Source: Candidatus Cloacimonadota bacterium
Lineage (GTDB): Bacteria > Cloacimonadota > Cloacimonadia > Cloacimonadales > TCS61
Length of the DNA stretch: 50,115 bases
Assembly (NCBI GenBank): GCA_018645365.1
Contig: JABGOP010000008.1
Span: 1,801 to 51,915 of the forward strand
Direction: 5' to 3'
A model generated the notes under the pieces. The model had not been told where the DNA came from. It did no database searches and was given only the letters and a program-made list of their open reading frames with translations. The position numbers and the translations under genes are program-made. This document shows positions 1 through 50,115 of this stretch, piece after piece; positions within the stretch are counted from its first letter, which is position 1; each line of letters starts with the position of its first letter.

Positions 1-55
1 GAACCCCTGAATGCATGGACCAAAACCATGTGACTTACCGCTTGTCGACGGCCCA
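1..55 (-). tRNA. tRNA-Gln (anticodon TTG), 3' end cut by window edge
   Basis: Read on the minus strand the tRNA begins TGGGCCGTCGACAAGCGG at base 55. It has a normal D arm and the anticodon loop TTTTGGT, giving anticodon TTG. It runs off the window in the T arm after GGGGTTC. It is the last of three tRNAs downstream of era on the same strand. Confidence 0.9.
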
Positions 56-71
56 GAAAGCCTATTATAAC

Positions 72-164
<93 letters not shown>

Positions 165-183
165 AGTGTTAAAAAGATCAAAA

Positions 184-269
184 TGGCGGAGGATGAGGGA
201 CTCGAACCCCCAAGGGCAAAGCCCGGCGGTTTTCAAGACCGCTGTCTTACCAATTAGAACTAATCCTCC
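184..269 (-). tRNA. tRNA-Ser (anticodon TGA)
   Basis: The acceptor stem GGAGGAT (263-269) pairs with ATCCTCC (188-194), with CCA encoded at 184-186. The anticodon loop CTTGAAA gives anticodon TGA. A GGGC-ttt-GCCC variable arm confirms the serine class. This is an ordinary serine tRNA and not the selenocysteine tRNA: its anticodon is not TCA and its acceptor arm is 7 bp. Confidence 0.95.
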
Positions 270-330
270 AAGTGATGAGCTGAACAAATAATTTTTTTGA
301 GTTTAGCGTGTCAAATGGTTTTTTGTGAAA

Positions 331-1212
331 TTAATAGCCGAATTCTTTTAAGGCGTTTTTTTTCTTTCGCCATTCTGGTTTAATTTTTATCCAAAGCTGT
401 AAAGATACGCGTTTTTTGAGAATTTTATGAATCTCTTTTTCGGCATTTTTCTTGATTAATTTGATTTGACTACCGTTTTTCCCGAGAATAATTGGTTTTT
501 GCGATTTGCGTTCTATCCAAATGTTTGCGTAAATTTTGACGCTGTTTTCCAACTCGTGATATTCTTCTACAATTGCGGTTGATGAATATGGAATTTCATC
601 TCGAAAATTCAGAAAAATTTGTTCACGAATTATTTCTTGAACGAAGAATCGCATTGGTAAATCTGAAATTTCATCGGGATTATAGAAGGGGGGACTAAGT
701 GGTAGATAATTCGTTAGTGTATCCAAAAAATCATCGAAATTAACTTTATTCAGCGCGGAGAAAGAGATAACTTTTTCAAAATCTAATTTTTCTAAATTTA
801 CTACTTTCTCAGCTTCAATTTTGGCATCGACTAAATCAATTTTATTCAAAACTGCAATTTTTGGAACGGAAAACTTTTTCAACATTCTACAAATTTTTAA
901 ATCATAATCGGTCGGATATTTGTGTGCATCTGTGATGAAAATTATCAAATCCGAATCTTTGAGCGCATTGGTGAGGTAGCTCAACATTTTATTATGAAGT
1001 TCGTAACGTGCTTCCAAAAAGCCAGGTGTGTCGAGAAAGACAATTTGCCTATTTTCACTGTTTAAAATGCCTTTTACTTGTTGTCTGGTTGTCTGTGGTT
1101 TTGGCGAAATTATCGAAATTTTTTCGCCTAAAAGTTTGTTTAACAAAGTGGATTTCCCCACATTTGGTTTGCCTACAATCGAAACGAAGCCTGCTTTATG
1201 ATTTTTATCCAT
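331..1212 (-). CDS. era: GTPase Era
   Basis: Era is a Ras-like GTPase that binds the 3' end of 16S rRNA and helps 30S subunit maturation. The protein is 293 residues, normal for the family. G1 GKPNVGKS is at 14-21, G3 DTPG at 61-64 and G4 NKID at 123-126. A C-terminal KH domain (about 205-285) carries the RNA-contacting loop GKNG. The start overlaps the 3' end of holA by 8 bp. Era is therefore the last gene of a minus-strand operon that begins with the deacetylase at 5841. Three tRNA genes follow downstream on the same strand. Confidence 0.97.
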   Translation of the reverse strand: MDKNHKAGFVSIVGKPNVGKSTLLNKLLGEKISIISPKPQTTRQQVKGILNSENRQIVFLDTPGFLEARYELHNKMLSYLTNALKDSDLIIFITDAHKYPTDYDLKICRMLKKFSVPKIAVLNKIDLVDAKIEAEKVVNLEKLDFEKVISFSALNKVNFDDFLDTLTNYLPLSPPFYNPDEISDLPMRFFVQEIIREQIFLNFRDEIPYSSTAIVEEYHELENSVKIYANIWIERKSQKPIILGKNGSQIKLIKKNAEKEIHKILKKRVSLQLWIKIKPEWRKKKNALKEFGY

Positions 1213-2239
1213 TTTTTGATATCCTACAAATGTTGATGATTAGTGGTTCTAAAATTATTTTTTCGGTTAATGGCAATGATTTTAATTCGGCATCAGCTTT
1301 CAAAAGAAGCGAAAAAATTTGCTTAACTTCGGTACGTGAAAAGTGGCTCGCGTAGTCGATGTAATCACCGCGGAATTTATAAAATACTTCGTTCAAATGG
1401 CGCGAAGTAATTTCAGAGTTACTTAAATTATGAAGTTGTAACGCATTTACTTTCCAGATAGTTAAAAAAAATCTGGTTAACATTGAGATAACGAAAATAC
1501 CAATTTTATCATCTGTGCTACTGAACATATTTTCGATGATAGTGAGTGCTTTTTTTAGATTTTTTTGACCCAACGAATTTTGTAACTCGAAGACAGTATT
1601 TGTTTTTGTTTTGCCGATAACATTTTCCACATCTTCGACGGTGATATTTCTAGCGTTTTTGGTGTAAATTAGTAATTTTTCCAATTCATTATTGGCGACA
1701 AAATAATTTGTTTCAATGCTGTTTGCAAAAAGGTTCACAGCACTGTTTTCCATTGTGAATTTTCTCGCCCTTTGCTCGTCGCGCAACCATCTGACGAGTT
1801 CACTCGAGTTGTATGGTTGTTTACATTCGATGTTCAAACAATGTTGTGAAATCAATTTTCCAGCAGATTTTCGTTTATCTATTTTTTCTGCGACGATAAT
1901 GAGAATAGAAGTTTGCATTTGATTTTGCAGATATGTCGCAATTAAATCTGCTTTTTGAGCAATCATTTTATCGTAATTTTTGATGACTACCACTTTTGTT
2001 TCTGCTAAAAATGGCAGAGATTCTAATTGCTCAACGATTTCAGTTCCAGAGCATTCATCGCCGTAAAAAGTGATGTGATCAAAATCTCGGGAAGTTTCAT
2101 CTGTAAAATGATTTTCGATTTTAGAGAGTATTTTATCTTTGTAAAAATTTTCTGGACCGTAAATGAGAAACGCGTTTGTCGATTCTATTTTTTGCGGATT
2201 TTTCAGAAATTCGTAATGTCGCAAATTAAGTTGTTTCAT
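1205..2239 (-). CDS. holA: DNA polymerase III subunit delta (HolA)
   Basis: HolA is the delta subunit of the clamp loader and opens the beta clamp during replication. The protein is 344 residues, as usual. The N-terminal part contains FLIYGPENFYKDK, the degenerate nucleotide-binding region typical of HolA, which lacks a true Walker A. A helical region and collar domain follow. The start codon overlaps the stop of the upstream kinase-like gene by 4 bp (ATGA), which argues for translational coupling. Identification rests on overall family resemblance and the era neighbourhood; there is no single diagnostic catalytic motif. Confidence 0.85.
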   Translation of the reverse strand: MKQLNLRHYEFLKNPQKIESTNAFLIYGPENFYKDKILSKIENHFTDETSRDFDHITFYGDECSGTEIVEQLESLPFLAETKVVVIKNYDKMIAQKADLIATYLQNQMQTSILIIVAEKIDKRKSAGKLISQHCLNIECKQPYNSSELVRWLRDEQRARKFTMENSAVNLFANSIETNYFVANNELEKLLIYTKNARNITVEDVENVIGKTKTNTVFELQNSLGQKNLKKALTIIENMFSSTDDKIGIFVISMLTRFFLTIWKVNALQLHNLSNSEITSRHLNEVFYKFRGDYIDYASHFSRTEVKQIFSLLLKADAELKSLPLTEKIILEPLIINICRISKNG

Positions 2240-4674
2240 ATTTTCCCAATTTTGATTTCGGCGAAAAGTGAACCAATTGTCGTAAACACGGAATAGATGA
2301 AAAAGCGCCAGAAAAATTCGACGAAAATCTCGTCCTCAAAACCTAATTTTAGTGAGATGAAAATATGCATAATGCTCAACAAAATACCGCTGCATAGAGC
2401 CAAAATAACTCTTTTCCCAAACGGTGTTCCGCGTCCAAAAGCAGTTGTGAAAATGCCCAATAAAATTGGAATTGTAAAAGTGAGATACCAAAAAGTTCTA
2501 ACTTTAAAATTTGTTATGTTAGGAAGATACTTTTCGCAAATACCCAAAATTACAGCAAACAAAACTATGAAAACTGGAATGTGCCAAAATCGCTTTTGTA
2601 AAGATTTTCGAAGTTGTTTTCGCTCGTCCATTTGGCGACGAATGGTAAGTGGCTTGTTGTAAAAGAGGTTGAAAACCCAATGTTCCAAAAGAGCACCTCG
2701 TTCGCCAAAAATAGGCACAATGTGAACGACATCTGTTGCCCAATGTCCAGCCATAAAACGCGCCATTGCGGGATATTTGTAAGTCATCTGAATCGGAAAA
2801 GCGAGGTAGCCAATGTATTTGAAAAAGCCCAAAAATACAGCAATATTGTAGTTTTTGAAATCGCGTTCTTTGATGACAAGATAGAGTACATAAAGTCCAC
2901 GCGTTAAAGAACCTGGTGAGATTGGGATAATTTGGAATAAAACTAAAATTCCAGCAACTGCGAGACTTTTTTCTTCTATTGGTAACTCAGGGTGTGTCCA
3001 TGCAAAAATGGTGGCAACAATCACTGAAACGATTTGCGTAATCGGCAATGTGCAGATGTGAACAGCCATGCTTTTTAAATATTTTTGAATGAATGGTTCA
3101 TTCATTTTAGATTCGATGATTTCCGCATCTTCGTCTGATAAAATGTGTTTTTTCTTGCCATCTTCCACCATCTCTAACAGCCATTTTTTGCGTAAATTTA
3201 CGTCAAAATAGAGTCTGATTGGTCTTATAAAAATGAACCACAATTTTTCTTTGAAATAGTTGGAATTAGTTAAAAATTTGTGTAATCCAATCGGCAAAAA
3301 TGAAAAGATAAAATAGCGTAAAAATGTGAAATTTGAATTTACAATTTTAAGAGCATTATCTGCTTCAATTCTTTCATTTTGTAACCAAATAATTGCTTTT
3401 TCAGCAGCAATTGCTTTGAATGATTTTGCTAAATATTTCCAGTTATAGATGATTTTTAAATAGTGTTTTCGCCAATCTGAATTACCTAAAAATTTGATAA
3501 TATATTTGCCTAAAAAAGGGATAAAACTGATGATAAATAAAATGAAGGTGAAAAATTTATTTTTGTCCAATTTTGTTTTAAAATTTGGTGAAATTAAATT
3601 GCGAATTTGCCAACCTATTTTTGCACTCGATAAAAGATGATGCCATAAATTTTTGCTGTACAAACCGCGAAAATAATTGTGTGAAATATCAGGCATTGAG
3701 TTACGATAAATATCTTCCATCTTTCGTAATTCTTCAAATTTATTTTTCATGTCCTCAAATTCAGAAGGATATCGTTCAATAAATTTCTTCAGTGTTTTTA
3801 GATTTCCACGATCAAATTGAACAAAACTAAGTCGTAAAATTCCTTTCAAAATTAACTTAAAATCAGCAGGGCTCATCGGTAAAAATGGTAGCAATGCCAA
3901 ACCAGCACGGAAATCTACAGCAACAAGCTCGCCAGTTTTATCGGTGCGTTTTAAACAGTTTGGTTGGCTTTTGCAGGTAGACCATTCGTATTGTCTAGCG
4001 AATTCATGACCGCCAATTTGATGAAGTAATTTTACGAAATCGTGCATAAATATGCTTTTTTCGCGATATTCAGTAGAACCAAGTTTTTGGGAATCGAAAT
4101 TTTTCTTTTTGGACCACAATTTTAATTGATCCAAATTTTCATCAACCTCGAGCCGCCAAGTTCTACCTTCGATCCATTCGCTAATTTCGCCACAACTTCC
4201 CAAATTTTCATCGATAAAAGTGGCGTGGATATCGACGACGGCATTTTCGTTTCCGAAATTTATTTTGGCAGCACGACGAATGAATTTTTGCCAAAGAGCC
4301 CCAGCGCGTGAGGCTGCAGGATTTACTTGAAGTTGAAATGGTGCTTGAAAAGCAACCCAAAAAATAAAATCGCGGAAAATTTTGGAGAAATTTGAAGGTG
4401 GAATCAAAATCTTGATAGCGTAAAAATTATCAATTTCCAACCCTGAAAAATCATGTTCAGCTTCGATTAATTTGACTTTGTAAACTTGTCCGGCAAAACC
4501 GCCACCCACAAATTTTTCTATTTTTATAGTTATTTTTCCTTGTTTATTTTCAAAATCTTCAATCTTGTAAACGAGTTCATCACCGTTATTATAACGATTT
4601 ACTCGCATTTTCCGCAAAACTTTCGTTTCGGTAAAACGCTGTTTTAATTTTTTGAATATATAATTTTGTGACAA
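2236..4674 (-). CDS. kinase-like / multi-pass membrane protein of unknown function
   Basis: I do not recognise a characterised family. The first ~300 of 812 residues look like a divergent protein-kinase fold. A glycine-rich loop GGGFAGQVY is at 57-65, YAIKIL follows with candidate ATP lysine K88, and VAVDFRAG is at 251-258 with a possible metal-binding D254. SQPN just before it (N239) loosely recalls the HPGN of ABC1/UbiB-type kinases, but the expected catalytic Asp is not obvious. From about residue 370 there are several hydrophobic segments, so the C-terminal half is probably in the inner membrane. Translation appears to start at a TTG, supported by a GGAG 5 nt upstream and no better ATG. 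It sits between a deacetylase and holA in a compact operon. Activity, if any, is unknown. Confidence 0.7.
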   Translation of the reverse strand: MSQNYIFKKLKQRFTETKVLRKMRVNRYNNGDELVYKIEDFENKQGKITIKIEKFVGGGFAGQVYKVKLIEAEHDFSGLEIDNFYAIKILIPPSNFSKIFRDFIFWVAFQAPFQLQVNPAASRAGALWQKFIRRAAKINFGNENAVVDIHATFIDENLGSCGEISEWIEGRTWRLEVDENLDQLKLWSKKKNFDSQKLGSTEYREKSIFMHDFVKLLHQIGGHEFARQYEWSTCKSQPNCLKRTDKTGELVAVDFRAGLALLPFLPMSPADFKLILKGILRLSFVQFDRGNLKTLKKFIERYPSEFEDMKNKFEELRKMEDIYRNSMPDISHNYFRGLYSKNLWHHLLSSAKIGWQIRNLISPNFKTKLDKNKFFTFILFIISFIPFLGKYIIKFLGNSDWRKHYLKIIYNWKYLAKSFKAIAAEKAIIWLQNERIEADNALKIVNSNFTFLRYFIFSFLPIGLHKFLTNSNYFKEKLWFIFIRPIRLYFDVNLRKKWLLEMVEDGKKKHILSDEDAEIIESKMNEPFIQKYLKSMAVHICTLPITQIVSVIVATIFAWTHPELPIEEKSLAVAGILVLFQIIPISPGSLTRGLYVLYLVIKERDFKNYNIAVFLGFFKYIGYLAFPIQMTYKYPAMARFMAGHWATDVVHIVPIFGERGALLEHWVFNLFYNKPLTIRRQMDERKQLRKSLQKRFWHIPVFIVLFAVILGICEKYLPNITNFKVRTFWYLTFTIPILLGIFTTAFGRGTPFGKRVILALCSGILLSIMHIFISLKLGFEDEIFVEFFWRFFIYSVFTTIGSLFAEIKIGKI

Positions 4675-4686
4675 AATATCTCCAAT

Positions 4687-5841
4687 CTATAAAATTTCCG
4701 GTAGCTCATTTTTCAAAAGCTTTGAAACCGGTACTAATTCAAAATTCAAACCCTCAATTTCAACGAGGAATTTCTTCAAATATTTATATTTTTCTGCGGT
4801 ACAATGGGTGATTACCAAAATTTTATCTCTATTTTTTGCAAGCGATTTTAGTTGTGAAATTTTGTTTTTCATTGTCTCATTTGAAGTGTCTGGTGTATCC
4901 AAAAACAGATTCGTTTCAAAAGTTAACATACCCATTTTACTCGCTGTTTTGTAAGCGATAGATGCTGCTGATGTGCGGCTGTCGATGAAGTATAAACCAT
5001 TATTTTGCAGTACACTCAGGACATTATCCATCACCTTTTGGTCGGTAGTGGCAAGTGATCCCATATGGTTATTTGCACCGACGCAAAGTGGCAATTGTTC
5101 AATATAATGTTGCATTCTTTGGCGAATTGTTTTTTCTTCCAAATGGACATAAATTGCGTTTTTACCAGGATTATTTTTGGGGTAACTAATTGGTTCCATT
5201 GGAATGTGAATCATCGTTTCGTGATTTTTTTCGACTGCTCTTTGCATGGCAAAAGTTGAATGATTTAAATCTGGTAAAATCGCAAAAGTGATATTTTTGT
5301 TTAAACTGCAAAATTTTTCCAAAAGATTACCTTTGAAATTGCCAAAATCATCGATTACGATGGCGAGTTGTGTTTTATTTTCGTCATTTTTGGTGTTTCT
5401 ATAACGAAAAATAACAACATATTTTTGGGAATGATTTTTATCTAAAATAGTGATGATTTGCTTATTTTTAGAATCATTTTCTGTACCATTCAAAATTTTT
5501 CCATCGTACAATTCTATTTGCCCAGAAAGGATGATGTTGGCAAAATTCAAGTCCATTTCATCTGAACTTATGTACAGGGTAGCAGTGATGGCATTGTTTT
5601 CTGTTTTGTGCCTTTTGAAATTATTATCTGAAATGCCTAGAAGTTTTTTTGTTTCGATGATTGCATCCCAAACTGATTTTTTAGATGCAGATTTTCTTAT
5701 CGATATCTTTGATGAATTGTTGCGGAAATCATTAATTGCATTTTTAATGTTTCCAAAATTGAGAGCAATAATTATGATTATCACAAAAAAAATGAGATAA
5801 AATATTTTGTGATTTTTCTTCTTCTTTTTCTTTGAAGTCAT
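4687..5841 (-). CDS. divergent polysaccharide deacetylase family protein (YibQ-like)
   Basis: The protein is 384 residues with one N-terminal membrane anchor (about 14-32) and then a domain of the divergent polysaccharide deacetylase family (PF04748). Family landmarks visible are LAIVIDDFG, MIHIPMEP and NNHMGSLAT, with a late VITHCTAEK segment. Family members are predicted periplasmic or anchored carbohydrate-active proteins whose substrate is mostly unproven. A GGAG lies upstream of the ATG. It is the first gene of the operon with the kinase-like protein, holA and era. Confidence 0.85.
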   Translation of the reverse strand: MTSKKKKKKNHKIFYLIFFVIIIIIALNFGNIKNAINDFRNNSSKISIRKSASKKSVWDAIIETKKLLGISDNNFKRHKTENNAITATLYISSDEMDLNFANIILSGQIELYDGKILNGTENDSKNKQIITILDKNHSQKYVVIFRYRNTKNDENKTQLAIVIDDFGNFKGNLLEKFCSLNKNITFAILPDLNHSTFAMQRAVEKNHETMIHIPMEPISYPKNNPGKNAIYVHLEEKTIRQRMQHYIEQLPLCVGANNHMGSLATTDQKVMDNVLSVLQNNGLYFIDSRTSAASIAYKTASKMGMLTFETNLFLDTPDTSNETMKNKISQLKSLAKNRDKILVITHCTAEKYKYLKKFLVEIEGLNFELVPVSKLLKNELPEIL

Positions 5842-5943
5842 GATATTCTCCTTTTGAAAGTTGTCTATTTTTCACGGTAAAATGAGTCAAGAATTTTGTT
5901 CAGTAAAATAAAAAAAGTCACACAAAATTGTATGACTGGAAAA

Positions 5944-6019
5944 TGGTGGGCGCGGAGGGACTTGAACCCCCGACCACCTGCTTGTAAGGCAGGCGCTCTC
6001 CCAACTGAGCTACGCGCCC
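5944..6019 (-). tRNA. tRNA-Val (anticodon TAC)
   Basis: The acceptor stem GGGCGCG (6013-6019) pairs with CGCGCCC (5948-5954), with CCA encoded at 5944-5946. The anticodon loop CTTACAA between CCTGC and GCAGG gives anticodon TAC. Confidence 0.96.
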
Positions 6020-6044
6020 ATTTTCAAAATCACTCTATAAAAAC

Positions 6045-6123
6045 TGGTCGGGATGAGAGGATTCGAACCTCCGATCTCCGCATCCCAAATGCGGCGCCCT
6101 AAGCCGAACTAGGCTACATCCCG
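6045..6123 (-). tRNA. tRNA-Pro (anticodon TGG)
   Basis: The acceptor stem CGGGATG (6117-6123) pairs with CATCCCG (6049-6055), with CCA encoded at 6045-6047. The anticodon loop TTTGGGA between CCGCA and TGCGG gives anticodon TGG. The 112 bases between this tRNA and the next gene hold nothing I can identify. Confidence 0.96.
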
Positions 6124-6235
6124 AAAAGCGATTTACAAAAAAAAAAATGAGGCTATTGAGTCAAGAAAATTTATTAAATAAAGTTGGTAATTGTGACTAA
6201 CTAACCTTAACACAACAAAATAGACATTAAAACTT

Positions 6236-7471
6236 TTACCATTTTCCTAAGATTTTACGAGAAAGTAAGAGGTTTATAGATTGTCTAATTTTTAAAAGTG
6301 AGTATATTTTCTGATTTTTCGTAACTTGCGAATTTTGGTGTTCAATCTTGATACGGTCTAACTCGATTAAACCAAGATTACCAAAGGTAAATTGTTTTTC
6401 TGCCATTTGCAGATTTTCGGTCGCAAGCTGTAATTTTTGTTCGTATAAAACGAGTGTCTTTTGTGCGGTAACCAAGTCATTATGCAGATTTTGGAGTTTA
6501 TTTTTTTCATTAGTCAATAAATTGTCGTATTGTAATTTACGCACTCTTAAATCTCTTTTAGCACGCAAATATGTTTCTCGTTTTCCCAAAAGATTAAAAA
6601 TATTATAGCTTGCTGAAATGCTGATAGAATTTGAATTACGCTGATAATTTTCAAATTCGTAAACGCTATTTTCATCATTAAAAGCGAGAGAATAACTCAA
6701 GGAAAGAGAAGGTAGAAAATCAATTTTATTTTGCAAAAGTGAAAGTTCACTAATTTTCAAATTATTCTGATTTTGTAGAAGTGTTAAATTCGTGTTAAAT
6801 TCAATGTCTATTTCATTGAAATCTATCTGTAATTCCGAAAAAAGCTTGTTATCATCTTCAATTTTCAATAATGAAAAGAAGGTGTTTCTCAGCTGGTGGA
6901 TGTGATTTTTTGTTTCGGTAATGGCAATTTCGTAATTTATCAAATCAATTTTACTCTGTTGAAATTCGAGTTTAGATTTTTCGCCGATTTCAAATTGTGC
7001 TTTAATAAAATTGAAAATTTTTGTTTGCATTTTAAAATTTTCTTGCTGAATTTGTAAATTTTCTTGAGTTTCTAAAATCATTAAATAGTCGGAAAAAATA
7101 TTGAAAGCAATTTGTTTGCGGTTTTGCTGCAAGCTTAACTCCGCGCTTTTCATGTTCCAAATAGCAGTTTTGATGCTGTAAAAATTCGGTTCATTTAGCT
7201 GAAAAGTTTTGCTGATTTGTAAACTCGCACTGTTGGAAAAATTGTCATTATCATCAAAATTTTTACTACTATTGAGCGATGCGGAAAATGAGGGTAGTAG
7301 ATTGAAATAATTACTATTTAAACTGCTTTTTTCATTTTTAAGATTTCGGTTTGCATCTTGAATGTCGAGCGAATTTTCCAAACCAATTTCGATGAATTCG
7401 GACAATAAATCTGCATTTAAAAATAGGTTTACACATGAAACTACTAAACAAATTAAAATCATTTTTTTCAT
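6236..7471 (-). CDS. TolC-family outer membrane efflux protein
   Basis: This is a 411-residue outer membrane channel-type protein of the OEP/TolC family, which forms trimeric alpha-barrel exit ducts for tripartite pumps or type I secretion. It has a Sec signal peptide followed by two OEP-like halves rich in long amphipathic helices (about 130-220 and 310-405). I chose the ATG at 7471 over the one at 7480 because AAGG then lies 9 nt upstream; the SD directly abuts the earlier ATG. No pump or membrane-fusion partner is encoded nearby, so its substrate cannot be guessed. It diverges from bamA. Confidence 0.85.
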   Translation of the reverse strand: MKKMILICLVVSCVNLFLNADLLSEFIEIGLENSLDIQDANRNLKNEKSSLNSNYFNLLPSFSASLNSSKNFDDNDNFSNSASLQISKTFQLNEPNFYSIKTAIWNMKSAELSLQQNRKQIAFNIFSDYLMILETQENLQIQQENFKMQTKIFNFIKAQFEIGEKSKLEFQQSKIDLINYEIAITETKNHIHQLRNTFFSLLKIEDDNKLFSELQIDFNEIDIEFNTNLTLLQNQNNLKISELSLLQNKIDFLPSLSLSYSLAFNDENSVYEFENYQRNSNSISISASYNIFNLLGKRETYLRAKRDLRVRKLQYDNLLTNEKNKLQNLHNDLVTAQKTLVLYEQKLQLATENLQMAEKQFTFGNLGLIELDRIKIEHQNSQVTKNQKIYSLLKIRQSINLLLSRKILGKW

Positions 7472-7521
7472 ATTAAACATCCTTTTTTATAAATTTTACC
7501 CAAAAAAAAGGATTGGCATTT

Positions 7522-7552
7522 TTGAGCAATATTTTTCTGATAAATTTATAAT
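7522..7552 (+). promoter_or_regulatory. candidate promoter for bamA
   Basis: A perfect TATAAT is at 7547-7552 with TTGAGC at 7522-7527. The spacing of 19 nt is longer than ideal, so this is tentative. The region is very AT-rich and chance matches are likely. Confidence 0.25.
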
Positions 7553-7615
7553 TTAAAAAAATACTTTACGAAAAAAAGCGGAAAATAATTTTGAGAATAA
7601 TTTTCGGAGGAATGG

Positions 7616-9844
7616 ATGAAAAAAATAATTATCACAATAATTTTAGTGGGTTTTGCTTTTTTATTGGTAGCACAAAACAGTATGGTGCTCGACATCAAAG
7701 TGGTTGGAAACAGTAATATCGAGGTCGATTTGATTAAATCTTTGTTGAGCTTGGAAATTGGTGAAGAATTAACGCGGGACGATGTTTCCAAATCGATTAA
7801 AAATCTTTATCAATTAGGCGTTTTTGACGATGTTCAAATTGATGTGCAGGCGATTCAAAATGGTGTTAAAATTGAAGTTTTGGTGGATGAATTTCCTGTA
7901 ATGAATACTTTCAAATTTGACGGAAATAAAAAGATAAAAGAGAACAGATTTGAAGAAATTTTAGATATCCAAGAGGGAATGTATTGGTCGCCATTTTTGC
8001 AGTCCGAAATCGCCAACGCTATTTCTGAGGAGTATAAAACGAAAGGTTATCATCTTGTAGAAATTGAATTTTTTACCGAAAAAACTGCAAATAATGAATT
8101 GAGTTTAATTATTCAAATTAAAGAAAACACAAAAGTGTTTGTACGAAAAATTAATCTATTTGGCAATAAATTGATGCGTGAAAAAAAGATTTTAAAGAAG
8201 ATGAAAACAAAGAAAAAAGCTCTTTTCCATTCTGGTAAATTCGAGCAAGAAACTTTTGATGAAGATTTAATTGAAATGATTTCACATTACAACAGAAAAG
8301 GATTTATCGATGCGCGTATCTTGTCTTGGGACAAGAGGTTAGTGAATGGCGAATTCGTCATAGATATTTATCTTTTTGAAGGTGGAATTTTTCATTTTGG
8401 CGAAATTGAAGTTCTTGGAAATGAATATTTTACGCAAGAAAGCATTGTGGAAAAATTTACTTTTGATGAAAATGATATTTTTGATTTAGAGAAATTCAAC
8501 GAACAATTAGGTGCCGCAAATTCAATGTACTACGAAGAAGGTTTTATTTACGCCAATTTTGAACATGAAATGGAAAAATCTGCCAACAAAGTGAACATAA
8601 AAATTAAGGTAAAAGAAAATAATCGTGCTAAAGTAAGAAAAATAAATATCGTGGGAAATCGCAAAACGAAAGAAAAAATTATTCGTCATCAATTAGCGAT
8701 TTCACCAGGTAACTATTTTCAACAATCAAAGATTATGAAAACCCAACAAAACATCTACAATCTTGGTTTTTTTGAGCCAGATTTACATCTCGAAAATCCA
8801 GAAGTTATCAATCAAAATGGTGATGTCGATTTGACTTTTGTGGTTAACGATAAAACTTTGGGAAGTGCAAATGGTGGTGTTTCTTATAATGTTCAAGACG
8901 GCATCGTGGGAAATCTTTCTGTGGGACACAATAACCTTTTTGGGAACGCGTGGCAAAGTACTGTAAAGTGGGAATTTGGCGGAAAAACTCAAAATTTCAC
9001 ACTAAATTTTACCAATCCGTATTTCAAAGACACAAACTCCCTCATTGGTTTTGATGTTTATCACACAACCCGCGAATCTGAAGCTGGTGGCTATAAAGTT
9101 GCCACACGCGGTGGCTCATTCAGATTTGGTCGCCCGCTCTCTTTTTTGAATCGTGCTAAACTTGTAATGGGCTACTCTCTTTATAATAAAAAATATGACC
9201 TTTTGGAAAATTCAACTGTTGATGTTTCAGAGTCTTTAACTGAACTTGCTGAGAAAAGTTGGCAAAATACAAGTTCACTTTCACTCACATTTTCGCGAGA
9301 TAGTCGCAACAATATTTTTTTCCCAACGGCTGGTTCAAATTTTACCATTTATTCGGAAATTGCCGGTGGTTTGCTTCAGGGTGATTTCAATTATTATAAG
9401 CAAGTAGCGCAAGTGAGTTGGTATGTTCGCACGATTTGGAAATTGGCATTACGCACAAAATGGCGTGCTGGTTATGTTACTCATTTTGGTGAAAGTAATG
9501 ATGTTCCAGTTGATGAACGCTTCTATCTTGGTGGAACAGGAATTGACGGCATTCGCGGTTGGGCAGATAGATCGGTTGGACCAGTAACTGGTAGTTTGCG
9601 TGAAGTGATATTTTCCACCGAGTATGCTGCTCCAATTGGTAGTGACCAAATAATCGGACTCATCTTTTTTGATGCTGGAAACGGTTACGAAAAATTTGAG
9701 AAGTTTAATTTTTGGGATATGAAAACGGGGGCTGGGGCTGGGATTCGCGTGAACAGTCCGTTTGGTTTAATTGGTTTTGATTATGCTTGGAATTTTGAGA
9801 CAGGTGAATGGGTGCCACATTTCCAATTTGGGACAACATTTTAG
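7616..9844 (+). CDS. bamA: outer membrane protein assembly factor BamA
   Basis: BamA is the core of the beta-barrel assembly machinery and inserts outer membrane proteins. The 742-residue product has a signal peptide, five POTRA-like repeats up to about residue 415 (the first and last contain V-V-G-N and I-V-G-N), and a C-terminal 16-strand-type barrel. The lid-lock motif appears as GIRGW in the late barrel, and the chain ends in an aromatic residue (TTF) as expected for an OM barrel. GGAGG lies 6-10 nt before the ATG. Its presence shows a diderm envelope and fits the other barrels in the window. Confidence 0.96.
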   Translation: MKKIIITIILVGFAFLLVAQNSMVLDIKVVGNSNIEVDLIKSLLSLEIGEELTRDDVSKSIKNLYQLGVFDDVQIDVQAIQNGVKIEVLVDEFPVMNTFKFDGNKKIKENRFEEILDIQEGMYWSPFLQSEIANAISEEYKTKGYHLVEIEFFTEKTANNELSLIIQIKENTKVFVRKINLFGNKLMREKKILKKMKTKKKALFHSGKFEQETFDEDLIEMISHYNRKGFIDARILSWDKRLVNGEFVIDIYLFEGGIFHFGEIEVLGNEYFTQESIVEKFTFDENDIFDLEKFNEQLGAANSMYYEEGFIYANFEHEMEKSANKVNIKIKVKENNRAKVRKINIVGNRKTKEKIIRHQLAISPGNYFQQSKIMKTQQNIYNLGFFEPDLHLENPEVINQNGDVDLTFVVNDKTLGSANGGVSYNVQDGIVGNLSVGHNNLFGNAWQSTVKWEFGGKTQNFTLNFTNPYFKDTNSLIGFDVYHTTRESEAGGYKVATRGGSFRFGRPLSFLNRAKLVMGYSLYNKKYDLLENSTVDVSESLTELAEKSWQNTSSLSLTFSRDSRNNIFFPTAGSNFTIYSEIAGGLLQGDFNYYKQVAQVSWYVRTIWKLALRTKWRAGYVTHFGESNDVPVDERFYLGGTGIDGIRGWADRSVGPVTGSLREVIFSTEYAAPIGSDQIIGLIFFDAGNGYEKFEKFNFWDMKTGAGAGIRVNSPFGLIGFDYAWNFETGEWVPHFQFGTTF

Positions 9845-9881
9845 GTTTTTTTTAAAAAAATGAAAAATAAAAAGCAAGATG

Positions 9882-9898
9882 GAACGCAAATTGCGTTC
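9882..9898 (+). promoter_or_regulatory. palindrome in pilin leader
   Basis: GAACGCAA-a-TTGCGTTC is a perfect 8-bp inverted repeat around one base, 32 nt before the pilin ATG. It could be an operator or a short leader hairpin. Related sequence occurs before the exported-ferredoxin operon (30921) and before dsbD (47764, minus strand). Confidence 0.45.
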
Positions 9899-9929
9899 TA
9901 TTTTGGAAAATAAAAACGGAGGACAGAAA

Positions 9930-10358
9930 ATGTTCAAAAAAGTAAAAAATGCAAAAGGGTTTAGTTTAATTGAGTTGTTGGTTGTGGTTGTTATTATTGC
10001 GGTTCTTGCCGCTATAGCGGTTCCTATTTATATGCAATATGTGAAGCAAGCGCGTGCAACAGAAGCTCAAAGTGCTATCGCTGCAATTCGTAGTTCGTAC
10101 AGAATCCACTATCAAACATTTGCAACAACAGAAGGTTACACTATCGAAGATGCAATGTCAAGTGCAAAGCTTGGTAAAAGAACTGAGAAAAATTGGGAAT
10201 TTGAAGTTGTTGGTAATCCACCAACTAAATACATCGCTACTTCAACTGCCGATTTTCCACAAGGTGAAGGAAAGCAAGTTTGGTACGATGTGGAAGATGC
10301 TGAATATCACGGATATGGCATTGACGAAGAACTTGACGAAGACGAAATTATTGAATAA
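9930..10358 (+). CDS. type IV pilin (major pilin candidate)
   Basis: The product is a 142-residue type IV prepilin. The leader MFKKVKNAKG ends at the prepilin peptidase site G|FSLIE, with Glu at mature position 5 and a following hydrophobic helix. I chose the ATG at 9930 because GGAGG lies 5-9 nt upstream and it gives the canonical short basic leader; the frame is open 17 codons further upstream but that region is the leader. The mature C-terminal part is short and acidic. Being first in the pilus locus and having the most classical pilin form, it is the likely main fibre subunit; pilin versus pseudopilin cannot be decided from sequence. Confidence 0.9.
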   Translation: MFKKVKNAKGFSLIELLVVVVIIAVLAAIAVPIYMQYVKQARATEAQSAIAAIRSSYRIHYQTFATTEGYTIEDAMSSAKLGKRTEKNWEFEVVGNPPTKYIATSTADFPQGEGKQVWYDVEDAEYHGYGIDEELDEDEIIE

Positions 10359-10387
10359 TAGTAACGACTGTAAACTTGGAGGATATT

Positions 10388-11443
10388 TTGACAATTAGAG
10401 AGTTACTACAATTCACCACAGATGCAGGTGCGTCTGACCTTCATATTAGTGCAGGTTCAATACCGATGGTGCGTGTGCACGGTCAGATGAAAAAACTGAA
10501 CTTGCCAAAATCTACTGTAAACGAAGTTGACACTTTAATTTTTAGTGTGATGAACGATTCGCAAAAAACAATCTTCAAAGAAAAATTGGAGATTGACTTT
10601 TCGACTAAACTTGATGACAATACGCGTTTTCGTGTAAATGCTTTTCACCAAGTAAACGGAAAAGGTGTAGCGTTTCGTGTGATTCCAAATGAAATTAAAG
10701 CATTCGAAGAATTGAATTTACCAGAAGTTCTTAGCCAATTGGCGATGCGTCAAAAAGGGCTAATTTTGGTAACAGGACCAACAGGTAGTGGGAAATCTAC
10801 TACACTCGCAACAATGATTGATTACATTAATGATCACAAGCATTGTCACATTCTCACGATTGAAGACCCGATTGAATTTGTTCACTCGAGTAAAAATTCA
10901 ATGTTGAATCAGCGTGAAATTGGTCATGACACTTGGTCATTTACAGCGGCATTGCGTTCTGCACTGCGTGAAGATCCAGATGTGATTTTGGTGGGTGAGA
11001 TGCGAGATTTGGAAACAGTTTCACTCGCGTTAACAGCTGCCGAAACTGGACACCTCGTTTTGGCTACACTTCACACAAGTAGTGCAACCAAATCGATTGA
11101 TCGTATTATCGATATGTTCCCGAAAGAGCAACAAGCACAAGTTCGTTCAATGCTTTCAGAATCACTTCAAGCGGTAGTTGCACAAACACTTTTACCACTA
11201 AAAGAGGGTAATGGTCGTGTGCCGGCACTCGAAATTATGATTGCCAACGCAGCTGTGAAGAACTTAATTCGTGAAGAGAAAACATATCAAATTCCATCTG
11301 TAATTCAGTCTGGCACAAAAGAGGGAATGCAATCTCTCGATCAGTCGCTTTACAATCATGTGATGAATGGAATGTTAGACAGAGTTGTTGCTGAAAAAGT
11401 TGCAGATAATCCCAAGATGTTTATCTCTGGTGCTGGATTTTAG
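10388..11443 (+). CDS. pilT: type IV pilus retraction ATPase PilT
   Basis: PilT is the hexameric cytoplasmic ATPase that depolymerises pili and drives twitching. Walker A GPTGSGKST is at 130-138, the Asp box LTIEDPIEFVH and Walker B DVILVGEMRD follow, and the His box ATLHT is present. The PilT signature AIRNLIRE appears as AVKNLIREEKTYQIPS. I place the start at TTG 10388 because GGAGG (10378-10382) lies 5 nt before it; the frame is open to 10376, which overlaps that SD and cannot be the start. Length is 351 residues. Presence of PilT favours a retractable type IVa pilus over a plain type II secretion system. Confidence 0.95.
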   Translation: MTIRELLQFTTDAGASDLHISAGSIPMVRVHGQMKKLNLPKSTVNEVDTLIFSVMNDSQKTIFKEKLEIDFSTKLDDNTRFRVNAFHQVNGKGVAFRVIPNEIKAFEELNLPEVLSQLAMRQKGLILVTGPTGSGKSTTLATMIDYINDHKHCHILTIEDPIEFVHSSKNSMLNQREIGHDTWSFTAALRSALREDPDVILVGEMRDLETVSLALTAAETGHLVLATLHTSSATKSIDRIIDMFPKEQQAQVRSMLSESLQAVVAQTLLPLKEGNGRVPALEIMIANAAVKNLIREEKTYQIPSVIQSGTKEGMQSLDQSLYNHVMNGMLDRVVAEKVADNPKMFISGAGF

Positions 11444-11453
11444 GTTTTAGAAA

Positions 11454-11864
11454 ATGTTGAAAAATCAGAAAGGATTCACCGTTTTGGAAATTTTAATCGC
11501 TTTTGTAGTTGCGGTGGTTGCCATTGTGGGAATTTACACATCTGTATTGTATGCAGAAGCACAATTAAAACGCAATCATCATCATCGTGCGGCAATACTT
11601 TTGGCTTCTGGGGAATGCGATAAACAAATTTATTATCTGAAATCTTACGGTGTTTTACAACAGTTTGCGGAAAAAACGGTAACGATTGAAAAATATGACG
11701 ATGGTTCATATTTGAATGGAAAAATGTATCTCACTTCACATACCGAAACGGATTATTCTTTCGGGAGTGGAGTGGAATATTTGATAATTGAAATAAAAGT
11801 AGAGTGGACGGAAGGCGAAGATGAAATTTTGGATATCGTCGTTCGTGAAGATTTTTACCATTAA
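11454..11864 (+). CDS. minor pilin / prepilin-like protein (PilV-like)
   Basis: The product is a 136-residue prepilin-like protein. A leader MLKNQKG is followed by FTVLE (Glu at mature +5) and a hydrophobic helix, the class III signal cut by PilD. The remainder shows no recognisable domain. Position after pilT and before two more pilin-like genes suggests a minor pilin that primes or caps the fibre; PilV-like is assigned by order and length only. Confidence 0.8.
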   Translation: MLKNQKGFTVLEILIAFVVAVVAIVGIYTSVLYAEAQLKRNHHHRAAILLASGECDKQIYYLKSYGVLQQFAEKTVTIEKYDDGSYLNGKMYLTSHTETDYSFGSGVEYLIIEIKVEWTEGEDEILDIVVREDFYH

Positions 11865-11873
11865 GGATGAATA

Positions 11874-12467
11874 ATGAAATCTTTCCTAAAAAATAATCGA
11901 GGTTACACTTTAATCGAAATGTTAATTTCGATAATTATTGCTGGTTTGTTGGTGGCGATGGTTATTGGTGCGGTTATCACATTTTTTGTGAAATTCAGTG
12001 AACTTAGTTATTATGCTACTTTGCAACGAGATGCTTTCAATACAATAAATAGTATGAAATACGGTGAGCCAGTCGGTCCAAATAATGCGAAAGAATTTTT
12101 TGGATTGGCAGCGGCAGATTCTGTAACTTTTGCGGGAGAATCAAATGGTAAATTCACATCTGTAACTTGCCATTTTTCCAGCACGAGTTCAATTCATGCG
12201 AATGATTATATCAACTTTTTTTGGGATAGTTACGATAAGTGTATAAAATACAATTATATGATTGGCTATGACCACCCATCCAATCCGATTCGTCTTTTTC
12301 CAGATGAACATCGCGATAAGATAGATGTAACAAAACTACATTTTATCAATGTGTTGGGTAATAAAAGAGTTGTTAAAATTGAATTGGAAGCTGAGATTAC
12401 GATTAGTGATAATCAAAAGAAAAAAATTAATTACGAAACGCAAGTTGTCATTCCGCGTTTGAATTGA
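11874..12467 (+). CDS. minor pilin / prepilin-like protein (PilW-like)
   Basis: The product is a 197-residue prepilin. MKSFLKNNRG precedes the cleavage site and YTLIEML, followed by a long hydrophobic helix. The extracellular part is beta-rich and otherwise unrecognised. It ends in TGA, one of several places where TGA is an ordinary stop in this window. Likely a minor pilin assembled with its neighbours at the pilus tip. Confidence 0.8.
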   Translation: MKSFLKNNRGYTLIEMLISIIIAGLLVAMVIGAVITFFVKFSELSYYATLQRDAFNTINSMKYGEPVGPNNAKEFFGLAAADSVTFAGESNGKFTSVTCHFSSTSSIHANDYINFFWDSYDKCIKYNYMIGYDHPSNPIRLFPDEHRDKIDVTKLHFINVLGNKRVVKIELEAEITISDNQKKKINYETQVVIPRLN

Positions 12468-12489
12468 TGAATAAATTTTGGAGGATAAA

Positions 12490-14271
12490 ATGTTGGAAAT
12501 TCTGAAAAATGAAAAAGGAAATTTGGCGATTGCAATGTTAATTGTGATTATTGCTACCATTTCTGGTTTTGCACTGGCGGCAGTTGCAAATAACGATGCT
12601 GTGATTGCAGACATTCAGCTAAGTTCGGTTCAAGAAACGCATTTCTTGAGGTCAGAAATTGGTAGAGGTTATACTGCAATTGGTCACAATGCTTCTTCTA
12701 CGGGTACACTGATTTTGCCGGTTAGAAAGATAGAAGTAAGCAGTAGAGCTGGTAAAACTACCTACGCAATGAAAACTAAAATTGCTCAAACTTTTGAACA
12801 AGGTTCAGATGTAAGTCAGGCGTCAAGACGAACAATATCTTCCAAAATAAAAGCTTTCAAAAAACCAGCTTCGAGTATTTCATACAATTCAACTGATAAA
12901 AAAGTGCCAATTGAAAAATATGGCGAAAAAATTATCCAGAAAGATACATTTGCAGGTTTTATGTATTTGACAGATTCAGATATTTCTGTAAACGGAGATG
13001 AGGTGTTCTTTATTGGTGCCGATGAAATTTGGGGTCGCGTTCACAGTAATACCGAAATTTGGTTAAAGGATGTGGGAGGTTGGCCAACTTTTCATGATTT
13101 CGTCACAACACACGAGACAGTGGAATCTTGGCCTGGTGATTATCCAGAAGATCAAGTTTTTTTGGGTGGTTTAGAAGAGGAAGTTGGCGAAATATATTTT
13201 AACCCAAACGCAGATTTAATTCAACAGAATGGTATGCGTCCATTCGACAACAACAAAGAAATTGTGTTGGTAGAATTATTAGCTACAGGTTTCTCATCTT
13301 GGTATTGTGACATTATTGAAACAGGTGAGATTGATACGCTCATAATTTATGATAGTTATCCACCTTATGGCCCAGTAGGAGATTCTATCGGTGTGAATTA
13401 TGTGCCCATAATAGATTCTGTTTGGGCTAGGGGCCCAAGTGGTAATGTAAGTGAACAATCTGTGTATGTGGAGAGTGAACTTTGGATTAAGGGTGAAGTG
13501 AGCGGTAAACAAACTTGGGGTTGTGCGGAAGATATTTATATTATTGATGATATTTGGTATTCAAATACTGTGAAAGGTGAAAACCCAGACGGTGCCGAAG
13601 GTGATCCAGAAAATACAACTGATTTTTTGGGAATAGTTTCGGAAGGGCAGATTATTATTCAATACGGTTATATGGATCCAGCCGATTCACTTCGTAAAAA
13701 ACCAAATTGTAATGATATTTACATTTATGGTGCGTTGTGTGCACTTGGCGATGGCGGTGGTGAAGGTTGGGAAGATGGAATATTTACTTTCCAATATCAA
13801 TATCCGCATCCATCAACTCCAGCAGTATGGACTGGTGGTGAATTCTATGATAAAGTAGATTTACACCGCTTTAAATTTCCCACATCTGCATTTGAGCCGT
13901 GGCCAAATTGTTCATCGACAAATCCACAAGATTGTCCAGATTACCCGTTTTATAACCCCATTTGGCCGGAACTTAATCCAACTGCATTCCGCGGATTCAT
14001 CTATTTGTATGGTGCAGTTTCACAAAGACGCAGAGGCTTTGTACGGAGAAGTGGGCAGGATCCATTAGACACTGGTTACTGGGATTTAGACAATTATGTG
14101 TTCGGTGGAGTTTGTCCATACGGTCTAACGGGCTACGATAAACGCTATCACTATGATCATCGATTTATGCACACTCCGCCCCCAGATTTTCCCGAAGTTC
14201 ATGTAAAAGGTGGAACAACACCGTTTCAAGGTTTAGCGTTGCGTTTCAAAACTCCACCATCAATGTATTAA
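12490..14271 (+). CDS. large PilX-like pilus-associated protein
   Basis: The product is 593 residues, much longer than ordinary PilX. The N-terminus resembles PilX rather than a prepilin: NEKGNLAIAM then a single hydrophobic helix to about residue 35, without the Glu at +5. The rest is secreted; a GRVHSNTEIW stretch recalls the DUF4900-type domain often found next to pilus genes, and the C-terminal half is rich in Trp, Tyr, Pro and Gly. The start is ATG 12490 with GGAGG 5 nt before it. A tip-complex or adhesive role is inferred from position and size. Confidence 0.7.
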   Translation: MLEILKNEKGNLAIAMLIVIIATISGFALAAVANNDAVIADIQLSSVQETHFLRSEIGRGYTAIGHNASSTGTLILPVRKIEVSSRAGKTTYAMKTKIAQTFEQGSDVSQASRRTISSKIKAFKKPASSISYNSTDKKVPIEKYGEKIIQKDTFAGFMYLTDSDISVNGDEVFFIGADEIWGRVHSNTEIWLKDVGGWPTFHDFVTTHETVESWPGDYPEDQVFLGGLEEEVGEIYFNPNADLIQQNGMRPFDNNKEIVLVELLATGFSSWYCDIIETGEIDTLIIYDSYPPYGPVGDSIGVNYVPIIDSVWARGPSGNVSEQSVYVESELWIKGEVSGKQTWGCAEDIYIIDDIWYSNTVKGENPDGAEGDPENTTDFLGIVSEGQIIIQYGYMDPADSLRKKPNCNDIYIYGALCALGDGGGEGWEDGIFTFQYQYPHPSTPAVWTGGEFYDKVDLHRFKFPTSAFEPWPNCSSTNPQDCPDYPFYNPIWPELNPTAFRGFIYLYGAVSQRRRGFVRRSGQDPLDTGYWDLDNYVFGGVCPYGLTGYDKRYHYDHRFMHTPPPDFPEVHVKGGTTPFQGLALRFKTPPSMY

Positions 14272-14297
14272 ATTAGAAAAAGATAAAAAGAGGAAGT

Positions 14298-15362
14298 ATG
14301 GCAAAAAAGAAATTGAAATTCAAGGAATCGGTCGGTATCGATATTGGGTCTCATAGCATAAAGTTAGTCCACTTGAAGAAATTGCATCAAGGGTTCAAAC
14401 TTTTGAATTATGAGATAAAATCTACCGTACCGGAAGGTGTGGAATACACCCTTTCCGATTTGTCTTCAGATCGATACATTCCCATTTTAAGTGGAATGAT
14501 GCGAACAATGAAGATAAATCCGAAAAAAATCAAACACATTGTCTCTTCAATTGGTGGAGAGAACACAAGTTTGAAGCAAATTAAGACGATATTCTTACCA
14601 GATGAAGAGCTCGAATCTGCACTGTTTTTTGAAGCAAAAAAACATCTGCCAATTGGCGGTTCAGAAATGGTTCTCGATTATCAAGTTTTGAGTATCGAAG
14701 AGAAGACAAATAATATGAACATCTTACTCGCAGCTACTACAAAAGATGTTTTGACGGAACATTCAAACATTTTGAGTGGTGCCGAAATCACACCCGGAAT
14801 TGTCGATGTGGAATCTTTGGCAGTTGCCAATAGTTTTGCACTAAACACAGTGATGGAAGAGGGTGTCTATGTTATTTTGAACTTGGGAGCGCACAAGACC
14901 AATATGGTTATTTACGGTCCAAAAGCGAAATTTTTCGCTCGCGATATAAGTTGGGGCGGATTTAATATTACCAAAGATTTGATGAAAAAGCACAATATTT
15001 CTTTTGAGGAAGCGGATAAAATGAAATTAGAAGCTGGTATCGTCGAAGAGAAAAAAACAGAAGAAAAATCGATGTTGGCTCTTGATATTAGTGAAAAGTC
15101 TACCCATGAGCAGATTGCTTTGGAAGTGAAACGCTCACTTAGATTTTATGTGAAAGAAGCTGGAAATAGCGATTTCAGAAAAATCTTATTGATTGGTGGC
15201 ACCGCAAAATTGAATGGATTAGTTGAATATTTTGCCGAACAGTTGAATATTCCAACAGAAATTTATAATCCTTATGCAAATCTTGAAATGCCAGAAAAAT
15301 TTAAAAACAAACAAGATCCGCAACTTGCTCTCGCCTTAGGTTTGGCGATGAGAACAGAATAG
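14298..15362 (+). CDS. pilM: type IV pilus assembly protein PilM
   Basis: PilM is a cytoplasmic actin/FtsA-like protein that binds the N-terminus of PilN and links the ATPases to the inner-membrane alignment complex. The 354-residue product starts with the actin-like phosphate-1 motif VGIDIGSHSIKLVHL, has a second phosphate loop near VILNLGAHKTNMVIY, and a late LIGGTAKLNGL. Length and position before pilN-like genes agree. Confidence 0.93.
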   Translation: MAKKKLKFKESVGIDIGSHSIKLVHLKKLHQGFKLLNYEIKSTVPEGVEYTLSDLSSDRYIPILSGMMRTMKINPKKIKHIVSSIGGENTSLKQIKTIFLPDEELESALFFEAKKHLPIGGSEMVLDYQVLSIEEKTNNMNILLAATTKDVLTEHSNILSGAEITPGIVDVESLAVANSFALNTVMEEGVYVILNLGAHKTNMVIYGPKAKFFARDISWGGFNITKDLMKKHNISFEEADKMKLEAGIVEEKKTEEKSMLALDISEKSTHEQIALEVKRSLRFYVKEAGNSDFRKILLIGGTAKLNGLVEYFAEQLNIPTEIYNPYANLEMPEKFKNKQDPQLALALGLAMRTE

Positions 15363-15372
15363 GGAGCGAGAT

Positions 15373-15954
15373 ATGACACCGACATTTTTTAAGATAAACT
15401 TAAATAAATTTGGCGAACTAAAACAGCAAATTGCGCGTGAAAAAAAGAATTTCTTCAAAACTGCTATCGTTTTTTTGGTGGGGTTAGTTATTTTCACATC
15501 TTTTGTTGCTTTTGTAAATGTTACTTTGAATCAGAAAATTGACAACCGTAGAGATTTGTTAAATCAGATTAAAAGTGAGATTAAAAAATATCAAGTGAGT
15601 GGCGACTACCTTTCTTCAAATGATTTGGCAAGATTGGCAAAAACCAGTACAGAACGAATTTTTTGGGCGAAAAAATTGGTCGCACTTTCAGAAAAAACAG
15701 ATGATAAAATTGCAATTACCCATTTTTCTTTCAAAGATAAAACTTTGACGCTTTATGGTATCACCAAAATGGATAGAGACCAGCAAGAGCATGATTTGAT
15801 TTATAATTTTATCGGGAAACTGAAAGATAATGCTGAAATTAGCGATGATTTTCCAGAAATAAAATTTATCAAATCTCGTCGAGATTTTGAGAAAGATGTA
15901 GAAATTATCAGATTTCAAATTGATTGCATAAAATCAGATAAGGGAGGAAAATAA
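15373..15954 (+). CDS. pilN: type IV pilus assembly protein PilN-like
   Basis: A 193-residue inner-membrane protein with a short cytoplasmic N-terminus containing FFKINLN (compare the INLLP motif by which PilN docks on PilM), one membrane segment at about 30-52, then a coiled-coil and small periplasmic domain. Its stop codon overlaps the start of the pilO-like gene by one base. Assigned by topology and gene order; sequence is diverged. Confidence 0.82.
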   Translation: MTPTFFKINLNKFGELKQQIAREKKNFFKTAIVFLVGLVIFTSFVAFVNVTLNQKIDNRRDLLNQIKSEIKKYQVSGDYLSSNDLARLAKTSTERIFWAKKLVALSEKTDDKIAITHFSFKDKTLTLYGITKMDRDQQEHDLIYNFIGKLKDNAEISDDFPEIKFIKSRRDFEKDVEIIRFQIDCIKSDKGGK

Positions 15955-16511
15955 TGAATTCAAAACAAAAATATCTGCTCCTTTTGATGGTCGTGATTCT
16001 CTTATCTGCAAGTTTTTTCTATTTTAGTACGAAGTTGATTGATAAAAAAATAGTCAAAATTGAAAAATATGATAAAGCGATTAAAAACAGACAAGAACAG
16101 TTAAATAGTGCAAAAGTTTTTAGCGAAAAACTCGGAGAAGTTTCCAAAGTTATCCATCAAACAATGACAGATAACAAAAAATATACCGCCGATGAAGTGA
16201 ACAGTTTTGTGAAGCAACTCGGCGATCTTGCCAATAAACACGAAATTGCGATTCATTCTAACATTCCAAAACTTGTGAGCTCAAAAAGCAGAAATCTCAT
16301 CGAGCAAGAATACACTTTGGAATTGAAATGCACTTTTGTGCAGATGGGTCAATTTCTCGCCGAATTGGAAGCACTCGACCGCATCGTAAAAGTGAAAACT
16401 TTGGATGTGCGTCCACTCGATATTGATACGAAAAATGTGGAAGAAAACTTGGTTACAAGTTATATGGTAACTTTAGAAATTTCGACATTTAAAATTAAGA
16501 AGGAGGCATAA
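15954..16511 (+). CDS. pilO: type IV pilus assembly protein PilO-like
   Basis: A 185-residue single-pass inner-membrane protein: membrane segment near 6-25, a coiled-coil about 30-90, then a ferredoxin-like periplasmic domain (KCTFVQMGQFLAELEALDRI matches the usual PilO pattern of F-x-x-L-x-R-I). It is expected to pair with PilN and PilP in the alignment complex. The next gene follows immediately. Confidence 0.85.
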   Translation: MNSKQKYLLLLMVVILLSASFFYFSTKLIDKKIVKIEKYDKAIKNRQEQLNSAKVFSEKLGEVSKVIHQTMTDNKKYTADEVNSFVKQLGDLANKHEIAIHSNIPKLVSSKSRNLIEQEYTLELKCTFVQMGQFLAELEALDRIVKVKTLDVRPLDIDTKNVEENLVTSYMVTLEISTFKIKKEA

Positions 16512-17057
16512 ATGGAAAATAAGTATTTACGAGATTTTGTGGTTGCAGCAGTCGTGATATTGATTATTGCATTTGGCATAAAAGATTACTATCTTTTTAT
16601 GGAAACAATCGACATTCCAACTGAATCTGTTTATGCGAAAAGTGCGTTGAGCGAGAATCTTTTGAAACAAATTCAGAATATTGAAAACTCGATTAAGAAT
16701 AGGAAAAAATTCAGATTTACCGTTACGAAAGATCCACTCGAACAGAACTTGATTGTGAAAACTAGACAAGATTTGGAGAAACAATGGCGTGCTGAGATTG
16801 AGAGTATGATTAGGTTAGAATCAACCATAATTCCGAAAAATGGAGATAAACTTGCTTCCATTTCGTATGACGGGAAAACTACTCTATACAAAATTGGCGA
16901 TTCATTTGAAAATGGCAAAATTACCGATATTCAAAAAGGTAAAATAACCTATTTATACAAAGGCACAACCGGTGTTTTGAAGGTGAAACCATTGCCACCA
17001 AAACCAGTTGCGATTAAAAGCAAAAAAACAAAAAAAAATAGAGAATTAAATTGGTAG
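16512..17057 (+). CDS. PilP/GspC-like pilus assembly protein
   Basis: A 181-residue protein with an N-terminal membrane segment (about 8-28) and no lipobox. The last ~70 residues (YKIGDSFENGKITDIQKG…) resemble the small beta-domain of PilP/GspC that touches the secretin. A basic, proline-rich tail closes the chain. Position between pilO and pilQ fits PilP, though classical PilP is a lipoprotein; here the anchor is a membrane helix as in GspC. Confidence 0.7.
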   Translation: MENKYLRDFVVAAVVILIIAFGIKDYYLFMETIDIPTESVYAKSALSENLLKQIQNIENSIKNRKKFRFTVTKDPLEQNLIVKTRQDLEKQWRAEIESMIRLESTIIPKNGDKLASISYDGKTTLYKIGDSFENGKITDIQKGKITYLYKGTTGVLKVKPLPPKPVAIKSKKTKKNRELNW

Positions 17058-17065
17058 GAGAGATT

Positions 17066-18430
17066 ATGAAATTAGTTAAAATCACGCTTCTCACAATCTT
17101 GTTTGTGATGAGTTTTACAAGTCTATTTGCGAATGACGAATTACTGAATGCAAAAATTAGTATTGATGCAGAAGATGCAAAAGTTTCTAGCATCATCGCG
17201 ACAATGGCAAAACTGAGCGGTTGTAATATTGTTCTCGCTTTAGAAACCGAAAATGATGACAAAGAGAGCAGCACAGAGAAACAAATTACCATTCATTTGA
17301 AAGATGTTCCTATCGAACAAGCTCTTTCACTTGTGGTAAAATCAGTGGGACTTTCTTATCGTTTAATTGGCGAAAAGACGTTTTTGGTAGGAGATAGAGC
17401 ACGCATCAACGAAGAGATTGGTGAAAGAAGTTATATTGTTCACCTCAATTATGTTGATGTCGAAAAAGTTGTCAAAGCTTTTGAAATTATCCCGGGTGAA
17501 TGTGTGGCAATCGAAGGACAAAATGCTCTTTTGATTCATGCAAATCCAGGAACTTTTGCTGAAATTAGTAAAAAGATTGAACAAATTGATGTTCCTCAAA
17601 AACAGATTGAAATTCAAGCAAGATTGATTGAAGTTTCTGTAAGCGAAGCTGAAAAATATGGTATTGATTGGTCAAAAATCAATAGCCTTACCACGATTTT
17701 TGCAGAAAATAATTACACACCTGAGCTGGGTGCAATAGCTTATAATGGTGGTGACGAATCAACTCTTGGTTCTGTTCCAGAAGACCAAAATTGGCAAATT
17801 ATCCAAAATTTAACAGACGCGATTCCACGCTATTTTGGGCGTCAACTCACAGCTTTTGATGTAACTATCGATTGGCTTTTGGAAAACAATGCTGCTCAAC
17901 TTCTTACTGACACTAGAATTACCGTTTTAAACGGTGAAGATGCTGAAATTCACATTGGTGAAGTTGTACCATTTGTAGTGGAAAACAATGATAAACAAAT
18001 TCAAGTGGAAAGAGAAGAAGTTGGCATCAAACTTAAAGTTACCGCGAAAGTGAATAAAGATCGCCAAATTACTGCTACTATCGAACCGGAAGTTAGCTCT
18101 GTGATGGAACTTGTGGGTGGTTATGTGCCGCGTACAAAAGTGAGAAGAATTACTTCAACTGTAACAGTTTCCGACGGCAAAAAAATTATTGTGGGTGGTC
18201 TTTTGAACACAAGTACCATCAACACAATAAACAAAGTGCCGCTTTTATGGCGTATTCCATTCATCGGAAAACTTTTTACACACCAAGTTAAAACTATGAA
18301 TAAAACTGATTTGATCATTGAGATCACACCAAAAATTGTTGATTACAAAGGTAATGTAGAGTTTGAAATTGACGAAAAATTGGAGAAAAGATTACTACAA
18401 GAAAAATCTCAAGAAATTGAGAAAAAGTAG
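17066..18430 (+). CDS. pilQ: type IV pilus secretin PilQ
   Basis: PilQ forms the outer-membrane pore through which the pilus passes. The 454-residue product has a signal peptide (cut after LFA), N-terminal STN/N1-like domains (the second includes YIVHLNYVDVEKV) and a C-terminal secretin domain ending with VPLLWRIPFIGKLF and TDLIIEITPKIV. It lacks AMIN domains and is short for PilQ. The ATG at 17066 is preceded by TAGGAGAG; the frame is open to a TTG at 17051 but that overlaps the SD. Placed directly after pilMNOP. Confidence 0.92.
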   Translation: MKLVKITLLTILFVMSFTSLFANDELLNAKISIDAEDAKVSSIIATMAKLSGCNIVLALETENDDKESSTEKQITIHLKDVPIEQALSLVVKSVGLSYRLIGEKTFLVGDRARINEEIGERSYIVHLNYVDVEKVVKAFEIIPGECVAIEGQNALLIHANPGTFAEISKKIEQIDVPQKQIEIQARLIEVSVSEAEKYGIDWSKINSLTTIFAENNYTPELGAIAYNGGDESTLGSVPEDQNWQIIQNLTDAIPRYFGRQLTAFDVTIDWLLENNAAQLLTDTRITVLNGEDAEIHIGEVVPFVVENNDKQIQVEREEVGIKLKVTAKVNKDRQITATIEPEVSSVMELVGGYVPRTKVRRITSTVTVSDGKKIIVGGLLNTSTINTINKVPLLWRIPFIGKLFTHQVKTMNKTDLIIEITPKIVDYKGNVEFEIDEKLEKRLLQEKSQEIEKK

Positions 18431-18438
18431 GGGGAAAG

Positions 18439-21048
18439 ATGAAAAAGATTTTATTGAGTTTAACATCGTTACTAATCCTTGTAGCGATGGTATTAGTTAT
18501 CACTTCGTGTGATGATAGAACAACAGATCTTCCAATATATTCAATTGATGGCATATTTGTAAGTTCAGAGACAATTTACGCAGACAATAACAATGAAACT
18601 TATGCCGAAGTTAGTGTAAAAATAGTTGATGATAGTGATATTCCAGTAGAGGGTGAAGTTGTTACTTTTAGTTGTAATGTTGGTAACATAGAAGGTAGTG
18701 CAACGACTAATTCGCAAGGTTTAGCAATTGTAAAATTCTATGATGTTGGCGTTATTGAAACAGCCAATATTGTAGCTACTTACAATGAAGAATCTGCAAC
18801 AACACAGATTGAAATTATTGCAATACCAATATATTCAATTGATGGCATATTTGTAAGTTCAGAGACAATTTACGCAGACAATAACAATGAAACTTATGCC
18901 GAAGTTAGTGTAAAAATAGTTGATGATAGTGATATTCCAGTAGAGGGTGAAGTTGTTACTTTTAGTTGTAATGTTGGTAACATAGAAGGTAGTGCAACGA
19001 CTAATTCGCAAGGTTTAGCAATTGTAAAATTCTATGATGTTGGCGTTATTGAAACAGCCAATATTGTAGCTACTTACAATGAAGAATCTGCAACAACACA
19101 GATTGAAATTATTGCAATACCAAGCTATTATATTGACCAGATGATAGCAACACCAGACACTATTTTTGCGGATGATAATATAACATATTCCACAATTAGT
19201 GTAATCGTAAAGGATAATGATGGGTTTAATGTTGCAGATGAACAGGTTAGCTTTTTATCTGATATTGGTAATCTAATAACATTGGCTACTACAAATGAAA
19301 ACGGGATAGCAGAAACCACTTTTTGGGATGTTGGTGATTTGGGAACAGCTACCATCGAAGCATTTGTGGGTGATCAATCGGCATCTGTAAATGTTGAAAT
19401 TATCGAAACACCTGCCATCGAATCGGTTGATCTTACGGTTGTACCGATGATTTTGGTTAATCAAGTTACACAAATTCGTGCTGAATGCTTGAATAATTTA
19501 GGTGAAATTCCATCAGATGGAACACTCATCAATTTTAGTACAAATATGGGCTATTTTGTAGATGCAGAAGGAAATGCAATCGGCACGCTTTACCAAACAA
19601 CTATTCAAAATGGAATTGCTACCTTGAATATGAATGCTGGTACAGAAAGTGGTGTTTGTAATGTAAGTGCTTACATTGGCGAAGTAATTGCCACAGAAAG
19701 CATTACTGTTTTACCGGGAAATCCAGTTAATATGATTTTAGTGCCAAGTACAGATACAGTTCCTGTAAATGGCGAAGATGTATTAATTACAGCTGAAGTT
19801 TTTGATAGATACTACAATCATGTGGCTGATGGTGTAGATGTAGCTTTCACAACTACAATTGGTTCAATCGGTGAATTGACTTACACAACTGGTGGTTTTA
19901 CCGAAACAACTTTTTCACCGGGCATCAGTTCAGGTATTGCCATTATAGAAGCTGTCGCAGATTCTGCTCAAACTTCAACGGCTATTTCGGTAGTTTCAGA
20001 TGCAGTTCATCACATTGAATTTGCTAGCACGAATCTTCTCGAAATGAGTGTTCAAGGTACAGGTGGACTCGAATCGGTTGACCTTCAAGTTAATTTATTC
20101 GATATGAATGGAAATTTTGTTTCTGAACCCTATACAGTTTATTTTGAATTAGTAAGTGCTCCCAATGGAACTACTATCAGTGAATCTGCTGCTTCTGTAA
20201 ATGGAATCGCAAATGTAGCTGTGAATAGCGGCATCGAGCCGGGCACTATTATTGTGCGAGCTTACATAGATGAATATATTTTTGCTACCAGATCACAAAT
20301 TGTAATTCACGCTGGACCAGCTGCATCAGTGGATTTTGGTATTGGTGAATTCAATTCTGGCGAAGAGTTTGGTAGTGGTTTGTGGCGTGTCGGCGTTTCC
20401 GCACTTGTGAACGATATTTACGGAAATCCAGTTGCAAACGGAACTGGCGTTTGGTTCTCCGTTTATGGTGATGCTGGCGAAACAGAAATCAGTTGGGCAA
20501 ACATTATAGCACAAGCTGGCGTTGGGAATGTGAGCGTAGATGGCGATTCATTGCCTGGCGTTGCATTTACTGCCTTAACTTATGATGGTAGCCACACAAA
20601 CGACGAAATTTATGTGAAAGCAAATATTGGTGATGACGATTTTTACGGTTGGCTTGCACTTCCTTTGAATCAACCAGTTATAGATATGGTACCAGTTCCA
20701 GCTCATGTGGATTTCTATCTTAACGGAAATAATGGACAAGATTTAACTGCTGAAATTGACATTGTAGTGACAGATTCTCAAGGTAACTTCATTCACGATG
20801 CACTTATCCAACTTTATGGCGATAGAGGGATTTTCCAATATTCTGCTGGTTATACGCAAGGTAGTGATTACCACATAGTGAAAACTGATGCAGCTGGTTA
20901 TGCAAAAGCTATTATAGAATTTCAGGTAGAAGAAGTTGCTCCTGCTGTTCCACCGCCAGGCCAGCAAACTGTGCAACTTAACGGCACAATTTTGGGTACA
21001 GAAACAATGGATCAAACAACGATAATTCTTTTAAATTATCAGCAGTAG
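18439..21048 (+). CDS. Ig-repeat (invasin/intimin-type) surface lipoprotein in pilus operon
   Basis: The 869-residue product has a lipoprotein signal with VITSC (lipid Cys 24) followed by Asp. The rest is a string of about seven bacterial Ig-like domains of the Big_1 kind, each with a G-x-x-V-x-F…G-x-A…F pattern. Domains one and two (98 residues each) are identical, also at DNA level. The third is a diverged copy. It lies 8 bp after pilQ and 9 bp before pilB in the same orientation, so it is expressed with the pilus. A role as adhesin or as an outer-membrane partner of the secretin is possible; Asp after the lipid Cys would be an inner-membrane signal in E. coli but that rule may not hold here. 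Confidence 0.82.
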   Translation: MKKILLSLTSLLILVAMVLVITSCDDRTTDLPIYSIDGIFVSSETIYADNNNETYAEVSVKIVDDSDIPVEGEVVTFSCNVGNIEGSATTNSQGLAIVKFYDVGVIETANIVATYNEESATTQIEIIAIPIYSIDGIFVSSETIYADNNNETYAEVSVKIVDDSDIPVEGEVVTFSCNVGNIEGSATTNSQGLAIVKFYDVGVIETANIVATYNEESATTQIEIIAIPSYYIDQMIATPDTIFADDNITYSTISVIVKDNDGFNVADEQVSFLSDIGNLITLATTNENGIAETTFWDVGDLGTATIEAFVGDQSASVNVEIIETPAIESVDLTVVPMILVNQVTQIRAECLNNLGEIPSDGTLINFSTNMGYFVDAEGNAIGTLYQTTIQNGIATLNMNAGTESGVCNVSAYIGEVIATESITVLPGNPVNMILVPSTDTVPVNGEDVLITAEVFDRYYNHVADGVDVAFTTTIGSIGELTYTTGGFTETTFSPGISSGIAIIEAVADSAQTSTAISVVSDAVHHIEFASTNLLEMSVQGTGGLESVDLQVNLFDMNGNFVSEPYTVYFELVSAPNGTTISESAASVNGIANVAVNSGIEPGTIIVRAYIDEYIFATRSQIVIHAGPAASVDFGIGEFNSGEEFGSGLWRVGVSALVNDIYGNPVANGTGVWFSVYGDAGETEISWANIIAQAGVGNVSVDGDSLPGVAFTALTYDGSHTNDEIYVKANIGDDDFYGWLALPLNQPVIDMVPVPAHVDFYLNGNNGQDLTAEIDIVVTDSQGNFIHDALIQLYGDRGIFQYSAGYTQGSDYHIVKTDAAGYAKAIIEFQVEEVAPAVPPPGQQTVQLNGTILGTETMDQTTIILLNYQQ
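18532..19123 (+). repeat. perfect tandem duplication, 294 bp x 2
   Basis: Bases 18532-18825 and 18826-19119 are the same by eye, and the match continues four bases into the next segment. The unit is 98 codons, one Ig-like domain, so the frame is kept. Identity with no silent change implies very recent duplication, active homogenisation, or an assembly artefact. Confidence 0.95.
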
Positions 21049-21057
21049 GAGAAATGA

Positions 21058-22764
21058 ATGTCTTTTAATCCTCAATTTGCCAGAATTGGCGAGATTTTGC
21101 TTCATAATAATGTGGTCTCGGAAGATCAAATAAAAGAAGCAATTATAAAACAAAATAATTTTGGGCTGAAGCTTGGTGAAACTCTCATCAAGCTCGGCTA
21201 TCTTACCGAAAAAGATTTGCTGACTACCCTGCACGAACAGCTTGAATGTCAGCTTATTGACGAAAATGAATTGATGGATTTAGATGAAAGTATCGTCAAA
21301 TTAATTCCTGAACCTTTTGCGACTGAAAACAGGGTAATCGCAATAAAAGAGGAAGCTGGGAAAATAGTTGTGGCGATGACAGATCCAGAAAATATCATCA
21401 TTCAAGATAGTTTGAAAAAAATTATTGGAAAGCCGATAATCCCAATTTTAATTGGCGAAAATACGTTAACCGATACACTCGAAAGATATTACAAAAGTAT
21501 TCGAACCACCTCTCAAGTGGAAGATGCGGTCGATAATTTTGATTTTGTAGCTGTAGATGATGATGAAAACGAGATTTCCATCGATTCGCAAGCTGATGCA
21601 GATGCACCAGTTGTGAAGTTGATAAATCTCATCATTACCGAAGCGATAAAATCCAATACGACCGATATTCACATTGAGCCTTTGACGAAAGAGACACGCG
21701 TTCGTTTCCGTATTGATGGTGCTTTACGTGAAGTGATGTCGCCACCAATCGGGATGCACGCTGGCTTGGTTTCCATTGTAAAGGTGATGTCGAAATTGAA
21801 TATTGCAGAACGAAGATTACCACAAGATGGTCATATTTCACTAAAAACAGCAATCAAAAGTGTCGATGTGCGTGTTTCCATCACACCTACCGTAACTGGT
21901 GAAAAAATAGTGATGCGTCTTTTGGATAAAGGTGATTTCGGATTTGATTTAGCAACTTTGGGTTTCAATGATGAAAACTCTACGATGTTTGCAAAATGGA
22001 TTCGTCGTCCTTACGGGATTATCATCGTTTCTGGCCCTACTGGTAGCGGTAAATCGACGACTCTTCACGCCGCTCTCAAAGAGATTAAAGATGTGGAAAC
22101 GAACATCGTAACGGTGGAAGACCCAGTTGAATATCGTTTAGATGGAATTACTCAAATCGAGACAAATTCTAAAATTGGTCTCACTTTTGGGAAATCACTT
22201 CGTTCGGTATTACGTCAGGACCCAGATATTGTTTTGATTGGTGAGATTCGTGATGAAGAAACAGCTGATATTGCGATTAAATTTTCATTAACGGGTCATT
22301 TGGTTTTTTCTACTTTACACGCTAACGATGCATCTTCGACTGTGACTCGTCTCATTGACATTGGCATCAAACCGTATTTAGTGGCATCTTCCCTAAATCT
22401 TGTGATTGCCCAGCGTTTGGTTCGTAAAATCTGTGAACATTGTAAGGCAGATTACACGCCAACTGCGGTAGAACTTGACGAAGCTGGCATTAACTCGGAA
22501 GAAGCAAAAGATATTAATTTCAAAATAGGAACAGGTTGTGTTCACTGTGATAACACCGGCTATTCTGGCAGAACGGGTATTTTCGAAATATTGGAAGTAA
22601 ACGCAGAAATCAGAAAACTTATCTTTGAAGGTGCAAATCAAGACTTGATTTACGATGCCGCAATGAAAAATAATATGCACACTTTGAATGAGAGTGCAAT
22701 TCAAAAAATGAAACACGGTTTGACCACGATTAAAGAAGTGATTAAACTTACAGTTTCTGATTAA
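21058..22764 (+). CDS. pilB: type IV pilus extension ATPase PilB
   Basis: PilB powers pilus assembly from the cytoplasm. The 568-residue protein has the N1 (MshEN-type) domain at about 1-150, which can bind c-di-GMP in some homologs, and a GspE/PilB ATPase core with Walker A GPTGSGKST, Asp box TVEDPVEYR, Walker B DIVLIGEIRD and His box STLHAND. Two CxxC pairs (CEHC and CVHC) form the zinc site typical of PilB. The adjoining GGDEF and HD-GYP genes make c-di-GMP control through the N-terminal domain plausible. Confidence 0.95.
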   Translation: MSFNPQFARIGEILLHNNVVSEDQIKEAIIKQNNFGLKLGETLIKLGYLTEKDLLTTLHEQLECQLIDENELMDLDESIVKLIPEPFATENRVIAIKEEAGKIVVAMTDPENIIIQDSLKKIIGKPIIPILIGENTLTDTLERYYKSIRTTSQVEDAVDNFDFVAVDDDENEISIDSQADADAPVVKLINLIITEAIKSNTTDIHIEPLTKETRVRFRIDGALREVMSPPIGMHAGLVSIVKVMSKLNIAERRLPQDGHISLKTAIKSVDVRVSITPTVTGEKIVMRLLDKGDFGFDLATLGFNDENSTMFAKWIRRPYGIIIVSGPTGSGKSTTLHAALKEIKDVETNIVTVEDPVEYRLDGITQIETNSKIGLTFGKSLRSVLRQDPDIVLIGEIRDEETADIAIKFSLTGHLVFSTLHANDASSTVTRLIDIGIKPYLVASSLNLVIAQRLVRKICEHCKADYTPTAVELDEAGINSEEAKDINFKIGTGCVHCDNTGYSGRTGIFEILEVNAEIRKLIFEGANQDLIYDAAMKNNMHTLNESAIQKMKHGLTTIKEVIKLTVSD

Positions 22765-22775
22765 AAAGGGAAATT

Positions 22776-24029
22776 ATGGCTAATTTTCAATACACGATAA
22801 AAGATGTAAAAGGTATTCGCGTTGAAGGTTCTATCAAGGCGAATACAATGGACGAAGCGATAGATAAATTGTCGAACGAAGGTGCTACAATTATCTCGAT
22901 TAAATCGATGGATGAAGGTGCCTTTAAAGGTAATTTGTCGTTGTTCGATAAATTTATGCTAGCTGTTTACAAGATTAGAACAAGCGTTAGTTTGAAAACA
23001 TTAGTGTTTTTTACGCGTCAGCTTTCGACAATGTTTTCGGCCGGTCTCACTATTGAAAAATCACTTACAAACCTTGCTAGCGAAGAAAAAAACAAGAAAT
23101 TCCAAAAAGTTTTAATAAAATTATCTGACGATATTCGTAAAGGTTTCAGTTTATCGGAAGCGATGGAGCAACATCCAGGTGTATTCAATCCGCTTTATGT
23201 TTCACTCGTGAAAGCTGGTGAAAAATCTGGAACGCTTCACACAGTTTTGGATAAACTTTCAGAATATTTGGAAAAAGTGGAAGACACACGCCGAAAAGTT
23301 GGTTCAGCAATGATGTACCCAGTATTTATTTTGGCATTTACGCTTTTGGTAGTGTGGGGATTATTCTATTTTGTAATTCCAATGTTTTCTGATGTTTATG
23401 CAAGTTTTGGGGCAGAATTACCAATTCCAACCAAAATTGCTATTGCCGTCAGTAATTTTATCACAAACAATGTTTTCTTTGCGGTGCTTATTCTTGTTGC
23501 GATAGCATTTTCAATTTTCATATTCTATCTTTCGGATAAAGGTCGATATATGATTGATAAATTTTTGATAAATTTACCAGTCATTGGTACGCTTTTACGC
23601 AATTCTATTATGAGTAAATTTTCCAGAACTTTCAGTATTCTAATGTTTTCTGGTGTTCCCATTATGGAAACAATGGAATTGGTGGAAAATGTGGTGCAAA
23701 ATGCAGTTGTGGAAAATGCGGTTAGAAAAGCGCGCATTATGGTAAAAGAAGGTTATAGTGTTGCTGGGGCTTTCAAAAAAACTGGCGTATTTCCATCTAC
23801 TCTTTTACAATTGATGGCAACGGGTGAAGAGACGGGAGATATGGATAGGTTGCTTGGTAAAGCGGCTGATTTCTTTGAGAAATTGGTGGATTCAGTGGTA
23901 GATCGTTTAACATCGCTCATCGAACCAATTCTCATCATCATTATGGCAGCTTTAGTTGGTACAATTATTGTGGTTATTTACTTGCCGATTTTTAATCTCG
24001 GTTTGGCGATGACTTCTGGCATGAAATAA
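22776..24029 (+). CDS. pilC: type IV pilus platform protein PilC
   Basis: PilC/GspF is the inner-membrane platform on which pilins are added. The 417-residue product has two GspF cytoplasmic domains (about 70-195 and 275-395, the first with FTRQLSTMFSAGLTIEKSL, the second with FSRTFSILMFSGVPIMETM) separated by membrane segments and a C-terminal membrane helix. A terminator follows at once, closing the main pilus operon. Confidence 0.95.
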   Translation: MANFQYTIKDVKGIRVEGSIKANTMDEAIDKLSNEGATIISIKSMDEGAFKGNLSLFDKFMLAVYKIRTSVSLKTLVFFTRQLSTMFSAGLTIEKSLTNLASEEKNKKFQKVLIKLSDDIRKGFSLSEAMEQHPGVFNPLYVSLVKAGEKSGTLHTVLDKLSEYLEKVEDTRRKVGSAMMYPVFILAFTLLVVWGLFYFVIPMFSDVYASFGAELPIPTKIAIAVSNFITNNVFFAVLILVAIAFSIFIFYLSDKGRYMIDKFLINLPVIGTLLRNSIMSKFSRTFSILMFSGVPIMETMELVENVVQNAVVENAVRKARIMVKEGYSVAGAFKKTGVFPSTLLQLMATGEETGDMDRLLGKAADFFEKLVDSVVDRLTSLIEPILIIIMAALVGTIIVVIYLPIFNLGLAMTSGMK

Positions 24030-24037
24030 AAAACAAA

Positions 24038-24070
24038 AGCCCAAATTGATTGTCAGTTTGGGCTTTTTTT
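24038..24070 (+). terminator. intrinsic terminator after pilC, abutting pilD start
   Basis: AGCCCAAA (24038-24045) pairs with TTTGGGCT (24057-24064) around an 11-nt loop and runs into a T tract to 24070. The pilD ATG begins four bases later, so the hairpin occupies the place of its ribosome binding site. Confidence 0.88.
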
Positions 24071-24073
24071 ATA

Positions 24074-24811
24074 ATGATATACTTTTTTATTTTTCTTTTT
24101 GCACTTGCATTTGGCAGTTTTTTCAATGTTTGCATTGTTCGCCTTCCGCAAAAACAATCGTTAATCCCACCATCACACTGTCCAAAATGTAATTATAAAA
24201 TCACGAAATTACAGAATATTCCCATTTTTAGTTATTTATTTTTGAGAGGAAAATGTAAAAATTGTGGTTTGAAAATTGCGATTCACTATTTTTTAGTAGA
24301 ACTAATCACGCCCATAATTTTTATTTTGCTTTATTTGAAATTTGGTTTAACTCTCGAATTTGCAAAACACATCATTTTTTTTTCTTTTGGAATCATTATT
24401 TTTTTTATCGATTATTTTCACCAAATAATTCCTGATAAATTATCGTTACCGCTAATTTTGATTGGTATTATTTTTGCAATTTTAGCAAAAAATTACACAC
24501 TAATTTATGGTGCTGTTTTTGGCTTTAGTTTTTTTTACATTCTTGGTTATTTTTTTCAATATTTTACCAAAAAAGATGGCATTGGTGGCGGTGATATTAA
24601 GTTAACTACTGCAATTGGTGCATTTTTTGGTTTGAGTGGTGTTGTTTTCACGATTGTAGTTGCCGCGGTGATAGCGCTCATTTTTTTGATCGCCATTGGT
24701 CATGCTAAACGCACCTATTTTCCTTTCGGACCTTTCTTGATTTTTGCTTCATTTTTGTATCTGTTTTTTGGTGATCTAATCACTTATCATTACTGGAAAT
24801 TATTTCTTTAA
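24074..24811 (+). CDS. pilD: prepilin peptidase PilD
   Basis: PilD is the inner-membrane aspartyl protease that cleaves and N-methylates prepilins. The 245-residue product has the N-terminal FGSFFNVCIVRLP motif, a zinc-type four-Cys set (CPKC and CKNC), and the two catalytic Asp motifs, DYFHQIIPD and GGGDIK. It should process the pilins encoded upstream. I start it at ATG 24074, which matches the usual N-terminus; the frame is open to a TTG at 24050 that lies inside the terminator. No Shine-Dalgarno is visible. Confidence 0.93.
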   Translation: MIYFFIFLFALAFGSFFNVCIVRLPQKQSLIPPSHCPKCNYKITKLQNIPIFSYLFLRGKCKNCGLKIAIHYFLVELITPIIFILLYLKFGLTLEFAKHIIFFSFGIIIFFIDYFHQIIPDKLSLPLILIGIIFAILAKNYTLIYGAVFGFSFFYILGYFFQYFTKKDGIGGGDIKLTTAIGAFFGLSGVVFTIVVAAVIALIFLIAIGHAKRTYFPFGPFLIFASFLYLFFGDLITYHYWKLFL

Positions 24812-24856
24812 AAGCTGTAAAAATAACCTGCAATTTTCACAAATTCAAAAAATAAG

Positions 24857-24896
24857 TTGACGGTAAGCTGACATTTTTTTTGTTTACCGAATAAAG
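24857..24896 (+). promoter_or_regulatory. candidate promoter / inverted repeat before GGDEF gene
   Basis: CTGACA (24868-24873) is followed after 17 nt by ATAAAG. A TTGACG at 24857 is an alternative -35. CGGTAA (24861-24866) and TTACCG (24885-24890) form an inverted repeat across the promoter, a possible operator. Tentative. Confidence 0.3.
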
Positions 24897-24944
24897 AGTT
24901 ATCGGATTTTTCAGAAACAGAAACTTTTAAAAAGTGGAGGTGTT

Positions 24945-25886
24945 ATGAAAACGAAAGATTTTTTGAGTGCAATCATAAAAAACAGCATCGTTGGAATTGG
25001 CGTGGTGGACAGCAATGGAAAATACACTTTGGTAAATTCAATTTGGAAAACGATGTTTGGCTACACAACTGAAGAAGCGTATCAACTGAATTTAAATAAT
25101 GTAACCCCTTTTGAAGATTTTGAGCGAAGCCAGTTTAATTTTGAAAAATTAATTAAAGGTGAGATTAAAAATTTTCATCTTGAACGAGAATACATTCGTA
25201 AAGATGGTTCCACTTTTTGGGCAGCAGTATCTGTTTCACCAATTTATGAAGAAGATGGTTCTGTCGAGTCTGTAATTGCTTTTATTGTCAATATTGACGA
25301 ACAAAAAATGGCCGAACATAAACTGAAAAAATCTTATGAACAATTAAAAAACTATAGCAATGAAATTACCAGAAATAATAAAGAATTAGAGATTTTAGCA
25401 CGCATAGATCCACTCACCGAAATTTACAACCGTAGAGGTATCAAAAATGAAATTGAAAAAGAAGCATATCGTGCTCATCGTAATAAAACGCCACTTTTGG
25501 TAGCATTTGGTGATTTGGATAACTTTAAAAATATAAATGATGAATTTGGTCACGATGCCGGTGATTTTGTACTGAAAGAGATTGCCAAAATCATGTTGCG
25601 TGTAATTCGTGAAACTGATGCAATTGGCAGGTGGGGTGGAGAGGAATTTATTCTTGTTTTGCCAGAAACAAATTGTATTATTGGTCGTCATATTTTGGAG
25701 AGAATCAGACGCATAATTGATGAAACTATTTTTGAATTTAAAGGAAGTAAAATGCGAATGACAATTACTTTTGGTTTTTGTGAATACGATACCGAAGGTG
25801 ATGTAGAAAATTGCATTAAAAAAGCTGATATTGCTTTATATAAAGGTAAAAAAAGTACCAAAAATTGCGTTGTTAGCGGAGAATAA
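24945..25886 (+). CDS. PAS-GGDEF diguanylate cyclase
   Basis: The enzyme makes c-di-GMP from two GTP. It is 313 residues: an N-terminal PAS domain (about 5-120, with a PAC-type YIRKDGSTFWAAVSVSPIYEEDG), a short coiled-coil, and a GGDEF domain (about 150-310). The active site is GGEEF, an allowed variant, and the inhibitory I-site RETD sits five residues before it, so feedback by c-di-GMP is expected. No membrane segment. Strong GGAGG upstream of ATG. It is followed after 15 bp by the hybrid kinase and then HD-GYP, a signalling operon next to the pilus genes. Confidence 0.93.
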   Translation: MKTKDFLSAIIKNSIVGIGVVDSNGKYTLVNSIWKTMFGYTTEEAYQLNLNNVTPFEDFERSQFNFEKLIKGEIKNFHLEREYIRKDGSTFWAAVSVSPIYEEDGSVESVIAFIVNIDEQKMAEHKLKKSYEQLKNYSNEITRNNKELEILARIDPLTEIYNRRGIKNEIEKEAYRAHRNKTPLLVAFGDLDNFKNINDEFGHDAGDFVLKEIAKIMLRVIRETDAIGRWGGEEFILVLPETNCIIGRHILERIRRIIDETIFEFKGSKMRMTITFGFCEYDTEGDVENCIKKADIALYKGKKSTKNCVVSGE

Positions 25887-25901
25887 TTGGAGGGGACTTC
25901 G

Positions 25902-28900
25902 ATGGAAAATTACACAAAACTTAGTCGTGAAGAGCTGATTGCAGAATTGCAAAAATTTGATAATGAAAGAGAACAATGTCATCACCAAATTGAAGAATTG
26001 ACTCGCACAAAAAATGAGCTGAATGAATCTCGACAGCATTTTAAGAATTTATTTAACACGATGGTAGATCCAGTTGTAATCGTTGATGGAAAAGGAAAAT
26101 TTCTGGATATAACCGAAAAAGTAGCACAAATTACAGGTTTCAAAAAAGAAGAACTAATTGGTAAAAATTTTCTCAAAACAGACATAGTCAGTGCCAAAAG
26201 CAAAAAAATCCTTCTGAAAAATCTGGTAAAGCGAATGATGGGATTCAAAATAAAACCTTATACCGTCGATATTCTTACCAAAGAAGGTTTGAAAATTCCA
26301 CACGAAGTGAATGCTGCTAAAATTATTTACAAAAATAAGCCTGCTGATATGGTCATTTTTCGAGAAGTTGTAGCACGCGAAGAAGCCAAAAATAAGTTAA
26401 TCGAGCGCGACGAATATATCACAACTATTTTGAACACAACGCAAGCGGGTATTGTTGTTATCGAAGAAGATACGCACAAAATAATTGACATAAATCCTAA
26501 AGCGGCAGAGATGATTGGGGCAAAAGAGAAAAAAATTGTGGGGCAAATTTGCCATAATTTTATTTGCCCAGCGGAAGAGAAAAATTGTCCAATTTCTGAT
26601 TTAGAACAGAATATTGATAATGATGAAAGAATTTTAATTCGTGCCGATAAAACTCAAATTAAAATTCTCAAAACAGTGAAAAGAAGCATTTTGAATGGTC
26701 GAGAATGCTTAGTGGAAAGTTTTGTGGATATTAGCGAATTGAAACAAACTGAAGTAAATTTGCAAAAGAGCCAAACAGAATACAAAAACTTGTTTGAATA
26801 TTCGCCAATTTCAATGTGGTTGGAAGATTTTTCTGAAATTAAGAAAAAAGTAGATTTATTGAAAAAAGATGGAATTGATGACGTTGAAAAGTATCTACAT
26901 GACCATCCTGAAAAATTATTACAGTGTATTCAGAATGTTAAAGTTATTGATGTAAATAAAGCTACCTTAACATCCGTTGGTGCACACAATAAGCAAGAAC
27001 TTTTTGATAATATTCATAAAGTATTTCGAGAAGAATCACGCGATGTTTTCATCAAAGAAGTGGGAGCAATTGCACGCGGTGAAACATTTTTTCGTGGCAT
27101 TGGCATCAATCATACATTGAATGGTGAAAAACGAATTGTGAGCGTAAGCTGGACGGTTGCCGATGTAAATGGGAAAAGTAATTATGAAGCAGTTCATGTG
27201 GCGATTAATGATATTACTGTTCAAAAACAAGCAGAGAAATTAAAAATTCGTAACATTAAATTAATGCAACAAAAGAAAGAAATTGAAAAGGCAAATCAAC
27301 TGAAAAGTGAATTTTTATCGAATATGAGTCATGAACTTAGAACGCCACTAAATTCAGTAATTGCTCTTTCTCGCGTTCTTTTGATGCAATCGAAAGAAAA
27401 ATTAAACTCCGATGAATTAAATTATTTAGAAGTAATCGAGCGTAACGGCAAAAGTCTGCTTGCATTAATTAATGATATTTTGGATATTTCTAAAATTGAA
27501 GCTGGAAAATTGGAAGTTAATCCTCAAAAAATCTCAGTAAAATCTACCATCGAAACGATTTGCGAAAATTTAATGCCAATCGCAGAAGGTAAAGGAATTA
27601 AGTTAAAGATTGATGTTCCTCAAAATTTACCACTTTTGGAAAGTGATAGTGAAAGATTGTTTCACATTTTGCAAAATTTGGCGAGCAATGCGGTTAAATT
27701 TACCCAAAAAGGGGAGGTGATAATTTCCGCAAAAACCGCAAAAAATAAAATGATGATTGAAATAATAGATGATGGAATTGGAATTCACACCGATGATATT
27801 CCACATCTTTTTGAAAAGTTTAAACAAATAGATAGCAGTTCAACACGAAATTTTGAAGGAAGTGGACTCGGATTAACGATTGTACATGAATCATTGAAAC
27901 TAATTGGTGGTAAAATTGAGGTTGATAGCAAGGTGGCAAAAGGTTCAGTTTTCAAAATAAGTTTACCGTTAAAGTGGCAATTTGGCACAATTAAAGAAGC
28001 TGAATTCAAATTAAAAAAGATAAGATCTGATCGCAAAACTATTCTCATTGTCGATGATGAGCCTTATATGATTCAATTGATTGCAGATGTTTTGGAAGCC
28101 GAAGGTTATAATTCCATTGCGGCATTATCTGGCAGAGAAGCTCTTTTGTTAGCAGAAAAATATAAGCCTTACGCTATCACGCTCGATATTGTGATGCCAG
28201 AAATTGACGGTTGGGAAGTGCTTCAAAAACTGAAGCAAAATCCCGTAACATCTTTAATTCCGGTGGTGATAGTTTCCAAAATGGAAGACCAACATACCGG
28301 CCACGCTTTGGGTGCTGTGGGCTATGTTTCCAAACCGGTTCATCGTGTGAATTTGATGTCTGAAATTCGGAAAATAAATAGTGCACCACACTCTATTATG
28401 GTAGTTGATGATGATGAATTTGATCGGGCGACAATGCGGGAAATCATCGAAAGTGAGCAGATTGAAACGATAAGTGCTGACGGTGGTTTGAAATGTTTGA
28501 AATTGCTCGAAAACAATAAACCGGATATTTTAGTTTTGGATTTAATGATGCCAGATTTAAGTGGATTTGGCGTTATCGAAAAATTGCAGAAAAATCCAGA
28601 AACGATGAAGCTACCAGTAATTATTGTGACTGCGAAGGATTTAACGAAAGAGGATAAAAATCGCTTGAATGGTAATGTAGCTTCTATCCTTTCTAAAGAT
28701 GAAAATACTTCTGTGAATTTAGCCGCAGAAATCAGGCGTATTTTACAACAATTGGATAGTCGGAAAAATAAGGTTTTAAAATTTGAAGCTGTGCAAAAAA
28801 TAATTCTAAAACAGCTTACAAATGTCTTAGTGGTGGAAGATAATCCAGATAATATGACTACGATAAAAGCAGTGTTGAACAATCGTTATGAAATTTTGGA

Positions 28901-29180
28901 AGCGATTGATGGCGAGATTGGATTAGAGCTGGCACAAACCAAAAATCCAGCGTTAATTTTATTAGATATCAATCTACCAAAAATGGACGGATTCGAAGTT
29001 TTACAGAAATTAAAAATGAATGAAAAAACAAAAAATATTCCAACGATAGCTTTGACGGCAATGGCAATGAAAGGCGACAAAGAAAAAATCCTGTCTGCTG
29101 GGTTTGATGGTTATATGTCCAAGCCGATTGATCCTGTTCTGTTGATCGAAAAAATCGCAAACCGTTTGAAGGAGAAGTGA
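25902..29180 (+). CDS. PAS hybrid sensor histidine kinase with three receiver domains
   Basis: The 1092-residue soluble kinase has an N-terminal coiled-coil, three PAS-like domains (about 40-160, 165-290, 295-445), a HisKA domain with FLSNMSHELRTPLNS (phospho-His in SHELRTP), an HATPase_c domain with the N, G1 (DDGIGI) and G2 (GSGLGL) boxes, and three receivers with phospho-Asp motifs LDIVMP, LDLMMP and LDINLP. The second PAS holds several Cys (CHNFICPAEEKNCP), which could bind a metal or respond to redox. There is no membrane segment, so it senses an internal signal. ATG 25902 is chosen for GGAGGGG 6 nt upstream. Its stop overlaps the next start by one base. Confidence 0.93.
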   Translation: MENYTKLSREELIAELQKFDNEREQCHHQIEELTRTKNELNESRQHFKNLFNTMVDPVVIVDGKGKFLDITEKVAQITGFKKEELIGKNFLKTDIVSAKSKKILLKNLVKRMMGFKIKPYTVDILTKEGLKIPHEVNAAKIIYKNKPADMVIFREVVAREEAKNKLIERDEYITTILNTTQAGIVVIEEDTHKIIDINPKAAEMIGAKEKKIVGQICHNFICPAEEKNCPISDLEQNIDNDERILIRADKTQIKILKTVKRSILNGRECLVESFVDISELKQTEVNLQKSQTEYKNLFEYSPISMWLEDFSEIKKKVDLLKKDGIDDVEKYLHDHPEKLLQCIQNVKVIDVNKATLTSVGAHNKQELFDNIHKVFREESRDVFIKEVGAIARGETFFRGIGINHTLNGEKRIVSVSWTVADVNGKSNYEAVHVAINDITVQKQAEKLKIRNIKLMQQKKEIEKANQLKSEFLSNMSHELRTPLNSVIALSRVLLMQSKEKLNSDELNYLEVIERNGKSLLALINDILDISKIEAGKLEVNPQKISVKSTIETICENLMPIAEGKGIKLKIDVPQNLPLLESDSERLFHILQNLASNAVKFTQKGEVIISAKTAKNKMMIEIIDDGIGIHTDDIPHLFEKFKQIDSSSTRNFEGSGLGLTIVHESLKLIGGKIEVDSKVAKGSVFKISLPLKWQFGTIKEAEFKLKKIRSDRKTILIVDDEPYMIQLIADVLEAEGYNSIAALSGREALLLAEKYKPYAITLDIVMPEIDGWEVLQKLKQNPVTSLIPVVIVSKMEDQHTGHALGAVGYVSKPVHRVNLMSEIRKINSAPHSIMVVDDDEFDRATMREIIESEQIETISADGGLKCLKLLENNKPDILVLDLMMPDLSGFGVIEKLQKNPETMKLPVIIVTAKDLTKEDKNRLNGNVASILSKDENTSVNLAAEIRRILQQLDSRKNKVLKFEAVQKIILKQLTNVLVVEDNPDNMTTIKAVLNNRYEILEAIDGEIGLELAQTKNPALILLDINLPKMDGFEVLQKLKMNEKTKNIPTIALTAMAMKGDKEKILSAGFDGYMSKPIDPVLLIEKIANRLKEK

Positions 29181-30226
29181 TGCCAAAAATTTTAGTAATC
29201 GATGATAATATAGATAATCTTATCACTGTAAATGCAGTTTTGAAGAGCTTAATGCCGAATTCTAAAATATCCACATCTATTTCTGGGAAAGAAGGAATAG
29301 AAAAAATAAGAAGAGATGAACCCGATGTGATTTTACTTGATATTCAAATGCCAGAAATGGATGGATTTGAAGTTTGTAAAATTATCAAATCAGATGAAAA
29401 AATTAGGCATATTCCGATAATTTTGATTACTGCTTCCCAAAGTAGTTCACAAGATAGAGCAAATGGGCTGAAATTAGGTGCCGATGCTTTTATCTCGAAA
29501 CCGATTGATGAAGTGGAATTGATTGCCCAAATTAAAGTGGCTTTACGCATTAAAAAATCGGAAGATTTGTTGCGGAATGAAAAAAACATTTTGGAAGATA
29601 AAGTGCGTGAAAAAACGGAACATTTACGCAAAAGTTATGATAAATTGATGGTTTTATTCGATGGGATAATTAACACTCTTGTCGCAGTAGTAGAGGCACG
29701 AGATCCTTATACCGCTGGTCATCAGCAGAATGTTAATAAACTTGCAGTTGCCATTGCAAACGAACTAAATTTAGAGGGAAAGGTAGTTGAATCCATTCAT
29801 ATTGCTTCCATTTTGCACGATATTGGAAAAATATACATTCCTACAGAAATTTTGAGCAAACCAGGAATGTTGACTGATATTGAATTTGAAATGTTAAAAA
29901 AACATCCAGAATTTGGCTATGAAATCTTGAAAAATATAAATTTTGAATTACCAATCGCCGAAATTGTTCATCAACATCATGAAAAGATTGATGGTTCTGG
30001 ATATCCACGGAAATTGAAAGGTGATGATATTTACATTGAAGCAAAAATATTGAGTGTAGCAGATGTGGTTGAAGCAATTATGTCGCACCGACCGTATCGT
30101 GCTTCATTAGGTGTAAATGTTGCTTTGAATGAAATAGTGGAAAATCGAGGCATTTTATATGATGCCAAAGTGGTAGATGCTTGCGTCAAAATTGTGCGCG
30201 GAAATAATATTTTTGAGAAAAAATAA
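29180..30226 (+). CDS. response regulator with HD-GYP c-di-GMP phosphodiesterase domain
   Basis: The 348-residue protein has a receiver domain (1-120; phospho-Asp in LLDIQMP), a linker coiled-coil, and an HD-GYP domain. The latter shows HDIGK, HPEFGYEIL, HHEKIDGSGYP and SVADVVEAIMSHRPYR, i.e. all residues expected of an active enzyme that degrades c-di-GMP. The ATG overlaps the kinase stop by one base, so the hybrid kinase is its likely phosphodonor. Together with the GGDEF gene it forms a make-and-break c-di-GMP unit beside the pilus operon. Confidence 0.94.
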   Translation: MPKILVIDDNIDNLITVNAVLKSLMPNSKISTSISGKEGIEKIRRDEPDVILLDIQMPEMDGFEVCKIIKSDEKIRHIPIILITASQSSSQDRANGLKLGADAFISKPIDEVELIAQIKVALRIKKSEDLLRNEKNILEDKVREKTEHLRKSYDKLMVLFDGIINTLVAVVEARDPYTAGHQQNVNKLAVAIANELNLEGKVVESIHIASILHDIGKIYIPTEILSKPGMLTDIEFEMLKKHPEFGYEILKNINFELPIAEIVHQHHEKIDGSGYPRKLKGDDIYIEAKILSVADVVEAIMSHRPYRASLGVNVALNEIVENRGILYDAKVVDACVKIVRGNNIFEKK

Positions 30227-30230
30227 AAAA

Positions 30231-30255
30231 ATCCCCACAAAGTGGGGATTTTTTA
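30231..30255. terminator. bidirectional terminator between HD-GYP and CBS genes
   Basis: ATCCCCAC (30231-30238) pairs with GTGGGGAT (30242-30249) around AAA, with T runs on both strands. It serves the two convergent genes. Confidence 0.92.
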
Positions 30256-30271
30256 TTTTGAGTAATTTTGT

Positions 30272-30724
30272 TTAGATGTAAGTACCTTGCATGTAATCTG
30301 TTAGATACTTTATTTTCATTTTTGAATCTTTCAGTAAAACACGCACGATATCTCGCATTGAAATTAACTGAATTAAGTTACATCCTTTGATGACGATTGG
30401 AATGTGACGGATTTGTTTTTCGGTCATTACATTCATTAAATATTCAACTGTATCTTCAGGATTTCCAACGATTAGCTCATCACGCTGTGTCATTACATCA
30501 CTTACTTTCAATTGATGGATATTTTCACTTGTGTTGGTTTTGCCGAGTTTTGCCAAGATATCTCGTTCCGAAATAATTCCCATAATACATTCTTCATTCA
30601 TCACAACTACGCAACCAATTTGATGGTGATTGAGTAAACTTACCACTTCACTAATTGTGCTTTCTGGTTTAATTGTAACAGGTTTATTGTGCTTTTTAAA
30701 AACTTCACTAACTCTTTCTTTCAT
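30272..30724 (-). CDS. CBS-domain pair protein
   Basis: A 150-residue cytoplasmic protein made of two CBS domains (about 8-62 and 75-135), seen as IGCVVVMNEECIMGIISERDIL and RHIPIVIKGCNLIQLISMRDIV. CBS pairs bind adenine nucleotides or similar ligands and regulate partner proteins; stand-alone forms have no assigned reaction. GGAGG lies ahead of the ATG. It diverges from the exported-ferredoxin operon, and the shared intergenic region carries an inverted repeat. Confidence 0.88.
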   Translation of the reverse strand: MKERVSEVFKKHNKPVTIKPESTISEVVSLLNHHQIGCVVVMNEECIMGIISERDILAKLGKTNTSENIHQLKVSDVMTQRDELIVGNPEDTVEYLMNVMTEKQIRHIPIVIKGCNLIQLISMRDIVRVLLKDSKMKIKYLTDYMQGTYI

Positions 30725-30761
30725 TAACTTTGTCCTCCATTTTTTTATTTACTTAACCAGC

Positions 30762-30822
30762 TTGCAAAGTTGATGATTTTGTGTCAAATGATTTTTGCGT
30801 AATTTTGAGAATCACTTTGCAA
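30762..30822. promoter_or_regulatory. 9-bp inverted repeat and candidate -35 in divergent intergenic region
   Basis: TTGCAAAGT (30762-30770) and ACTTTGCAA (30814-30822) are perfect inverted copies 43 bp apart, between the CBS gene and the ferredoxin operon. A consensus-like TTGACA lies at 30836-30841, but I see no good -10 at the right distance. Possible operator for either gene. Confidence 0.4.
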
Positions 30823-30920
30823 AATCAATTTCTGCTTGACAAGAAAAAAGTGTTTTTCAGAATGATTTTTTCCATAAACTATGTTAATTTTTTGAATAAA
30901 ATAATGCTAAAAAAGAGAGA

Positions 30921-30940
30921 TGGAACGGAAATTGTGGCTA
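30921..30940 (+). promoter_or_regulatory. leader motif related to those before pilin and dsbD
   Basis: TGGAACGGAAATTGTGGCTA resembles TGGAACGCAAATTGCGTTCT before the pilin and the dsbD leader sequence GGAATGGAAATTGCGTTCTA. All three lie within about 50 nt of a start codon. Function unknown. Confidence 0.35.
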
Positions 30941-30969
30941 AATTCGTTAGATATTTTAGGAGAAGGTAA

Positions 30970-31512
30970 ATGAAAAAAATATTAATTTTGACACTAAGTT
31001 TGTTTTTGTTATTTTTCATGATTCATCTGTTTTCTGAAGCTGAAAAAACAGTGGAGGTTACAAAATATAATGGAAAATTGAAGCAAATTGGCGATAATTG
31101 GTTTTTAAATACAGGTGAAGATTTTTTTGAATTATCTTTAGCACCTTCATCATTTTTGGCAGAAAATAAAATTGAGTTAGTATCGAAATCAAAAGTTTAT
31201 TTGAATGGAAATTTCAAAGAAGATGTAATTGATGTTTTTACAATTTTCACCGAAAAAGACAGCGTCAATTTACGTGATGAGTTTGGTAATAAATTGTGGG
31301 AAATGTCTAAAATTAAACCGTATTTAGTTAATGCAAAAAGATGTATTGGATGTCGTTTGTGCACCTTTAACTGTCCCACAAATGCCATCGAGATGGTGAA
31401 TGGTGTTGCCGTCATCGATGCTGATAATTGCATTGCTTGTGGTATTTGTGCAGATGGAAATGGTAAAAAATATCGTGGTTGTCCAGTTGGAGCAATCTCG
31501 CAAATAGAATGA
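30970..31512 (+). CDS. exported 2[4Fe-4S] ferredoxin-domain protein A
   Basis: The 180-residue product starts with MKKILILTLSLFLLFFMIHL, a Sec-type signal or membrane anchor without a twin arginine. A ~90-residue region of no known family follows, then a bacterial ferredoxin domain. Ligand cysteines are 125, 128, 131 and 135 (C-x2-C-x2-C-x3-CP) and 154, 157, 160 and 171; the last gap is ten residues rather than three. It should carry two [4Fe-4S] clusters outside the cytoplasmic membrane. It opens a seven-gene operon with very short spacings; its stop overlaps the next start (ATGA). I know no characterised homolog with this layout. Confidence 0.85.
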   Translation: MKKILILTLSLFLLFFMIHLFSEAEKTVEVTKYNGKLKQIGDNWFLNTGEDFFELSLAPSSFLAENKIELVSKSKVYLNGNFKEDVIDVFTIFTEKDSVNLRDEFGNKLWEMSKIKPYLVNAKRCIGCRLCTFNCPTNAIEMVNGVAVIDADNCIACGICADGNGKKYRGCPVGAISQIE

Positions 31513-32063
31513 ATTTTTTTCTGTTTTTAACTCTTTTATTGACTTTAATGAGTTGCTCAGATACAATCACAAAAAGCGATTTTTCGCCAGTTGAATCAAT
31601 GAATGAGCTTTCATTAACAGTGGATATTCCATTTTCTGAGATGGCAGATTCGCTCATTATCAAATATCATTTTTTAGAAAAAATTACAGAAACAAACTGG
31701 GAAACTGTTTTTGATTTTGAGACTATAGAATATGCACCAAGAATTATTTTTGAATTTTCCAAAATTGATTCAAATTTTTTACCAATGAATTTTACCGATT
31801 ACTATTTTTGTTTCGGTATTAAAACAAAAAATAGAGAAGTTATTTCTGATTCAATTTTTACAGTTGATGGCAATGTGAAAACAAAAGTTATTTCGCCAAA
31901 ATGCATCGGTTGTTGGGAGTGTGTTTCAGCTTGCGATTATGATGCAATTTTCCAAAATGCTAACAAAGCGGTGATAGATTTAGAAAAATGCGTGCGGTGT
32001 GGTAAGTGCATTACAGCATGTAATTTAGACGGGAATAAAGCAATAGAATTTTACATTAAATAA
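31509..32063 (+). CDS. exported 2[4Fe-4S] ferredoxin-domain lipoprotein B
   Basis: The 184-residue product has a lipoprotein signal ending LTLMSC (lipid Cys 16). A ~110-residue beta-rich middle region is unrecognised. The C-terminal ferredoxin domain has cysteines 132, 135, 138, 142 and 161, 164, 167, 171, both with the C-x2-C-x2-C-x3-C spacing. I start at ATG 31509, which overlaps the previous stop by four bases and gives the lipobox at the right distance; the frame is open 30 bases further upstream without one. Protein B is predicted to be membrane-anchored on the periplasmic side or in the outer membrane. Confidence 0.85.
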   Translation: MNFFLFLTLLLTLMSCSDTITKSDFSPVESMNELSLTVDIPFSEMADSLIIKYHFLEKITETNWETVFDFETIEYAPRIIFEFSKIDSNFLPMNFTDYYFCFGIKTKNREVISDSIFTVDGNVKTKVISPKCIGCWECVSACDYDAIFQNANKAVIDLEKCVRCGKCITACNLDGNKAIEFYIK

Positions 32064-32072
32064 GGAGATTTT

Positions 32073-32609
32073 ATGAAAAAACAAATATATTTAGCATTAA
32101 TTGGTATCATTATTTTGGGGTCATTATTTGCAATTTCAAGATTAGTTTATCAAATTGATCCTGGACCTTGCGTGAATTGTGGTCATTGTGTAAACCCTTG
32201 TCCGAATGACGCTATTTATTATGACACAACGATTTACAATTATCAAATTGATACTGACCTTTGTGATGGTTGTGGGACTTGCGTAAATTATTGTAACCGG
32301 AATGCCATTCATCCAGTTGAAGTTAGTTCTGATGATAACGAAATTCAAAGTATAGATGAAATGATTAGCAATTATCCTAACCCATTTAAAAATTCAACAA
32401 CTATTTCATTTGCATTGAAAAATAATAATTCTGATGTGTCTATTGAAATTTATAATTTAAAGGGGCAGATGATTGAAAAATTAGATGTTCAAAATTCGCA
32501 AACAGAAATTACTTGGAATGCTGATAAACTACCTTCAGGAACTTATTTTTATAAATTACGAGCAAACGGTAAATTTAGCTCAATGAAAAAAATGACTTTG
32601 ATTAAATAA
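32073..32609 (+). CDS. secreted 2[4Fe-4S] ferredoxin with C-terminal surface-sorting domain
   Basis: The 178-residue product has a signal peptide (about 1-20, cut near LFA), a ferredoxin domain with cysteines 33, 36, 39, 43 and 64, 67, 70, 74, and then a complete sorting domain at about 99-178 (SNYPNPFKNSTTISF … EIYNLKGQ … GTYFYKL … KKMTLIK). The same domain ends the other secreted proteins in this window and is used for transport across or anchoring to the outer membrane in T9SS-type systems. A ferredoxin with such a tail implies a low-potential Fe-S protein at the cell surface. GGAG precedes the ATG. Confidence 0.88.
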   Translation: MKKQIYLALIGIIILGSLFAISRLVYQIDPGPCVNCGHCVNPCPNDAIYYDTTIYNYQIDTDLCDGCGTCVNYCNRNAIHPVEVSSDDNEIQSIDEMISNYPNPFKNSTTISFALKNNNSDVSIEIYNLKGQMIEKLDVQNSQTEITWNADKLPSGTYFYKLRANGKFSSMKKMTLIK

Positions 32610-32848
32610 TGAGAAGAAATCTAATTGTAATTTTACTGGTAATAATTTCAACACTGTTTGCAGTCGCAAATTGGAAGATTATTGTCGATAAATCTGAATG
32701 TGTCGGTTGTTCGGATTGCGTAAAAGTATGTCCAGTTGATGCAATTCAAATAATTGATGGCAAGGCAATAATCAATGTTGAAGAATGTATTAGTTGCGAA
32801 ATTTGTGTAAAATCTTGCACTTATGATGCGATTTTAAAAGTAAAATGA
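32609..32848 (+). CDS. small exported 2[4Fe-4S] ferredoxin D
   Basis: A 79-residue protein: signal or anchor MRRNLIVILLVIISTLFAVA, then a bare bacterial ferredoxin with cysteines 31, 34, 37, 41 and 60, 63, 66, 70. The two Arg near the start do not form a full Tat motif (no S/T-R-R-x-F-L-K). Its ATG shares a base with the previous stop and its own stop overlaps the next start by four, so translation is coupled. Confidence 0.85.
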   Translation: MRRNLIVILLVIISTLFAVANWKIIVDKSECVGCSDCVKVCPVDAIQIIDGKAIINVEECISCEICVKSCTYDAILKVK

Positions 32849-33084
32849 AAAAAGTCATATTATCAGCTTTATTGGTTGTTATTTTTCTGATTGCATGCGA
32901 TAAAATTAGTAAGGCTCAATTTTTTGTGGATAGCTCAGCTTGTAATTCTTGTGGTATTTGCATTTCAGTTTGTCCAGCCGATGCAATCGAATTTGATGAA
33001 AATAATAAAGCAATTATTGACCAAACTAAATGTACTCAATGTGGCGAATGCATTCTAGTTTGTCCTCAAGATGCAATCTACTAA
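32845..33084 (+). CDS. small exported 2[4Fe-4S] ferredoxin lipoprotein E
   Basis: A 79-residue lipoprotein: signal with VIFLIAC (lipid Cys 18) followed by Asp, then a ferredoxin with cysteines 33, 36, 39, 43 and 63, 66, 69, 73. Both halves have the standard CxxCxxCxxxCP. The mature part is little more than the cofactor domain, which points to an electron-transfer function. The OM barrel gene starts at the next base. Confidence 0.86.
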   Translation: MKKVILSALLVVIFLIACDKISKAQFFVDSSACNSCGICISVCPADAIEFDENNKAIIDQTKCTQCGECILVCPQDAIY

Positions 33085-34218
33085 ATGAAACGGATAATTT
33101 TAGCAGTTTTATTGTTGCCTTTTGTTTTGAATGCTGATATTTCGCATTTATTTAAAACAGACTTTAGGCAAATTTCAATATCAGATTCATCAGCTTTGAA
33201 TACAAAAGTATTATACCAGTTAGAGAGCGAAATTGCACCAAATATATTTTTGCAAATTTATAATAAATATTACCAATCTGAAAAAATAATGAGTATGCGT
33301 AACGTAGATAAATATAATGAGGTAAAGCTGAAGCTAGAGTTTATTGGGAACATGTTTTACGGTAAATTGCAAATAGGCGATAGACGCTTCGATGCAGATT
33401 ACAAAGAGGATACTTTTAGTGCCAATATTTACCAAAAGATAAAACAAAAAAATGTGCAAAATGTTGATGTGAGAATAAAAAATAATTGGCGTAATTTACA
33501 GATATCATTCTTTAGTAAATATCGAAATTTGGCATTTGATTCTTATTTAAATGATGATATGAGTTCTGAATTTGACCGAGATTTATATCTGAAATCAGGG
33601 ATTATTTATAAAATTAATGATGAGTTTAATTTTTTTTGTGATGGTTATTTCAAAGACGATTTGAATATCTCAAACTTATTAAATCAGACTATTTTTAACA
33701 GTGGAATTCAATTTCAAAAAAGGATAAATTATTCCAGTTTTTTAGAAGCGAAAACTGAGTATCAATATGATAGCTTTAGTCAATTTGATCATAATTATTT
33801 TAGTCAGTTGCGTCTTACAAAAAAGCTTAGCAATAATGTTGCTGGATTTGTCTCATACTTGAATAGGTCGTGCTTTGAACAGAATAAATTTTACCGTATT
33901 TCGACAGTTTTACGCACTCATGTTAAATTTAGCGATTTTACGAAATTTTCGCAAGATTCATTTTATATTCTGGGATGCAAATATAATCCAGAAAATTTAG
34001 GAACAAACGCATTCGTGGAATTTAAACAGATATTTAAATCAAGAATATTTTTTTTTGGTGGATTAAAAATTGCTCCAGAATTATTTAAAAAATATGATTT
34101 TGGTATTGAATATTTATTTTCATCAACCAAAAATATTTGGTTAAAAGCAGAAGAAATAGTTTATAAAAATAGATTTTCAAAAAATGTGATTTCAGCTGGA
34201 ACTTCGCTGAGGTTTTAG
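33085..34218 (+). CDS. predicted outer membrane beta-barrel protein
   Basis: The 377-residue product has a signal peptide (cut near LNA), no long hydrophobic helices, many alternating amphipathic strands with aromatic girdles, and a terminal Phe (SLRF), all typical of an OM barrel. I do not recognise a specific family. It directly follows ferredoxin E without a gap and is followed after 8 bp by the CcdA-like gene. In this operon it could be a porin-like sheath for, or partner of, the Fe-S proteins. Confidence 0.72.
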   Translation: MKRIILAVLLLPFVLNADISHLFKTDFRQISISDSSALNTKVLYQLESEIAPNIFLQIYNKYYQSEKIMSMRNVDKYNEVKLKLEFIGNMFYGKLQIGDRRFDADYKEDTFSANIYQKIKQKNVQNVDVRIKNNWRNLQISFFSKYRNLAFDSYLNDDMSSEFDRDLYLKSGIIYKINDEFNFFCDGYFKDDLNISNLLNQTIFNSGIQFQKRINYSSFLEAKTEYQYDSFSQFDHNYFSQLRLTKKLSNNVAGFVSYLNRSCFEQNKFYRISTVLRTHVKFSDFTKFSQDSFYILGCKYNPENLGTNAFVEFKQIFKSRIFFFGGLKIAPELFKKYDFGIEYLFSSTKNIWLKAEEIVYKNRFSKNVISAGTSLRF

Positions 34219-34226
34219 GAGATAGA

Positions 34227-35192
34227 ATGTTCGAAACTTTACTAAATGGTGCTGCCTTGGGGTTAGCTACTGGCACTTCATGCCTTGCAACTTGTTCCCC
34301 AATTTACCTTCCTTACCTTATTTCGGAAGATAGAAAATTAAGTAAAAGTTTATTGGCGGTAATGGAAATATCTGCTGGTAGATTTGTTTCATATTTGGCT
34401 TTTGGCGCATTAGCTGGTTTTGCGGGTGCAAAAATAGCGACTACAAACCGAGAAATATTTACCTCGATTGCCTACATTTTACTATCAATTTATTTAGTCT
34501 TTTCGGCGGTACGAACAAATCGAAAATCTAAAGGTTGTAATATCCCTAAAATGACAAAATTTACTCAAAATGGAATATTTTTAGGTATTTTAACGGGAAT
34601 TAACTTTTGTCCTTCTTTTCTTATTGCACTTTCTAAAGCGGTAGATTTGGGCGGTGTAACAAGTGGCATGATGCTTTTTCTTGGCTTCTTCTTTGGAACA
34701 TCTGTCTTTCTGATTCCACTCGCTTTTATCGGCCAACTATCGAAAGTTTCTATCATTAAGACCGTTGCTCAATATGCTTCAATTCTTGTTGCAATCTGGT
34801 TTACATTCGCTGGCGTGAATGGCTTGAAACATTATTATGAACACCAAAAATCCGCTGAGAATACACGCTATGTGGAAGTTTTTAAACAAGAAAACAATAT
34901 AATCATCATTAGTTCGCAAGATAATTGGGAATATTTTAGCATTTTGCGTGATTCTTTGCAAAAATATTCGGCTAACAAAATAACGATTGCAGAAGGGAAT
35001 ATTGGTATTTTAAAAAATATTCCATCCCCCAAAATTTTGTTTTTAGATGCTGAAATACCAGTAAATGAACTTAATGAATTTGATTATTTTGTAGTTGAAA
35101 ATAACCATGATATTTCAAAAATAATTAAGTTTGTACAACAATATACATTTAAAACGAGCACGAATTTGCATTGGGAATTCAAAAAAAAATAA
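34227..35192 (+). CDS. CcdA/DsbD-type inner-membrane transporter with C-terminal extension
   Basis: The 321-residue product has six predicted membrane helices (about 5-205) of the DsbD_2/CcdA (TauE/SafE-annotated) type. TM1 carries Cys 19 and Cys 23 in SCLATCSPIYLPYL and TM4 carries Cys 128 in GINFCPSF, the positions of the CcdA redox pair that passes reducing equivalents from cytoplasmic thioredoxin outward. A soluble C-terminal part (about 206-321) has no Cys and no family I recognise. As last gene of the exported-ferredoxin operon it could supply electrons, or keep cluster-ligand cysteines reduced before metal insertion. Confidence 0.82.
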   Translation: MFETLLNGAALGLATGTSCLATCSPIYLPYLISEDRKLSKSLLAVMEISAGRFVSYLAFGALAGFAGAKIATTNREIFTSIAYILLSIYLVFSAVRTNRKSKGCNIPKMTKFTQNGIFLGILTGINFCPSFLIALSKAVDLGGVTSGMMLFLGFFFGTSVFLIPLAFIGQLSKVSIIKTVAQYASILVAIWFTFAGVNGLKHYYEHQKSAENTRYVEVFKQENNIIIISSQDNWEYFSILRDSLQKYSANKITIAEGNIGILKNIPSPKILFLDAEIPVNELNEFDYFVVENNHDISKIIKFVQQYTFKTSTNLHWEFKKK

Positions 35193-35202
35193 CATAGAAA
35201 AA

Positions 35203-35223
35203 ACTATTTCTAAATGAAATAGT
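35203..35223 (+). other. hairpin without T tract after ferredoxin operon
   Basis: ACTATTTC (35203-35210) and GAAATAGT (35216-35223) form an 8-bp stem with a TAAAT loop. There is no T run, so it is a weak terminator or a regulatory palindrome. The rest of the gap to gdhA holds only its promoter. Confidence 0.4.
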
Positions 35224-35319
35224 CACAAAAATACAACAAGTAAAAACCATACTAACTTACTTTAAAATAGTGAGATACTATGGCTTATTATTCTGGTAGC
35301 AAAAATATTTTCAAAATAC

Positions 35320-36709
<1,390 letters not shown>

Positions 36710-36723
36710 ATTTAGCATGATAT

Positions 36724-36751
36724 AAAAAACCCCGATTTTTCGGGGTTTTTT
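36724..36751. terminator. bidirectional terminator between gdhA and DUF2161-like gene
   Basis: AAAAAACCCCGA and TCGGGGTTTTTT form a stem around TTTT (centre near 36738). Both strands have T runs; it closes gdhA and the convergent minus-strand gene, whose stop lies at its edge. Confidence 0.92.
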
Positions 36752-37436
36752 ATTTTATTAATTTTTGATATTTTTTGACTAAATCTGGGAACTCTTTCAA
36801 AACAGTTTCCCCTTTTATGGTGATGCCATAAATGCCATGCTCAATTCGTTCGAACCATCCGTAAAAATTATTGTACAAAATGGAGAGAGTTTTGGGACCA
36901 CAATTTAATTTTCGCAAGTTTTTGGGCGTTGTGGAACCAAAGTGCTGCAAATATATCGCAATTTGAATAGCATTTTCTTTGTAAGCTGTCACTATCTTTT
37001 TTCGGTTAATGCCACCTGTATTGAGATTTGCAGAACGATTTTCAATTTCTTTCAAAACTGCTCTTCTTCGCTTTGAAATTTTCTTTTTTTGAAATTTGAT
37101 GGGGTGGAATACAATTTCAATTGGGTTTTCTATATTTTCGGAATCAACGAGTAAAAGTCCTAACTCTAATCGTCGCAAAATATGTTTGATTCCTTGCCAC
37201 CTTTTTCTGTTTTTTATGGCAGATTTTGGGATTGCCACATAGACTGAATCGGTGATGCGTTGTCTATCTGTTGCTTGAATTAGTAATTGGATGTTAATGC
37301 TCAATTTTAGTTCGATAATGATAAGTTCATCATCTTTTGTTGCAGTAATGTCACAGTTTTTTACTTCTGCTCGTACGGTGTAGTTAGCTTTTTCTAAATA
37401 TTCTTTTATCGGCACAAAAAGATCAGATTCTTTCAT
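36750..37436 (-). CDS. DUF2161-like predicted PD-(D/E)XK phosphodiesterase
   Basis: A 228-residue protein. The N-terminal ~100 residues show the PD-(D/E)XK pattern: an acidic residue in CDITATKDD and IIIELKL (E-x-K) on the following strand. This agrees with the DUF2161 family of putative nuclease-fold enzymes. The C-terminal part resembles a winged-helix (PKNLRKLNCGPKTLSILYNNFYGWF). The substrate is unknown. It follows the GNAT gene by one base and probably shares its transcript. Confidence 0.72.
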   Translation of the reverse strand: MKESDLFVPIKEYLEKANYTVRAEVKNCDITATKDDELIIIELKLSINIQLLIQATDRQRITDSVYVAIPKSAIKNRKRWQGIKHILRRLELGLLLVDSENIENPIEIVFHPIKFQKKKISKRRRAVLKEIENRSANLNTGGINRKKIVTAYKENAIQIAIYLQHFGSTTPKNLRKLNCGPKTLSILYNNFYGWFERIEHGIYGITIKGETVLKEFPDLVKKYQKLIK

Positions 37437-37437
37437 T

Positions 37438-37866
37438 TTAGATGTGCTTTTCCATTTTGAAATGAGGGATATTTATCTCCAAAAATTCATTGCCGATAAT
37501 ATTATAGCTCAATCTTTGATAAAATTTCAAAGCAATTTTACGTGAGTGTAAAATCATTTTTGAAAACCCTCTTTCTTTCGAAAAAGATTCTGCAAATTTG
37601 ACTAATTGGGTGCCAACTTTACGATTTTGCCAATTCTCATTAACTGCAACTTGTCGCATTCGGATGGTATTTTCATCTATTTTCGTGAGAAATAAAACAG
37701 CAATAATGGTGTGCTCTTCAAAACAAGCCAGATGAAAATCATGTTTTTCTTTTGCTAAATTGGCAATTTCAAATTGCATATTGAGTGGCTTGCGTAAAAT
37801 ATCATCGCGTAGTTTAACTGCACTTTGATAATCTTGCGAACCGAAAATAATTTCCTTAAAATTCAT
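37438..37866 (-). CDS. GNAT-family N-acetyltransferase
   Basis: A 142-residue acetyltransferase. The acetyl-CoA loop is seen in VAVNENWQNRKVGTQLVKFAE (Q/R-x-x-x-G-T pattern), followed by ILHSRKIALKFYQRLSY. The substrate cannot be predicted. The start overlaps the 3' end of the PAP2 gene by 11 bp. Confidence 0.88.
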   Translation of the reverse strand: MNFKEIIFGSQDYQSAVKLRDDILRKPLNMQFEIANLAKEKHDFHLACFEEHTIIAVLFLTKIDENTIRMRQVAVNENWQNRKVGTQLVKFAESFSKERGFSKMILHSRKIALKFYQRLSYNIIGNEFLEINIPHFKMEKHI

Positions 37867-38587
37867 AACAAAAATTTACTTGGTTCAAACTAACTGAGAC
37901 ATTAAAATTGTCCGATTGATGATATTTGCAAATTCCATAACTAATAGCACTACCAGCAATTGCGCCGATGGTGACATCACTGGGAAAATGTTGAGCGGAT
38001 GCAACGCGTAGGTAAGCGGTTGCAGATGCACCACCAAAAAGCAGGGTTGCGATCCAAGCATTTTTCCCATATTTCTGCGAATAGTAATAATAGCCAAAGG
38101 TGGCTGCTGCAAAAGCGGTAGAACTGTGTCCAGAATAGAATGAATGCTGAGCATTTCGGCTTTGTTTGGTTGCGTCAGAGACGGTGTTGTCATAGACGAA
38201 GGGACGTTTTCTGTGGGTTGCGGCTTTGCTCAATTTTGTGATAACATCTTGGGTCAAAAGAACTTTGCCGAGAATAATAAAATTATCTACAAAATTTTTA
38301 TCGGCAATAATGAAAGCAGAAGATGCCATAGTAAGATAGATGGTGTTGTTGCTCCATTCTTTCAAATTACCATCGTATTTTGTGGGAGAAGAACTGTCAA
38401 AAAAGGGGATGTCATTTTTATCTATTTTTGCTAAATTTAACGCTGAAACATCAATGTGATTTATGCTGAAAGTAGTAGCTGTCATCCCTGCAAGGTAGAA
38501 AAAAGATTCAGTTTTATCTACTTCAAAAACTTGGCAATGCACAAAAGTTGAGAATGATAATAGTAAAATTAGAATGAGATATTTCAT
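37856..38587 (-). CDS. PAP2-family phosphatase
   Basis: A 243-residue exported or membrane phosphatase of the PAP2 superfamily (lipid phosphate or related phosphatase). The three signature motifs are present: KAATHRKRP (K-x6-RP), YSGH, and RVASAQHFPSD (R-x5-H-x3-D). A signal peptide precedes them and a short hydrophobic segment overlaps the active site. The ATG at 38587 immediately follows the T tract of the argF terminator and no Shine-Dalgarno is visible. Confidence 0.9.
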   Translation of the reverse strand: MKYLILILLLSFSTFVHCQVFEVDKTESFFYLAGMTATTFSINHIDVSALNLAKIDKNDIPFFDSSSPTKYDGNLKEWSNNTIYLTMASSAFIIADKNFVDNFIILGKVLLTQDVITKLSKAATHRKRPFVYDNTVSDATKQSRNAQHSFYSGHSSTAFAAATFGYYYYSQKYGKNAWIATLLFGGASATAYLRVASAQHFPSDVTIGAIAGSAISYGICKYHQSDNFNVSVSLNQVNFCYEF

Positions 38588-38616
38588 AAAAAAATGCGGA
38601 AGCTTTCACTTCCGCA
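38588..38616 (-). terminator. intrinsic terminator after argF, abutting PAP2 start
   Basis: TGCGGAAG (38595-38602) pairs with CTTCCGCA (38609-38616) around a 6-nt loop. On the minus strand the stem is followed by seven T and then directly by the ATG of the PAP2 gene. Confidence 0.9.
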
Positions 38617-38626
38617 AAAGATTGAT

Positions 38627-39613
38627 TTAACCTAAAGTTGCTACCATTACTGCTTTAATGGTGTGCATTCTATTCTCGGCTTCCACGAAAACTTTGGAAG
38701 CGTCACTTTCAAAAATCTCGTCGGAAACTTCCATCTCTTTCAAACCAAATTTATCAAAAATATCTTTGCCAACGACTGTATCTGTGTTGTGGAATGATGG
38801 TAGGCAGTGGAGGAAAATGGCGTTATTCGTTTTAGTCATCATCGCTTTGTTGACCTGGTAGGGGAGAAGTAGCTCGATTCGTTTTTTCCAAACTTCTTTC
38901 GGTTCACCCATAGAAACCCAAACATCGGTATAGACTACATCACTGTTTTGCACGCCTGCATCGATGTCGTCCGTAATGGTGATTTTCGCACCAGTTTCGG
39001 AAGCAATCGCACGGCATTGTACAACTAATTCAGCATCTGGCTGTACCTCTTTTGGTGCTACAATGCGAAAGTCCATTCCCATTTTGGCACCACCAATAAG
39101 GAGTGAGTTCGCCACATTATTGCGTCCATCGCCCACATAAGTGAAGACCATTTCGTTGTATGGTTTGTTCAAAAATTCTTTTGCAGTGAGGAAATCTGCC
39201 AAAACTTGGGTTGGGTGATATTCGGTAGTGAGTCCATTCCAAACAGGAACGCCAGCGAATTCACCGAGTTCTGCCACTATTTTCTGTCCGAAGCCGCGAT
39301 ATTCGATACCGTCGTACATTCCGCCCAAAACACGAGCAGTGTCTTTCATAGTTTCCTTGTGTCCTATTTGGCTACCAGAAGGTCCCAAGTAGGTAACGTG
39401 TGCACCTTGGTCGTAAGCTGCTACTTCGAATGCACAGCGTGTGCGCGTGGAAGCTTTTTCGAAAATAAGGGCGATGTTTTTGCCAACTAATTTTTGTTCT
39501 TCAACGCCATCATATTTTGCTTTTTTTAAATTTTCGGAAAGTTCCAAAAGATAGTTCATCTCTGCTGATGAAAAATCTAAAAGTGTTAAAAAATTTCGAT
39601 TCTTAAGATTCAT
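38627..39613 (-). CDS. argF: ornithine carbamoyltransferase
   Basis: ArgF makes citrulline from ornithine and carbamoyl phosphate (arginine synthesis) or works in reverse in the arginine deiminase pathway. The 328-residue protein has the carbamoyl-phosphate motif STRTR, the HPTQ box, and the ornithine loop HCLPS. The start is ATG 39613 with GGAG 6-9 nt before it; the frame is open another 72 codons upstream, but that part is translated repeat and hairpin DNA. No other arg genes are near, so direction of flux is unknown. Confidence 0.95.
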
Positions 39614-39678
39614 CTTATTCTCCCTTTGTTCAATTAATTTGAAGTCAGATTTTAAATTTAGAAATTTATGACAAGAAA

Positions 39679-39715
39679 AAAACCGCACTGAAAATTTTCG
39701 GAGCGGTTTTTTTTT
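39679..39715. terminator. hairpin with T tracts upstream of argF
   Basis: AAAACCGC (39679-39686) pairs with GCGGTTTT (39703-39710); the loop holds a further GAAAATTTTC palindrome. T runs flank both sides, so it may act as a terminator in either direction. It isolates argF from the repeat region. Confidence 0.7.
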
Positions 39716-39738
39716 GTCTTTAGATAAAAATGAGATAT

Positions 39739-39843
39739 TCCTTCCAGGAAAGGTCTCTCCCAGTCGTTGGGAGAGTCCCCCGAACAACCTGGGGGCATTG
39801 CCAGACATCCTGGGGGCATTGCCGAACATCCTGGGGGCATTGC
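39739..39843. repeat. GC-richer repeat element: hairpins plus 3 x 21-bp tandem repeat
   Basis: The gene-free stretch 39614-40036 holds, besides terminators, this compact element. TTCC-a-GGAA and the stem CTCTCCCA / TGGGAGAG (39755-39775) are followed by three 21-bp units (39781-39801, 39802-39822, 39823-39843), each ending CCTGGGGGCATTGC. The units differ at one to three places. It is richer in G and C than its surroundings and looks like an inserted intergenic repeat. Bases 39844-39938 show nothing recognisable. Confidence 0.8.
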
Positions 39844-39938
39844 CGAATTAATGGGTGAGAACGCCGTAGATGCTGATGGTTACTTTAAGTAGCTATTTTT
39901 TATGGGAAATAGTGTGGGGGAGGTGGGTGGTGAGAAGA

Positions 39939-39970
39939 AAATAGCCCCACTCTTTCGAGTGGAGCTATTT
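39939..39970 (-). terminator. terminator downstream of selenoprotein gene
   Basis: A 14-bp stem (39939-39952 with 39957-39970, one mismatch, loop TTTC) is followed on the minus strand by TTTCTTC. It probably ends the dsbD-to-selenoprotein operon. Confidence 0.75.
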
Positions 39971-40001
39971 GATTGTGTTTAGAGTAGATTACTTAAGCAA
40001 T

Positions 40002-40045
40002 TTGAAATAGTTGCTCCTTGATGGAGCGAAATGTCACTATTTCAA
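40002..40045 (-). other. long stem-loop at selenoprotein gene 3' end
   Basis: TTGAAATAGT (40002-40011) and ACTATTTCAA (40036-40045) are perfect 10-bp complements; an inner GCTCC / GGAGC hairpin sits between. The stop codon lies inside the outer stem. It may protect the mRNA end or act with the terminator further on. Confidence 0.6.
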
Positions 40046-42208
40046 TAACAACATTTTATTGCAACCTACTTCTTTGTTGTCGACAATGAGTTTGTAGAAG
40101 TAGATGCCACTTGAGTAATTATTTGCGTCCCAAGTAACTTGTTGGTCTGGTGAATTCGCTATTTGGAGATTTGAGAAAGTTTCCACTTTCTGACCTTTAA
40201 TGTTGTAAATTTCCAATTCAGCGCTTTCGGCACTTTCAGTGTTTAAACTAAATGAAATAGTTGTTTCAGCAGTGAACGGATTGGGGAAGTTGCTTAATTG
40301 ATAATTATTGGTTTCCAATTGGTAGTTATCTTCTGCATTTACGGGGATTTGTAAAGCATCAGGACCACCGTAAGCACCCATATCATTAATAGTTCCATCT
40401 AAATCATTGTAAATAGCATCTGGATTTCCAGCATCGATGCAGGGTGAATTTGAAGTAGTCCACCACGATGCAGTTAAGCCGTCAAATTCCGTACCATAAC
40501 CTGCGGAAGGCGATGCGAAAAGTGGATCAGCATCGATATTGCCAATTCCTTCAAAACCACCATAAATACAACTGTAAGTAGCATCTACATCACTACCTAC
40601 ATTCATATAAAAGTTATTATAAAAACTGAAAATAGAATTTACAATGTTTATGTTAGAATTGAAAATTAACATTTCATTCAGGCTGTTGTTGTTGGCGATG
40701 GTGTTGTTGATGAGATTAACATCAGAACCACTCTTCAAACTAAATGAACCGAAATTACCACTATTATTGACGATGATATTGTTTATGATGGCTGGTGTAG
40801 AAGCCACGCAACCAATACCACCCGTTGCACTTGAACTTGTGTTATTGGCGATGATGTTACGCTGGATGATGACATCATCTGAGCTGTCAACATTGATGCC
40901 AGCTGCGAGTGATGAGCTGGAATTATTGTAAATTAAGCAGTCAGAAACTTCAACACGAGAATCCAAATCTATGGCAATTGCGGAACTATTTGCATTGGAA
41001 ATTTCGCAATTTTTCAAAACATTATTCTGTTGAGTATTTGTGAAACGAATACCTTCCCAGTTATTTTCAGATGTGAAGATAATTGGTTCATCTTCGAATG
41101 CATCTGCAAAAAGTAAACCGCTAACGAGAAGTTGAGCATCTTCTTCAAATAAAATTTCTACGCCAGGATTGATGTAAAGTTGGTTATTGTTAGTAATGCT
41201 TATATCACCTGTAATGATGTATGGATTGTAGCTTTCATCCCAGATTCCAGAAAGATTACCCGAAATATTGGAGCCGTCGGTAACTGTAATGTAATTCTCA
41301 AAAGTATTTTCCACATATTCACCGTTTGCAAAGATGCGCAAAGTAATGTCGTAAGTTCCAACTTCACTATAAAGATAAAATGGGTTTTGAGAAGTGTTGT
41401 CAAACTCACCATCGCCGTCTAAATCCCATTCCCAACTTTCGATTGCACTAGCTGGAAGGGAAAGGTCTGTAAATTGGACGGAAAGATTGGAGGGTCCAGT
41501 TTGTACATTTGCAGAAACGAGTGGAACTGTACCAGTAAATCCCGTTTGAGCGGCTTGTAAAATTTGTTTGTTTCCAGAAAAAGATTGTACGATGACAATA
41601 GCTTTTAAATTGCTTAAATTCCAACCTTCATCCATTGGCAATGCTTCTTCAAAAACAGCAGTTTCACCAACTGAACTTAGAGTAAAATTTTGGTCATCAT
41701 AAGCAGCTACTGAACAAAAATATTCATTATTTATGTATCTCGAAATCATGAAGAGTATTTTGTTGTTTGTAGTTGTGATGTTATCCATTAATTCTACATC
41801 GGCAGTAACCACAAGTTCATTTTGTCCATTCAAGTTTAAAGATAATTCAATTGCGAGTGGACTATCTTGATTGATGACTTGGTTGTATTTTGAAAGGTAA
41901 GTAGGATACATATTTCCACCACCGCCAACGGAAGATAAGTATCCACCAAATTGTGCGTGTGGAATTCCACCAACTCCGTATAAAGACTTTCTAGATGAAT
42001 TACCAGGGCTTGGATTAGAACCGTCACCTTGCCATAATAATGGGATAAAATTATCTAGATTTTCATTCATTTGAGACAACCCGTCCCGGGCGTCTGGGCA
42101 GTAACCTCACCAAGTTTCCGTAAAGACTTCTCCCACCACAACCATCTGCGTTGCAAAAGCAGAAATAGCAGTAACTAACAATAATGTAGCAATGAGTAAT
42201 TTTTTCAT
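40037..42208 (-). CDS. predicted selenoprotein: Omp28-like thioredoxin domain (UxxC), PKD, beta-helix, sorting domain
   Basis: Reading from ATG 42208 (GGAG upstream) gives a signal peptide, then GEVFTETW, then in-frame TGA at 42107-42109, then GYCPDARDG and an open frame to 40037: 723 residues with selenocysteine at 34. U34 and Cys37 form UxxC at the place of the WCxYC motif of Omp28/thioredoxin-like proteins, and GGIPHAQF supplies the expected cis-Pro loop. Then come a PKD domain (about 230-310, DLDGDGEFDN), a right-handed beta-helix with N/S-rich repeats (about 330-560), and a C-terminal sorting domain. A SECIS-like stem-loop begins 11 nt after the TGA. No ribosome binding site precedes the first ATG after the TGA, so readthrough rather than a second gene is needed. 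It is the last gene of the dsbD operon. Confidence 0.85.
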
Positions 42209-42474
42209 TTTTTCTCCTTTTTATTTTACTAAAATCATTTTATTAAGTTCTGAACTTTTGCCATCTACATTTAATTGGTAGAAATAAACACCACTTGAGA
42301 AATTATGTGCGTCCCAAGTAACTTGTTGGTCTGGCGAATTAATGATTTGGATATTTGAGAAAGTTTCCACTTTCTGACCTTTAATATTGTAGATTTTCAA
42401 TTCAGCGCTTTCGGTGCTTTCAGTGTTTAAACTAAATGAAATAGTCGTTTCACCAGTAAATGGGTTGGGAAAAT
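40107..42474 (-). repeat. two near-identical sorting-domain DNA segments
   Basis: About 184 bp at 40107-40290 and 42291-42474 encode the sorting domains of two neighbouring genes and are very similar in DNA, with runs of more than 20 identical bases. The proteins share SLNTES-ESAEL and YNIKGQKVETFSN. This span gives the outer limits; the matching parts are only its two ends. Confidence 0.85.
42074..42095 (-). promoter_or_regulatory. predicted bacterial SECIS element 1
   Basis: Eleven nt after the UGA, AGAC-G-CCC pairs with GGG-T-(T)-GTCT around the loop GGGAC, with one unpaired U on the 3' side. Known bacterial SECIS elements (for example E. coli fdhF) have an upper stem about 11 nt past UGA, a bulged U and G in the loop; the E. 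coli bulge is on the 5' side. Base pairing was drawn by eye. Confidence 0.72.
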
Positions 42475-42943
42475 TCTGTAATTTGTAGTTTGCTAATTCG
42501 TGGTCCTCTGTGCCAACATTGTCAGCAGTGTTAAATGTGAAATTATAAGTTAAAGGCTCAGTCAAATCGCCTTCATCAAAAGTAATTTCAAATGGAAAGC
42601 CATCACAGCTACTTACATTAATTGAGAGATGAATATTCATTGATGCATTTGCTTCTAATTCAATCGGAATAGGCCAATTTGGCATATAGCAAACGCCTAA
42701 GTCATTACAAGCTGTTAGCGACCAACCATCTGGTACTTCCACAGTTGTATATTTGAAAGTATAAGTCTGTGTTTCGCTACTGGTGTTTGTCATTATCATC
42801 CATTCTGAAACAAACTCATAGTCTCCTTCTTCAGCGTAAGAATCTCCCACAATATCCAAATCGAACGGGATATTTACTACCAGCTCTGCAAATAATGCCG
42901 ATAACATTGTAACCATAAAAACTAAATTAACTATTTTTTTCAT
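42221..42943 (-). CDS. secreted protein with sorting domain, unknown function
   Basis: A 240-residue secreted protein: signal peptide (about 1-19), a beta-sandwich-like domain with PDGWSLTACNDLGVCYMP (Cys 79 and 85) and another Cys at 113, and a sorting domain from about 156. I prefer the second of two adjacent ATGs (42943) because GGAG is then 5 nt away. The Cys pair may be a disulfide handled by the DsbD/TlpA system encoded upstream. It lies 12 bp before the selenoprotein gene. Confidence 0.8.
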   Translation of the reverse strand: MKKIVNLVFMVTMLSALFAELVVNIPFDLDIVGDSYAEEGDYEFVSEWMIMTNTSSETQTYTFKYTTVEVPDGWSLTACNDLGVCYMPNWPIPIELEANASMNIHLSINVSSCDGFPFEITFDEGDLTEPLTYNFTFNTADNVGTEDHELANYKLQNFPNPFTGETTISFSLNTESTESAELKIYNIKGQKVETFSNIQIINSPDQQVTWDAHNFSSGVYFYQLNVDGKSSELNKMILVK

Positions 42944-42967
42944 CATTTCTCCTTATTTTTTAATTTA

Positions 42968-44398
42968 TTAGAATCTAGTTGAAACAGTTAGTCGCATTCC
43001 ATCGAATGCTGCCTGATTCTTACAAACACCATTTCGGCAGACTACACCACCTTTTTCTTTTCCATAAAATAATCGTACATCAGTATTATTGAATATCGTT
43101 GTAGCAAGTTCTCCACCTATCCAGAATTCACTGTCATCTCCATCTTCCGATTCTCCGATCTGATTTTCAACAGCAACAGACAGTGAATAGTTTCCAATTG
43201 AAATATCTGTCTGCAAACGTGGTTCAAGATGCGAATGACTGTCTGTTACCTTATCTTCTTCCTTATATTGATATTCAGCTTTTACCAGAACCGGATTATC
43301 CTTAATTAGAAAATCGAAAGTAAGTGTAGGTGTTATTTCTTTATACCAGTGATTGGAATTTTCATTGAATTGTTCAAGGATTTCATTTTCAACTTTGAAT
43401 GACCAGTCTTCAAAATCATGTTTGAATTCGGTATAAAGATTTGAGAGTCTGACTTTGTAATTACTGTTCCAGCCTTCTGCATAATTTATCACAAATTCAT
43501 TTTCGTAGTTAGGAAGGAAGCGGATCTCTCCCATAACTCCTTCTTCATCCTTTCCCGCATCCCAACTGTGTTCCAATTGTTGACCGCTATGATTTACCAT
43601 GGGAAGATCAGAAATTCTCACATCAAAATTCTCATAATTTTTATATGTACTCGTCAGAGTAAATTTATCGAGATAAGTTGTAATGTTGGAATAAATTGCT
43701 GTTCCATTTTCATCTAAATCATCTTTGCTTGTCGCATATTCAGCCATTAGGTCAAATAGGGAAGATGAATAATTAAATTTTCCAGCATAAATTATTCTAT
43801 TGTTGAAATCATCTTCATCAGCATCGATAAGTTCTCTATGCAGAACGTAACTTCCTCCAATAGTTAAATTAGCTATTATGTTGAAATCCGCATCAAATGC
43901 ACCGACTTGATCATATTCATCATCGAAGTCAGGATTGGGGTTATCACATTCCATCAAACCGCCGAATAATTGTAGCTGCCATTTATCGTAAACAGGATTT
44001 AAATAACCACCGATTAATCTGGAATTGAGATCGAAATCGTTATCATAGAAATTGTGTAAAACTATACCGGAACCGATAACTGCCTCGAAAGTTCCAACTT
44101 GAGCAAACCAGTGATCTGATTCAAACTGCAAATAGTATTCATCAAAGTAATTTTCATTTTCTTCTAAACTAGTTGCAAATTTATCAAACTTAGGTTTGTA
44201 GTAATCATATTTTACTCCAGCAAGGAAGTTATTATAATGCAATTGTAACTGAAACTTATCTGAGAAGTAATTATTTGTTTCATTAAATCTATCGGAGCGG
44301 ATATATTGAAATTCGTTTAATCCTGAAAAACTCAGCTCGGAATAGAGTAGATTTGTAGTTAGACATATTAAAATAATTAATAAGAAAGTTTTTTTCAT
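42968..44398 (-). CDS. DUF6029-like outer membrane beta-barrel protein
   Basis: The 476-residue product has a signal peptide, a long run of beta-barrel-type strands and a terminal STRF. The end of the chain contains GVVCRNGVCKNQ (Cys 454 and 459), a paired-Cys feature I associate with the DUF6029 family from Bacteroidota, in which such barrels are found near TlpA and Omp28-like genes. The role is unknown; in this operon it may host or be oxidised by the redox proteins. Assigned from pattern memory. Confidence 0.72.
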   Translation of the reverse strand: MKKTFLLIILICLTTNLLYSELSFSGLNEFQYIRSDRFNETNNYFSDKFQLQLHYNNFLAGVKYDYYKPKFDKFATSLEENENYFDEYYLQFESDHWFAQVGTFEAVIGSGIVLHNFYDNDFDLNSRLIGGYLNPVYDKWQLQLFGGLMECDNPNPDFDDEYDQVGAFDADFNIIANLTIGGSYVLHRELIDADEDDFNNRIIYAGKFNYSSSLFDLMAEYATSKDDLDENGTAIYSNITTYLDKFTLTSTYKNYENFDVRISDLPMVNHSGQQLEHSWDAGKDEEGVMGEIRFLPNYENEFVINYAEGWNSNYKVRLSNLYTEFKHDFEDWSFKVENEILEQFNENSNHWYKEITPTLTFDFLIKDNPVLVKAEYQYKEEDKVTDSHSHLEPRLQTDISIGNYSLSVAVENQIGESEDGDDSEFWIGGELATTIFNNTDVRLFYGKEKGGVVCRNGVCKNQAAFDGMRLTVSTRF

Positions 44399-44408
44399 AT
44401 TCTCACCA

Positions 44409-44942
44409 TTAATTTTCTGACGCTTCAGTTTTCAAAGTGTCTATTTTGGTTTCGCTAACTTCCTGTTCTTCAAACCATCTCACAATCACTTCTTCATAAT
44501 GTTTTTCATCACCTCTCTGATAACCGGTATGATCGTAAATAATTGTTCCATCTTGATCAATGATCAGAGTACGTGGGATATTTGTAACGTTAAATTGTTT
44601 TTGAACAATTTTCTTTGGGTCGAATAGCGTATGAAATTTAAAACGATTCGATTTAATATGAGAAACAGCAGCAGATTTTTTTCGTGGTTTATCAACATTG
44701 ATTGCCACAACATTAACATTCGGATATTTTTCATGTAATTCATTTACTTTAGGAAGTCCGTTTTTACAAGGAACACACCATGTTGCCCAAAAGTCTAAGA
44801 TTACTAAACCTTCTTTTTGAAAATCTGATAATTTAACCTGTTTACCTTCAATATTTTCCAATTTAAATTCACCGGCTTTTTCAGCAGCAAATATTTGTAC
44901 TGCTAAAAGCATGATCAGTATAGTTACAAAAACATTTTTCAT
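44409..44942 (-). CDS. TlpA-family periplasmic thioredoxin
   Basis: A 177-residue exported thiol-disulfide oxidoreductase: signal peptide ending IFAA, active site WCVPC (Cys 56 and 59), cis-Pro at NIPRT (Pro 124), and an acidic tail. TlpA/ResA proteins usually act as reductants fed by DsbD or CcdA, which matches the dsbD gene two places upstream in the operon. Gaps to both neighbours are about 10 bp. Confidence 0.92.
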   Translation of the reverse strand: MKNVFVTILIMLLAVQIFAAEKAGEFKLENIEGKQVKLSDFQKEGLVILDFWATWCVPCKNGLPKVNELHEKYPNVNVVAINVDKPRKKSAAVSHIKSNRFKFHTLFDPKKIVQKQFNVTNIPRTLIIDQDGTIIYDHTGYQRGDEKHYEEVIVRWFEEQEVSETKIDTLKTEASEN

Positions 44943-44953
44943 TATATATCTCC

Positions 44954-46075
44954 TTAATTATTTAATGAAACTTCGATAGTATTGTATGCAGTGCATGTGT
45001 TTTGATTATATGGTGTCTCTAAAGTTTGAACCCAGATCACCAGAGTAATATCTTCGGGTAAACCGGTTGCATTATCCATATACCATTGTGGGAGAACATC
45101 AAGTTCATTGATTTCAAAATTAACAGGATCATCCAAATTCAAAGCTGAAATATCTATAGTTACTCGCTTTAAAGCAATGTTGTGATGCGGGTCGCCATGA
45201 TGATTCGGGTATTCCTCATTATAATCTTCCATCAAAACAGCAACCAATGTTAGATTATTAGTTGATATAGCAGTATCAACTTCAATCTGGACAGAACCAG
45301 TAAGTAAAGAATCAGTAAGATTAGTTTGTATATCAGTTAATGAAATTAAGGGTGGTTCCTGTAGAAGTGGAATGATGGCTGTCTCAATTTCAGTTTGAAC
45401 TTCCTCAGCGCTTGGTGCAGAATAAATTATGTTTGCATTTCCATTAACAATTCCAAGAGGTAATGTACCAGTATTTGGATAGTAACCAAATACATCAGCA
45501 AAATCACCGGCGAGCTGATCACCAACATGATATTCCACATAAGAGAATCTACTACCGTACTGCATTCTGAGGTTATGCAAAGCTTCTTCTGCACTTGGGC
45601 AATTGGAACACCATTGTCCTGTAAATAGCTCTATAACAACATTTCTCATATCAGCCTGGTTGCCATAAAACTGGTATGAATCTTCAGTTTCTATTAAAAC
45701 ATCAGACATTAAAGTATCCATAAATGTGGTTTCTGAATCAAGACTTGTAACCAATAATCTCCAATCTATTGTAAAAGCGTTTGTATCAATTATTGTGGCT
45801 TCAAAGGTCAAAGGCATATTTATATAAGAAAAAGCTTTATAAAATATTTCAACATCAGATTTAATTAAGCCATTATTACTATAATCATTATGAAAGAAAT
45901 TCATAATGTCGGAAACATCTTCGGTTGGCAATATGGTTTCAATTGAATCTGCAAAAGTAGTGAAGAAATCGATTATGTAATTTTCATCCACAATCTCTGG
46001 TTCGAATTTATGTTCAAATCGGTCACAAGCAAAGATAGAGAGAAATATTAAGCCCAAGACAAATATTTTATTCAT
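44954..46075 (-). CDS. Omp28-like lipoprotein with CxxC thioredoxin domain
   Basis: A 373-residue lipoprotein (LSIFAC, lipid Cys 17). Residues ~25-135 are unrecognised. Residues ~145-260 form a thioredoxin-like domain of the Omp28 kind with IELFTGQWCSNCPSAE (Cys 156 and 159) and a Leu-Pro at the cis-Pro place (TLPLGIVNG). A beta domain follows. It is the Cys counterpart of the UxxC domain in the selenoprotein at the end of the same operon, which supports reading UGA there as Sec. Its ATG overlaps the dsbD stop by one base. Confidence 0.85.
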   Translation of the reverse strand: MNKIFVLGLIFLSIFACDRFEHKFEPEIVDENYIIDFFTTFADSIETILPTEDVSDIMNFFHNDYSNNGLIKSDVEIFYKAFSYINMPLTFEATIIDTNAFTIDWRLLVTSLDSETTFMDTLMSDVLIETEDSYQFYGNQADMRNVVIELFTGQWCSNCPSAEEALHNLRMQYGSRFSYVEYHVGDQLAGDFADVFGYYPNTGTLPLGIVNGNANIIYSAPSAEEVQTEIETAIIPLLQEPPLISLTDIQTNLTDSLLTGSVQIEVDTAISTNNLTLVAVLMEDYNEEYPNHHGDPHHNIALKRVTIDISALNLDDPVNFEINELDVLPQWYMDNATGLPEDITLVIWVQTLETPYNQNTCTAYNTIEVSLNN

Positions 46076-47742
46076 TATTTATCTCCTAAATTTTCTTTTA
46101 ATTTGTTTAGAATCATCTCTTTTGTGATAATTTCTGGGAAGACAATTGGTGCTTTTCCGTCGATGAAAAGTACATAAAGAGGAACACCAGCTCTGTCAAA
46201 TTTTGCTAACCATTCATTAATGATATCGTTTTTCTTCGTATTGTCACCGCGTAACATTTGCACATCATATTTTTTGAAAGCACTTTCTATTTTATCTGTG
46301 AAAAGAACGCTGGTTTCGTTTGTTTTGCAAGTAAGACACCATTCAGCTCCAAAATCTAAAAATACAGATTTCCCATTATTTTGATATTCAGCTAAAAGTT
46401 CTGGTGAGAACTTTTGCCAATCGCGTGGATAGTGGGCGTTATCTTCTGTTTGATGTGCATCAGCAGGAGCGTAATCCAAGAGGACAAATCCCAAACTGAC
46501 AGCTAATAAAATAGCTGAAATAGTAGCAATCCACTGTTTTCTTTTGGAAAATTCTGGACGAGCAAATCTACCGTAAATCCAAGCTGACATTCCCAAAACG
46601 ATAAGGTAAAGGAGTAGATTCAGAAAATCGCTATTATTAACCAAAAATGAGAGTGAACGAATGAGATAGAATGCGGTGAGGAAGAGCAAAAATCCCATAA
46701 TTTCTTTGAAAATATTCATCCATTCGCCGGGTTTTGGAATGATTTTTATTGCTTTTGGCCATATTCCTAGTAGGATAAATGGAAAAGCAAGTCCAAGACC
46801 GATAAGAATGAAAATCGCGAAAATCATTATGGCAGATTGTGAAAATGCGAATCCAAGAGCCGCTCCCAAAAATGGGGCAGTGCAGGGTGTAGCTAAAAGT
46901 ACTGCGAAAATTCCACTCAAAAATGAACCGGTTAATCCGCCTTTCATTGAAGCTTTGGTTGCAGTTTGCATTCCCGGTGCACGGATGATAAATACATCAA
47001 AAAGTGAAAGTGCAAAAACGAAAATTAAAATGAGCAGACCAGTTACAAAACCTGCATTTTGGAATTGGAAGCCCCAACCAACATTTTCACCAGCCATTTT
47101 CAAAATAACGATTGCAGTCGCCATGACAATGAACGAAACTACGATGCCAGCTGTGTAGGCAAATGAACTTCGCAAAATTTGTTTTTGGTCTTGCTGGCTT
47201 TGCTTTACTAAGCTCATCGCTTTGATGGAAAGCACTGGTAAAACGCAAGGCATAATGTTGAGGATAAGTCCACCAACGAAAGCCATTAATAAAAATTTAA
47301 TTAATTCTTTTGTATTTGACTTTTCGGTAGGAATCTGATTTCCAAGAGGCAGTTCAATTTCCACCTCTTCTGGAAACATGCAAGTGCCAGATTCTAAACA
47401 CATTTGGTAGCTGGCGTAAATTTTTATGTTGTCTATTTTTGCATTTTCACCAACTGAAAATTTCTTTATTAAAAGCACATTGCCATTGTATTGCACCAAA
47501 CCGTCTGCTGATTTATGACCTTCAGGATAGATGGTTTCTTCGAAATTTAGGCCATCAATCTCATCAGTTTCCACATAAAAGAAATCTTTTTGCAGGTTGA
47601 TGTGCATTTTCTCTGGAATAGAAAATGTTACCTCTATTTGCGAATCGTTTATGATTGCTGAAACTACTTCATTTGTGTTTTGAGCAAAAAGGAAAACGCT
47701 CATCAACAATACTACCGCTAAACTAATTTTCTTAAAACCCAT
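46075..47742 (-). CDS. dsbD: thiol:disulfide interchange protein DsbD
   Basis: DsbD carries electrons from cytoplasmic thioredoxin to the periplasm through three redox modules. All six cysteines are visible in the 555-residue protein: alpha domain CLESGTC (115, 121), membrane domain IMPCVLP (166) and ATPCTAP (287), and gamma thioredoxin domain EWCLTC (469, 472). Eight membrane helices fall between about 148 and 425. GGAGG precedes the ATG. It heads a six-gene redox operon and should power the TlpA, Omp28-like and selenoprotein oxidoreductases encoded after it. Confidence 0.96.
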   Translation of the reverse strand: MGFKKISLAVVLLMSVFLFAQNTNEVVSAIINDSQIEVTFSIPEKMHINLQKDFFYVETDEIDGLNFEETIYPEGHKSADGLVQYNGNVLLIKKFSVGENAKIDNIKIYASYQMCLESGTCMFPEEVEIELPLGNQIPTEKSNTKELIKFLLMAFVGGLILNIMPCVLPVLSIKAMSLVKQSQQDQKQILRSSFAYTAGIVVSFIVMATAIVILKMAGENVGWGFQFQNAGFVTGLLILIFVFALSLFDVFIIRAPGMQTATKASMKGGLTGSFLSGIFAVLLATPCTAPFLGAALGFAFSQSAIMIFAIFILIGLGLAFPFILLGIWPKAIKIIPKPGEWMNIFKEIMGFLLFLTAFYLIRSLSFLVNNSDFLNLLLYLIVLGMSAWIYGRFARPEFSKRKQWIATISAILLAVSLGFVLLDYAPADAHQTEDNAHYPRDWQKFSPELLAEYQNNGKSVFLDFGAEWCLTCKTNETSVLFTDKIESAFKKYDVQMLRGDNTKKNDIINEWLAKFDRAGVPLYVLFIDGKAPIVFPEIITKEMILNKLKENLGDK

Positions 47743-47763
47743 TTATCCTCCAAAATTTCATTA

Positions 47764-47785
47764 TTTAGAACGCAATTTCCATTCC
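47764..47785 (-). promoter_or_regulatory. leader motif before dsbD
   Basis: GGAATGGAAATTGCGTTCTA on the minus strand matches the pilin leader (9881-9900) at most positions, and lies about 25-45 nt before the dsbD ATG. See also 30921. Function unknown. Confidence 0.35.
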
Positions 47786-47871
47786 AAAGTTAATAATATT
47801 TTAAACTCATTTTTTTTGAAACAGCATTCTGTCTATAAAAAATTAAAGTTATTTCTTTAAAATGCCAAAAA

Positions 47872-47900
47872 ATAAAAAAAGCCCCGAAACTTTCGGGGCT
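47872..47900 (-). terminator. terminator after second selenoprotein gene
   Basis: AGCCCCGAA and TTCGGGGCT form a strong stem (47880-47900), followed on the minus strand by seven T. It separates the second selenoprotein gene from the dsbD operon. Confidence 0.92.
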
Positions 47901-47919
47901 TTAACTTATCAACTCTTTT

Positions 47920-50115
47920 TTATTTCAAAAGAATCATTTTCTTTGTTGAAGTGTATCTACCATTAGATTTCATTTTGTAAAGATAAACTCCAGAAGCTTG
48001 ATTGCTTGCATCCCATTCAACTGAAGTGCTATTTGCATTCAAAGTAAGTGTTTTCACAAGTTGCCCTTTCAAATTGAAGATTTCAAGCGATGCGTCTGCA
48101 TTGTCTTTAATTGAGAAACTGATAGTAGTTGCATTGCTAAATGGATTTGGATAATTACCCATCAAGCTTGCATTATTGAAGATAACCTCTTCGTTTACAT
48201 TAACTGGCTGAACCATAATTGGATCTTCCAGAAGTTGGAAACCATCTGTTGTGAGAACGATTTCTGCAATACCTACATAACCTGTTGTAACTTCGGTAAC
48301 TACGATGTGAAGAGTTTCACCTGCGTTCCACTGTGATTCAAAACTACCACATTGAACCACCAAATATCCTGGTAAAGCAAGAGGATCACCGTAACCACAA
48401 CCAACTGTGGTTTCAGTAACAACTTCTGCTGGTCTTTCCAAAATCCACGCGTTGAATGTAATGTCAGCAGGGTTATTTCCCGCATCTACAGTAAGTGTCA
48501 CAGGGATTATAACATCATCACCACCGTTACTTGTAACTGTGATTTCTGCATGATAGTCACCATCTTCCAGGTCAGCATCGTTGAAAGCAAGAATAATTTC
48601 ATCAGTTGCACCGAAAGCCAATTCACCGAAAGCAGGTTCAATTGTTAACCACTCTTCGTCTCTTCCATCGAAATAAACAACTTCTGCATAGACTGGGTGT
48701 GGTGTGGGGCGACCGAAAACGGGTTCTACATATTCGGAAGTGATAACATAAGAAAGAACAGATTCAGTTGCGCCAACATTTGAAATTTCGAATGTTTGAG
48801 TACCAGGTCCAACTTGGATAATGTCTGAAACACTTACATCGATAATTGGATCTTCGCTTCCGCCACCAGCTGCTTCGATTTGAACATTATCGATAGCCCA
48901 GCCAGAAGCCCACGCACCGTTATCATTTGAGTGGAAAAGAATTTGAACATCAGGTACACCAGCATAATCGCCGAGTGCAATTTCGACAGTTTCCCAATTT
49001 GTGCTAGCAGAAAGATCGAGAAGATTATCCCAGGCTCCACCATTCTCACGAATTAAAACATGAGCAGTTTGAGAGTACTCTGCTGTGAAATAGCTATCAA
49101 AAGAGAGAATAGCGCCATCTATTGCTGAAAAATCCATTGAAGGAGTGATGAGATAATCTACCCCACCATCGTCGTTTGCTTCATCGTCATTTGAACAAGC
49201 GTAGTTTCCATCGCCCGTTGGAACAGCCCAATAGGCACTTGAACCGTCTGCTGTAATCCACCAACCTTGTGCTGAATTTGTGGTCATTTCCCAACCTGCT
49301 GGAATATCTCCACCAGAAAAATCTTCCGAGAAAATAATTTCGAGACTTGGGTCACGCACATCAACAACAAATGTGTCAGTTCCATTTTCGCCATCATTGG
49401 CAATTGCACGAAGTGTAACTTCGGTTGAACTCATAATGTTGTTGGCTGTAACTGTGAGAATATCACCGTCAATTGTAACATCACAAATAGAAGGGTTTGC
49501 AACATCATCAACGATAATTGTGAAATCAACACCATCAGCGTGTGCGAAAACACCGCTTACATCAAAAGTTGCAGTTTCGCCAAATTCAAGTGTGAGATCC
49601 GCAACCGGATTTATCACATTGATGCCGGTAAATGACGCGATTGCAGCTGGAACTGCAGCTACTGCTCCAGTTTGATAATTATCTCCGTACATCAAAATAT
49701 TTGAAGCTCCAATTACACCAAAGAAAGGTACATAGCCGTTACCAAAAGCATTGTAATAACCATAAACTTCGGTAGCAAATGGCATATTTACGCCAATTCC
49801 TGACCAATCAAATGTCGCAATGTAATAAACTTCTTCTGAATTTTGATTATTCCACCAAGCTTCCATAAGAGGCGCCGCCTCTGTACAGCCATCTCACCAA
49901 TCTTCTCCCCAAAAAATTACAACTGCTTTGCCGTTGGCTGTAAGTTCATGAATAGAGTGGTTTTCACCGTTACTGTCTGTCCAAGCATAATCTTGGTCAA
50001 TTACATCGCCAACCTCATAAGCTCTTGATAAATCTGTCTCAACATGACACGCTGTTTTATTTGCAAACAACGAGAATGAGAGCACAATTAACAAAAATAC
50101 TAAAACTTTTTTCAT
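47920..50115 (-). CDS. predicted selenoprotein: thioredoxin-like domain (UxxC) with adhesion-type domains and sorting domain
   Basis: The ATG is the last three bases of the window, so the ribosome binding site is outside. From it runs a signal peptide (cut near LFA), an AhpC/TlpA-type thioredoxin region with VVIFWGEDW, an in-frame TGA at 49894-49896, then DGCTEAAPLMEAWW and an open frame to 47920: 731 residues with Sec at 74 and Cys 77 (UxxC). GYVPFFGVIG supplies the cis-Pro. Further on are a cadherin-like beta domain, a jelly-roll domain (about 240-400, FSEDFSGGDIPAGWEM), an Ig-like domain, an unassigned region with a few Cys, and the sorting domain (NYPNPFSNATTISFS). A SECIS-like hairpin begins 11 nt after TGA. 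It is followed by a terminator; upstream context is unknown. Confidence 0.87.
49868..49882 (-). promoter_or_regulatory. predicted bacterial SECIS element 2
   Basis: Exactly 11 nt past the UGA, AGAGGC and GCCTCT form a perfect 6-bp stem with the loop GGC. Distance and G-containing loop agree with bacterial SECIS elements and with candidate 1. The stem is short and lacks a bulged U. The pairing was drawn by eye. Confidence 0.72.

Follow-up and report, generated by a model that had tools for sequence, protein, structure and literature searches.

A conserved operon of exported 2[4Fe-4S] ferredoxins and a predicted outer-membrane barrel, a candidate haem-free electron conduit in Cloacimonadota

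The genome of a Candidatus Cloacimonadota bacterium contains an operon of seven genes for five exported ferredoxins, a predicted outer-membrane beta-barrel and a CcdA-like membrane protein. This operon might constitute a cytochrome-free (haem-free) electron conduit across the cell envelope, a reading to which we assign a probability of roughly 0.5. The gene set, its domains, its export and sorting signals and its conservation are real; the flow of electrons through it is what we infer. The genes occupy positions 30970-35192 of the window (the entire 50,115-nucleotide stretch of DNA analysed here), on one strand and head to tail, separated by 0-9 bp or slightly overlapping:

30226..30254, no strand assigned: strong terminator-like hairpin, 13-pair stem with T/A tails on both sides
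30970..31512, forward strand: FdA, exported 2[4Fe-4S] protein with a K-rich/hydrophobic N-terminal segment (Fer4, 5e-12)
31509..32063, forward strand: FdB, lipoprotein with lipobox LMS|C and a C-terminal 2[4Fe-4S] domain (Fer4, 6.5e-10)
32073..32609, forward strand: FdC, signal peptide, 2[4Fe-4S] domain and type IX secretion system (T9SS) type A sorting domain (PF18962, TIGR04183)
32609..32848, forward strand: FdD, small exported 2[4Fe-4S] protein with a LFAVA|N-like cleavage site (Fer4, 2.9e-13)
32845..33084, forward strand: FdE, small 2[4Fe-4S] lipoprotein with lipobox LIA|C (Fer4, 4.5e-17)
33085..34218, forward strand: predicted outer-membrane beta-barrel of 377 aa with a signal peptide (AF2 model, Foldseek)
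34227..35192, forward strand: CcdA/DsbD_2-type membrane protein with a C-terminal soluble domain (PF13386, 4.1e-18)

The upstream hairpin lies between a response-regulator gene and the operon region and sets the two apart. The 2[4Fe-4S] proteins are encoded by five consecutive genes (30970-33084), with eight ligand cysteines each and hence ten predicted clusters, and Pfam detects Fer4 or dicluster domains in all five; this part of the original prediction was borne out, as was the placement of the barrel and CcdA-like genes directly after the ferredoxins (33085-34218 and 34227-35192). FdA consists of an N-terminal domain of ~100 residues followed by the dicluster domain, the second motif of which carries an insertion (CX2CX2CX10C) and still leaves eight ligand cysteines, and its homologs keep both the signal and the domains. 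For FdB, which also has eight ligand cysteines, the ATG at 31509, overlapping the FdA stop codon, is a better start than an earlier TTG. FdD and FdE share the dicluster pattern CX2CX2CX3C...CX2CX2CX3C, the cysteines of which are invariant: in an alignment with relatives, including those from Fibrobacterota, all eight cysteines of FdD, and both the lipobox cysteine and the eight ligand cysteines of FdE, are conserved.

All five ferredoxins possess a hydrophobic N-terminal segment, preceded in four of them by Lys or Arg, which under the positive-inside rule places the cluster domains outside the cytoplasm. By sequence rules, on which all our signal-peptide and lipobox calls are based, FdB and FdE carry lipoboxes and FdA, FdC and FdD Sec-type signals. 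No RR pair is present near the N-terminus of FdA, FdB, FdC or FdE; FdD begins with MRR, yet its signal is short, very hydrophobic and of the Sec type. These N-termini uphold the earlier claim that none of the five has a full Tat motif and, together with the absence of TatC from the same genome, support export without Tat. Topology and sorting signals point outward and do not support a cytoplasmic placement, which had been named as a potential refutation. Cytoplasmic ferredoxins with mispredicted starts can be ruled out as well because, among 110 distinct ferredoxin ORFs (those with two or more motifs in the loci analysed), 95 show an export-type hydrophobic N-terminus, and most of the others are either neighbouring genes of no relation or ORFs that are truncated or wrongly started. 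Furthermore, the other ferredoxin-type proteins sampled from the same genome (HdrA-like, RnfB/RnfC-like and small proteins of 56-67 aa) lack such an N-terminus, so that the exported set appears distinct from the cytoplasmic ferredoxins; the sole exception among the sampled 2[4Fe-4S] proteins of this genome is a NapH-like membrane protein. This distinction, along with the recurrence of the same gene order in other genomes, rules out chance clustering.

Two profiles, PF18962 Por_Secre_tail (1.2e-15) and TIGR04183 (5.7e-13), identify the C-terminal half of FdC as a type A sorting domain of the T9SS. A search for the T9SS component SprA detected SprA_N in the same genome (G000:C18). FdC therefore combines a signal peptide and a type A sorting domain with the presence of SprA in the genome, as expected of T9SS cargo, and these sequence features make the cell surface its probable destination. 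The original prediction correctly recognized the 2[4Fe-4S] domain of FdC and overlooked the sorting domain, so that FdC is not only a ferredoxin. The same tail is found on three other proteins encoded in the window.

TatC was not detected above the family cut-off in this genome or in 57 of 59 relatives, and the cytochrome c assembly family PF01578 was likewise absent from this genome and from 58 of the 59 relatives, with positive controls in both searches; several of the relatives are incomplete metagenome bins and these absences are accordingly provisional. The operon itself contains no haem-type genes. Given the lack of cytochrome c assembly and TatC in nearly all of these genomes, a cytochrome conduit is unlikely. 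TatC is present in two cluster-bearing genomes outside the phylum, from Fibrobacterota (G059) and Chitinivibrionales (G061), and the ferredoxin signals in both lack an RR pair, which rules out that Sec is used solely because Tat is missing. Sec routing thus seems to belong to the system itself, although the rule is not absolute, as KR pairs occur in the Fibrobacterota locus L133.

The barrel has no sequence match in Pfam, NCBIfam or PDB, and its sequence is poorly conserved among relatives. Its AF2 model, built from a 22-sequence alignment, has 20 strands (pLDDT 87.5, pTM 0.76) and no predicted plug domain, and its structural neighbours in a Foldseek search are outer-membrane barrels, both receptors and porins (probability 1.00, best E-value 3e-9). 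From standard barrel geometry with 20 strands and an assumed shear of about 24, we estimate a backbone radius near 19 A, so that in principle a 60-residue ferredoxin could fit into the modelled lumen. Kinship with the DUF6029 barrel encoded at 42968-44398 was ruled out by comparison. Profile searches of PDB yielded no relative of either the barrel or the CcdA-like protein, and the model of the latter gave only weak matches in a PDB fold search. The assignment of this protein to the CcdA/DsbD_2 type comes from the PF13386 domain and conserved transmembrane cysteines: C19, C23, C104 and C128 are invariant in an alignment of 37 members, Fibrobacterota included.

The search for the same gene set in other genomes showed that it recurs and is more conserved than first claimed. 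Relatives were found in Cloacimonadota (including Tenebribacter and Zophobacter), Delongbacteria, Fibrobacterota, Chitinivibrionales and Coatesbacteria records, and they keep both the barrel and the export signals, contrary to the proposed refutation by homologous operons devoid of the two. The order FdD-FdE-barrel-CcdA is retained across Cloacimonadota and in Fibrobacterota/Chitinivibrionales: loci from Fibrobacterota (L133), Chitinivibrionales (L137) and an unclassified bacterium (L135) all encode, in succession, an exported ferredoxin, a lipoprotein, an FdD-type protein, an FdE lipoprotein, a barrel-like protein and a CcdA-like protein. Among the 42 loci that encode a CcdA-like protein, an FdD-FdE-type pair lies upstream of that gene in about 26. 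Many of the loci without the pair are on short contigs, and five (L125, L129-L132) encode CcdA-like paralogs in a different gene context with no ferredoxins nearby; conversely, the CcdA-like gene is missing from some operons (L086, L087). FdE and the barrel tend to occur together across 60 genomes (p=4e-8), and so do FdE and the CcdA-like protein (p=1.5e-6), both values being uncorrected for kinship; the association of FdE with the NapH-like gene is loose (p=0.005).

The NapH-like membrane Fe-S protein (about 262 aa) is encoded inside the operon in many relatives, and in the Fibrobacterota locus L133 a Fer4_5 membrane protein gene directly follows the cluster. In the genome studied here, the NapH-like Fer4_5 protein (G000:C23:33232-33969; PF12801, 4e-16) is unlinked to the operon. 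Many relatives encode a lipoprotein of 600-1400 aa that contains fibronectin type III domains and bears ferredoxin domains close to its two termini, and FdB homologs as a whole are lipoproteins of 320-1400 aa with fn3 and terminal ferredoxin domains. Where a separate FdC is lacking, the C-terminal domain of the large lipoprotein is FdC-like; where a separate T9SS-tailed FdC exists (the window, L086 and L126), no big lipoprotein carries such a domain. Because the two arrangements replace each other, the C-terminal domain of the lipoprotein may face outward too.

Collectively, these observations lend partial support to the original idea of a trans-envelope wire: the linked NapH-like protein, the T9SS tail of FdC and the lack of cytochrome c assembly and TatC speak for it, and we infer that clusters are bound, that the proteins form a complex and that electrons flow, and in which direction. 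Cytoplasmic electrons, from reduced ferredoxin or quinol, would enter the NapH-like Fe-S protein in the inner membrane and pass to the Sec-exported 2[4Fe-4S] proteins, with FdA in the periplasm and FdB and FdE anchored to lipid. The outer membrane would be crossed at the 20-strand barrel, with a small ferredoxin (FdD or FdE) at or in its lumen, and electrons would leave via the surface ferredoxin FdC delivered by T9SS. The CcdA-like protein might bring in reducing power and thereby protect the ligand cysteines from oxidation until cluster assembly outside the cytoplasm. In published genome studies (PMC8542988), Cloacimonadota are fermenters that dispose of electrons to protons; outward flow, removing fermentation electrons, would fit this lifestyle and is more likely than inward flow. 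Against the conduit counts the insertion of [4Fe-4S] clusters after Sec export, for which we know of no route. The operons devoid of the CcdA-like gene, the CcdA-like paralogs away from ferredoxins, the unlinked NapH-like gene with its loose association with FdE and the poor conservation of the barrel sequence also weigh against it. The broader proposal, namely that Cloacimonadota and some Fibrobacterota, lacking or not using cytochromes and Tat, have a haem-free conduit of Sec-exported Fe-S proteins, matured outside the cytoplasm, and an outer-membrane barrel, is tentative, its odds falling slightly short of even.

The same genes could instead serve reductive uptake, with the barrel importing a metal complex or cofactor that the exported ferredoxins reduce, for example Fe(III) to Fe(II) for FeoB, in which case the electrons would serve nutrient acquisition and not respiration. 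Siderophore and cobalamin receptors are among the nearest folds of the barrel and, in locus L086, Fur-like and FeoB-like genes directly follow the barrel gene. However, these neighbours are seen at that one locus only, the 377-aa barrel has no predicted plug domain, and ten clusters plus a surface T9SS ferredoxin exceed the need of one reduction site, so that we consider reductive uptake unlikely. Still less probable, in our view, is a role like that of NapGH, in which periplasmic or surface enzymes would be supplied by the ferredoxins with electrons taken from the NapH-like protein, the barrel being an unrelated or structural partner. A NapH-type partner combined with exported ferredoxins, and the frequency of T9SS-tailed proteins in the window, would agree with such a supply, but what recurs in the clusters is the barrel and not any reductase gene.

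Finally, the cysteine-rich proteins might bind metal or buffer oxidants and thiols, as an iron store or as protection against metals or O2, with the CcdA-like protein keeping their cysteines reduced and no electrons carried across the envelope. The four invariant cysteines of the CcdA-like partner are compatible with this role, as is the hypothetical nature of cluster insertion outside the cytoplasm. Nevertheless, the invariance of the dicluster cysteines in FdD and FdE is as expected for clusters, not for thiol buffering, and such a role leaves the barrel, the NapH-like protein and the T9SS tail unexplained; we regard it as improbable.

The general expectation for exported Fe-S proteins is that they acquire their clusters and fold in the cytoplasm before leaving by Tat and, to our knowledge, all outer-membrane electron conduits use haem proteins. 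The gene set described here, in genomes without TatC and cytochrome c assembly, goes against both expectations and makes cluster insertion outside the cytoplasm a testable question. Judged from its sequence, it may be a haem-free way to move electrons over the envelope in uncultured anaerobic bacteria. In the open-licence literature, we found no published iron-sulfur outer-membrane conduit and no exported ferredoxins of this kind.

The logic of the conduit resembles that of the porin-cytochrome conduits (MtrCAB, PioAB, Geobacter Pcc/Omb-Oma-Omc), in which an inner-membrane donor, periplasmic carriers, an outer-membrane barrel and a surface lipoprotein or carrier are encoded together, and here too a predicted outer-membrane barrel is encoded directly after the carriers. 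The carriers, however, are 2[4Fe-4S] ferredoxins instead of multihaem cytochromes, and the barrel is predicted to be 20-stranded and has no sequence match, in contrast to the 26-stranded MtrB. Because multihaem cytochromes and their assembly machinery are not present, the operon falls outside the porin-cytochrome family, but it may work in a similar way. The pairing of a Fer4_5 membrane protein with exported ferredoxin is shared with the NapGH quinol dehydrogenase modules. NapG is exported by Tat, unlike the five small Sec-type ferredoxins of the operon, which include lipoproteins and T9SS cargo and are accompanied by an outer-membrane barrel, and no Nap genes were seen in the clusters. With the CcdA/DsbD_2 thiol-redox transporters, the CcdA-like protein shares the PF13386 membrane domain and cysteines in the first and a later helix; it differs in its four invariant cysteines, in a C-terminal domain some 115 residues long and in having ferredoxins and not cytochrome c genes as neighbours. 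The role proposed for it here, keeping ligand cysteines reduced, would parallel that of CcdA for cytochrome c. Conductive type IV pili have been put forward as a means of direct interspecies electron transfer in Cloacimonadota, in proposals that name no envelope conduit (PMC7382037, PMC13082233). If our reading is correct, the operon would supply one and could account for the direct transfer of electrons that has been proposed for these bacteria in digesters.

In one relative (L086:9710-12431), a Fur-like regulator and a FeoB-like gene lie directly 3' of the barrel, neighbours that hint at an iron link for the barrel locus. Among the homologs of the operon lipoprotein FdB that we saw, none is longer than a 1417-residue ORF at L111:4078-8331, which carries at its C-terminus a ferredoxin domain resembling that of FdC, the third ferredoxin of the operon. 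A separate group of CcdA-like paralogs in relatives (L129, L130 and L132) occurs without ferredoxins; their downstream neighbours code for an ATP-binding-cassette-like protein and for a polytopic membrane protein.

Within the window, a hairpin separates a response-regulator gene from a convergent CBS-domain-like gene, and a second envelope redox cluster is present:

30226-30254, bidirectional, 13-pair terminator-like hairpin
42968-47742 (-), second cluster, with the members:
DUF6029 barrel (PF19494)
thioredoxin-like protein
putative lipoprotein, weakly matching DUF1223
full DsbD with a C-terminal thioredoxin domain

Kinship of the DUF6029 barrel with the operon barrel was considered and rejected, the two being unrelated.

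The window also contains a large type IV pilus/type II secretion-like cluster (9879-24811), whose translations were recognised as PilT, PilB, PilC, PilD, a secretin and PilM/N/O-like proteins. Other authors have proposed pili as the means of electron transfer in Cloacimonadota.

Follow-up and report, generated by a model that had tools for sequence, protein, structure and literature searches.

Selenoproteins with an Omp28-like thioredoxin domain are already known from Neomarinimicrobiota as family NF045500 (Omp28_seleno; GOS_C, 2008), which combines this domain with a UGA-coded UxxC motif, Cys homologs, and a hairpin downstream of the UGA. A 2026 review includes GOS_C in a table, and none of the terms Omp28, PKD, secretion, or Cloacimonadota occurs in its text. 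Export by the type IX secretion system (T9SS) of a protein in which another domain follows one of thioredoxin type is known from HBP35 of Porphyromonas gingivalis (PDB 5y1a), whose thioredoxin activity requires both active-site Cys residues (PMC2907840, PMC3120885). Selenocysteine (Sec, U) in place of the first Cys of an AhpC/TSA-like domain occurs in the Prx-like and TlpA-like UxxC selenoproteins (PF00578; the ResA-like WAxxUGC family NF041054). Finally, PMC5330540 cites work on non-UGA codons for Sec.

The gene described here lies in a window of 50,115 nucleotides (the whole stretch of DNA analyzed) from a Candidatus Cloacimonadota bacterium. An earlier note, made from the sequence alone, had described one frame broken by a TGA within a W-U-G-Y-C-P motif. 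The gene indeed runs from an ATG at 42208 to a TAG ending at 40037 with this TGA (42107-42109) as its sole interruption, and the TGA stands where a thioredoxin-type CxxC would have its first Cys (context ...GEVFTETW-U-GYCPDAR...). The N-terminus of the product is signal-peptide-like, 689 codons are open downstream of the TGA, and domain searches recovered the PKD, beta-helix, and sorting domains that the note had also read. The features of the gene are as follows:

40037-42208, minus strand: predicted Omp28-like, T9SS-sorted selenoprotein gene, 723 aa with Sec34 (frame and domain search)
42107-42109, minus strand: in-frame TGA, read as Sec34 (homolog column U 60, C 37 of 97)
42074-42095, minus strand: bacterial SECIS-type hairpin AGACGCCCGGGACGGGTTGTCT, 11 nt past the TGA, nine pairs, one bulge (folding and synonymous resampling)
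41873-42151, minus strand: thioredoxin-fold domain, residues about 20-112, UxxC at helix N-end, invariant Pro83 (AlphaFold2, alignment, Foldseek)
41534-41860, minus strand: beta-sandwich portion of the Omp28-like domain, residues about 117-225 (AlphaFold2 model)
41282-41515, minus strand: PKD domain, residues 232-309 (Pfam PF00801, 24.4 bits, cut-off 23.5)
40697-41071, minus strand: right-handed beta-helix region, residues 380-504 (Pfam PF13229, 53.1 bits)
40064-40288, minus strand: T9SS type A C-terminal sorting domain, residues 641-715 (PF18962, 40.9 bits, cut-off 27; TIGR04183, 37.1 bits, cut-off 23)

Standard annotation would truncate this product at the signal peptide and lose the selenium site, and a surface redox protein group of a widespread anaerobic phylum is thereby hidden.

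Relatives of the first 223 residues are encoded by 108 of 125 Cloacimonadota genomes, and the majority of the close homologs in the phylum have exactly one TGA. The earlier note had proposed looking for Cys/Sec exchange at residue 34, and that is the pattern found: across 97 aligned Cloacimonadota homologs, this column holds Sec in 60, Cys in 37, and no other residue. Five of the Cys rows have a TGA three codons further on, giving CxxU instead of UxxC, and ten of the Sec rows read C-U-G-x-D, with a Cys adjoining Sec rather than three residues on. (The members concerned are L045, L047, L051, L078, and L081 for CxxU, and L075, L076, L079, L080, L082, L084-L087, and L090 for C-U.) Judged from the alignment, the redox site appears to be retained while its partner residue shifts, the pattern to be expected if the active site works.

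The source genome, a draft of 1.79 Mb in 59 contigs, was searched for the Sec machinery, a check also suggested in the earlier note, and all four components are present: selB (328.9 bits, above cut-off), selA (545.7 bits), selD (357.4 bits), which carries an in-frame TGA of its own, and a tRNA-Sec (57.6 bits, anticodon UCA) adjoining selB. In four other genomes (G060, G068, G075, and G076), TGA family members are present and selA was not found. Missing contigs are the likely cause there, because G060, G075, and G076 do have a tRNA-Sec(UCA), and G068 and G076 a selD. A family of Cys homologs (f2), with no selA in the members listed, was considered and rejected as a different paralog (CPGAAMG) that is also Cys in Sec-using genomes; for this reason, the correlation with loss of selA is not relied on alone.

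The SECIS-like hairpin had likewise been anticipated, at 11 nt past the TGA. Its stability greatly exceeds that of sequences recoded synonymously for this peptide (z -5.0, p 0.002, the lowest value that 500 resamples can give). Dinucleotide shuffles, in contrast, do not set it apart (z of about -0.4 to -0.7); these shuffles were uninformative, and the synonymous-codon control was therefore used. Among UGA members of the family, a hairpin at +10 to +36 also beats synonymous resampling (mean z -2.26 over 50 standard UGA genes), and in most of them the stem is centered near +22, with core pairs at about +14 to +19 with +25 to +30. RNAalifold on the gapless alignment returned no consensus structure, and base pairs were therefore counted on a specified structure. 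Counted in this way, the stem co-varies, with 28 cells changed on both sides versus 11.3 in shuffles and a covariation score of 0.334 versus 0.145 in shuffles and 0.08 or less in slid versions. For Cys homologs from other phyla, hairpin z values are scattered around zero, and stable hairpins appear again in most of the Neomarinimicrobiota UGA members. The homologs are related and the tests are not independent, so combined p values overstate the evidence.

Some Cys members inside Sec-using genomes retain strong hairpins, and the tRNA-Sec genes of those genomes were read next. The possibility that TGC homologs in Sec-using genomes represent simple Sec loss was set aside once the tRNA-Sec anticodons were read. 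The anticodon is UCA in the source genome and in the other genomes read, and GCA in eight genomes, at L110 (G055), L111 (G063), L128 (G057), L131 (G084), L132 (G062), L133 (G103), L134 (G058), and L135 (G104). These GCA tRNAs have the tRNA-Sec body and GCCA end common to the UCA ones. At the Sec site, family genes of UCA genomes have TGA 41 times and a Cys codon 4 times, against 0 TGA and 16 TGC in those of GCA genomes (Fisher p 2e-11). Genes of one genome are not independent; counted per genome, a TGA member is present in 19 of 21 UCA genomes versus none of the 7 GCA genomes (of the 8) in which the family was compared. All 16 family genes of GCA genomes have TGC at the attacking site; 11 of them use TGT for the resolving Cys, and 12 have a hairpin z of -1.9 or lower. 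By context alignment, selD in G055, G058, and G084 has TGC or TGT plus a hairpin at the position of the TGA in most UCA genomes. An ordinary tRNA-Cys, selA, and selD were all found alongside the GCA tRNA-Sec in G084; selA was not found in G058 and G063, both incomplete genomes.

The simplest reading is that UGC is probably recoded as Sec in the GCA genomes. More fully, and as a reading of genes and tRNAs that we consider quite likely, several lineages would use a GCA tRNA-Sec to read as Sec a subset of UGC codons (perhaps also UGU) marked only by the downstream hairpin, with other UGC and UGU codons read as Cys. The Omp28-like family would use UGA in the source genome and UGC in relatives, so that the codon switch is visible within one family. 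In the selA tree, G103 and G104 stand beside the UCA genome G106 with support, which makes more than one codon switch likely. A switch from UGA to UGC that tracks the tRNA-Sec anticodon would be a natural experiment on how sense codons turn ambiguous, and it would imply that Sec probably stands at some positions now annotated as Cys.

Several genomes depart from the general pattern. Two UCA genomes, G069 and G093, contain Cys copies. In the UCA genome G108 (contamination 6 percent), a TGC copy on contig C63 (L074) has a strong hairpin (z -4.5) and could be a relic, a misbinned contig, or a transfer. G059 has both a UCA and a GCA tRNA-Sec (L105 and L136; contigs C92 and C116); the GCA copy, whose contig measures 7.5 kb and has no sel genes in the 5 kb read, may be misbinned or transitional.

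A systematic scan of the window for an in-frame TGA with UxxC produced one more credible case, at 49894-49896; a search for the UxxC pattern across the source genome yielded mostly chance matches. This second gene, which was absent from the earlier note, belongs to the same gene run, located upstream of the Omp28-like gene on the same strand:

42221-42946, minus strand: short protein with T9SS sorting domain (PF18962, 45.8 bits)
42968-44398, minus strand: DUF6029 protein (PF19494, 88.9 bits)
44409-44942, minus strand: TlpA/ResA-like thioredoxin (CVPC)
44954-46075, minus strand: Omp28-like lipoprotein with CSNC, the Cys relative (weak NF033782 match, 44.5 bits versus 150)
46075-47742, minus strand: DsbD-like thiol:disulfide interchange protein (PF02683, Thioredoxin_7)
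47920-50115, minus strand: second predicted selenoprotein gene, 731 aa, with AhpC/TSA-like UxxC domain, MAM, and T9SS tail
49894-49896, minus strand: in-frame TGA interrupting the second gene (WGEDW-U-DGC), with U replacing the first Cys
49868-49882, minus strand: SECIS-type hairpin of the second gene, six pairs, loop GGC (z -2.4, p 0.014)

The operon-mate at 44954-46075 does carry Cys at the matching site, in the CSNC motif, as had been pointed out, and its likeness to Omp28 is weak. The AhpC/TSA-like domain of the second selenoprotein is a weak Pfam match (PF00578, 21.1 bits, cut-off 26), and none of the selenoprotein NCBIfam models matched this protein. Within the phylum, 37 of 38 matches to the second family have one TGA, and its hairpin is conserved (mean z about -2.7 over 30 genes). 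On seven contigs (G108:C130, G109:C23, G110:C4, G112:C2, G114:C68, G115:C65, and G124:C83), the second family and selA lie no more than about 2-3 kb apart; a tRNA-Sec was located in four of these seven genomes, and in each of the four it also lies beside selA and the second family. The locus L212 retains the order TlpA, DUF6029, short T9SS protein, Omp28-U, with AhpC-U coming next in that locus (genes named by likeness to those of the window). The presence of two T9SS-tailed selenoproteins adjoining DsbD and TlpA-like genes suggests an outward selenium-based thiol pathway, with the DsbD-like protein as the probable electron source of the operon. A pathway from DsbD through TlpA to the surface selenoproteins is an inference.

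We generated an AlphaFold2 model of the N-terminal part of the Omp28-like product from 30 aligned relatives (mean pLDDT 93.4). The predicted structure is a thioredoxin fold, with Sec34 and Cys37 ahead of a helix and the invariant Pro83, followed by a beta-sandwich. In the alignment, C34 (the Sec site), C37, and P83 are invariant. The best PDB match retrieved by Foldseek is HBP35 (E 4.5e-11, TM 0.68). The model with its invariant residues and the HBP35 match together satisfy the criteria for a thioredoxin fold, a beta-alpha-beta arrangement with UxxC or CxxC at the N-end of a helix and a conserved Pro loop. The surface sorting proposed in the earlier note is supported by the sorting domain, which is above threshold, and by a homolog of the T9SS translocon SprA in the source genome (471.8 bits, cut-off 200), the only T9SS component sought. 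The T9SS tail is above cut-off in eight of nine Cloacimonadota-type homologs scanned at full length (the ninth, L222, scores 26.0 versus 27), and PKD domains were reported in seven of them. The product thereby meets both the sorting-domain and the SprA criterion for a type IX cargo, and its surface location is inferred from those two.

In the mechanism that we propose, SelA, SelD, and the tRNA-Sec(UCA) would make Sec-tRNA, SelB would bind the hairpin right behind the UGA, and Sec would be inserted at residue 34, where it would make the attack in a UxxC site of the thioredoxin type. The signal peptide would direct export of the product, and the T9SS would then carry it to the surface via its C-terminal sorting domain. 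The product would act most likely as an extracytoplasmic thiol:disulfide reductase or oxidoreductase, receiving electrons from the co-encoded DsbD and TlpA-like proteins and working alongside the second T9SS-tailed UxxC selenoprotein.

Were the TGA at 42107-42109 a real stop, the locus would be a pseudogene, a sequencing error, or two separate ORFs. Such a reading can point to a standard stop codon inside the frame, to the four of 39 long ORFs in the window that end with TGA (with a further stop at most 10 codons on), and to the draft state of the source genome with its 59 contigs. However, dozens of genomes share a TGA at the same codon, the catalytic Cys position; the hairpin is conserved and the Sec machinery is present; and the 689 codons that follow remain open with their conserved domains retained. 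We regard a genuine stop as very improbable. Just as hard to sustain is a changed genetic code in which UGA is decoded as Cys or Trp and not Sec. The exchange of residue 34 with Cys would suit it, but UGA has not been reassigned wholesale, because TGA still terminates the four ORFs just mentioned; the credible in-frame TGAs lie at redox sites with hairpins behind them; tRNA-Sec(UCA), SelA, and SelB are all present; and genomes with a GCA tRNA-Sec have TGC instead of TGA. Each check from the earlier note that was run spoke for its selenoprotein reading. Sec coding by UGA in this gene is strongly supported, and although no protein or selenium data are available, we are highly confident from the comparative sequence evidence that it encodes a selenoprotein with Sec at residue 34.

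Where this selenoprotein works, and how, is less certain. Thioredoxin-fold UxxC proteins can act as oxidant, isomerase, peroxidase, or reductase, and it remains possible, if not the reading that we favor, that the product is periplasmic or has one of the first three roles rather than that of a surface reductase. Members of the superfamily act in any of these ways, and DsbD and TlpA-like proteins, both in the operon, are typical of periplasmic thiol pathways. The same DsbD nevertheless argues for outward electron delivery, and the T9SS tail above threshold in the product and in eight of nine homologs, the SprA homolog, and the HBP35 precedent all speak against a periplasmic protein. We lean toward a surface reductase, with the reaction and substrate inferred only from the fold and the neighboring genes. 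With the stop codon read as Sec, the bacterium probably equips its outer surface with redox proteins that are based on selenium.

The earlier note had called the layout of this protein unfamiliar for a selenoprotein. That holds for the subfamily and its architecture; it does not hold for Omp28-related selenoproteins as such, which were known from NF045500 and GOS_C of 2008. The product scores 69.3 bits against NF045500, below the cut-off of 200, compared to 275-395 for the Neomarinimicrobiota members scanned, and it does not reach the cut-off of Pfam PF11551 Omp28 (34.9) either as the whole protein (16.3 bits) or as the domain alone (19.6 bits). Unlike NF045500, it has PKD, beta-helix, and T9SS tail regions, and its relatives in the phylum have three Sec placements (UxxC, C-U, and CxxU). 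HBP35 differs in having Cys rather than Sec and in binding haem; identity is 15 percent over the structural match, and the PKD and beta-helix regions fall outside that match. The second selenoprotein differs from the Prx-like and TlpA-like UxxC selenoproteins in its weak Pfam match and its fusion to MAM and a T9SS tail. Regarding the codon switch, Mukai and colleagues reportedly described Sec coding by non-UGA codons in 2016, including a Cloacimonetes tRNA-Sec type. Both there and here, a non-UCA tRNA-Sec occurs with selenoprotein genes that have the matching codon; the present analysis shows the matching TGC genes with their hairpins. The Sec-containing Omp28 kind is thus already known, and the type described here is a new surface-sorted subfamily of it. 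As far as the literature examined shows, the additions are this subfamily with its sorting architecture, the three ways of placing Sec, and the connection to coding by UGC.

Follow-up and report, generated by a model that had tools for sequence, protein, structure and literature searches.

Bacterial SECIS elements have E. coli fdhF as their type example, in which a stem within the coding region starts 11 nt after the UGA and carries a small apical loop led by G. The published constraints on such elements are a loop of 3–9 nt, a stem of at least 4 bp, a G in the first two loop positions, a loop lying 16–37 nt after the UGA, and an MFE limit of −7.5 kcal/mol (PMC13188914). Two groups of selenoproteins with a UxxC motif, the Omp28-related and the Prx-like, have already been catalogued (PMC13188914). 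The use of a sense codon for Sec is known from Aeromonas salmonicida, where a tRNASec with a GCA anticodon is reported to read a Cys codon as Sec (Mukai et al., 2016, as cited in PMC10778597 and PMC11415595), and a 'Cloacimonetes type' of tRNASec is credited to the same study by another source (PMC5330540). No description of UGC-encoded Sec in Cloacimonadota was found in the literature searched, which lay outside the text of Mukai et al. (2016) itself.

The window, by which we mean the whole stretch of 50,115 nucleotides analyzed here, from an uncultured Cloacimonadota bacterium (positions 1801–51915 of contig C8, ending at the contig end), contains two genes, A and B, that are each interrupted by an in-frame UGA followed by a hairpin (Table 1). 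The UGA of gene A is followed by the spacer GGTTACTGCCC (11 nt) and the hairpin sequence AGACGCCCGGGACGGGTTGTCT, with arms and loop AGACGCCC-GGGAC-GGGTTGTCT, where a G-C closure turns the loop GGGAC into a GGA triloop, and that of gene B by the spacer GATGGCTGTAC (11 nt) and the hairpin sequence AGAGGCGGCGCCTCT. Both hairpins lie inside the coding region and fall within all four geometric limits on SECIS elements. As for the MFE limit, gene A has −9.9 kcal/mol, and gene B falls short by 0.1 as a 15-mer (−7.4 kcal/mol) and reaches −8.0 kcal/mol in a 34-nt context. The first-pass annotation of this DNA had placed SECIS-like hairpins with loops GGGAC and GGC at a common 11-nt distance from the UGA in the two genes; sequence and folding agree with it on the positions, the loops and the spacing, and the E. 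coli spacing that it gave matches the literature (PMC8659212). The common distance is exact in the two genes of the window, but among their relatives the position of the loop, ∼17 nt after the UGA in family B (the homologues of gene B) and in SelD and ∼19 nt in family A (those of gene A), is steadier than the foot of the stem. The window hairpins share with fdhF the in-coding stem 11 nt after the UGA and the small G-led apical loop, and differ from it in sequence, in these two loop positions and in the near-invariant triloop hairpin of family B, CGGC-GGC-GCCG. The contig ends at the ATG of gene B, whose 5′ end may therefore be longer and whose promoter lies outside the assembly.

Table 1. Features of the gene A–gene B region, in coordinates of the window.
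Feature	Position	Strand	Remarks
Gene A, 723-aa predicted selenoprotein	40037–42208	minus	ATG at 42208, frame open to 40037 past the UGA; signal peptide, Omp28/HBP35-like thioredoxin domain with UxxC, PKD, beta-helix, T9SS C-terminal tail
Gene A SECIS hairpin (predicted)	42074–42095	minus	9 bp, one bulged U, loop GGGAC at 42083–42087; folding, recoding, family covariation
Gene A in-frame UGA (predicted Sec codon)	42107–42109	minus	Residue 34, ETW-U-GYCPDARDGL
Gene A ribosome-binding site AAGGAG	42214–42219	minus	5 nt before ATG 42208; read from sequence
TlpA/AhpC-TSA-like thioredoxin	44409–44942	minus	Motif CVPC
Omp28-family lipoprotein-like protein	44954–46075	minus	Cys-type motif CSNC (not Sec)
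DsbD-like transmembrane disulfide reductase	46075–47742	minus	Between genes A and B
Gene B, 731-aa predicted selenoprotein	47920–50115	minus	ATG at 50115; signal peptide, AhpC-TSA/ResA-like domain with UxxC, MAM/choice-of-anchor-J domain, T9SS tail
Gene B SECIS hairpin (predicted)	49868–49882	minus	Perfect 6-bp stem AGAGGC-GGC-GCCTCT, triloop GGC at 49874–49876; folding, recoding, relatives
Gene B in-frame UGA (predicted Sec codon)	49894–49896	minus	Residue 74, GEDW-U-DGCTEAAP

The pairing of both hairpins is maintained by selection, although this is not evident from folding energy. The short hairpins alone are more stable than their dinucleotide shuffles (z = −2.1 and −2.3). Over the 40–50 nt after the UGA, the comparison with shuffled sequence that the first-pass annotation had proposed as a check did not come out in its favor, as folding stability there is not above background (z = −0.5 to −0.8); energy alone is hence weak evidence, and homologues were used for the test. 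Whole-genome searches with the N-terminal domains gave dozens of homologues for each gene, down to ∼35% identity, most of which contain a single in-frame TGA, located at the corresponding residue and followed by a long frame. The Sec site was placed in them by alignment, scans for the pattern W[UC]xxC having missed many homologues. Among genomes with a UCA tRNASec, the Sec position is TGA in 57 of 61 family A rows, the other four having Cys codons, and in 36 of 37 family B rows.

For the null model, synonymous codons were drawn according to the codon usage of the gene itself at the 19 positions that follow the Sec codon, leaving the protein fixed. The pairing of gene A was reached by none of 5000 such sequences and that of gene B by 17 of 5000; the MFE over 34 nt was significant against the same null for gene A (p = 0.007) and not unusual for gene B (p = 0.44). 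Pairs were then scored in fixed registers counted from the UGA, namely 19-25, 18-26 and outward in family A (seven pairs) and 17-21 and outward in family B (six pairs). Family A (60 distinct genes) forms 4.82 of its 7 pairs versus 3.08 when recoded (z = 14.7) and family B (37 genes) forms 5.22 of 6 versus 2.36 (z = 25.3), with no shuffle as high in either case, and the excess persists when the genes are clustered at 80% identity. When the register is slid, pairing in family A drops well below that of the fixed register, while register −3 in family B also pairs well because of GGC repeats. A simple best-hairpin scan, by which 75 of 105 UGA genes passed the four geometric criteria, often picks a competing fold in palindromic GGCGCC, which is why the fixed-register test was preferred.

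The compensatory changes that the first-pass annotation suggested looking for in related genomes are present in both families. The covariation score is 0.296 in family A versus 0.163 when shuffled and 0.229 in family B versus 0.103, with 0 of 500 shuffles as high in each; because the sequences are related this control may be inflated, and more weight is given to the synonymous test. In family B the DNA CGGCGGCGCCG is nearly invariant, including at synonymous sites, and where its relatives keep CGGC-GGC-GCCG the fourth stem pair in the gene B of the window is A-U instead of C-G, both sides having changed. Outside the phylum, the homologue L156 has a stem that is entirely different yet complementary, ACTGTGG-AGTTG-CCACAGT. 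Relatives that keep the UGA generally keep the stem, and the wholesale loss of the stem that would have spoken against the first-pass annotation was not seen. The case shows that covariation in a specific register can lend support to a bacterial SECIS for which folding energy says little.

The genome from which the window comes has a complete Sec-decoding set, with selA (contig C43), selB (C30), a tRNASec with anticodon UCA adjoining selB, and selD, and in having SelB and tRNASec(UCA) it resembles other systems with bacterial SECIS elements. Its selD (C31, 7181–8104; L270) has an in-frame UGA of its own, in KAAG-U-AGKVSP, and this is followed, exactly in the register of gene B, by the 7-bp hairpin TAAGTCC-GTC-GGACTTA, which is kept in most UCA relatives with compensatory differences. 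A sister family (f10, ∼50 genomes searched) has apparently lost the Sec trait, as searches there gave neither a SelB above cut-off nor any selA match, matches to tRNASec were weak with one (in G097) barely above cut-off, and its homologues have Cys at the Sec site without the hairpin.

Given the published constraints, the covarying stem and the Sec machinery, the SECIS-like reading of the first-pass annotation stands, and we are highly confident that both hairpins function as bacterial SECIS elements with which SelB and Sec-tRNASec(UCA) would insert Sec at the UGA in place of termination. They would be ordinary bacterial SECIS elements of a kind already known. By analogy with the family, the complex of SelB, GTP and Sec-tRNASec would bind the apical loop and deliver Sec at the UGA. 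Meanwhile the ribosome occupies more or less the 11-nt spacer from the UGA to the stem (PMC4513850, PMC8659212), and the apical loop would sit just outside the mRNA entrance once the UGA reaches the decoding site. That the hairpins are instead by-products of codon bias and of the conserved protein motifs PxARxGL and AAAP, with no function as RNA, is very hard to sustain. They do lie in conserved peptide stretches and the folding energy of the whole region is ordinary, but their pairing is removed by synonymous recoding with the protein fixed, base pairs change on both sides (pair 12-26 of family B occurs as A-U or U-A), and there is no pairing excess in Cys homologues from genomes that lack Sec or use plain Cys (3.33 pairs versus 3.37 recoded, z = −0.2). 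We give as little credence to a UGA read as another amino acid, through a code change or a suppressor, or to genes that are simply broken. TGA terminates only 2 of the 30 long frames in the window, which speaks for such a reading, but just two genes there have a plausible in-frame TGA, in each case where a thioredoxin-type motif has its catalytic residue, a position at which homologues have Cys; the frame across the UGA is kept in dozens of species, and the Sec machinery with its UCA tRNASec is complete. Standard annotation would cut both genes at the UGA, while full-length exported selenoproteins are very probable.

The same hairpin is also found where the codon is not a stop. In some genomes of the same order the gene A homologues have TGC rather than TGA at the Sec site and keep a SECIS-like hairpin, for example GCGC-GGTCG-GCG (loci L023, L024, L042, L043, L089, L091, L099, L103, L104, L106, L116, L117, L119, L133, and L139). 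A GCA anticodon was predicted beforehand for the tRNASec of TGC genomes and was then found in eight of eight (G019, G042, G044, G045, G047, G052, G053, and G057; tRNA loci L167–L174), which have GCA tRNASec only, while 51 others examined have UCA. A ninth genome, G046, has both a UCA (L175) and a GCA (L176) tRNASec together with two SelB genes (L302, L303), and either two Sec codes coexist in it or the bin is mixed. A phylum-wide pattern survey (125 genomes) gave the same split between GCA and UCA. One extra match to the GCA pattern, in G049, lies apart from the UCA tRNASec of that genome and was taken as chance.

In the eight GCA genomes all 16 sampled family A rows have TGC and none has TGA, and nearly all keep the hairpin. 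The Cys-codon genes of this group (n = 15, including one TGT gene from G059, a genome in which tRNASec was not found) form 6.20 of 7 pairs versus 3.00 when recoded (z = 13.5), with a covariation score of 0.333 versus 0.153 shuffled. That TGC genes in genomes with a GCA tRNASec keep the hairpin indicates that the hairpin goes with the Sec tRNA rather than with the stop codon. Decoding of UGC plus SECIS as Sec appears to be the best and simplest reading of these sequences. We consider it likely that in several Cloacimonadota lineages UGA has given way to UGC as the Sec codon through a tRNASec whose anticodon turned from UCA into GCA, with the SECIS kept, and that G046 may run both codes. Selenoproteins in such lineages would be invisible to stop-codon searches and so would be missed by annotation that seeks in-frame stops.

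A less likely account of the GCA genomes, to which we nevertheless assign some weight, is that their tRNA is really a SelB-delivered tRNACys-like molecule of the selC* type, or that the TGC genes are recent reversions from Sec to Cys with leftover hairpins. A selC* tRNACys with a tRNASec-like shape does exist (PMC7609411, PMC11415595), but it has U73, whereas the GCA tRNAs have G73 before CCA, and all eight genomes have a separate, ordinary tRNACys. SelD points both ways, in that the hairpin is present in five of the eight and G044, G047, and G057 have plain Cys without it. Among the eight, five have a SelB above cut-off and G045 a partial one, SelB does not exceed the cut-off in G052 and none was found in G053, and selA is present in six and was not recovered in the same two genomes, whose bins are 88 and 82% complete. 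The TGC gene L121 (G118, contig C63) has the perfect hairpin AAGCGC-TGGAT-GCGCTT in a UCA genome with 6% contamination, as a recent reversion would, although a contaminant contig or a missed GCA tRNA are possible as well. Leftover hairpins would not be expected to covary as those of the TGC genes of several families still do, nor is a run of 16 TGC rows without a TGA in keeping with such reversions. In the SelB tree the GCA genomes need at least two changes, though they may still have a single origin.

A switch from UGA to UGC as Sec codon remains our preferred reading, and the sense-codon pattern, comprising a GCA tRNASec, TGC at the Sec sites and a retained SECIS, is seen in the sister genomes and not in the window. 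It is these that resemble Aeromonas salmonicida, and they differ from the case reported there in spanning several genera of one phylum, in having matched UGA sisters and in the retention of the hairpins. Sister lineages of a single phylum would use UGA or UGC for Sec in one and the same gene, followed by the same hairpin, so that the evolution of a codon switch can be put to the test.

The products of genes A and B are very probably two exported redox proteins that carry Sec at the UGA. Both pass the cut-off of the type A sorting domain TIGR04183 (23 bits), at 37.1 bits for gene A and 49.7 bits for gene B, and they would be thioredoxin-fold UxxC proteins that type IX secretion probably carries to the outer surface. 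The cluster also encodes the DsbD-like, TlpA-like, and Omp28-like Cys proteins, making an extracytoplasmic thiol redox route likely, and the exported UxxC proteins would probably be reduced via its DsbD and TlpA genes. For gene B, the matching models are of the AhpC-TSA and ResA type; its predicted Sec takes the first active-site position, as in the Prx-like/TlpA-type UxxC selenoproteins (PF00578, cd02966), from which the gene differs by scoring below the curated cut-offs and by its long exported architecture with a T9SS tail. Residues 18–222 of gene A match NF045500, the Omp28-related selenoprotein (GOS_C family), at 69.3 bits (E = 3.8e-19), below the curated cut-off of 200 bits. Sec is first in the UxxC of both (TW-U-GYC in gene A), and gene A has additional PKD, beta-helix, and T9SS tail regions. 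Judged from its profile matches, gene A is a distant relative of NF045500, its nearest curated family, and is not a member under the curated rule. The predicted structure of its domain (pLDDT 97) has a thioredoxin fold plus a beta domain, and among solved structures it matches HBP35 of Porphyromonas gingivalis best (PDB 5y1a; E = 1.4e-9, TM 0.74 on the query). The order of thioredoxin domain and then beta domain is the same in the two, at 14% identity. HBP35, which is exported by the T9SS, uses Cys where gene A has its predicted Sec. The motif also varies among the relatives of gene A, in two sub-families: ten of them (L122, L124, L126, L129, L130, L132, L134, L135, L137, and L141) have adjacent Cys and Sec in GC-U-GxDxxAR in place of UxxC, and in five others (L125, L128, L131, L136, and L138) Sec lies in C-x-G-U-GGDYSxAR, again a motif other than UxxC.
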